Of a stretch of 33,192 nt of DNA, positions 1-33,192 are shown piece after piece (positions within the stretch are counted from its first letter, which is position 1; every line of letters begins with the position of its first letter). The notes beneath the pieces were generated by a model. It was not told the DNA's origin and ran no database searches. It saw nothing but the letters and a program-made list of their open reading frames with translations. The DNA comes from a virus, in the IMG/VR virus record IMGVR_UViG_3300025704_001231, positions 1 through 33,192 of that record. The stretch is one strand, 5' to 3'. The position numbers and the translations under genes are program-made.

Positions 1-50
1 ACACAAAGATGTTATACTATATTTAAATTAACACAATACAAGGCAATACA

Positions 51-1034
51 ATGGCAACTTATGTACTAGTAGATACTGCTAACACGTTCTTTAGAGCTCG
101 TCACGTTGTGCGCGGCGACATTGATACAAAGGCAGGCATGGCAATTCATATTACACTTAACAGTGTAAAAAAAGCATGGACTGACTTTAAAGCAGATCAT
201 GTTGTATTTTGCTTAGAAGGACGTAGCTGGCGCAAAGACTACTACGAGCCTTACAAACGCAATCGACAAGTAGCCCGTGATGCACTTACTCCTGCACAAC
301 AAGAAGAAGACACTGTTTTCTGGGAGTTGTTTGACGAGTTTAAAGACTTTGTAAGTGAGAAGACTAACTGCACTGTTATGCAACATAAGCAACTAGAAGC
401 AGATGATTTGATTGCAGGTTGGGTACAATCGCACCCTAATGACGATCATGTTATTGTTAGTACAGATGGTGACTTTGCACAACTTATTAGTCCTCGTGTA
501 CGTCAGTACAATGGCGTTGCTAACATGACTATTACACACGAAGGGTACTTTGATGACAAAGGTAATCCTGTTATTGACAAGAAAACTAAAGAGCCTAAAG
601 CTGCGCCTAATCCTGCATTTATGTTGTTTGAAAAGTGTATGCGTGGCGACACTAGTGATAACGTGTTTAGTGCTTATCCAGGTGTACGTACAAAAGGCAC
701 TAAGAATAAAGTTGGTCTAAATGAAGCATTTGAAGACAAGCAGTCTAAAGGTTTTAACTGGAACAATATGATGCTACAGCGTTGGACAGATCACAACGGT
801 GACGAACATCGTGTATTAGATGATTACAATCGTAATGTTGTATTGTGTGATTTGACCGCACAACCTGCAGACATTAGAGAGATAATTAATAACACTGTTG
901 CAGAAGTAGAGCCTAAAGAAATTACACAAGTAGGCATGCGTCTTATGAAATTCTGTGCTAAGTGGGACATGCAACGTATTGCAGACCAGGCACAATCTTT
1001 TGCACAACCTTTACAAGCGAGGTACCCTAAATGA
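51..1034 (+). CDS. 5'-3' exonuclease, T4 RNase H / FEN family
   Basis: A 327-residue flap-endonuclease-like nuclease, expected to remove RNA primers or 5' flaps during phage replication. The metal-binding acidic motifs of the FEN/PIN fold are visible: VDTANTFFRAR (7-17, Asp8), YKRNR (68-72), LEADDLIA (115-122), VSTDGDF (136-142) and GDTSDNV (199-205). A Pro-Gly-rich stretch (about 209-222) follows, where the DNA-binding helix-turn-helix lies in this family. Length fits T4 RNase H (305 aa). The ATG at 51 follows an AAGG Shine-Dalgarno at 40-43, and a possible -10 (TATACT) lies at 13-18. Its stop overlaps the next start as ATGA. Family call is strong; phage replication role is inferred from the family. 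Confidence 0.92.
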   Translation: MATYVLVDTANTFFRARHVVRGDIDTKAGMAIHITLNSVKKAWTDFKADHVVFCLEGRSWRKDYYEPYKRNRQVARDALTPAQQEEDTVFWELFDEFKDFVSEKTNCTVMQHKQLEADDLIAGWVQSHPNDDHVIVSTDGDFAQLISPRVRQYNGVANMTITHEGYFDDKGNPVIDKKTKEPKAAPNPAFMLFEKCMRGDTSDNVFSAYPGVRTKGTKNKVGLNEAFEDKQSKGFNWNNMMLQRWTDHNGDEHRVLDDYNRNVVLCDLTAQPADIREIINNTVAEVEPKEITQVGMRLMKFCAKWDMQRIADQAQSFAQPLQARYPK

Positions 1035-1513
1035 CATTAAAAGCAAAACCAGTATTAAAAGATAAATTTTGGATTATCGAAAACGACGAACAACGCATTG
1101 GCACAATGTCGTGGAATGATGATAGGTATATGTTCTCTAGCAATAGAGAGACATGTTTCTTTGATAACAAACGAGAAATGAAGAAAAGATTTGGGACCGA
1201 CATTGTTTGGACTACCTTAGGTAGTGAAAATAATAAAATAACTTTTAATCATGAAAATTGCACAGTACACGGTTATCCAACTAGTGTAATTCCGTTTAAT
1301 ACAATGTATGACGTAAAACGTAAACTTCCATTGTTTACAAAAAGTAATAAATCTAAAAGTGCATATTGTGCTGGATATTATATTATTCAGTTTGACAAAG
1401 GCTGGGTTAAAAGTTTTTGCCCAAAACTAATTACTATCGAGCGTTATAACTTCAAAGGACCATTTAAGACTGAGATAGAAATGCGACAGGAGTTACGCCG
1501 TGCAAAAAATTGA
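1031..1513 (+). CDS. conserved phage protein of unknown function
   Basis: A basic protein of 160 residues, rich in aromatic residues and lysine, with no signal peptide, membrane segment or catalytic motif I recognise. It resembles small proteins I associate with marine T4-like phages, but I cannot name a function. The ATG at 1031 overlaps the nuclease stop (ATGA), and the 3' end overlaps the next gene by 14 bases. It is therefore probably co-translated with the nuclease and may serve DNA metabolism; that role is inference from position only. Confidence 0.75.
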   Translation: MTLKAKPVLKDKFWIIENDEQRIGTMSWNDDRYMFSSNRETCFFDNKREMKKRFGTDIVWTTLGSENNKITFNHENCTVHGYPTSVIPFNTMYDVKRKLPLFTKSNKSKSAYCAGYYIIQFDKGWVKSFCPKLITIERYNFKGPFKTEIEMRQELRRAKN

Positions 1514-1742
1514 TCCATTAAACACCATTCCTTTACAGCAATTTTTAAATGCTGTAAAGGCAGCTGAACAAAGTCGGGCAAGAGAAGTTAAACTTGACAT
1601 TGCAACAGCTAAAACATTAGCATTTACCTTAGGTGCTGTTATGAGTAGACTACATGGCGACTTAGAAAAACTTGTTGCAGAATCTAAAAATAGTGATGAC
1701 GAAGTTATACAAATTAATTTAGATGGCGGATCTAAGTTTTAA
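1500..1742 (+). CDS. small conserved phage protein, GTG start
   Basis: An 80-residue protein, mostly helical by composition, with an Ala/Leu-rich central segment (about 30-60) and an acidic C-terminus. No known domain is recognised. It starts at a GTG inside the 3' end of the preceding gene (14-base overlap), implying coupled translation. An AGGAG at 1489-1493 lies a normal distance upstream and supports this start. The gene ends just before a short intergenic region that carries a repeat and a late-promoter-like octamer. Confidence 0.65.
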   Translation: MQKIDPLNTIPLQQFLNAVKAAEQSRAREVKLDIATAKTLAFTLGAVMSRLHGDLEKLVAESKNSDDEVIQINLDGGSKF

Positions 1743-1743
1743 G

Positions 1744-1787
1744 TGCGTAGTTAATGTTTTAAAAAGATAAATATATGCGTAGTTAAT
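1744..1787 (+). repeat. 12-bp direct repeat TGCGTAGTTAAT
   Basis: TGCGTAGTTAAT occurs at 1744-1755 and exactly again at 1776-1787. The copies flank the late-promoter-like octamer, so the 61-base gap seems to be built from two similar halves. The second copy supplies part of the 5' arm of the hairpin at 1773-1805. It may be a leftover of a local duplication or a protein-binding site; only the repeat is directly seen. Confidence 0.7.
1766..1773 (+). promoter_or_regulatory. late promoter -10 octamer, GATAAATA
   Basis: GATAAATA matches the NATAAATA late-promoter form known from marine T4-like phages; classical T4 is TATAAATA. It is the only such octamer in the gap before the gene at 1804. By T4 geometry (octamer at about -13 to -6), transcription would begin near 1779. 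No -35 element is expected for T4 late promoters. Confidence 0.55.
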
Positions 1788-1805
1788 TATAAGGATTACG
1801 CATAT
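1773..1805 (+). promoter_or_regulatory. hairpin enclosing the Shine-Dalgarno of the next gene
   Basis: ATATGCGTA (1773-1781) is perfectly complementary to TACGCATAT (1797-1805), giving a 9-bp stem with a 15-base loop. The loop contains the Shine-Dalgarno AAGGA (1791-1795), and the 3' arm takes in the first two bases of the ATG at 1804. A read-through transcript could hide this ribosome site. A transcript begun at the late octamer would lack most of the 5' arm. The base pairing is seen; regulation is inference by analogy with T4 gene e. Confidence 0.6.
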
Positions 1806-2094
1806 GAGCAGACCAAAGCCAACAGTTATATTAGAAAACATTAACAATAAGACTTATAAGAGCGAACAAGTACTCGAAGCTGAGGCAATATGGGCAGTGT
1901 TTTATCAAAGCAAGCCTTTTAATTTAAAAAGTGCAAACGCTCTTACAAACTATCCAGGACCTAAGTATAAGAAAGTTAGTTTTTCAAACCCAGGACACGC
2001 ACACAATCTTGCTAAAAAATTAAACGAAATGTTTAAGTGCGAAGATTTTGTAGTTTATAAACTTACTACTGGCGAGTTAGTTACAGAAGAATGA
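1804..2094 (+). CDS. conserved small phage protein of unknown function
   Basis: A 96-residue basic protein with a compact alpha/beta look. An N-terminal strand region (PTVILENI) is followed by a Lys/Tyr-rich centre and a conserved-looking patch YPGPKYKKVSFSNPGHA (residues 49-65). From memory it resembles short proteins common in marine T4-like phages; no function is known to me. AAGGA at 1791-1795 supports the ATG at 1804. Its stop overlaps the next start as ATGA. The hairpin and late octamer just upstream suggest late or switched expression. Confidence 0.75.
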   Translation: MSRPKPTVILENINNKTYKSEQVLEAEAIWAVFYQSKPFNLKSANALTNYPGPKYKKVSFSNPGHAHNLAKKLNEMFKCEDFVVYKLTTGELVTEE

Positions 2095-2474
2095 ACTGGA
2101 AAGAAGTATATACAAAGCTCTTTCTAAAAGAACTAGGTAAGAGCACCAATAATGTTACTATAGCAGAATACATGCCGATATGGTGGAAGAACAATAGAGA
2201 AAAGGACGAAGGTGGCCTGCGTCTTACAGAAGCTGGGTTTGATATATTAACAGAAATAGATTTAGCTACTTATGATATTCCGTATCCAAGAGATGTTCCT
2301 TTATCTACTCAAGTGATCATACACCTTGACAAGTTTATTGACTGTCCTTACTATCTTACAAATAGAAGTATCATAGTAACGAACGAAAAGAAAGCAGTTG
2401 AGCTTACTCTTTTTAGTGGTGATTTACGCAAATACGGCCTAACAAAAGCAATTACTAGACAAAATAAATCCTAA
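2091..2474 (+). CDS. conserved phage protein of unknown function
   Basis: 127 residues with no recognised domain, signal peptide or membrane span. The N-terminal half is helical and charged and the C-terminal half rich in hydrophobic/beta residues. It is translationally coupled to the preceding gene by an ATGA overlap and so shares its transcript. It is the last gene before a 117-base gap holding the sigma-70 promoter of the AAA+ ATPase gene. Function unknown. Confidence 0.7.
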   Translation: MNWKEVYTKLFLKELGKSTNNVTIAEYMPIWWKNNREKDEGGLRLTEAGFDILTEIDLATYDIPYPRDVPLSTQVIIHLDKFIDCPYYLTNRSIIVTNEKKAVELTLFSGDLRKYGLTKAITRQNKS

Positions 2475-2512
2475 GTTATTGAAATTAAACAAGTTCTTTT
2501 TTTAGAAAACAG

Positions 2513-2540
2513 TTGACAAATCCTGTAGATATGTTATTAT
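2513..2540 (+). promoter_or_regulatory. sigma-70-type promoter of the MoxR-like gene
   Basis: A perfect -35 TTGACA (2513-2518) is separated by 16 bases from a -10 TATTAT (2535-2540), inside the 117-base gap before the ATPase gene. The downstream bases ATATATGTATA are shared with the promoter at 3735-3762. A good ribosome site, GAGGG (2579-2583), follows 8 bases before the ATG. Probably read by host RNA polymerase. Confidence 0.75.
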
Positions 2541-2591
2541 ATATGTATAGTTTAAATAAACACACTGATGTAAACAAAGAGGGAATACACA

Positions 2592-3677
2592 ATGGATACT
2601 TCGACTCGCACAGTTAGCCCAAACGGCGCAAAAAACAGCATTAAACATGCGCTTAAAAAGCAGCGTCCTATTTTCTTATGGGGTCCTCCAGGTATTGGTA
2701 AGAGTGACATTGTACGTCAAGTTAACGACACCTTTGCAAACTCGCATTTGATTGACATTCGTTTGAGCCTTTGGGAGCCTACAGACATTAAAGGCATTCC
2801 TTACTTTGACAGCAACTCAGGTACAATGGTATGGGGTGCGCCTAACGAACTTCCTTCAGAAGAGTTTGCAGCACAGTATGATCATATTACACTGTTCTTA
2901 GATGAGATGAACTCGGCAGCGCCTAGTGTACAGGCAGCAGCATATCAGCTTATTCTTAACCGTCGTGTAGGTACTTACAAGTTACCAGACAACGTTTCTG
3001 TTGTTGCAGCAGGTAACCGTGAAGCTGATAAAGGTGTTACGTATCGTATGCCTGCTCCGTTGGCTAACCGCTTTATTCACTTAGAACTTGCTGTTAACTT
3101 TGACGACTGGTTCAACTGGGCAGTTGCTAACAATGAGCACACTGATGTTGTAGGCTACTTGACTTTTGCTAAGAAAGACCTGTATGACTTTGATCCTAAG
3201 AGCTCATCACGTTCGTTTGCAACGCCTCGTTCGTGGTCATTTGTATCAGAATTGCTAGAAGACGAGTTAGACGAAAACACCACTACAGATCTTGTAGCAG
3301 GTGCAGTAGGCGAAGGCTTGGCTGTCAAGTTTATGGCACACCGCAAGGTAGCTGCTAACATGCCTAACCCTACTGATATTTTAACAGGCAAAGTAAAAGA
3401 GTTGAAAACTAAAGAAATTAGTGCTATGTACTCTTTAACAGTGTCTTTGTGCTACGAGCTTAAAGAATCCTGTGACAACGGCGATAAGAAGTTTGATGAC
3501 AAAGTTAACAACTTCCTGCGCTTTTCAATGGATAACTTTGACACTGAGCTTGTTGTAATGGGCATTAAGCTTGCACTAACACAGTACGGCTTGCCAATTG
3601 ATCCAGATGAAGTAGAGTGCTTTGATGAGTTCCACGACCGTTATGGCAAATATATTAAGGCTGCAAACGCTGCTTAA
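2592..3677 (+). CDS. MoxR-family AAA+ ATPase
   Basis: A 361-residue MoxR-type AAA+ ATPase, a family that works as a chaperone or metal-insertase together with VWA-domain partners. Visible motifs are Walker A GPPGIGKS (31-38), Walker B TLFLDEMN (100-107), a sensor-1 region VVAAGNRE (137-144) and an arginine-finger region LANRF (158-162). A helical C-terminal part of about 190 residues follows. The next gene encodes a metallopeptidase-like/VWA protein, the usual MoxR partner. It has its own promoter and terminator, so its dose may be set separately from its partner's. Family assignment is strong; the substrate in the infected cell is unknown. Confidence 0.9.
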   Translation: MDTSTRTVSPNGAKNSIKHALKKQRPIFLWGPPGIGKSDIVRQVNDTFANSHLIDIRLSLWEPTDIKGIPYFDSNSGTMVWGAPNELPSEEFAAQYDHITLFLDEMNSAAPSVQAAAYQLILNRRVGTYKLPDNVSVVAAGNREADKGVTYRMPAPLANRFIHLELAVNFDDWFNWAVANNEHTDVVGYLTFAKKDLYDFDPKSSSRSFATPRSWSFVSELLEDELDENTTTDLVAGAVGEGLAVKFMAHRKVAANMPNPTDILTGKVKELKTKEISAMYSLTVSLCYELKESCDNGDKKFDDKVNNFLRFSMDNFDTELVVMGIKLALTQYGLPIDPDEVECFDEFHDRYGKYIKAANAA

Positions 3678-3685
3678 CGAACTAA

Positions 3686-3720
3686 AAAGGACAAGTTCTT
3701 TTGAGCTCGTCCTTTCTTTC
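3686..3720 (+). terminator. rho-independent-type terminator after the ATPase gene
   Basis: AAAGGACAAGTTC (3686-3698) and GAGCTCGTCCTTT (3703-3715) form a 13-position stem with one A-C mismatch and one G-T pair around a TTTT loop. The T-rich stretch CTTTC follows. It lies 9 bases after the ATPase stop and just before the next promoter, so it probably limits read-through into the VWA gene. Confidence 0.65.
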
Positions 3721-3734
3721 GACAAATATAATGG

Positions 3735-3762
3735 TTGACATATATACTATAGATGCTATAAT
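3735..3762 (+). promoter_or_regulatory. consensus sigma-70 promoter of the VWA gene
   Basis: TTGACA (3735-3740), a 16-base spacer, and TATAAT (3757-3762) are a perfect match to both bacterial consensus hexamers. The downstream ATATATGTATA is identical to that after the promoter at 2513. An AAGGG ribosome site (3781-3785) sits 7 bases before the ATG at 3793. Confidence 0.85.
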
Positions 3763-3792
3763 ATATGTATAAGTTAGATAAAGGGCAATGAC

Positions 3793-5103
3793 ATGAGCAC
3801 TAAAGATACAGCAAGTAAACTAAAAAACTTTACTCCAGATCCGGATATTACACCCGAAGCATTAGAAACAATGCGTGTAGAAGTTATGGATCGTATTATT
3901 ACTGCACGTATTGGCTTGCTACTGCGTCATCCGTTTTTTGGCAACATGGCTACACGCTTAAAAATTATTGCGGCAGATGACTGGCTTCCTACTGCGGCTG
4001 TAGATGGTCGCAACCTTTATTACAACACACAATTCTTTAATGCAATGAACAATAAAGAAATTGAGTTTGTTGTTGCACACGAAATCTTGCATATGGTATT
4101 TGATCACTTAGGACGGCGTGAAGATCGCAATCCTATGATTTACAACATCAGCGCAGACTACATTGTAAACAATACACTTGTGCGTGATCGCATTGGTACT
4201 ATTCCAAGCATTGTTGATTGCTATCAAGACTTTAAGTACGAAGGTTGGACTAGCGAAGAAGTATATGATGATGTATATGAAGAGGCTAAAAAGAACGGCG
4301 AAGAATACTTAAAACAACTTGGCGAAATGTTAGACGAACACCTTGACATGGACGAAGGTGACGAAGGCAGTTCAGACGGTGATGTAGACGAAGACAGCAA
4401 CGGTAATGCTACAAGCAAATCTAAGCCTAAGTACTCTAAAGAAGACATGAAGCAGATCAAAGATGAGATCAAAGAGAATATGATCTCTGCGGCACAGAGT
4501 GCTGGTGCTGGCAATGTTCCAGGTGCTGTACAGCGCATTATCAAAGAGCTTACTGAACCTAAGATGAACTGGCGTGAAATTATCCGTCAGTCTGTACAAA
4601 GTTCTATTAGAAGTGACTACACATTTAGTCGTCCAAGTCGCAAAGGTCAGATGAGCGGTGCTATTTTACCTAGCATGGACTTTGAAGATACTATTGATAT
4701 TGCAGTTTGTATAGACATGAGTGGTTCGATTGGCGAAGTACAAGGCAAAGATTTCTTAGGTGAAATCAAAGGTATTATGGAAGAGTTTCCAGACTATAAC
4801 ATTAAAGTATGGTGCTTTGATACTAGAGTATACAACGAAGAAGACTTTGAAGCTAACGACGGCAAAGACTTGCTGGACTACCAATTAATGGGTGGCGGCG
4901 GCACTGACTTTATGGCTAACTGGACATATATGAAAGAACAAGATTATGTTCCTAAGAAACTTATTATGTTTACAGATGGTTATGCATGGGATAGCTGGGG
5001 TGATCCAGACTACTGTGATACAGTGTTTGTTATTCACTCAAACCGTGATAAGAATTTAGAAGGACCGTTTGGTACCTCGGTACATTACGATGCAGCGGCA
5101 TGA
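3793..5103 (+). CDS. metallopeptidase-like / VWA-domain protein (DUF2201 type)
   Basis: This 436-residue protein pairs with MoxR-type ATPases. The N-terminal domain has a zinc-peptidase-like HEILHMVFDH (96-105, HExxHxxxxH) followed by NISADYIVN (118-126), as in DUF2201 proteins. A strongly acidic, low-complexity linker lies at about 185-225. The C-terminal VWA-like domain starts near 300 with the metal-ion site DMSGS and continues with GGGGTDF near 372. The family context suggests a chaperone-like complex with the upstream ATPase. Whether the HExxH site is proteolytic is not known. Its stop overlaps the next start as ATGA. Confidence 0.9.
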   Translation: MSTKDTASKLKNFTPDPDITPEALETMRVEVMDRIITARIGLLLRHPFFGNMATRLKIIAADDWLPTAAVDGRNLYYNTQFFNAMNNKEIEFVVAHEILHMVFDHLGRREDRNPMIYNISADYIVNNTLVRDRIGTIPSIVDCYQDFKYEGWTSEEVYDDVYEEAKKNGEEYLKQLGEMLDEHLDMDEGDEGSSDGDVDEDSNGNATSKSKPKYSKEDMKQIKDEIKENMISAAQSAGAGNVPGAVQRIIKELTEPKMNWREIIRQSVQSSIRSDYTFSRPSRKGQMSGAILPSMDFEDTIDIAVCIDMSGSIGEVQGKDFLGEIKGIMEEFPDYNIKVWCFDTRVYNEEDFEANDGKDLLDYQLMGGGGTDFMANWTYMKEQDYVPKKLIMFTDGYAWDSWGDPDYCDTVFVIHSNRDKNLEGPFGTSVHYDAAA

Positions 5104-5381
5104 TTAAGAATAAAAAGATAAATTCATTAAATGTATTTGAAGTGAGGCAAGTTAAATCGGCTCCGCCCCATTTCGAGTACGTTAACTTACCTATGAAATA
5201 TAATTTAGAGGAAAGTTTGGTTAAATGGATTAAGCAGAATCTAAAAAATAGATTCTATGCAGGCAAAAATATAAGTCTAGACAGTGATAACAAGTTGGTA
5301 CAAGTTTTAACTGTAGGGTTTGAAGAGACCAAAGACATGAGTTATTTCATGTTAGCGTGTCCACATTTAAAGTACAAATAA
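5100..5381 (+). CDS. small phage protein of unknown function
   Basis: A 93-residue basic protein with no recognised motif. The start ATG overlaps the stop of the VWA gene (ATGA), so translation is coupled and the gene shares the strong promoter at 3735. It may be linked to the ATPase/VWA pair, but only position argues for that. Its TAA stop lies within a late-promoter-like octamer. Confidence 0.65.
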   Translation: MIKNKKINSLNVFEVRQVKSAPPHFEYVNLPMKYNLEESLVKWIKQNLKNRFYAGKNISLDSDNKLVQVLTVGFEETKDMSYFMLACPHLKYK

Positions 5382-5384
5382 ATA
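5377..5384 (+). promoter_or_regulatory. possible late promoter octamer, AATAAATA
   Basis: AATAAATA fits NATAAATA, 35 bases before the ATG at 5419. It overlaps the stop codon of the preceding gene, and in AT-rich DNA a chance match is possible. Its placement ahead of a gene with a strong AAGGAG ribosome site (5407-5412) gives some support. Confidence 0.35.
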
Positions 5385-5418
5385 AAGTACGCATATATAA
5401 TATAACAAGGAGATAATT

Positions 5419-5652
5419 ATGAGCGAAGAAACTAATGTCGAAGCAACTGCAACTACAGAAGCACCGACATCCGAAGCACAGGGTCCTGATCTAACTGTGC
5501 AAGATTTGCAAGCATTAAAAAGCATCATTGATGTTGCAAGTCAGCGAGGCGCATTTAAGCCTAATGAAATGATGACTGTAGGACAAACTTATGGTAAACT
5601 AGAAACATTTTTAGCAGCCGTTGCACAACAGCAGCCTGCACAAGGAGAATAA
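5419..5652 (+). CDS. small acidic phage protein of unknown function
   Basis: 77 residues. The first 25 are low-complexity Thr/Glu/Ala and probably disordered. The middle (about 26-70) looks helical (LTVQDLQALKSIIDVA) and the end is Gln-rich. No enzyme motif is visible. A strong AAGGAG (5407-5412) precedes the ATG by 6 bases, suggesting high expression. The next gene starts at the base after its stop, so the two are probably co-expressed, possibly as virion or scaffold-associated proteins; that is a guess. Confidence 0.7.
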   Translation: MSEETNVEATATTEAPTSEAQGPDLTVQDLQALKSIIDVASQRGAFKPNEMMTVGQTYGKLETFLAAVAQQQPAQGE

Positions 5653-5653
5653 T

Positions 5654-6280
5654 ATGTTAAAGCACGTAGGACGGATGACACATAACAATCGTAGAGTAAT
5701 TGTTGCATACAAAGTACTCCCTGGAGATCCAGAGAATTGTGTTGTAGTAACAACTGAAAACTTAGAAGCAGGTGATCACGATGCACTAATCAAACTTGTC
5801 GAATCTCCCGCAGGACAAGAAGCAGATGATTTAGCAACTGTTATGATGCGTACACAACTATCAGACGGTAGTAACATGCTTGCACGGTTCCACACAACTG
5901 GTAAGATGGTTAAAGTAAAGACTTCTGAGGTTGATATGATTCCTAATCAGAATACCTCTATTAAACTAAGCGAACTTAATGAAGCTATTGCACAACAAAA
6001 AGGTATAACTGTTGCTGACTTAGCAGTTAAAGGCCCAGATGGTAAAACTGTGCAATCATCAAACGCACCATCAATGACTGCTAGTGAAATGGCTGCGGCG
6101 GCACCTAATGTAGCACCTGTTGCAGACGATGGTGTAATTACTGACGAAGAACTTGCTAAAAAATTCCGCAGTGATGCAGATCGTCTAAGCAAAGAAGCAG
6201 CTGAACTTCGTAGACAAGCTGAAGAATTAGTTCCAACTAAAAAGAAAGCATCTACAAAAAAGACTGCGCAAAGTGCCTAA
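5654..6280 (+). CDS. conserved phage protein with Ala/Lys-rich coiled tail
   Basis: 208 residues from the ATG at 5654, chosen because AGGAG (5643-5647) lies 6 bases upstream; an in-frame ATG at 5621 would overlap the previous gene by 32 bases without a good ribosome site. The N-terminal ~110 residues look like a folded beta-rich domain (VIVAYKVLPGDPENC). The C-terminal region is Ala-rich, then coiled-coil-like (about 165-195), and ends Lys/Thr-rich. From memory it resembles conserved proteins of marine T4-like phages; function unknown. Confidence 0.75.
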   Translation: MLKHVGRMTHNNRRVIVAYKVLPGDPENCVVVTTENLEAGDHDALIKLVESPAGQEADDLATVMMRTQLSDGSNMLARFHTTGKMVKVKTSEVDMIPNQNTSIKLSELNEAIAQQKGITVADLAVKGPDGKTVQSSNAPSMTASEMAAAAPNVAPVADDGVITDEELAKKFRSDADRLSKEAAELRRQAEELVPTKKKASTKKTAQSA

Positions 6281-6590
6281 AAACAAATTACCACCCGACG
6301 TAATACAACACTGGCCAGAAATATTTGAAGATGTTGAGATTCACGCTGTACCAATAGAGTACATCAGTAAAGTTTATGTTCATTTCCACGATGGAAAAAT
6401 TTGGGAAATTGACATAGACAAGCAAGGTATTAGTAACAATACTGATATAAATGATATCGAAAACAGTCTAGAAACATTTTTAACACAATATAATGATGAT
6501 ATCGATCATGTAGATTTTAGACTAAACACATCAAAAGTAGTTGACGATGTTAAAAAACGTACAAGATCTTTTATGAAGAAACGGAAATAG
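6273..6590 (+). CDS. conserved phage protein of unknown function, GTG start
   Basis: 105 residues, acidic overall with a very basic end (KKRTRSFMKKRK). The N-terminal LPPDVIQHWPEIFEDV and the basic tail feel familiar from marine T4-like phage genomes, where it is also unassigned. It starts at GTG 6273 and overlaps the previous gene by 8 bases (GTGCCTAA), the same geometry used at several later junctions. The basic tail might contact nucleic acid; this is inference. Confidence 0.7.
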   Translation: MPKNKLPPDVIQHWPEIFEDVEIHAVPIEYISKVYVHFHDGKIWEIDIDKQGISNNTDINDIENSLETFLTQYNDDIDHVDFRLNTSKVVDDVKKRTRSFMKKRK

Positions 6591-6613
6591 ATCCCAGGTT
6601 ATCTTTAAAAATG

Positions 6614-6621
6614 TATAAATA
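6614..6621 (+). promoter_or_regulatory. T4-type late promoter, TATAAATA
   Basis: A perfect T4 late octamer TATAAATA followed by CTAG lies 31 bases before the ATG of the fibre-like gene. With T4 spacing, transcription would start near 6627, leaving a leader with AGGAG at 6639-6643. A late promoter ahead of a structural gene is what T4-like biology predicts. Confidence 0.8.
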
Positions 6622-6652
6622 CTAGTAATAGATATTCTAGGAGTATACACAA

Positions 6653-7786
6653 ATGGCATTACGTCTAAGACGCGGAATCGATGCAGAACGACTGCTAATG
6701 ACACCTGTAGAGGGTGAATTAATCTACACCACCGACACTAAACTACTGTATGTAGGTGACGGATCGACAGCAGGCGGAACATTAGTTACTGGTGCAGGCG
6801 GTGGTGGATCAGCAACACTAGCAGGATTAACTGACACCGACTTAACTGGTGTAGAAAATAATCAAGTTCTAACTTACTTGTCCGGAACTAACAAGTGGGA
6901 ACCAACTACGCTGCCAGGAGTTGGTGCACTTGCACTAAATGATTTAACTAACGTAAACACTGGTGGCGTAGCAACTTGGGATGTACTACAATATGACGGT
7001 GTTAACTTTGTTCCAAAAAGTATCGACGAAGCTTTAGCAACTGATAACGATAGCTCAATAGCAATCAATACAGTAGGTATACATACAGGAAATGTAGTCG
7101 GTAGCGTAGACGGCGATGTAACAGGCAGCGTATTTGCCGACGATAGTACAATTATGGTAGATGCTGTTAGTAACACACTTTTTGCAGGCAACATAGAAAT
7201 ATCAAGTAATGGCATAGAGCATAGCGACAGCCCAAGTTTAGCTATTACAACTACTGCTGTTGTTGATGTTTTTGCAGATTCACTCAACTTAAATGTAGCA
7301 GGCGACGGCACTCTTGGTGGTAGCGCTAACCAATTTCGACAAAGAGTTGCAAAAAATTCTCTGTCAAATCCAGCAGCGTTTACGTATGATGACATTTATC
7401 CATTTATACAAACTCAAATATGGGACGGTGCTGACTGGAATACTAATATTAACATAGTAGGTCAAGTTGACAGCAATACCGGTGACGTTGTACAACCTGG
7501 TAAAATAACTATTGCTGTTAAGGCAGCAGACTCATCAGATATTGCCGGGGCACAGTTTGGATTTATTAGTCTTACATTTAACAGTAGAGGTGTACTTGAA
7601 GCACCAACCTTTAAAAGCGCTGGATATTCGTCTACAGCAGTAAGAGATGCTGCACACCCTACACCAACTGCCGGTATGATGTTGTTTAATGCAGAAACAC
7701 AAAAATTCCAAGGATATGTAGACGATACAGGTCTTGCAGCCGGTGGCGCTTCTAATGCAACTCCTGGATGGATTGATCTAAACTAA
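6653..7786 (+). CDS. tail-fibre / adhesin-type structural protein
   Basis: 377 residues. The N-terminus matches the short beta-rich head module common on phage fibres: LRLRRGIDAER (3-13), then GELIYTTDTKLLYVGDG (20-36). This is followed by Gly/Ala/Thr/Asp-rich beta-repeat sequence. The C-terminus (AAHPTPTAGMMLFNAETQKF, then a Gly-rich end) looks like the tip or trimerisation segment of marine phage fibre proteins. It is preceded by a perfect late promoter and an AGGAG ribosome site. Likely a virion attachment or baseplate-fibre component. It is the last of the core-like genes before the accessory enzymes. Confidence 0.8.
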   Translation: MALRLRRGIDAERLLMTPVEGELIYTTDTKLLYVGDGSTAGGTLVTGAGGGGSATLAGLTDTDLTGVENNQVLTYLSGTNKWEPTTLPGVGALALNDLTNVNTGGVATWDVLQYDGVNFVPKSIDEALATDNDSSIAINTVGIHTGNVVGSVDGDVTGSVFADDSTIMVDAVSNTLFAGNIEISSNGIEHSDSPSLAITTTAVVDVFADSLNLNVAGDGTLGGSANQFRQRVAKNSLSNPAAFTYDDIYPFIQTQIWDGADWNTNINIVGQVDSNTGDVVQPGKITIAVKAADSSDIAGAQFGFISLTFNSRGVLEAPTFKSAGYSSTAVRDAAHPTPTAGMMLFNAETQKFQGYVDDTGLAAGGASNATPGWIDLN

Positions 7787-7905
7787 TACCATATTCTTAG
7801 ATAGTATGTAAGTATTGTAATAAATATTTACATGATATTTTATACAATATTCACATTACTTAGAAAAACACTTGTTGCTGTTCTTTTTATAACAGCGAGT
7901 ATTAG
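7787..7905 (+). promoter_or_regulatory. 119-base gap with possible late octamer and a hairpin
   Basis: This gap separates the structural block from the enzyme region. AATAAATA (7819-7826) is a possible late promoter. TTGCTGTT (7875-7882) pairs with AACAGCGA (7891-7898), including one G-T pair, around an 8-base loop. That hairpin ends only 7 bases before the ATG at 7906 and covers the weak ribosome site (GCGAG). It could restrain translation or mark the end of the fibre transcript; no long T tract follows it. Confidence 0.4.
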
Positions 7906-9402
7906 ATGAACCATGGTTTGATATTAGGTGGCATGAGAGGCGGCAGCACCGGTCGAGCAACAGGCGCACATAGAATAGCAACTGTGTTGAGACAACACGA
8001 TTGGGATATTGAAGTTCTTGATTTTATATGCTCATGGCCGCAAGATAACCTAAAGCAATACTTAGATACTCGTATAACATCAAGTACACGATTCATTGCA
8101 TATAGTTTTACATTCCACACATGGGAAGATAGATTCCATGAAATTTTTGAGTATGCTAAAACTATAAATCCCGATATTAAAATTATTGTCGGAGGCATGG
8201 CCACAGAAATTTGTCCAATTATAGCTGATTACTATGTTAACGGATACGGCGAACATGCTGTACTCGAAGTAATAAAAGACATTGTAGGTAATAATCCTTT
8301 TTTAAAGCACACTATTCATTTAAAAACAGGCGGCAAACTGATCAAAGCGATGGATGCATATCCTGCATTTCCACTTACACATTTAGATCCAAGTGTAATA
8401 TATGAACGTCGAGATTTTTTAGAAAGCCACGAAGCATTAATTATAGAGACTGCTCGTGGATGTAAATTCAAATGTTCTTACTGTACATATCCTATATTAG
8501 GTGTAAAGGGAGATGTGGCTCGTTCTGCAGAATCTTATGTTGAAGAACTCACACGCAATTATGACGAGTGGGGTATTACTAATTATCAAGTTTCCGATGA
8601 GACATTTAATGATCGAACAGAAAAAATTGAAAAATTTGCCAATGCAACTCAGCAATTATCTTTTAAACCAAATTTGGTAGGATTTATTAGAGCAGACTTA
8701 CTTGCATCTCGAAGAGAAGATTGGCCTTTGCTACACGGTATGAACTTTTGGGGACACTGGTATGGCATAGAAAGTTTTAATCATGAAAGTGCTAAATCAA
8801 TCGGAAAAGGTATGCATCCAGATAAAATCAAAGAAGCATTAATTGATTGTAAGAAATACTTCCAAGATCGAGGATTGTATAAAGGTTCTGCAAGCATGAT
8901 TATAGGGCTGCCTGGTGAGACAGAAGAAACTGTACTTGATGCATGGAAATGGTATAGAGAAAATTGGCAGGGGCAGGCTGCAATTTATTATGCACTGTAT
9001 ATACCTAAAAGTGATGTAACAGACGAAACAAGTTCATACTCGGCTAATTGGCAGAATAAAGGATTTAAACACTATACCGGAGAAGTACCTAATTGGCAAC
9101 CAAAGTATGCAAGCACCGATGGTCCTGGAACTTACTGGAAAGAAGGTTTAGCTCATGGTGTTATCTGGGATAACGATAACTTCAACTTTTATAAAGCACA
9201 TCAAATGGTAGACGAATGGCTTAAAGACTATTCTAATACTTTTGGAGCAACTTGCTTTAATATTATCGACTTGCCTCATGCTTATCCAGATGTCAGTGAC
9301 TGGGCCAATGCCACATTAAAGGACGTTCGTCAAAACGCAAACGAAGCGTGTGATCAGTTTATTGAAAATTATATTGAAAAAAAATTAAATTGGATTAACT
9401 AA
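7906..9402 (+). CDS. radical SAM protein with N-terminal B12-binding-like domain
   Basis: 498 residues. The N-terminal ~150 residues show the Rossmann-like pattern of cobalamin-binding radical SAM enzymes (IIVGGMATE 93-101, YVNGYGEHAV 110-119). The usual DxHxxG cobalamin-ligand motif is not evident, so B12 may not be bound base-off. The radical SAM cluster motif is CKFKCSYC (Cys186, 190, 193), followed by a TIM-barrel-like region with MIIGLPGETEET near 329-340. Such enzymes perform radical methylations or rearrangements; substrate unknown. Its stop shares one base with the sulfotransferase start. Ribosome site is weak and lies in a hairpin. Confidence 0.88.
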   Translation: MNHGLILGGMRGGSTGRATGAHRIATVLRQHDWDIEVLDFICSWPQDNLKQYLDTRITSSTRFIAYSFTFHTWEDRFHEIFEYAKTINPDIKIIVGGMATEICPIIADYYVNGYGEHAVLEVIKDIVGNNPFLKHTIHLKTGGKLIKAMDAYPAFPLTHLDPSVIYERRDFLESHEALIIETARGCKFKCSYCTYPILGVKGDVARSAESYVEELTRNYDEWGITNYQVSDETFNDRTEKIEKFANATQQLSFKPNLVGFIRADLLASRREDWPLLHGMNFWGHWYGIESFNHESAKSIGKGMHPDKIKEALIDCKKYFQDRGLYKGSASMIIGLPGETEETVLDAWKWYRENWQGQAAIYYALYIPKSDVTDETSSYSANWQNKGFKHYTGEVPNWQPKYASTDGPGTYWKEGLAHGVIWDNDNFNFYKAHQMVDEWLKDYSNTFGATCFNIIDLPHAYPDVSDWANATLKDVRQNANEACDQFIENYIEKKLNWIN

Positions 9403-10007
9403 TGGCCAGTTTTAATGTTTCACATCCTACAAATTTAACGTATATACACATTCCAAGAACAGGAATGGCAATTAAAACACTAACCTTTGATTGGGTACAA
9501 AGACACAATCCAACATACAGTGTTGATGATTGGATGATCGATCATCCCAATTTACAGATGGTTAAACAACACATACCAAATGGTAAAGTATTCACAGTTG
9601 TGCGCAATCCGTGGATGCGTGTTTGGAGTTTGTATAGAAAGATATCAAGAGAAGGTTATTGGTTAGAATGGAATAGAATGAAACCAACTAATTTAAAACC
9701 TTTTAACGAATGGTTAGAAGATTATGCAAATCCTGATTGGGAATTTAAATTTCCAAGATGGTTTGATCGTTTTACAACTATGATTGAGTTTATGGAGTAT
9801 GGCAATCAAACAGTTGATTATATTCTACGTGCAGAAAATTTAGTAGAAGATTTTCAAGTTATAAAGGATCTATTAGAATGCGACGAACCATTGCCAGACA
9901 TATCTATGTTTGTAGACGATTATAGGAAGTATTATACCGATAAAGGTGCTGAATGCGTATACAAAGTATACCAACAAGACATCAAACGATTTAATTACGA
10001 ATTCTAA
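9402..10007 (+). CDS. sulfotransferase-family protein
   Basis: 201 residues with both PAPS-binding signatures. The 5'-phosphosulfate loop is IHIPRTG (15-21) and the 3'-phosphate motif VVRNPWMRVWSLY (66-78, with Arg68, Arg73, Ser76). The family transfers sulfate from PAPS to hydroxyl or amino groups of glycans or small molecules. Length is short but in range for phage and bacterial members. It overlaps the upstream radical SAM gene by one base and likely shares its transcript. Its 3' end overlaps the leftward desaturase gene by 17 bases. The acceptor is unknown; a surface glycan or the product of the neighbours is plausible. Confidence 0.85.
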   Translation: MASFNVSHPTNLTYIHIPRTGMAIKTLTFDWVQRHNPTYSVDDWMIDHPNLQMVKQHIPNGKVFTVVRNPWMRVWSLYRKISREGYWLEWNRMKPTNLKPFNEWLEDYANPDWEFKFPRWFDRFTTMIEFMEYGNQTVDYILRAENLVEDFQVIKDLLECDEPLPDISMFVDDYRKYYTDKGAECVYKVYQQDIKRFNYEF

Positions 10008-10743
10008 TTGCTTTAATGATCCAACTTAACGGATCAAACTCAAACCAACGTTCTCTATTAGTCCAGCTCATAGGCCTGTTATGATGATTATTATGTAAAC
10101 AATCCCACGTTAAAAAATGCACTATTAAATTATTAGTACTGTAGTCTTTGGTATTGTGATTCCTATAACCGTGGGTATGTCCAAATACATTAATTGCATT
10201 AACTCCGTGAAATGCTAATGCAGTTGGAAGAAAATATATAAACAATACTAAGATCGGATTGATAATAGTAATCAACAAAATAGTGCCAAGTAGTATTTTA
10301 AAGTAATGATTTGAAATAAACTTGTGTATCGGATTGCGCATTAGATCTTTTACATAAGCTAATGGAATTTTTGGTATCTCCCAACCAATTCCAGTCCAAG
10401 CAGTGAACCAGCCGTGTTGTGCAGGACTATGGGGATCAGTCTCACTGTCACTGTTTGCGTGATGATATCGATGAAGACCGACCCAAGAAATTGTAGGACC
10501 TAATGTTGCATATACTGTGATTAATGATAATACATTTTCAAGCCAGACATATGTAGCAAATGTCCGGTGTGTTAGTAGTCGATGTAAAGTTAAGCCAATA
10601 CTAACAGGACCAATTATAATATATGCAACTAATGTAGTCCATAACCAGTACCATTCCTGACTATAAAACAAGTATCCAATCCCAACTATACCCATTACTT
10701 GTACAAATAATTGAAACAGTCTAATTTGTGTGTTAAAGCTCAT
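9991..10743 (-). CDS. membrane fatty acid (acyl-CoA delta-9 type) desaturase, copy 1
   Basis: 250 residues from the ATG at 10743, chosen because it overlaps the upstream gene's stop as ATGA; an in-frame ATG 24 bases further up lies inside that gene. The three histidine boxes of the di-iron membrane desaturases are present: HRLLTH (54-59), HRYHH (91-95) and HNNHH (217-221). Hydrophobic spans lie near 12-55, 70-90 and 147-185. The family introduces a cis double bond into acyl chains at the inner membrane. It is a diverged paralogue of the rightward gene at 11422. It may alter host membrane lipids or an acyl group on a phage-directed product; this is inference. Confidence 0.92.
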   Translation of the reverse strand: MSFNTQIRLFQLFVQVMGIVGIGYLFYSQEWYWLWTTLVAYIIIGPVSIGLTLHRLLTHRTFATYVWLENVLSLITVYATLGPTISWVGLHRYHHANSDSETDPHSPAQHGWFTAWTGIGWEIPKIPLAYVKDLMRNPIHKFISNHYFKILLGTILLITIINPILVLFIYFLPTALAFHGVNAINVFGHTHGYRNHNTKDYSTNNLIVHFLTWDCLHNNHHNRPMSWTNRERWFEFDPLSWIIKAIRIRN

Positions 10744-11351
10744 GTGCCGACATCCAATAGTTCCCATTCTTCCTGTGTAATAGTTGGCATATTAAAATTA
10801 CCGTGATATACAAAATTCTGCCAACACTTCTGTACATTCCACGGACACGTTTGTATGTATTCCGGAGCGTCAGTCCAATAATTATTGCTTGCCTTGGACA
10901 TTGCAAGTTTCCAAATATCCCACCAGCCCTTTGTTTCTTTATCACGATTTTGCATAGTGATAAAATAACATTCAAACTGTTGTTCTTTTATTAATGGAAA
11001 TATTAAATGCTCGTGTAAAATATTGTAAGCTACAATAAGAGTTCTAAGCGATTTGCTTCTAAACTTAGGAAAAACATATGTACGATTTAGCATCCTTGCT
11101 GTATTTCTAGGATAATTATCTCCTTGATAAACGCCGCCCATTACCATAGGTTCACCTGTACTTGTTTTATAAACTACGCCGTATGCTATGTGATCTTCAA
11201 TTATTAAATTTTCTTTGGTGTAATTTTTTTTAAGCCAGTTATCTTCTTGAAGACATAGTTCGCGAACTTTTTCAAATTCGTCGCAGGATTTGTAAAATAT
11301 TTTTGTATGAGCGTCAGTTAGACTGTACGGAACATCCATTGTCGTATCCAT
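10740..11351 (-). CDS. possible GNAT-like acyltransferase
   Basis: 203 residues. A central segment (EPMVMGGVYQGDNYPRNTAR, then TYVFPKFRSKSLRTLIVAYN) has the strand-strand-helix look of an N-acyltransferase fold, with FRSKSLRTL (98-106) at the position where acyl-CoA pyrophosphate would bind. The classical R/QxxGxG/A motif is not present, so the call is tentative. It ends Trp/Tyr-rich. It is coupled by ATGA to the desaturase below it, so both may handle acyl-CoA or acyl chains. The first ATG has no obvious ribosome site; another ATG lies four codons in. Confidence 0.5.
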   Translation of the reverse strand: MDTTMDVPYSLTDAHTKIFYKSCDEFEKVRELCLQEDNWLKKNYTKENLIIEDHIAYGVVYKTSTGEPMVMGGVYQGDNYPRNTARMLNRTYVFPKFRSKSLRTLIVAYNILHEHLIFPLIKEQQFECYFITMQNRDKETKGWWDIWKLAMSKASNNYWTDAPEYIQTCPWNVQKCWQNFVYHGNFNMPTITQEEWELLDVGT

Positions 11352-11421
11352 TTATTAGTTTAGTACTTGGATATTTAGCTAAATATTTTTAACAAATAAT
11401 AAAAGCTGAGAGGTATTTGCT
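11352..11421. promoter_or_regulatory. divergent intergenic region with 16-bp perfect palindrome
   Basis: The 70-base gap between divergent genes holds ATATTTAGCTAAATAT (11371-11386), a perfect 16-bp palindrome. It presents GCTAAATA, one change from NATAAATA, on both strands. T4 spacing from these would give starts near 11391 (+) and 11366 (-), both inside the gap. The rightward gene has GAGAGG (11408-11413) 8 bases before its GTG. It could be a symmetric two-way late promoter or a dimeric regulator site. Confidence 0.45.
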
Positions 11422-12189
11422 GTGTTTTCAAGTCTATCCGATTTTAATGTAAGAATACGAATATTACAATTTTTAAATCATGTCGGTGTTATTGCCGGCA
11501 TAGTGTTGCTTGCAATGGGATATTTAAGTACCGACTATCTATGGATCGGAATTGCATCATATTTTGTAATAGGTATGCTTGGAACAACTGTAGGATTACA
11601 CAGATACTTTTCACACAAGACATTTACAACTAATAAAGTTTGGCATTATATATTAGGTTTCTTTTCAACAGTAGTTACTGTAGGGTCTATTTTAGGATGG
11701 GTAGGTTTACATAGGTTTCATCACAGACATTCAGACGATCCTCAGGACCCGCATAACCCTCACGAGATAGGTGTTATAGATGCATGGTTTTACAACTGGA
11801 AGCCAAGTAAATTTACAAGAAAGTTTATTGCACCAGAGCTCAAAGATCCAATGGTAATGTTTTTACATAGACATTATTTTAAGACTATTTTTGCATGGAT
11901 TGCTGTACTTGCTATAATTGATCCATTGCTTATTATATTTGTATATGCTGTTCCTGCTTGTGGTGCTTACTTTGCAATTAGCGCACTAACAGTTATTGGT
12001 CATATGCATGGCTACACTAATTACGAAACTACCGACACTTCAAAGAATTCTTGGATTGCATGGTTATTGAGTTTAGGCGAAGGCTGGCATAACAATCATC
12101 ATGCTCATCCAGGTATGTGGCAACAAGGACACAAATGGTGGGAGATTGACCCAAATGCATGGATCATCCGAGCAATTAAGACTGACTAA
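11422..12189 (+). CDS. membrane fatty acid (acyl-CoA delta-9 type) desaturase, copy 2
   Basis: 255 residues starting at GTG 11422, supported by GAGAGG 8 bases upstream. Histidine boxes HRYFSH (60-65), HRFHH (97-101) and HNNHH (223-227) define a di-iron membrane desaturase, with hydrophobic spans near 18-60, 75-95 and 155-195. It shares the overall plan of the leftward copy, including a conserved WIIRAIK-type end (WIIKAIR in copy 1). The two have clearly diverged and probably act on different chains or positions. It leads a rightward set with oxygenase-like and kinase-like genes; the stop shares one base with the next ATG. Confidence 0.92.
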   Translation: MFSSLSDFNVRIRILQFLNHVGVIAGIVLLAMGYLSTDYLWIGIASYFVIGMLGTTVGLHRYFSHKTFTTNKVWHYILGFFSTVVTVGSILGWVGLHRFHHRHSDDPQDPHNPHEIGVIDAWFYNWKPSKFTRKFIAPELKDPMVMFLHRHYFKTIFAWIAVLAIIDPLLIIFVYAVPACGAYFAISALTVIGHMHGYTNYETTDTSKNSWIAWLLSLGEGWHNNHHAHPGMWQQGHKWWEIDPNAWIIRAIKTD

Positions 12190-12809
12190 TGGATTTCCTT
12201 TATAAGAAATTAGATTTCTTTGTACCTCACAGTGAGCTTGTTACTTATTACAATGAGCTCGAAGAGAACTGCGAGCATCTAAAATGGTCTTGGAATAAAT
12301 GTAAAAACGATATTAAATCCGAGTGGCAAGAACGAATGTTAACTATTCCAGGTGCTAACTTAGGTTGGGGCTGGGGAATACAGAGTAATATTATAGATAC
12401 AACTGTTCCGACGCCGCCTTACAATATAAGTACACACACCCTTTGTGAATATAGAAACACAGAACTTGCAAAAGATTTTGTTTTGCGTTTACAGGAACAT
12501 ATGCCATATGCATTTAGATGGGGATTGTTTGTGCAGCCTCCAGGCGGCACTGTACCGAGACACACAGATCAAGATGACGAAATAACTGTTCATATTCCGA
12601 TACACTGGCCAAATGAAGCTGTATTTGAAGTATATTACGATAGCGGTCCTGTAACAATCACGTTTCCAGCAAATGGTCATGCCTACTTGTTAGACACTAT
12701 TATACCTCACGCAACCTTTAATAGATCTAATCAAAATAGAGTAGGAATTGTGTTTAGATTAAAACGAGATAAAGTTGATGAATTATTACAACTAAAGGGA
12801 CAGATATGA
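12189..12809 (+). CDS. 2OG-Fe(II) oxygenase-like, aspartyl hydroxylase type
   Basis: 206 residues. The likely iron-binding facial triad is His125 and Asp127 in PRHTDQDD and His174 in IIPHATFN. Arg184 in NRVGIVFR is placed to bind 2-oxoglutarate. This is the double-stranded beta-helix layout of aspartyl/asparaginyl hydroxylase-like proteins, which hydroxylate peptides or small molecules. It begins on the last base of the desaturase stop and overlaps the next gene by 4 bases, so the three are co-expressed. Substrate unknown. Confidence 0.72.
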   Translation: MDFLYKKLDFFVPHSELVTYYNELEENCEHLKWSWNKCKNDIKSEWQERMLTIPGANLGWGWGIQSNIIDTTVPTPPYNISTHTLCEYRNTELAKDFVLRLQEHMPYAFRWGLFVQPPGGTVPRHTDQDDEITVHIPIHWPNEAVFEVYYDSGPVTITFPANGHAYLLDTIIPHATFNRSNQNRVGIVFRLKRDKVDELLQLKGQI

Positions 12810-13495
12810 ACTACGAGTATTACTATAATATCACTCCCGAACACGGAAAAGTTAGAAACAATTTAATCTATACTAGTCTTATATCAGATGATAAAAGAAC
12901 GTTTGTACAATGGTATTACAACGATACAGACTATCATAAAGGAAAAAATCAAGTTGTTGATCCTACAAAGATGGATGAAAAATGGCGGCGGGAAGTTAAC
13001 TATCTTACACAGATGCGTAATGCGCATCCTGATCTAATTCCTAAAATTATAAAAATAGACTTAACTGAAAAAAAGATATATTTAGAAATCGACGGTGTTG
13101 ACTTTTGGCAGCAGGCAGATTGCAATATAGATAACTACGATAGAGTTTTGCCCGACTGGCAAGAACAGATGTTAACTATCATTGAGGCGCATCGTAGTTT
13201 AGGACTGTACAAATATAGCATGCACCCAAGTAGTTATTTTATAGTAGATGGAAAACTAAAAAGCATCAACTATTTTTTCTGTCATCAAGAGCAAGAAGGA
13301 CCACTAACATTAGCAGATTATCAAAGTCACATATCGATTGATCGACAACAGCAAATGCAAGAGTACATTAAGAAAGTAGGCATTAGTTGGGATACTCCAG
13401 AACCGCAACAATTACTACAACAATTATGTTTGGATAGTTTTAGAACTAATTATCCTGTAGAATTTATTGAGAAAGCAAAGAAAATTTATGATTAA
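12806..13495 (+). CDS. kinase-like fold protein with degenerate catalytic loop
   Basis: 229 residues whose motif order recalls the protein-kinase/lipopolysaccharide-kinase fold. There is a Glu in WRREVNYLTQM (60-70) as in the alphaC helix, a hinge-like KKIYLEIDG (89-97), then HRSLGLYKYSMHPSSYFIV (129-147), where the HGDLHPGN-type catalytic loop would be, and a following GKLKSINYF (149-157). The catalytic Asp and Asn appear replaced (MHPSS), so it may be inactive or a binding protein. It is coupled to neighbours on both sides. I hold this assignment loosely. Confidence 0.45.
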   Translation: MNYEYYYNITPEHGKVRNNLIYTSLISDDKRTFVQWYYNDTDYHKGKNQVVDPTKMDEKWRREVNYLTQMRNAHPDLIPKIIKIDLTEKKIYLEIDGVDFWQQADCNIDNYDRVLPDWQEQMLTIIEAHRSLGLYKYSMHPSSYFIVDGKLKSINYFFCHQEQEGPLTLADYQSHISIDRQQQMQEYIKKVGISWDTPEPQQLLQQLCLDSFRTNYPVEFIEKAKKIYD

Positions 13496-14300
13496 AGGTA
13501 TTAACAATCAACCATATATCGATATGTCTCCATATATTAATTTAGAGAAATTCGAACAATTACAGCCCGAAATTATACGAGGATTTGCAGAGGCAAGAAT
13601 GTTTGCCAAAGAAGGAACTTGGATGACTCCGGGATTTACTTTTAAAGATATGAGTTACCGACATAACTGGAAACCAATATTTGAAGCAATAGAAGAATTT
13701 AAAGCACTACCTGATACTGATCCAATCAAAATTGCAGGTATGGATTTGTACAAAGACTTTAAAGATTATAAACAAAGAAACAAATTTACACGTTATCTTA
13801 AAATGGCAACTGGAGCATACGATCCATACATATATTATTTCCTCTGGGAAGAAGGATCGTGGGATGATAGAACTGCTCCGCGTAAACTTACAGAAGAAGC
13901 AGAACATTTTCCCAATGTAGTTAAATGGGTAGAAGATTTAATTACTAATAATATTTTTGAACATATCGGTCGTGTAATATTCTTTCATTGTGAGCACGGC
14001 GGCATTCCATTCGAACATAGAGATTTAGGTGGTCATAACGGCGTTTGGGAAAAGGACAAATATAGTCCACATCGTAATGAGTTTATACACATTCGTCCTA
14101 ATACCAAGAAAGCGTTTTATGTCTGGGATCCTCAAACTAAGGATAAAACATACCTTAATACTCGTGCTGCTTGGTGGAATGATCAAGACTGGCACGGTGG
14201 CGAACCTATAATGGAGCAGAGCTATAGTTTACGTGTAGATGGAAAGTTTACGGAAGAGTTTCGCAAGACCCTTGGGATTGATCATTTAGATAGTTATTAA
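13488..14300 (+). CDS. 2OG-Fe(II) oxygenase-like protein, large form
   Basis: 270 residues from the ATG at 13488, which gives an 8-base ATGATTAA overlap with the upstream gene, a geometry repeated in this region; an in-frame ATG at 13467 lies deeper in that gene. Candidate iron ligands are His177 and Asp179 in PFEHRDLGG and His236 in DWHGGEP, with Arg249 (SYSLRVDG) for 2-oxoglutarate. The N-terminal 110 residues are helical and specific to this copy. Its 3' end overlaps the converging SGNH gene by 53 bases. Substrate unknown. Confidence 0.65.
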   Translation: MIKGINNQPYIDMSPYINLEKFEQLQPEIIRGFAEARMFAKEGTWMTPGFTFKDMSYRHNWKPIFEAIEEFKALPDTDPIKIAGMDLYKDFKDYKQRNKFTRYLKMATGAYDPYIYYFLWEEGSWDDRTAPRKLTEEAEHFPNVVKWVEDLITNNIFEHIGRVIFFHCEHGGIPFEHRDLGGHNGVWEKDKYSPHRNEFIHIRPNTKKAFYVWDPQTKDKTYLNTRAAWWNDQDWHGGEPIMEQSYSLRVDGKFTEEFRKTLGIDHLDSY

Positions 14301-15084
14301 TAAAAGGTGCTAATAATTCTTTTACAAATGCAGTGTCAGCATTAGGGTTTAAATGATTTCTATCTGCTAAGTGATTATTATTAAACCTAACAGCAGCCCA
14401 TTCAAAAACTCCACTGGACATATTAAGCTTCTTGTTTAAATATCTATCAGTAGACAAAGTATTAGTAAACTCCGATGTATATATATTTTCAACGTCTCGA
14501 TATCTATAATATACAATAGGAATATTTAACAGTTCACTTAACATTTCAAGTGTATTGTAAATTTTTATTGTACGTAATCTTATAAGTGTATCATTATAAT
14601 TATAAGGAATTAAATCTGTATATTTTTTTAATAAAGTTTCTAAACTGTGCGCTTGTAAATCAGAATACTTAAACTTGTCTAATTGGTGCTGATGTATTTT
14701 AGGCGTTAATGCACTTACTCTCGAATGTTCAAATATTTTACTATATGTATATTTGTTAGGTGTTTCACTTGAACCATATGTAAGCCAATCTTGGTATGTT
14801 TCGTTGTTAATTTTTGTGGAAGGAAACCAAAAGTTCATTACATTTCTGTCAGCAGCAAGCTCAATTACAAACAATTTAGGCTTATATTCTTTACAAGCAT
14901 ATATAAAATTATCTACATATACTTCTGCTCCTGTTCCTGGAGCTCCCATGTTTACTATAGGTATGGTTAACTCATTATATAACAAGTTGTGCAGATACGT
15001 ACTGGGATTTTCAGTAGTTCCCTCTGATGAACTATCTTGAATGTGGCCGCCTCTTGTAGTGCTTGCTCCTAATAGTACAATCAT
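14248..15084 (-). CDS. SGNH/GDSL-family hydrolase, copy 1
   Basis: 278 residues. Block I is IVLLGASTTRGG (2-13) with the nucleophile Ser8. Gly47 (VNMGAPGTG) fits block II, and the C-terminal DRNHLN (241-246) supplies the Asp and His of the triad. No signal peptide is seen, so it is probably cytoplasmic or virion-borne. The family removes acyl groups from glycans, lipids or peptidoglycan. It is last in a three-gene leftward set; its C-terminal coding sequence overlaps the converging oxygenase gene by 53 bases. The overlap is unusually long for this window. Confidence 0.8.
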   Translation of the reverse strand: MIVLLGASTTRGGHIQDSSSEGTTENPSTYLHNLLYNELTIPIVNMGAPGTGAEVYVDNFIYACKEYKPKLFVIELAADRNVMNFWFPSTKINNETYQDWLTYGSSETPNKYTYSKIFEHSRVSALTPKIHQHQLDKFKYSDLQAHSLETLLKKYTDLIPYNYNDTLIRLRTIKIYNTLEMLSELLNIPIVYYRYRDVENIYTSEFTNTLSTDRYLNKKLNMSSGVFEWAAVRFNNNHLADRNHLNPNADTAFVKELLAPFINNYLNDQSQGSCETLP

Positions 15085-15102
15085 ATTATCCTCTTAATGT
15101 TT

Positions 15103-15645
15103 TCATTTTATTCCTGTATAAGTGTACAAGAACTTAGTTTCGAGGCCTGCATTGAATCCTGCATGATAGCTGTCTAACTTAGGATATTGATACACATTGC
15201 CCTGTTCTTCTAAATAAAAACAAGTATCTTCAATCATAAAGCCTTGGCCGTGCTTAGGCTTATCAATAAAGCATACGTACCTAACAAAATCGCTGTCAGG
15301 ATAATCGTCCAGCCATGGATTAATATCCCAGTGCCAAGGCGCACACTTACCTGGTTTAATTTCACTAACAAAGCTTAAAAAGTGTTTTGTATTAGTAAAC
15401 GATTCAAATATTTCTGTAAAAGTATTGTCATAGTGTTGTATAGGATAATAATGACTAAACTCAACACTTGTGTTATATCCTGCATTTACAGCAGCGTCAG
15501 TTTGTCTTTTATATTCACTGTAGTACTTGCTATCACTTGGTAAGTCCATATGCCCTGTATACGGAATCACTGTGTTTGTTTTACACTGACTAATAAGTGC
15601 ATCACAATCTAACTCGTTGCTTATATTACCGTAAAGATTTAACAT
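15103..15645 (-). CDS. 2OG-Fe(II) oxygenase-like protein
   Basis: 180 residues with His105 and Asp107 in PWHWDINP and a distal His161 in SYHAGFN as probable iron ligands. The expected Arg is replaced by Lys171 (LETKFLYTY), a variation seen in some members. FVSEIKPGKCAPWHWD resembles the matching segment of the tandem pair at 30813 and 31318 (KMLPGNFMPVHVD), so these belong to one broad family. It overlaps the upstream gene by 7 bases and precedes the SGNH gene by 18 bases. Substrate unknown. Confidence 0.62.
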   Translation of the reverse strand: MLNLYGNISNELDCDALISQCKTNTVIPYTGHMDLPSDSKYYSEYKRQTDAAVNAGYNTSVEFSHYYPIQHYDNTFTEIFESFTNTKHFLSFVSEIKPGKCAPWHWDINPWLDDYPDSDFVRYVCFIDKPKHGQGFMIEDTCFYLEEQGNVYQYPKLDSYHAGFNAGLETKFLYTYTGIK

Positions 15646-16307
15646 ATTATTACCTCAAATATTTCTGTAAGATTTTTCTTTAAATCAGAAATTAATTCTT
15701 TTTCAATATCAAACATTACACATTTATCATCCCATTTAAAATTTGTAATGGTTCCGTTCTTGTTAGCTCGGTTTAACCATGTACTCGTAACGGAATCAAA
15801 CTGATAACGCCAATCAGTTGCATCAGAAACTAATATAATTTTTACAGTGACGGGATTAATTAATTTGTTTTGCTTTAATAACTTTCGAACAACTAATTGT
15901 ATTCTATCTATGCGCCCTGTGTTGACTGCACTATGAACAGGTCCGGCATCCATGTCTTGCCAATAGTGAGAGTAAGTTTGCGGATATATTGTGTTAAGCT
16001 CGGTATACAGCACAAAGGATTTCTCACCTTGAATATTAAAATGATACCTATCATCAATATCTGCATGAGAACGATATGCTTGCCCAGGTTCGAGTTTTAT
16101 TAATCTTGCTTCGCCTATATTATCCGGCAAATATCCTAATAGTTTATCCCAAACAGTTTCTTTAAATTCGTCTTTTATAATCCACGGATCATAGAAAAAA
16201 TCACCTGTAGGAACATTTACAGGTAATTTAAACTCTATATCAACGCTTGCAGACTTTAGTTGCTGTAATATCAAGTCGTCTACTTTAAAGGACGTTTGTG
16301 CTATCAT
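15639..16307 (-). CDS. 2OG-Fe(II) oxygenase-like, aspartyl hydroxylase type
   Basis: 222 residues. LIKLEPGQAYRSHADID (69-85) carries His81 and Asp83; DAGPVHSAVN gives His125; Arg135 (RIDRIQLVV) fits the 2-oxoglutarate site. A C-terminal extension of about 80 residues has no motif I know. The ATG at 16307 has no visible Shine-Dalgarno. A minus-strand TATAAATA ends six bases before it, which would place transcription start on the ATG itself. Either the message is leaderless, or the octamer is fortuitous, or a later non-ATG start (e.g. a TTG near codon 12) is used. Confidence 0.68.
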   Translation of the reverse strand: MIAQTSFKVDDLILQQLKSASVDIEFKLPVNVPTGDFFYDPWIIKDEFKETVWDKLLGYLPDNIGEARLIKLEPGQAYRSHADIDDRYHFNIQGEKSFVLYTELNTIYPQTYSHYWQDMDAGPVHSAVNTGRIDRIQLVVRKLLKQNKLINPVTVKIILVSDATDWRYQFDSVTSTWLNRANKNGTITNFKWDDKCVMFDIEKELISDLKKNLTEIFEVIIC

Positions 16308-16312
16308 ATATG

Positions 16313-16320
16313 TATTTATA
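16313..16320 (-). promoter_or_regulatory. T4-type late octamer TATAAATA on the minus strand
   Basis: The minus strand reads TATAAATACATATATG, a perfect octamer directly ahead of the leftward oxygenase gene in a 33-base divergent gap. With T4 spacing, the +1 coincides with the A of the ATG at 16307. Sequence match is exact; use in vivo is inferred. Confidence 0.5.
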
Positions 16321-16340
16321 TACGTACTTTATTGATAAGT

Positions 16341-16976
16341 ATGTATATGAGCATAATAGAACAAGCAGAAGCAATTTTACGTAAAGACATTGGATGGATT
16401 GAGCTCGATTTAGATATCGATATAGCTGCTTGGAAGGAAGAAGCAGCTATTGCATATGACTATATGGTATATCATCGAGAAGGTGAGAATCATAAAGGAT
16501 GGCGCAGTTGTGCAATACACGGTGTTGCAACTAACATAACTGCACACGTAGAAGATACTAATTTTAAATGGACTGAATTAAGTAAGCTAACTCCTACTAT
16601 TACAGAATTTTGGAAGCAATTTCCAAGTGAACGGTTTGGTCGTGTTAGGTTCATGGATTTAGAACCAGGTGGATGGGTAGGAGAACATAATGATTCTCCT
16701 AACGGTTTAAACAATACGCAAATTAACATTATGGATCATATTGTTCCTATTAATATTGCTATTAATCATCCTAACAACTGTGTAATGAACATCGGCAGTA
16801 ATCAAGTTCCGTGGGCAGACGGGAAGGCATTTTTAGTAAACATTACCAAAAATCATTCTGTTCAAAATAATTCAACTCAGAATAGACTGCACCTTATTGC
16901 ACACTGTATGATAGGCTCTATGAAAAAAGAGTTTGCAAATTTAGTCGTCAGAAGTTATAATAAAACTAATGATTAA
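16341..16976 (+). CDS. 2OG-Fe(II) oxygenase-like, aspartyl/asparaginyl hydroxylase type
   Basis: 211 residues from the ATG at 16341 (a second in-frame ATG lies at 16347; ribosome site weak, perhaps GATAAG). Extending upstream would run into the divergent gene. RFMDLEPGGWVGEHNDSP (103-120) holds His116 and Asp118. VPINIAINHP (135-144), the distal His172 (KNHSVQNNS) and Arg182 (QNRLHLIAH) complete a typical aspartyl/asparaginyl beta-hydroxylase-type core. It heads the rightward operon that continues into three radical SAM genes, with an 8-base ATGATTAA overlap to the next gene. Confidence 0.75.
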   Translation: MYMSIIEQAEAILRKDIGWIELDLDIDIAAWKEEAAIAYDYMVYHREGENHKGWRSCAIHGVATNITAHVEDTNFKWTELSKLTPTITEFWKQFPSERFGRVRFMDLEPGGWVGEHNDSPNGLNNTQINIMDHIVPINIAINHPNNCVMNIGSNQVPWADGKAFLVNITKNHSVQNNSTQNRLHLIAHCMIGSMKKEFANLVVRSYNKTND

Positions 16977-18129
16977 TTTCTTCGAAAATAATAAAGATAT
17001 TCTATACTGTTTTGTAGACAATACCAGCAGTTATGGTTCTGCATGGACTAAGGAAGTAATTAAAAATATTAGCGATTATACAATTTCAAACTTGTATCAC
17101 AAAGGTCTTTCATTAGTACAATCAGAAAACGAAGATGAAATGTTGCAGTATGCTGCGGCGCAAGGATATAAACATGCACTTGTATTTTCGACCGGTACTG
17201 AATTTATAGACGGTGATAATTTTTTTATGACCGTATCCAATCTTAGTACTACTGACTATTTTATATATGGTCATATACTTGATCGCAAGGAAGCATATTA
17301 CGAGCTGCATCATCAATGTTATCTTATCAATATTGAAAAATATATAGCATTAGGATTGCCATCTATTGGTGGCGTTATGTTAGGTCATAGTGATAACTTT
17401 GTTGAGCCTGTTCGATCTGTTGATAATTTACACGACGACTATACACCGTTGTGGGTCAAGCAAGGAAAATCTTTTAAAAAATATCATCATAAATTACATG
17501 GATGGAATATTATTAATAAAGGGTTAACGCATGGCTATAGTATAGATGCTTGGTCCAAAGATGCAAGACAGCAGAAGATACATTATTATCCAGAAAATAC
17601 AAAACTGTTTAATGAAAATATAATTCAAATATATAAAAAGTATAACTATTGTCAGACAACGTTTGTTCATACAACTGGAACCGAAGACATTTATGATTTG
17701 GCAGCATATAAACAAATTGTAACTCCTGCTAGTAGCGACTGGTGGAAAAAATTCGCAAATTCAGATACTGAAATTATATTGTATGATTATAATTTACAAA
17801 GTCTTGAGTATTGGAAGGATAATACTACAGATTACAATGTAAAATATATACATTGTAATTTATTAACAGATAATTTATTAGAATATATAAATGATACAAA
17901 TTCTACTTTTGTAAATCTATCTAATATCTTTAGTTATGAAGGAACAGTTGCATTGTATAGTTTAGAACACAGGTTATCAAGAGAAAACTATTATTTAAAT
18001 AATTTAAAAGAAGCAACTGTAGTAATTACCGGAAGTGCTTCTGCAGGATTTATTAATAGACAAGGTGCTACAATTAGAGACTTGAAAAAGCCAACATGGC
18101 ATATAGGCGAATGGAATTATTATGAATAA
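16969..18129 (+). CDS. two-domain protein, glycosyltransferase-like plus methyltransferase-like
   Basis: 386 residues without a strong signature. The first ~200 (YAAAQGYKHALVFSTGTEFI, then HHQCYLINIEKYIALGLP) have a rhythm like GT-A glycosyltransferases, though no clear DxD is visible. The last ~140 (TEIILYDYNLQSLEYWKDN, then FVNLSNIFSYEG) look Rossmann-like, with an acidic strand end as in SAM methyltransferases, but lack a GxGxG loop. It sits between an oxygenase-like and a twitch radical SAM gene with 8-base overlaps on both sides. A sugar- or SAM-related role is a guess. Confidence 0.4.
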   Translation: MINFFENNKDILYCFVDNTSSYGSAWTKEVIKNISDYTISNLYHKGLSLVQSENEDEMLQYAAAQGYKHALVFSTGTEFIDGDNFFMTVSNLSTTDYFIYGHILDRKEAYYELHHQCYLINIEKYIALGLPSIGGVMLGHSDNFVEPVRSVDNLHDDYTPLWVKQGKSFKKYHHKLHGWNIINKGLTHGYSIDAWSKDARQQKIHYYPENTKLFNENIIQIYKKYNYCQTTFVHTTGTEDIYDLAAYKQIVTPASSDWWKKFANSDTEIILYDYNLQSLEYWKDNTTDYNVKYIHCNLLTDNLLEYINDTNSTFVNLSNIFSYEGTVALYSLEHRLSRENYYLNNLKEATVVITGSASAGFINRQGATIRDLKKPTWHIGEWNYYE

Positions 18130-19387
18130 ATCATGTACATTTTGTATGCATCCATTTACCGGATTAGCAACTCGAGAAGACGGTGCTATTAAAATATGCT
18201 GTCGCAGTCAACCAATTGGGTGGATACAAAAAGAAAGTTTAGAAGAAGCATGGAATAATAATGCTATGCGTGAAGTTCGTCGTCAAGTATTGAACAACGA
18301 GCGACCAGATGTGTGCAAACCGTGCTTTGACCTTGAAGATCAGGGGGTAGAGAGCTTAAGACAGCGTCATACAGCAGGGGTAATACCTGAAGCAAGGGTC
18401 AACTTGTATCCCGACGCACTTAACGCTTTAAACGAAGATTTTACAATGCCATTTGAATTTCCTACTATGGAAATTAAACTCAACAACCTGTGTAATCTAA
18501 AGTGTCGTATGTGTAATCCGTTAGACAGTACAAGTTGGAAAGACTGGGAGCAAGTTACTGAATTCTATAAAAAGGAAGATAACTATCTTATTCCTACTGT
18601 TGAAGGCTTAGTAGATAAACCAGGACAGTACATTGGTCCGTTTGATAATTCAGACAACTGGTGGGAGAGTTTTGAAAAATTATTACCGTTCTTTAGACGT
18701 GTAGAGTTTGCAGGCGGCGAACCGCTTATGGATCCCTACCATTACAAGATTTTAGACAAGTTAGCCGAGTACGGTGAGAATATCGAACTAAAGTATGCTA
18801 CAAACGGCACTAAGTTAGGTATAACAGGCGGACGTACCATACACGACTATTGGCCTAAGTTTCGTAGTATAGCTGTAAACGTAAGCATAGATGGTGTACA
18901 CGATGTCTACGAGTACATTAGAGGTAATGGAAAGTTTAGTGAAGTAGAAGAAAACATCAAAGTATTTAAAAGCTTTCCTAATGTAAGTCGTGTAGTTGGT
19001 GCATTTACTGTACAAGCAAATAACATAATGCAAATTGACAAGGTTATTGATTACTTTATTAACGAATTAGGGATTATATTTTATTCGCATAGAGTAAACT
19101 ATCCTATGAGTCTAAGTGCGCAAGTATTACCCCCTGAATTAAAAACAAAAGTAGTAGCACGTTTAGAACAAATGAAAACAGAAGTGTTAGAATACCCGTT
19201 AGTAAAACAACATAAACTATTAGAAACAGTAACACTACAGCAAATACAAGATAACATTAATTTCTTAGAGTCAAAGTGTATGTATGCTACTCACTGGCAA
19301 GACTGTATTGAGTTTAACAAGCGTTTAGATAAAACTCGCGGGCAAGACTTCCTTACAGCTAATCCAGAGTTTATTCCTTATGTTTAA
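18122..19387 (+). CDS. radical SAM protein with N-terminal twitch domain (cassette 1, twitch)
   Basis: 421 residues. The N-terminal twitch-type module offers Cys8 (CMHPF), Cys26-Cys27 (IKICC) and Cys65/Cys68 (CKPC) for an auxiliary iron-sulfur cluster. The radical SAM core has CNLKCRMC (Cys124, 128, 131) and a GGEP SAM-binding motif near 198. This matches the class of radical SAM proteins with the twitch domain ahead of the barrel. Such enzymes often modify peptides or carbohydrates; the substrate is unknown. It is first of a twitch/SPASM/SPASM trio that is repeated in inverted form at 27045-23656. It is coupled by 8-base overlaps on both sides. Confidence 0.88.
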   Translation: MNKSCTFCMHPFTGLATREDGAIKICCRSQPIGWIQKESLEEAWNNNAMREVRRQVLNNERPDVCKPCFDLEDQGVESLRQRHTAGVIPEARVNLYPDALNALNEDFTMPFEFPTMEIKLNNLCNLKCRMCNPLDSTSWKDWEQVTEFYKKEDNYLIPTVEGLVDKPGQYIGPFDNSDNWWESFEKLLPFFRRVEFAGGEPLMDPYHYKILDKLAEYGENIELKYATNGTKLGITGGRTIHDYWPKFRSIAVNVSIDGVHDVYEYIRGNGKFSEVEENIKVFKSFPNVSRVVGAFTVQANNIMQIDKVIDYFINELGIIFYSHRVNYPMSLSAQVLPPELKTKVVARLEQMKTEVLEYPLVKQHKLLETVTLQQIQDNINFLESKCMYATHWQDCIEFNKRLDKTRGQDFLTANPEFIPYV

Positions 19388-20294
19388 AGTAGAGAGTCGT
19401 TGGGGACATCAAGACAGTATTCATGTCGAATGGAATATTGGAAAGCGTTGTAATTTAGATTGCGCTTATTGTCCTGCGGAAATACACGACAACTTTAGCC
19501 CACATACTGATTTAGATGTTATGGTTAACACAATCTATGAATTAGAAAAGATAGGAAAGCCTATACGTCTAAGTTTAACAGGCGGCGAGCCTACTGTACA
19601 TCCTAAAATTAACGACATACTCGAATGTGCAAGAGCAAGATTGCAATGGCTTAGTGTTACAACTAACGGGTTACGTTCTCCAGATTGGTATATTAAACAA
19701 CCAGTAAATCAGTGGGTGTTTAGTTTGCATTTTGATAACGAACATAGTCAACGAGCTGCCGAAAACATTGTTAGATATTCGCAATTGCTGGATATGGAAG
19801 GTATGTCTACTTTGTTTCAAGTTAATTTAATGGCACATCACGAACACATGGATGCTGTACGAGCAGCAGCTACGTTACTCGAAGGACATAATATTCCATA
19901 TGTGTGCAGACGTATACGATGGACTACAGCAGAGGACAGAGACTGGTTTGATGACATGCGCTATGATCCAAAAGACTTAGAATGGATATTAAGTAAGACT
20001 GCAACAGTAAAGGCAAACTGTGTTGTAGACAATGAACATAAGCTACATGCTAACGACATTATTAAACACAAGTGGAATCAGTTTGAAGGATGGAATTGTA
20101 ATGCTGGCTTAGAGAGTCTTATGATTAATTGGGACGGCGAAGTGCATCGTGCTACTTGCAGGGTCGGCGGTAGTTTAGGAAACATCTACAAAGGAACATT
20201 TAATCAACCTGTAAAGTCAATTATATGCACACGTAAATTCTGTACATGTGTTGCAGATATTTCATTAACAAAGGTATCAGATGTTAACAACTAA
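19380..20294 (+). CDS. radical SAM/SPASM-like protein (cassette 1, type A)
   Basis: 304 residues. CNLDCAYC (Cys24, 28, 31) and TGGEP (67-71) define the radical SAM core. The C-terminal quarter carries GWNCNAG, a Cys in ATCRVGG, then ICTRKFCTC, consistent with a SPASM-type auxiliary iron-sulfur domain. Gene order and C-terminal pattern match the leftward gene at 24692 (GWECNLG, then ICTKYICGC), so the two are paralogues. SPASM enzymes commonly act on peptides, but also on sugars. It overlaps the upstream gene by 8 and the downstream gene by 14 bases. Confidence 0.86.
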   Translation: MFKVESRWGHQDSIHVEWNIGKRCNLDCAYCPAEIHDNFSPHTDLDVMVNTIYELEKIGKPIRLSLTGGEPTVHPKINDILECARARLQWLSVTTNGLRSPDWYIKQPVNQWVFSLHFDNEHSQRAAENIVRYSQLLDMEGMSTLFQVNLMAHHEHMDAVRAAATLLEGHNIPYVCRRIRWTTAEDRDWFDDMRYDPKDLEWILSKTATVKANCVVDNEHKLHANDIIKHKWNQFEGWNCNAGLESLMINWDGEVHRATCRVGGSLGNIYKGTFNQPVKSIICTRKFCTCVADISLTKVSDVNN

Positions 20295-21306
20295 TGCAAT
20301 AAGATTGTCTAATCCAGAACGCCTTATGGTTACATGGGATACTGGACGCAGGTGCAATTTTGATTGCACTTACTGCGAAGCAACACGACACGATAATAAA
20401 AGTGCCCCGCATAGTTATGAAGAGCTACTACATACATTTGAATTTATAAAAAAATACACAGGTGAGCAATTAGTTAACATAAACTTTACAGGTGGTGAAC
20501 CTACAGTTAATCCAGCGTTTTGGCAATTAGCAGAATATATACACACTAATGAAACACGCTTTAGACTTAGTTTAACTACTAACGGTGCATGGCATCCTAA
20601 AAATACAGACCGTATTGCAAAATGGTTCGAAGGTGTTACAGTAAGCTATCACGCCGAAGGACATGCAATACTTAAAAAACAAACTATGGACAATATTAAA
20701 CTGTTACATAGTTTAGGAATTTGGTTGCAAGTTAATGTAATGATGCACGTTGACTACTTTGACGAATGTAAGCAAGTATGCGCAGAGTTAAAAGAGTTAG
20801 GTGTTAAGCATAATCCACGCCCTATAGGAGATGGCAACATTGAACGCAAGGGATGGTTTACTGATTCCGACGGGTCGCAAAGACGAACTAGTCACGATTA
20901 CAACAAAGAACAAACACAATGGTATTTTGAATACTTAGGCATTACAAGTCCTAAAGAAGGACGCAATTGCTGTGGCGGAAGATGTGTACAGGGAAAAGTA
21001 GACGGCAAATGGCAAGATGTAAACTTTATTGATACAAACTTTAAAGGATGGTTTTGCAGCGTTAACAAGTACTTCTTACACATAGATCAACACACAGGCG
21101 ATGTGTATCATCATCAGACGTGTCAAGCACTACACGACGGTCTTAGAGGGCCTCTCGGTAACTTAAATAATACAGATGCTATATTTGATTATGTTAAGAC
21201 AAATAAAGATAAAACAATTGTTTGTCCTAATAATAGATGCGGATGCGGAATGTGTGTACCAAAAGCAAAAGACTTAACTGAATATAAAATTATACTAAAG
21301 CTTTAG
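20281..21306 (+). CDS. radical SAM/SPASM-like protein (cassette 1, type B)
   Basis: 341 residues with CNFDCTYC (Cys25, 29, 32) and TGGEP (70-74). The C-terminal part is Cys-rich: NCCGGRC, KGWFCSV, QTCQALHDG, GPLGNLNNT, then CPNNRCGCGMCVPKA. Nearly every one of these patches recurs in the same order in the leftward gene at 23656, a clear paralogue. It probably holds one or two auxiliary clusters. It is last in the rightward operon; its final 12 bases overlap the converging twitch radical SAM gene. Substrate unknown. Confidence 0.87.
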   Translation: MLTTNAIRLSNPERLMVTWDTGRRCNFDCTYCEATRHDNKSAPHSYEELLHTFEFIKKYTGEQLVNINFTGGEPTVNPAFWQLAEYIHTNETRFRLSLTTNGAWHPKNTDRIAKWFEGVTVSYHAEGHAILKKQTMDNIKLLHSLGIWLQVNVMMHVDYFDECKQVCAELKELGVKHNPRPIGDGNIERKGWFTDSDGSQRRTSHDYNKEQTQWYFEYLGITSPKEGRNCCGGRCVQGKVDGKWQDVNFIDTNFKGWFCSVNKYFLHIDQHTGDVYHHQTCQALHDGLRGPLGNLNNTDAIFDYVKTNKDKTIVCPNNRCGCGMCVPKAKDLTEYKIILKL

Positions 21307-22410
21307 TATTTCTGCCATAATAGGGAATAACTTGCTAAACTTTTGATTCCTAAGTTTATCAACTTTATCAATAATTTTATTTCTAATGTCATTAATGTAT
21401 TCTAAATTAACTTCTCTAAATTGTGTAGTTAGATATTGTTTAATTTGATTATCGATGTAATTATCTGTTAAATGCTCTACTATTTTATCTTTATCCTGCT
21501 GTGATAATACCGAGATATCATAATAATCAGGGTCTCTAACAAAATTTACAAAAATATTAGAGTGGGGTATTCCGATACTATCACACCACTCTAAGAATAA
21601 CTGGCCTGATAAACAATTATGGATACTAACTGTATATATTAAACTTACTTTTAAATAATCGTGTTTTAAAATGTCTTTAAAATTATTTTCTACTTTGCTA
21701 AATTTAATCGGATAGCGTTGATATGTAAATCGATCATCTATATCATCAATAGAGTACATTAGTTCTACACTTTTAAATTGTTTAAAATATTCCAATATTT
21801 TTTCTGGAATCTTTACACTACCATTGGTAATAATTCTAAGTGTAATATCTTTTGCTTTATTTTGTTCTATGCACTGTTGTATAAATTGGAAATTTTCTTT
21901 AACTAATAATGGTTCGCCGCCGCTTATATAAAAAGTTTCTAACGTATTAATAAATCCTTCGAGCTCTTTCCATCTATCTAAATTGTAGATCCATTTACCT
22001 GATTGCCCTTTATTATTAGGGCGTCCAAAAATAATTGTCTCTTCTTTTTCCCATAGGCGACTATTATTACTGTCGCAAATACGACACTTCATATTACAAA
22101 TATTACTAAATTTTAAATCTAATTTAATAGGAACAGGTGTAGTAATATTCGAACATTTAGTATTTTCTTGTTGTCGACGACTTTCAATGCTGGCTGCTTC
22201 TTGTGTAAAACATTTCTTACATCCTTCTGGTGCAATATTATTAGTAAACTGATCTCGTAGTTCTTGAAATTGTTCGTTATTAAATGTATCTAAAAAACTA
22301 TTATCATTTATATTACCCACAAATCCATTGTACTCACAACACGGGCGCACTTTTCCAGTAGTTCCGATTTCCATTTGAGTGAATGGAACAACACAAAAGT
22401 TATCTTTCAT
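21295..22410 (-). CDS. radical SAM protein with N-terminal twitch domain
   Basis: 371 residues. Twitch cysteines are Cys6 (FCVVPF), Cys24-Cys25 (RPCC) and Cys64/Cys67 (CKKC). The core has CNMKCRIC (Cys105, 109, 112) and SGGEP (163-167). The C-terminus ends in a short helical segment like its paralogues (KFSKLFPIMAE). It is the last gene of the eight-gene leftward operon, entered by an ATGA overlap. It converges with the rightward type B gene. This copy is shorter than the twitch genes at 18122 and 25657, mainly between the twitch and core. Confidence 0.86.
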   Translation of the reverse strand: MKDNFCVVPFTQMEIGTTGKVRPCCEYNGFVGNINDNSFLDTFNNEQFQELRDQFTNNIAPEGCKKCFTQEAASIESRRQQENTKCSNITTPVPIKLDLKFSNICNMKCRICDSNNSRLWEKEETIIFGRPNNKGQSGKWIYNLDRWKELEGFINTLETFYISGGEPLLVKENFQFIQQCIEQNKAKDITLRIITNGSVKIPEKILEYFKQFKSVELMYSIDDIDDRFTYQRYPIKFSKVENNFKDILKHDYLKVSLIYTVSIHNCLSGQLFLEWCDSIGIPHSNIFVNFVRDPDYYDISVLSQQDKDKIVEHLTDNYIDNQIKQYLTTQFREVNLEYINDIRNKIIDKVDKLRNQKFSKLFPIMAEILKL

Positions 22411-23663
22411 ATTACATGATCCTTAAATATAAAATCGTACTCAGGAAAAGTTTTTAGAAAGTCTTTTTTTCGTCTGTGATCGTACTCTTTAATAAACATT
22501 CTTAATGAATTAATATCTTTATCCTTTTGTTCATCAAACAATGCAATAACATGTTTAAATCTATCTACAGACTCACTGTTAAAATTCTTTCTTAAATATT
22601 CAAGAGATTCAATTAATTTATAACGCCATTCTAAAGGGGCAACAGAAGGAGATAAAAAGCTCGGTGCTCTAACTGAAGTAACACTTAGTTCAACTCGTTT
22701 ATATTCTTTTTTAATTTCTACTACATCTTTAAGAAATATTGTAAAGCTAGAAATAGAAAGAACATTATATGCACACATTAAATTTAATTGGATCTTCGGC
22801 AACTGTATTAACACTTTGCGACAATTATCTAACCAATCATTATAATGTAATCCGTCACGAATGTATTCTGCTTGTATGCCGTGTGCTTCTCCACTGGTTG
22901 CAATTTCAATCTTTTTAACATAGTTTTCAACTGTTTTTAATTTATTAATAAATTTATCTAATAATGCTGTAGGAACTCCTAGATTCGTATTAAATATTAA
23001 AGTTAGGTCTTTGTTAGGATTTTCAATAATATAATTTAAGAACTGTTCAGTATATCTACTCATTAAAGGTTCGCCGCCGGTAAGGCGTAAAACTTTTAAA
23101 TTTTTATATATCGTAGGAAGATATTTCCAAAATGCTTCGATGTAAGGATTATGTTCTTTATCTGGATATTGTACATGACTGATAGCATTATATCCATTAA
23201 CATATGGCCCTGAAGATTTAATTTCACTAACCCATTTGCTACTAAGTGTAGGACCGCAATATGCACATGCAAAATTACAAACGTTTGAAAAACTAATTTC
23301 TAAATATGACGGAACAACATCATCAGTACTGTTGACAGTGTTTATCTCTTTCATTCCTCCAAACTTTTGACTCATTAGCACTCTGTCACTATATTCTCCA
23401 GTATCCTCAATCCTCCAGCAATATTCACAATCTTTAGGACGCTTGCCTTCTAACATTTCTTTTCTAACAGACTTTTTATACAAAGTGTTATGTAGTGCTG
23501 CTGGATTATTTTCTATTTCTTCTAAAGGAATTTTATGAGGTGACGGATGGTGACAGCTATGAGTTAATCCTTGTCCCAGATAAATGTGACTTTGTGTCCA
23601 CTTTGCCATGCACATACTGGGGCTAATAGAGTTTAATTTTCTCTGTGTGTTCCATTTAAACAT
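22407..23663 (-). CDS. radical SAM protein with atypical N-terminal twitch domain
   Basis: 418 residues. The core is clear: CNFACAYC (Cys129, 133, 136) and TGGEP (195-199). In the twitch module Cys18 and CEYC (Cys79/82) are kept, but the adjacent Cys-Cys pair of the paralogues is replaced by SCHH (36-39). One ligand is therefore lost or changed to His, so the auxiliary cluster may differ. The end (RRKKDFLKTFPEYD) is the family's usual C-terminal helix. It is coupled to neighbours by 8- and 4-base overlaps in the leftward operon. Confidence 0.85.
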   Translation of the reverse strand: MFKWNTQRKLNSISPSMCMAKWTQSHIYLGQGLTHSCHHPSPHKIPLEEIENNPAALHNTLYKKSVRKEMLEGKRPKDCEYCWRIEDTGEYSDRVLMSQKFGGMKEINTVNSTDDVVPSYLEISFSNVCNFACAYCGPTLSSKWVSEIKSSGPYVNGYNAISHVQYPDKEHNPYIEAFWKYLPTIYKNLKVLRLTGGEPLMSRYTEQFLNYIIENPNKDLTLIFNTNLGVPTALLDKFINKLKTVENYVKKIEIATSGEAHGIQAEYIRDGLHYNDWLDNCRKVLIQLPKIQLNLMCAYNVLSISSFTIFLKDVVEIKKEYKRVELSVTSVRAPSFLSPSVAPLEWRYKLIESLEYLRKNFNSESVDRFKHVIALFDEQKDKDINSLRMFIKEYDHRRKKDFLKTFPEYDFIFKDHVI

Positions 23664-24699
23664 GCTTTAACATAATCCTATCATAGTCTTCTTTATGTTG
23701 TGCCTTAGGAGCACAAAGTCCGCACCAGCAACTTGACTTCTTACAAATAATTGTGTTTGTATTACTTTTGAGTTTATTTAATATTGCTGTAGTATTTGAC
23801 AAATTACCAAGGGGTCCAACTTGACCATCTAAATTCATACGACAATCTTTATTAGTAAACACTTCACCGGTAGTTTGTCTAATATATAAAAAGTTTTTAT
23901 CTACACTACAATGCCAGCCTTTAAATTTGTTTTCAACTCGTTGAGTGCTACTTGTAACATTAGTACACATTTCGTTACCACCGCAACATTCTCTACTTTG
24001 TGCCGATAAATCTACGCCGCCCGTAATAACTGCTTTTGCCATCTGCATTACCGAAGCAGGCCGTTGTCCAGTAATATAATGTATTTGTTCTTTTGTGTAG
24101 TTAAATCTAAAATCTGCCCAGTGATGGTCGATTTGGCGAATAAGATACTTTACGTTGTTTTCTTTACACCATTCAACCATGTAAACGCAAGTATCCCAAT
24201 GTTTAGGATGCATTAATATACTAACATGAAAGGTTTTACCTTGTGATTTAAGAAATAAAATATTTTTACGTACAAGCTCTTGCTGAGAAAAACTCGACTC
24301 TGAATGAAAGCTCACTGTAAAAAAGCTTATTAGTGGTACTAATTTCTGCCATACTTTTTCTTTCACAACTGCATTAGTAATTGTGTTTATTTGTAACTCC
24401 CAGTCGAGCTTATCTACACGACTATTTGCATATGTTAGTATTTCAATAATTTTAGGATGAAATAAACTTTCGCCGCCTTGTACATTAAGTCCTGCTCTTT
24501 TATCTTTACGTGTTTCCATTATAATGGAAACATAATCAATAATAAAATCAATAGTACTAAGATTATCTAATAAATCTGGATGTGGTTGCTTATTGTCATG
24601 GCCGTCGCCGCAATAACTACAATCAAGATTACATTTAAGAGTACTTTCCCATGCTATTTGAAACGATGACGGATTAACTGGTTCTAATGTGTTAAACAT
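23656..24699 (-). CDS. radical SAM/SPASM-like protein (cassette 2, type B)
   Basis: 347 residues with CNLDCSYC (Cys23, 27, 30) and QGGES (74-78), Ser replacing the usual Pro. The C-terminal half repeats the landmarks of the rightward type B gene: ECCGGNEMC, KGWHCSV, KDCRMNLDG, GPLGNLSNT, then CKKSSCWCGLCAPKA. This makes it the paralogue of 20281. It is the third gene of the inverted cassette and is linked by ATGTTTAA overlaps at both ends. Likely carries auxiliary iron-sulfur clusters; substrate unknown. Confidence 0.87.
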   Translation of the reverse strand: MFNTLEPVNPSSFQIAWESTLKCNLDCSYCGDGHDNKQPHPDLLDNLSTIDFIIDYVSIIMETRKDKRAGLNVQGGESLFHPKIIEILTYANSRVDKLDWELQINTITNAVVKEKVWQKLVPLISFFTVSFHSESSFSQQELVRKNILFLKSQGKTFHVSILMHPKHWDTCVYMVEWCKENNVKYLIRQIDHHWADFRFNYTKEQIHYITGQRPASVMQMAKAVITGGVDLSAQSRECCGGNEMCTNVTSSTQRVENKFKGWHCSVDKNFLYIRQTTGEVFTNKDCRMNLDGQVGPLGNLSNTTAILNKLKSNTNTIICKKSSCWCGLCAPKAQHKEDYDRIMLKHV

Positions 24700-25660
24700 T
24701 TAGTTTCCTTTTATTACATACTATTTCTTCGTTGCAGCCGCAAATATATTTAGTGCATATAACAGGAACAATTTTAGGACTAAAAGTTTCAGTAAAGTTT
24801 TGATTATATAAATTATGTCCAGTGAATAAGGTCTGTTGACAATTTCCTGTAATACTTCCGTTTGGAAAAATTTTAATCAAGTCAACGCCAAGATTACATT
24901 CCCAACCCTTGAAATAATTTAAATTATTTCTAGTTAACCAACTATCGCTATTAACTGTAAAGGCTGTTCCATCATCTTTTGTGATTTCAACCTGAGTTAG
25001 TGATTTCTTTGTTGTAGTATCGTACCATTCTTGAGTAGGATAACGTTTAATGCTTTCATCGAAATAAGCTAATTGCTGGTCATTGTATCTATGAGCTCCA
25101 TTAAAGTGAACAACCTTGGCAATTATAGGCCAACTGTGTTTGCTATTTTGTTTTAACCATTCTACGTTAGCTACACTACCATCGAAATCATCTGGATCTA
25201 TAAGTACATCTGCATTAACGAATACACCCTCTTCATATAATACATCGCACACATCTCTTATATGAGATAGATTAACAAACTCTCTGTGTACACTAATGCC
25301 TACATGATCAAAATTCTTTGCATGTTCTTTCCACCAGTTTAGTTTGCGTGTACCATTAGTACTCATTTCAATAATTATATCAAAATTTTCTTTAAGGTAT
25401 ACGCAAAGTTCTTCAAGTCCTTTCCACAATGTAGGTTCACCGCCTACAAAGAAGATATCACTCTTTGTTTTACCTTGAGACTCATAATGTTTTAATAGAT
25501 GTCCAAGATTTTGTTTTACTATTTCAACATCTGGCCAAGGCATGTTACCTTCATTACTGCCCGGAAAACAATAATGACATTTATGATTGCATAGATTTCC
25601 AGGCATGTATTCTATGCGCAACATTGCAGGATCTTGATTATTTTTAATTTCTTTGATCAT
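24692..25660 (-). CDS. radical SAM/SPASM-like protein (cassette 2, type A)
   Basis: 322 residues with CNHKCHYC (Cys24, 28, 31) and VGGEP (72-76). C-terminal GWECNLG, GNCQQ and ICTKYICGC parallel the rightward type A gene at 19380, and the gene occupies the same position in its trio. The segment around 200-240 (residues WYDTT to WLTRNN) is specific to this copy. It overlaps the twitch gene above by 4 bases and the type B gene below by 8. Probably acts with those two. Confidence 0.86.
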   Translation of the reverse strand: MIKEIKNNQDPAMLRIEYMPGNLCNHKCHYCFPGSNEGNMPWPDVEIVKQNLGHLLKHYESQGKTKSDIFFVGGEPTLWKGLEELCVYLKENFDIIIEMSTNGTRKLNWWKEHAKNFDHVGISVHREFVNLSHIRDVCDVLYEEGVFVNADVLIDPDDFDGSVANVEWLKQNSKHSWPIIAKVVHFNGAHRYNDQQLAYFDESIKRYPTQEWYDTTTKKSLTQVEITKDDGTAFTVNSDSWLTRNNLNYFKGWECNLGVDLIKIFPNGSITGNCQQTLFTGHNLYNQNFTETFSPKIVPVICTKYICGCNEEIVCNKRKLNV

Positions 25661-27045
25661 AACAAGTGAGCAAGTTCCGGAAATACTGTGGCTGCATTTA
25701 ATCCACGAATTTTGTCAAGTTTGTTTGTGTACTCTTTAAAACCTGGAAGTAAATGACTATTATCTTCTGCATTCATATGATTTAATACTGCTTCCCATCG
25801 TTTCCAGCCATAAGGATTATGTATCCAAAAATCATCATCCTGTCTATAGTTTTTCCATAGCCAATCTTTAAATTCCATAAAGCGTTCTTTAACTTCTTGC
25901 TTGTCCTCTTTAGGCAATATCTGTATGCTTAGGAATGTTGGAATGTAAAGCAAGTGCATATTAACTAGGCCGCCGCCCATTTGTACACCACCCGGAACTA
26001 TTCCGCTGTTTAGCTTTTTAAATCCGCTTTCTAGTTTCCACTTCATAAAGTCCGGTAAGTGCTTTACATTGAATATTTGTATTGCTGTTGCTAAACTTGT
26101 TTGTATATTGTCAGGCGTGTTATCTAACATATGCAAAGTCTTTTCTACAGTATTCCAATCTGTAGGATAGCGAATATACTCGTCACGTTCGTGACTAGCA
26201 TCCATACTTACTGCAAACTTAACTTTTTTAAACTTACTCCACATCTCGATTAGATCTTCGTCTACAAGTAAACCATTCGAATTGTAACGAAGTAGTATCT
26301 TATCTTGGTACCCTTGGCGCAGTATTTCTTCAATAAACATTTTGTGTTCTTTAATCATTAGAGGTTCGCCTCCAGCAAAGTACACTTGTCTTAGGTTAGG
26401 AATCTGTGCATACATTTCTTCCCAGAATGTATCTTTCTCATGCCACTTGTTATTAAAGTCTTTTCGATCCCATTGCATTTGTCTTTTTACTTCAGGATCT
26501 TGTAGTACAGGAATTAACTTTTTATGATCAGCTACCCACTTACTCGAATCATGCGGACTGCACATTACACACTTAATATTGCAAGTATGTCCTAAGCGTA
26601 GATCTAAATATTTTAAATCTTCTGGCACTGTGCCATCTTCTTTTGTTTGGCGAATAAGTTCAGGAATATCCACGCCATTGTCATCCTGATGCCATGTGCC
26701 TGTCTCCCAAATACGCTTACTTACAATGCCTTGTTTTTCTTCTTGAAAACACTTTGTGCAGCTTGCAGGAATCTCGCCGTTAAGCATAGTTGTACGGACA
26801 CTTTTCATGTAATCGTTATTCCATGCTTCCATAGGAGTTTCACGACCAAAGTTAGCTGCTTTACCGTTTTCCATTTTAACAAGCCCTACTTCGTGATCGT
26901 TGCCTGCGCCGCTGGCATTAGCACTACAGCATAATCTCATATCACCGTTTGGTCTTGTAGCAAAGTGTATCCACGGCAGTACACAGAATGTAGGCGTACC
27001 AGCTACTTGTTCTATTTGAGCTCGATACTTTTCTAAATCAGACAT
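25657..27045 (-). CDS. radical SAM protein with N-terminal twitch domain (cassette 2, twitch)
   Basis: 462 residues, the longest radical SAM protein of the twitch type here. Twitch cysteines are Cys21 (FCVLPW), Cys39-Cys40 (RLCC) and Cys96/Cys99 (CTKC). The core has CNIKCVMC (Cys155, 159, 162) and AGGEP (224-228). Extra length lies in the twitch module (45-70) and in a Gly/Met-rich stretch (VPGGVQMGGGLVNMHLLY, about 345). It occupies the first place of the inverted trio, equivalent to 18122 on the other strand. It overlaps the PP-loop gene above by 8 bases (ATGTCTGA) and the type A gene below by 4. Confidence 0.88.
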   Translation of the reverse strand: MSDLEKYRAQIEQVAGTPTFCVLPWIHFATRPNGDMRLCCSANASGAGNDHEVGLVKMENGKAANFGRETPMEAWNNDYMKSVRTTMLNGEIPASCTKCFQEEKQGIVSKRIWETGTWHQDDNGVDIPELIRQTKEDGTVPEDLKYLDLRLGHTCNIKCVMCSPHDSSKWVADHKKLIPVLQDPEVKRQMQWDRKDFNNKWHEKDTFWEEMYAQIPNLRQVYFAGGEPLMIKEHKMFIEEILRQGYQDKILLRYNSNGLLVDEDLIEMWSKFKKVKFAVSMDASHERDEYIRYPTDWNTVEKTLHMLDNTPDNIQTSLATAIQIFNVKHLPDFMKWKLESGFKKLNSGIVPGGVQMGGGLVNMHLLYIPTFLSIQILPKEDKQEVKERFMEFKDWLWKNYRQDDDFWIHNPYGWKRWEAVLNHMNAEDNSHLLPGFKEYTNKLDKIRGLNAATVFPELAHLL

Positions 27046-27745
27046 TATTCTTTTCCTTTGCCCAGTTACGTTCTTGACACCAAAAACATTCGCCGCATTC
27101 AGGCACTTCTTGTCCAGGTATATAATTAGTATAATCTAAGTTTGCAAAGTTACCTTCACAACTGCGTGTAATATTTAAGAGATCTAATATATTGTTCTCA
27201 ACATACTGGGCAATTATTACATCCTTTTCTGTATATAAAAACGGATGACATACTGTTACTCCGTTGTGTTCTTTAACAAGTTCATTAGGATCTTCAACTA
27301 CAATATCTCTGTCGGGCATACCTTTAGTTATTGTAGGATCGCTAGGATTTTTAGTTTTGCCAGCATACCATGCTTGTAGTTTTTCTGTAGCTGCAATCCA
27401 TTCTGCATGAGCTCTTACAATAATTTGATCTCCGCTGCGAGTTTGTCCATATTCATCAATAATATATGCACCGTTGTCGCCGTATTCTAAATCAGGCGGA
27501 ATAAAGTTTTCATGTCTTACAAATTCTATATGAGGAAATCGCTTAACTAACCAATCATAAACACCTATACTATCATAACGTTGCCAAGGGCGTGTCTTCC
27601 ACATGCGCACATGACTTAGAATATGAACATTAGTATTTGTTATCTTTGAACATAATAAGTATGCAAGTAGTGCGCTATCAGCGCCGCCGCTTAGACTTAT
27701 ACCAATGTTTTTCCAACTGCTATCAAAAGGAATATCAACTAACAT
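27038..27745 (-). CDS. PP-loop ATPase, QueC/asparagine-synthase-like
   Basis: 235 residues. The N-type ATP-pyrophosphatase loop is ISLSGGADSALL (16-27). The C-terminus carries Cys196 (RSCEGN) and CGECFWC (Cys217, 220, 223), the four-Cys zinc arrangement typical of QueC-like enzymes. Such proteins adenylate a carboxylate or carbonyl to make a nitrile, amide or thio product. The central Asp/Pro-rich insertion (about 85-160) differs from standard QueC. No QueD, QueE, FolE or DNA transglycosylase gene is visible here, so 7-deazaguanine synthesis is not supported locally. It lies inside the radical SAM operon and may activate their substrate. Confidence 0.75.
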   Translation of the reverse strand: MLVDIPFDSSWKNIGISLSGGADSALLAYLLCSKITNTNVHILSHVRMWKTRPWQRYDSIGVYDWLVKRFPHIEFVRHENFIPPDLEYGDNGAYIIDEYGQTRSGDQIIVRAHAEWIAATEKLQAWYAGKTKNPSDPTITKGMPDRDIVVEDPNELVKEHNGVTVCHPFLYTEKDVIIAQYVENNILDLLNITRSCEGNFANLDYTNYIPGQEVPECGECFWCQERNWAKEKNNV

Positions 27746-28382
27746 TTTTTAAAATCTCGTGTAATAAATTAGCTGTTTGATTATTTGATAAAATACCAGG
27801 ATGACCGTCGGCTACTGTATCTAATAGAGGAATTCCCTGTGTGTAGAAATTATCAATTTTATAATGACAAGGATGTTCAGTTAATTCATCCGGAACTGCT
27901 GGAAAATGAACATATCTAACATTTTTAGTTTTTAAATATAAATCTGCATGATGAATGTAAACCCATGATTTTAAATTAAAATCTCTCTCATTCATTTGTT
28001 CAATCCACTTGCGAACAATTTTCCGAACCATAAAGTGCTTTTGCCATACTCCTAATCTATATTTAGAGCATATCCATGTTAAGAAATTTCTAAAATATAA
28101 ATCACGTAAGTAGTGAGACCACATAATAATAACAGTGTCAGTTTCTTTAAATTCAAAATTTAAAATGTTATGTAATATTTCAAAATTACTTGCACCCGGT
28201 GCAGATATGTTTACTAACTCTAAATCTAACTGTTTACTTAGAATACTTGGCCAGCCCTGTTTACTTGAGGTTGAAGAATTAATGTAAAAATTTTTTATTC
28301 CTGTATTAACTACAGTATTTTCACAATCAGGTAATCCCTGTCCATACGTATACGAGCAACCAAATGTTATTAATCTTGACAT
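27735..28382 (-). CDS. SGNH-type hydrolase, copy 2
   Basis: 215 residues. The N-terminal ITFGCSYTYGQGLPDC (5-20) is a block I variant with Ser10 as candidate nucleophile. ISAPGASNFEI (59-69) suits block II. The C-terminal ADGHPGILSN (191-200) supplies Asp192 and His194. It is a clear paralogue of the gene at 32417, which shares FGCSYTYGxGLPDC. No signal peptide is evident. It overlaps the PP-loop gene by 11 bases and follows the radical SAM gene above after 14 bases. Possible roles are esterase or acyltransferase acting on the pathway product. Confidence 0.75.
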   Translation of the reverse strand: MSRLITFGCSYTYGQGLPDCENTVVNTGIKNFYINSSTSSKQGWPSILSKQLDLELVNISAPGASNFEILHNILNFEFKETDTVIIMWSHYLRDLYFRNFLTWICSKYRLGVWQKHFMVRKIVRKWIEQMNERDFNLKSWVYIHHADLYLKTKNVRYVHFPAVPDELTEHPCHYKIDNFYTQGIPLLDTVADGHPGILSNNQTANLLHEILKNVS

Positions 28383-28396
28383 ACTCTATATACCCA

Positions 28397-29482
28397 TTAC
28401 AACTTTACCCTTTGAACAATTTGTTCTGTAGGTTTTGAAAACTGTTTTACTTTTGATTTACCACAAGTCTTAGCACAAACCAACAACTGTTTCTTTGACC
28501 ATTTATCTTGCCATACATTTTGCCAAGCAGGCGAATCAATAATATCCTTGGTATGATGCTTAGTTAAATCAAGTGCGTCAGTGGAGCCAAAATACTTTAT
28601 TACAGTATTGTACTCGTCAATTGCTCTAAGTTTTAATTGATGTATCACACTGGAAGGTTCGTTATGATTATAAGGAGTTGATGCTAAGAAACAGCATGGC
28701 CAAATCATACGATGTGCATCCATATAAATTTCTTTATGTTTGTCAACATAACAATCTACTTCAACAGTGCCAAGCCATGTGTCTACATTATTGACAATAT
28801 CTTTAGATATAAATTGTATTTCATTATTACTTGGAGGTTCTAAATGATAAATTACATTTCCGTCTTTATCATATACATCAAATTTACCGTCTGTTAAAAA
28901 TCTTGAACTATTCTTAACACTAAATCGTTGGAAACCTAAATCTTTAGCAAGTTGCTGAGCCTCTTCTACTTGATGCTCGTTATGCTTGAACTTAATAAAC
29001 ACCCATTCTGCAATTCCGCCGGCGTTAATAAAAGCCTGAGCATTTTTTAAAATTTGATTAAAATTAGTACCGATACGATAAATGCTATGTGTATCAGCAA
29101 GCCCGTCAAGCGCAAATACAACAACATGATCTTTGGGCAATTTAGTAGGTAAATTAGACCACCAGTCTAACGACCGTGCGCTGCCGTTAGTGTGTATACG
29201 CACACTCATGCTTGGACTATTAACTGTTAGATGCTCACACATTTCTGCAAGATCATTGTTAATAATAGGATCGCCAAAATTGCCACAGAAGTACACTCCC
29301 GATAGTTGATTAACAAGGGTACTATCAAATATAGCTACAAACTCGTCAAGTGTCCAATCATTTAATTTTAAATTTGGATTTTCGAGGCCGCCGTGATAGT
29401 TTCTGCTACACATTGGACAACTTGCTTGACATCGTGTTGTAATTTCTAAATGTATTTGTTTAAGATCTTCAAATGGAAACAT
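28397..29482 (-). CDS. radical SAM protein with SPASM-like C-terminus
   Basis: 361 residues. CQASCPMC (Cys18, 22, 25) marks the cluster. The SAM-contact motif reads CGNFGDP (66-72) in place of GGE/GGEP, so this protein belongs to a separate branch from the others. The C-terminal part has VDCYVDKHKEIYMDA, IWPCCFLAS and LVCAKTCGK, consistent with a SPASM-type auxiliary cluster. It is the first gene of the leftward operon, starting at 29482, opposite the rightward twitch gene. The 50-base divergent gap holds the late octamer for the other strand; I see none for this gene. Confidence 0.84.
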   Translation of the reverse strand: MFPFEDLKQIHLEITTRCQASCPMCSRNYHGGLENPNLKLNDWTLDEFVAIFDSTLVNQLSGVYFCGNFGDPIINNDLAEMCEHLTVNSPSMSVRIHTNGSARSLDWWSNLPTKLPKDHVVVFALDGLADTHSIYRIGTNFNQILKNAQAFINAGGIAEWVFIKFKHNEHQVEEAQQLAKDLGFQRFSVKNSSRFLTDGKFDVYDKDGNVIYHLEPPSNNEIQFISKDIVNNVDTWLGTVEVDCYVDKHKEIYMDAHRMIWPCCFLASTPYNHNEPSSVIHQLKLRAIDEYNTVIKYFGSTDALDLTKHHTKDIIDSPAWQNVWQDKWSKKQLLVCAKTCGKSKVKQFSKPTEQIVQRVKL

Positions 29483-29498
29483 TATTATCTACTCATAT

Positions 29499-29506
29499 TA
29501 TAAATA
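29499..29506 (+). promoter_or_regulatory. T4-type late promoter, TATAAATA
   Basis: A perfect TATAAATA followed by CTATT, matching the extended T4 late consensus TATAAATACTATT. It lies 26 bases before the ATG at 29533 in the divergent gap. Predicted start is near 29512. GAGAGG (29519-29524) gives the ribosome site. The octamer's AATAC (29503-29507) could pair with GTATT (29528-29532) around that site in longer transcripts, but the stem is only 5 bp. Confidence 0.8.
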
Positions 29507-29532
29507 CTATTTACATAAGAGAGGCCCGTATT

Positions 29533-30816
29533 ATGCACAAAAGCGAAAGTACATTTTGCAAAATTCCCTTCAATCATATTAACTCGTCTCCAAACGGACA
29601 CTATAAGTTATGCTGTGCCGGTTATCCAGTAATTCTACACAAAGGAGAATATTTTTCTATTCTTGAAGTAGGTATAGAAGAAATGTGGAATCATGAATAT
29701 TACAAAACGCTACGTATGGATTTAATCAACGGAGTGCGTAATAGTAATTGTAATAACTGTTGGAAAATTGAAGATGCAGGAGGGTTTTCGTATAGGCAGA
29801 AATCTTTAAAAGATGTATTACTTGACGAAAGTATAGTAGAAGAAGTATATAAAAATAATGGTTACAATAAACAGATGCCAAAGTTTATTGATTTAAAAAT
29901 TGGCAATTTATGTAATTTAAAATGTGTAATGTGTAACCAGATTGCTAGTAGTAAAATCGAAGATGAAGTTCGTGTATTAAAAATTCAAGGAGAAAAACTT
30001 CCAGCGTGGCAAAATTTTATAGAAATCGAAGCAGAAAAAGTCGATGAAAGTTTAAGAAACTTTGCAGGATTAGCAAATTCTGATAATGCACAAAAGATTG
30101 TAGAACAACTGAGACCAGCATTAGAAGTATGCGAAGACCTTGAGTTACTTGGCGGAGAAACATTTGTTAATCCGTTTGCTATTAAATTATTACAACACTT
30201 AATTGATTCCAACTTAGCTAAAAATATTCATATTAAGATGATTTCAAATTTTACATTACTGAATAAAAAGCAGTTAGCATTATTAAAGAATTTTAAAAAA
30301 GCAACATTAGTTGCAAGTTATGATCATATTGATGCAGAAAAATTAAAAGCAATTAGGTTTCCAACAGACTATACTGTCTTTAAAAAGAATTTTGATCTTG
30401 TCTTTAATGATCCTAATATTGACTTAGACATATCAACAACATTTTCTGTATTAAATATTTTAGATTTTGAAGAAATATTTGATGAGTTTAAACGTATATA
30501 TAAGGACAACATGCGTATCGGATTCAACTTTGTTACTGAGCCGGAATATTTAGATATAAAATTTTTAGAAGAATCGCAAAAACAAGAACTAATACAAAAG
30601 ATATTTGAATATACCAAAAAAAACAAAAATCATCCTATGTTTGTAAACAATCAAGCTACACTTGCATATTTACATTCAATCGAAAGTAATCTTTACGGTG
30701 ATTTAACTGATTTTGATGCACAAGTAAAAGAACGTACACGAGTATTTGATTTATATAAAAAGGTACGTGGCACAGATTTTAAAGAAATTTTTCCATGGTT
30801 AAAGGAATATAGATGA
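29533..30816 (+). CDS. radical SAM protein with N-terminal twitch domain
   Basis: 427 residues from the ATG at 29533, chosen because the late promoter (29499-29506) and GAGAGG (29519-29524) lie just upstream; an in-frame ATG at 29473 would precede the promoter and overlap the divergent gene. Twitch cysteines are Cys9 (FCKIPF), Cys27-Cys28 (KLCC) and Cys73/Cys76 (CNNC). The core has CNLKCVMC (Cys127, 131, 134) and LGGET (206-210), Thr replacing Pro. It is followed by two tandem oxygenase-like genes, the first with a 4-base overlap, forming a separate rightward set. Confidence 0.88.
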   Translation: MHKSESTFCKIPFNHINSSPNGHYKLCCAGYPVILHKGEYFSILEVGIEEMWNHEYYKTLRMDLINGVRNSNCNNCWKIEDAGGFSYRQKSLKDVLLDESIVEEVYKNNGYNKQMPKFIDLKIGNLCNLKCVMCNQIASSKIEDEVRVLKIQGEKLPAWQNFIEIEAEKVDESLRNFAGLANSDNAQKIVEQLRPALEVCEDLELLGGETFVNPFAIKLLQHLIDSNLAKNIHIKMISNFTLLNKKQLALLKNFKKATLVASYDHIDAEKLKAIRFPTDYTVFKKNFDLVFNDPNIDLDISTTFSVLNILDFEEIFDEFKRIYKDNMRIGFNFVTEPEYLDIKFLEESQKQELIQKIFEYTKKNKNHPMFVNNQATLAYLHSIESNLYGDLTDFDAQVKERTRVFDLYKKVRGTDFKEIFPWLKEYR

Positions 30817-31316
30817 ATTATATTGGAAATTTTGCAGAGTGGATTGACTCAAGTTGGGTTAATGAAGTATCTGCTAATCGAGGAACTGCGAGACCGAGTG
30901 AAGGTAAACGTCCCGATAGTCCCGAAGAAGAATTAGAGTATGCAAAAGCACGAGCAGCGGGATATAAAGACGACGATACTTTCTTTTATATGTTTACTAA
31001 AAACAATACTAGTTTTGATATTGTAGCACCGTTTATTAACGGCAAGTATCATTGGTGGATTACTAAAATGCTTCCTGGAAATTTTATGCCAGTGCATGTT
31101 GACCCACATGCAATATTTCAAAAAAATAGCAAACGCTATTGGATGCCTTGGCAAGACTACGAACCTGGACACTTGTTCTTATACGAAGAACAAGTAATTA
31201 CTAACTACAAAAAAGGCGACTTGTACGAATATGCAAACTCGTCTGCTATACACGGTGCTTCAAATATCGGTCATTCACCGCGTATAGTTTTACAAATAAG
31301 TACATTTGAGGATTAA
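30813..31316 (+). CDS. 2OG-Fe(II) oxygenase-like, tandem copy 1
   Basis: 167 residues. Candidate iron ligands are His95 and Asp97 (MPVHVDPH) and His147 (SAIHGASNIG), with Arg157 for 2-oxoglutarate. The stretches KRYWMP, DYEPGH, NYKKGD and a final IHGASNIG recur nearly unchanged in the next gene, so the pair arose by tandem duplication. A Lys/Arg/Glu-rich region (23-55) precedes the core. It is coupled to the twitch radical SAM gene by ATGA. Likely a small-molecule or peptide hydroxylase; substrate unknown. Confidence 0.75.
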   Translation: MNYIGNFAEWIDSSWVNEVSANRGTARPSEGKRPDSPEEELEYAKARAAGYKDDDTFFYMFTKNNTSFDIVAPFINGKYHWWITKMLPGNFMPVHVDPHAIFQKNSKRYWMPWQDYEPGHLFLYEEQVITNYKKGDLYEYANSSAIHGASNIGHSPRIVLQISTFED

Positions 31317-31317
31317 T

Positions 31318-31830
31318 ATGATTTTTTTAGGAAATTACGCAGATTGCATTAAGCAAGAATGGATAGACGAAGTTTTAAAAAGTGATGGTGATGCGTACCC
31401 TCGAGAACACAGACCAGAAAGTGCAGAAATGGCTGCGCAATGGGCTGCTGCGGAATCTCGAGGTTATGATCGAAACGCTAAGTATCATTCAAGGCACGAT
31501 GACTGGAATACGAGCTTTAGTTTTAGGCCACCGTGGATCGCTGAAAATGAAGTATGTGATTGGTGGATTGTAAAAATGTATCCAGGTGAACTGTTTCCTA
31601 TGCATGTAGACTCAGGTGCAGTATACCACAAGACAGATAGTAAACGTTATTGGATGCCGTTAATGGATTACGAGCCGGGCCATATTTTTATGTACGAAAA
31701 AGAAGTATATACAGATTATAAAAAAGGCGATGTATATCAATTTGAAAATAAATCTGCACTGCACGGATCTGTAAATATCGGATTTACTGCACGGATAGCA
31801 CTACAAGCAACTTCATTTTTACCTGATTGA
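31318..31830 (+). CDS. 2OG-Fe(II) oxygenase-like, tandem copy 2
   Basis: 170 residues from the ATG at 31318, which follows the previous stop by one base and has GAGG (31308-31311) upstream; an ATG at 31306 would lie inside that gene. Ligand candidates are His96 and Asp98 (FPMHVDSG), His149 (SALHGSVNIG) and Arg159. The shared KRYWMP, DYEPGH and DYKKGD segments make it the sister of the preceding gene, clearly diverged at the N-terminus. Its end overlaps the converging methyltransferase-like gene by 12 bases. Confidence 0.75.
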   Translation: MIFLGNYADCIKQEWIDEVLKSDGDAYPREHRPESAEMAAQWAAAESRGYDRNAKYHSRHDDWNTSFSFRPPWIAENEVCDWWIVKMYPGELFPMHVDSGAVYHKTDSKRYWMPLMDYEPGHIFMYEKEVYTDYKKGDVYQFENKSALHGSVNIGFTARIALQATSFLPD

Positions 31831-32427
31831 TTTTTTCTTTCCAATTATCATATAACGAGTATACTTAGGTGTTTCAAACTCGCCTCGCCAATAGGGTTTA
31901 ATATTACTCATACGCATAAAGTCGTCTAAGTCTGTTGCGCAGCGGATATGTTCTTCTAACTCAAAGTAGTTATTGCTTTGTATTACATATAGTGCATCGT
32001 CCGGCTGATTGTTTAACCACTGCTCGTATTGCTCTTGCGTAACATGTTCGCAACTTGTGTTGATTACAATGTCAGCAGGTTCTGTGTAGGCGCACATGTC
32101 TGCTGTTACTGCATCAAACCTTCCTGCTATTTCATAGTTTTTATTAACTGTGTATGCAATTTCTTGACAGTCTTCGTCAATGTCTACACTTGTAATGTGT
32201 TGTATACTGAGCCTGCTGTTAAACAATATGCTTGCAAGTACTCCGTTCCACCCTCCATAGATTGCAATACGAGCATCATCGCCTACATAGTTTACACGTA
32301 ATGCATCAGCAAGCCATACTTTACTGTTGACTTGTCCTTTCCAAAAACTTTCTAATGTACGATAACGGTCATCGCTGTTACGAATTGCATCCATCCAAAA
32401 TAGTACGTCCTGTATATCAACCTTCAT
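31819..32427 (-). CDS. class I SAM-dependent methyltransferase-like protein
   Basis: 202 residues. A Rossmann-type motif I is seen as RIAIYGGWNGVLASIL (53-68), and the strand-2 acidic end as ITSVDIDEDCQ (78-88). A later INTSCEHV takes the position of motif IV. The usual GxGxG is modified to GGWNG, so cofactor binding is likely but not certain. Substrate class cannot be told. It overlaps the SGNH gene above by 11 bases and converges on the oxygenase pair. Confidence 0.7.
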   Translation of the reverse strand: MKVDIQDVLFWMDAIRNSDDRYRTLESFWKGQVNSKVWLADALRVNYVGDDARIAIYGGWNGVLASILFNSRLSIQHITSVDIDEDCQEIAYTVNKNYEIAGRFDAVTADMCAYTEPADIVINTSCEHVTQEQYEQWLNNQPDDALYVIQSNNYFELEEHIRCATDLDDFMRMSNIKPYWRGEFETPKYTRYMIIGKKKSIR

Positions 32428-33070
32428 TTTTCACCATTAATCTAAGTCTATCTAAAAAAGATAATTCTTGCTTTAAATTATGATCTATCTTTTTTATTAT
32501 TTGTTTAGCTGTTTCGTTATGACATTCTAAACCAGGATGAGAATTATCCAGTGCTAAAGGAAACTGTCTTTTTAAATTGCCTATATATACTGGTAAATGA
32601 TTAATTATTTTATCTAACTTAAAAATAGAACTCTGCTTAGTAGTTGTTAGATTATACACTGTTAATCCTTTGTTATTTAATAAAAAATTAGCATTACTGA
32701 CAAACAACTTTGACATCATTAAGGCATCATAATGAGAATAATAGTTCTCATAATAAAACCGGCTGCTGTCCTTCCAAATACCTATATCTATGTCGGAAAA
32801 TTTATTCAGCGTACAGCTTCTATCAGGAGTAGTCCACATTATAAAAATAATATCATCTTTTTTAAATTTAAAGTTAACAATATTATGCCATATCTTTTTA
32901 TTACTACTTCCAGGCGAGGATTTATTAATACATTTAGCATTTAACTTTTTGGCTACTATCGAAGGCCATGCATAGTTGCTAGGAGACATGCCAGGGCCTG
33001 TTGGCGGAGTAACACAATCTGGTAATCCATGTCCGTAGGTATAAGAACATCCAAATGCAATTACTCTCAT
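32417..33070 (-). CDS. SGNH-type hydrolase, copy 3
   Basis: 217 residues and a paralogue of the gene at 27735. It has IAFGCSYTYGHGLPDC (4-19) with Ser9, SSPGSSNKKI (51-60) as block II, and LDNSHPGLECH (174-184) with Asp175 and His178. No signal peptide or membrane span is apparent. It is coupled by ATGA to the truncated gene at the window edge and by an 11-base overlap to the methyltransferase-like gene. Possible deacylase or acyltransferase for the local pathway. Confidence 0.75.
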   Translation of the reverse strand: MRVIAFGCSYTYGHGLPDCVTPPTGPGMSPSNYAWPSIVAKKLNAKCINKSSPGSSNKKIWHNIVNFKFKKDDIIFIMWTTPDRSCTLNKFSDIDIGIWKDSSRFYYENYYSHYDALMMSKLFVSNANFLLNNKGLTVYNLTTTKQSSIFKLDKIINHLPVYIGNLKRQFPLALDNSHPGLECHNETAKQIIKKIDHNLKQELSFLDRLRLMVKNEG

Positions 33071-33192
33071 AGTTTTCTCTTTGGTATTTTGCTATCAGCA
33101 CTACTAACACAACTTGGAGTAATGCACTTACGTGGTGTCTTAAAGAGCTCAAATCCGCCGTCTAACGTGCCTAAGGGTTCATCATGGCAACT
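33067..33192 (-). CDS. 3' end of a truncated gene, possibly radical SAM/SPASM
   Basis: An open frame enters from the right edge of the window and stops at 33067, giving 41 C-terminal residues. The stop overlaps the SGNH start as ATGA, which supports a real gene. The tail contains FKTPRKCITPSCVSS, reminiscent of the C-terminal cluster region of the radical SAM/SPASM proteins here. Two cysteines in 41 residues is too little for a firm call. Confidence 0.45.
   Translation of the reverse strand, partial: SCHDEPLGTLDGGFELFKTPRKCITPSCVSSADSKIPKRKL

Follow-up and report, generated by a model that had tools for sequence, protein, structure and literature searches.

Two facing sets of radical SAM genes form the centre of a conserved module in a plastic region of large T4-like phages. 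The recurring core of this module is a twitch gene, T1, with its SPASM-like neighbour, A1, facing a second twitch gene, T2, usually with a SPASM-like neighbour of its own, A2. The window analysed here (the whole stretch of DNA, a 33-kb IMG/VR virus record of 33,192 nucleotides) contains 11 radical SAM genes (PF04055) in total. A sequence-only reading had placed in it, on opposite strands, two sets of one twitch and two SPASM-type genes (A and B) in the same order; the two sets are real, and all six open reading frames lie where they had been placed. That reading missed that the - strand set extends past B2 into two further twitch genes, T4 and then T3, so that the arms meet tail to tail near 21300. 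The module genes and associated genes of the window are:

7906 to 9402, + strand: R0, radical SAM protein with B12 binding, also within the plastic region (PF02310 and PF04055)
16296 to 16976, + strand: AAH, aspartyl/asparaginyl beta-hydroxylase-like 2OG oxygenase (PF05118, E 1e-15)
16969 to 18129, + strand: h23, unknown protein accompanying AAH
18122 to 19387, + strand: T1, N-twitch radical SAM enzyme (NF033640, 325 bits)
19380 to 20294, + strand: A1, SPASM-like radical SAM enzyme that always accompanies T1
20281 to 21306, + strand: B1, SPASM-like radical SAM enzyme, optional
21295 to 22410, - strand: T3, N-twitch radical SAM enzyme (NF033640, 292 bits)
22407 to 23663, - strand: T4, N-twitch radical SAM enzyme (NF033640, 320 bits)
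23656 to 24699, - strand: B2, SPASM-like radical SAM enzyme, optional
24692 to 25660, - strand: A2, SPASM-like radical SAM enzyme that usually accompanies T2
25657 to 27045, - strand: T2, N-twitch radical SAM enzyme (NF033640, 400 bits)
27038 to 27745, - strand: PPl, PP-loop ATPase-like protein; its Cys motif is QueC-like
28397 to 29482, - strand: S, T2-arm radical SAM enzyme
29473 to 30816, + strand: T5, N-twitch radical SAM enzyme, rare (NF033640, 290 bits)
31819 to 32427, - strand: MT, T2-arm protein with a weak likeness to methyltransferases

The end of the window comes soon after MT, and the module genes D and G are absent from it; in a close relative, contig L011, they come after MT. L011 is also the only one of the first 103 contigs with a close relative of T5 (75%). 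Two gene pairs elsewhere in the window were noted in passing: h36 and h37 (30813-31830), which are adjacent and by eye resemble tandem copies of one 2OG-oxygenase-like protein, and two fatty-acid-desaturase-like genes on opposite strands (9991-12189), both of which match phrog_35201.

The five twitch proteins, T1-T5, encoded inside 13 kb, all belong to the N_Twi_rSAM family NF033640, membership being defined by a full-length match above the curated cut-off of 170 bits, which each passes over nearly its full length. All 18 T proteins that were aligned keep the catalytic CxxxCxxC motif and the N-terminal twitch cysteines without exception, and T1 shows 60-94% identity over 27 aligned homologues. 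The family takes its name from a domain and not from a reaction; here two of its members face each other in a fixed layout that includes SPASM-like partners. The A and B proteins do not match the Pfam SPASM domain (PF13186) at E 0.001, at which they match only PF04055 (plus Fer4_12 in B1); PF13186 matches instead the N-termini of T1, T2, T3, and T5. The label "SPASM" for A and B does not come from Pfam; the predicted fold of A1 (AF2 model, pLDDT 88), for which the nearest solved structures are mostly SPASM/twitch enzymes, supports it tentatively. The fold matches include BlsE, CteB, MoaA, EpeE, and BtrN (12-18% identity, rmsd 6-8 Å), which resemble A1 in fold but do not share its operon type. 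The substrates of these enzymes are sugars, nucleotides, or peptides. The core and C-terminal cysteines of A1 are kept in 41 homologues. A fold search with T2 gave matches mainly to the radical SAM core. Viperin (NF038283, cut-off 180 bits) was considered and rejected, the best match being B1 with 53 bits, in the core region only.

Within the window, the corresponding T and B genes are each other's reciprocal best matches (T1-T2, 28% identity, E 2e-43; B1-B2, 30% identity, E 3e-48), and both similarities are beyond chance. Similarity between A1 and A2 (21% identity, E 3e-12) is also beyond chance, yet this is the weakest of the three pairs, and A1 matches B2 (E 8e-21) and B1 (E 2e-19) better than it matches A2. 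The motifs that had been reported as shared are all found, CCGG, KGWxCSV, DGxxGPLGNLxNT, and CxCGxCxPKA in the B proteins and GWxCN and ICTxxxCxC in the A proteins.

Scans of viral contigs gave 206 matches for T1, 214 matches for T2, 65 loci for B1, and 61 loci for B2; T1 and T2 are thus each present in more than 200 contigs of IMG/VR. Layouts were counted in the best 80 T1 loci of the 206 matches; these were picked by T1 similarity and were not dereplicated, and the counts therefore describe that clade only. T2 lies downstream on the opposite strand in 78 of these 80 loci, and in the other two (L210 and L287) the available sequence stops before T2. A1 adjoins T1 or is one gene off in 80/80 loci, with the end of T1 and the start of A1 overlapping or abutting in 63/78, and A2 lies no more than two genes from T2 in 55/78. 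The commonest arrangement, T1 A1 | A2 T2, accounts for 32 of the 80 loci. B1 is present in 23 and B2 in 12 of the best 80 T1 loci, and the complete six-gene set in 11, so that the trio is an elaboration of the core. The expectation that the trio would recur as a unit is thus borne out for the facing layout, which recurs in many phage contigs, but not for B1 and B2, which are missing from most loci. Within six genes beyond T2, S is found in 62/78, MT in 71/78, and D, another A/B-like radical SAM gene, in 57/78 phage loci. The extended layout is T1-A1 facing (A2)-T2-S-MT-D-G, to which B1, B2, T3, T4, and the PP-loop gene are added in some phages. An unknown protein of ~270 aa lies between T1 and A1 in many phages (for example, L242 7909-8739 and L253 11253-12062).

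Across 35 dereplicated phages, the divergences of T1 and T2 are correlated (r = 0.47, vs. a highest value of 0.30 in 999 permutations), and the divergence of A1 tracks neither T1 nor T2. The results suggest that T1 and T2 are inherited together and that the A genes are exchanged more freely.

The carriers are large T4-like phages, known only from metagenomes. Among large contigs of window relatives, 5/8 carry gp23, and for one relative the closest gp23 sequences come from Phosso, Vibrio 2.275.O, and PA5oct-type phages; together these results identify the carriers as T4-like. Between 11 and 22 radical SAM genes lie on each of eight such contigs. The cultured-phage collection contains no close relative, and none of its phages carries the module.

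A counterpart of the module is found on bacterial chromosomes. A genome scan with T2 alone gave no matches; a scan with the T alignment gave 78 loci, most of them in Bdellovibrionota assemblies, and several of these have T2 together with S, D, MT, and G, either the whole group or the greater part of it. Example contigs are 936 kb (L308), 349 kb (L296), 328 kb (L312), and 200 kb (L297) in length. Relatives of S and MT lie near T2 on Bdellovibrionota chromosomes, and bacterial T2 occurs mostly as T2-S-D-MT-G, with no A or B directly adjoining. Relatives of T1, A1, B1, R0 (weak), AAH, and the PP-loop gene also occur in Bdellovibrionota clusters; the bacterial relatives of A1 and T1 are divergent, with long branches. 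Of nine genomes checked, eight lack gp23. In the ninth, the Gammaproteobacteria MAG MED685, gp23 lies on the same contig as the module (L290), which is therefore a T4-like phage contig; loci L384-L385 and L394-L396 (G017 contig C3) are on that same contig with gp23 and the module. Three observations concern Bdellovibrionia loci: more than 10 N-twitch radical SAM genes in ~35 kb (L382-L383, G014 contig C192); an A1-like gene split in two frames, through a real frameshift or an assembly error (L383 3833-4938); and an integrase-like gene near a radical SAM island (L298 1-570; PF00589 matched among the scanned neighbours).

According to the sequence-only reading, the two sets arose by inverted duplication of a three-gene cassette in the phage lineage, followed by divergence. 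The identical gene order in both sets is what such a duplication would leave. A local duplication of the trio is rejected by the trees for the T genes. In the final T tree (with L290 relabelled as phage and with L309, a Neisseriaceae 13-kb contig of unsure origin, not counted as bacterial), phage T2 is sister to Bdellovibrionota T2 (99/94), and T1 sits apart from them, among bacterial T1-like proteins (100/99). T3 and T4 likewise group with bacterial T3-like and T4-like proteins, respectively. A tree uniting phage T1 and T2 as one clade is rejected (AU p = 3.8e-6; p = 6e-12 with an earlier set). A single block duplication of T-A-B is accordingly not supported once bacterial homologues are included. 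In the tree of the A, B, and D genes, L290 and L344 (both from MAG MED685) still carry a bacterial label. B1 and B2 form one clade and are nearest paralogues, but bacterial B1 relatives, from Bdellovibrionota, fall on the B1 side, excluding B2 (99/93, 99/92), and a phage-only B clade is rejected at the borderline (AU p = 0.05). A1 and A2 fall, along with their relatives, to the same side of a single branch (95/82), with AU p = 0.08 for a phage-only A clade; whether the two are sisters therefore varies with where the tree is rooted. The expectation that each pair would be sisters thus stands for B1 and B2, as nearest paralogues, and falls for T1 and T2. Given also the absence of B1 and B2 from most loci, we regard an inverted duplication within the phage lineage as highly improbable.

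The T and A/B/D trees together indicate that neither arm is a recent copy of the other: the two are paralogues of long standing or were recruited separately. The T genes were most likely already old paralogues before phage T2 and bacterial T2 split. Alternatively, a T-A(-B) unit could have been duplicated in bacteria at a very early date, giving both arms, which phages later took up together; with a root between the A and B/D groups, A1/A2 and B1/B2 would be open to a reading as paired clades. Against such a history, the usual bacterial T2 layout has A and B away from T2, and T1 and T2 are set apart by many other twitch lineages of bacteria, so that we consider it unlikely.

Because T2-arm orthologues and relatives of T1, A1, B1, R0, AAH, and the PP-loop gene cluster on Bdellovibrionota chromosomes, the module is most likely a multi-enzyme pathway shared with bacteria. 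Co-occurrence of T1 and T2 and their correlated divergences across phages make the earlier proposal of one multi-enzyme process plausible. Long biosynthetic pathways are rare in phages. The target is suggested by neighbours in phages and bacteria: AAH, a weak sulfotransferase match in the window, a weakly GT2-like G (conserved DGD motif, below curated cut-off), and carbamoyltransferase and SIS domain genes in Bdellovibrionota islands point to a glycoconjugate or a protein. The AAH-h23 pair recurs in phages, and relatives of both occur in Bdellovibrionota (L382/L387), adjacent to each other in the Bdellovibrionales contig L387; h23 has no convincing Pfam family. PPl has SGGADS and CxxCFWC motifs that are invariant in 19 homologues, and in other phages its gene is usually upstream of T1. 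S has the CxxxCxxC motif and matches PF04055 with 27 bits, below the cut-off of 29.5, and MT matches PF13649 only with E 0.02, below the curated cut-off. Profile searches with PPl, G, and h23 matched no solved structure.

The best explanation of these results, to which we give somewhat less than an even chance, is a putatively borrowed multi-step pathway, common to phages and bacteria, that tailors a glycoconjugate or a protein. The evidence for the gene cluster is strong, and the chemistry proposed for it would be as follows. G would act on a glycan or glycoprotein of the surface, where it would build a sugar unit or attach one; the N-twitch and SPASM-type enzymes would use SAM-derived radicals for successive C-H modifications (oxidation, epimerisation, or decarboxylation), with T1-A1 and T2-A2 acting as two linked steps of one pathway; and decoration with methyl, hydroxyl, or activated groups would fall to MT, AAH, and the PP-loop enzyme. 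The outcome could be a change in the chemistry of the host surface or of the virion, with effects on adsorption or superinfection. In a more specific form, which we advance only tentatively, this would be an undescribed radical-SAM envelope-tailoring pathway common to Bdellovibrionota and a large uncultured T4-like phage clade, the paired N-twitch/SPASM-type enzymes being two coupled stages.

The same genes could act on a protein: the radical SAM enzymes, AAH, and G would modify in turn a tail fibre, or a pilin in bacteria, with no dedicated short precursor. The position of AAH two genes upstream of T1, its relatives in bacterial islands, the peptide substrates of many SPASM enzymes nearest to the A1 fold, and the presence of RcpC (Flp pilus assembly domain) among proteins flanking bacterial clusters are consistent with this reading; pilus proximity, however, is seen at very few loci, and no conserved small precursor ORF lies near the module, and we judge it somewhat unlikely. 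Synthesis of a modified nucleotide or natural product (of deazapurine or RiPP type) in place of envelope chemistry would accord with the QueC-like Cys motif of PPl and with weak QueE-like matches among the radical SAM genes. However, PPl of the window gives no curated QueC match (TIGR00364), matching only a weak QueC-like phrog (phrog_1550, E 3e-7), and the QueE-like matches are confined to the shared core. A search for conserved small ORFs found none recurrent within the module, and no precursor peptide was found, which argues against a RiPP pathway; synthesis of either kind of product is very unlikely.

Pelagimyophages carry radical SAM cassettes in a host-recognition cluster, a plastic region for which alteration of the host surface is the inference of the authors (PMC7029224), in agreement with the envelope role proposed here; a T4-like genome with 12 radical SAM genes has also been described (PMC5332604). 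As far as the accessible parts of these two papers show, their phages are likewise marine, T4-like, and rich in radical SAM genes, but the two-armed T-A core and its Bdellovibrionota counterpart appear in neither. In the open-access literature, we found no paper with the two-armed layout or chromosomal counterpart and none that combines radical SAM, Bdellovibrio, and SPASM. Radical SAM cassettes in such phages were already known. The presence of the module in hundreds of aquatic phage contigs and in Bdellovibrio-like chromosomes provides a defined set of genes for asking what role the many radical SAM genes of marine T4-like phages play, and its chromosomal version may be testable by deletion.
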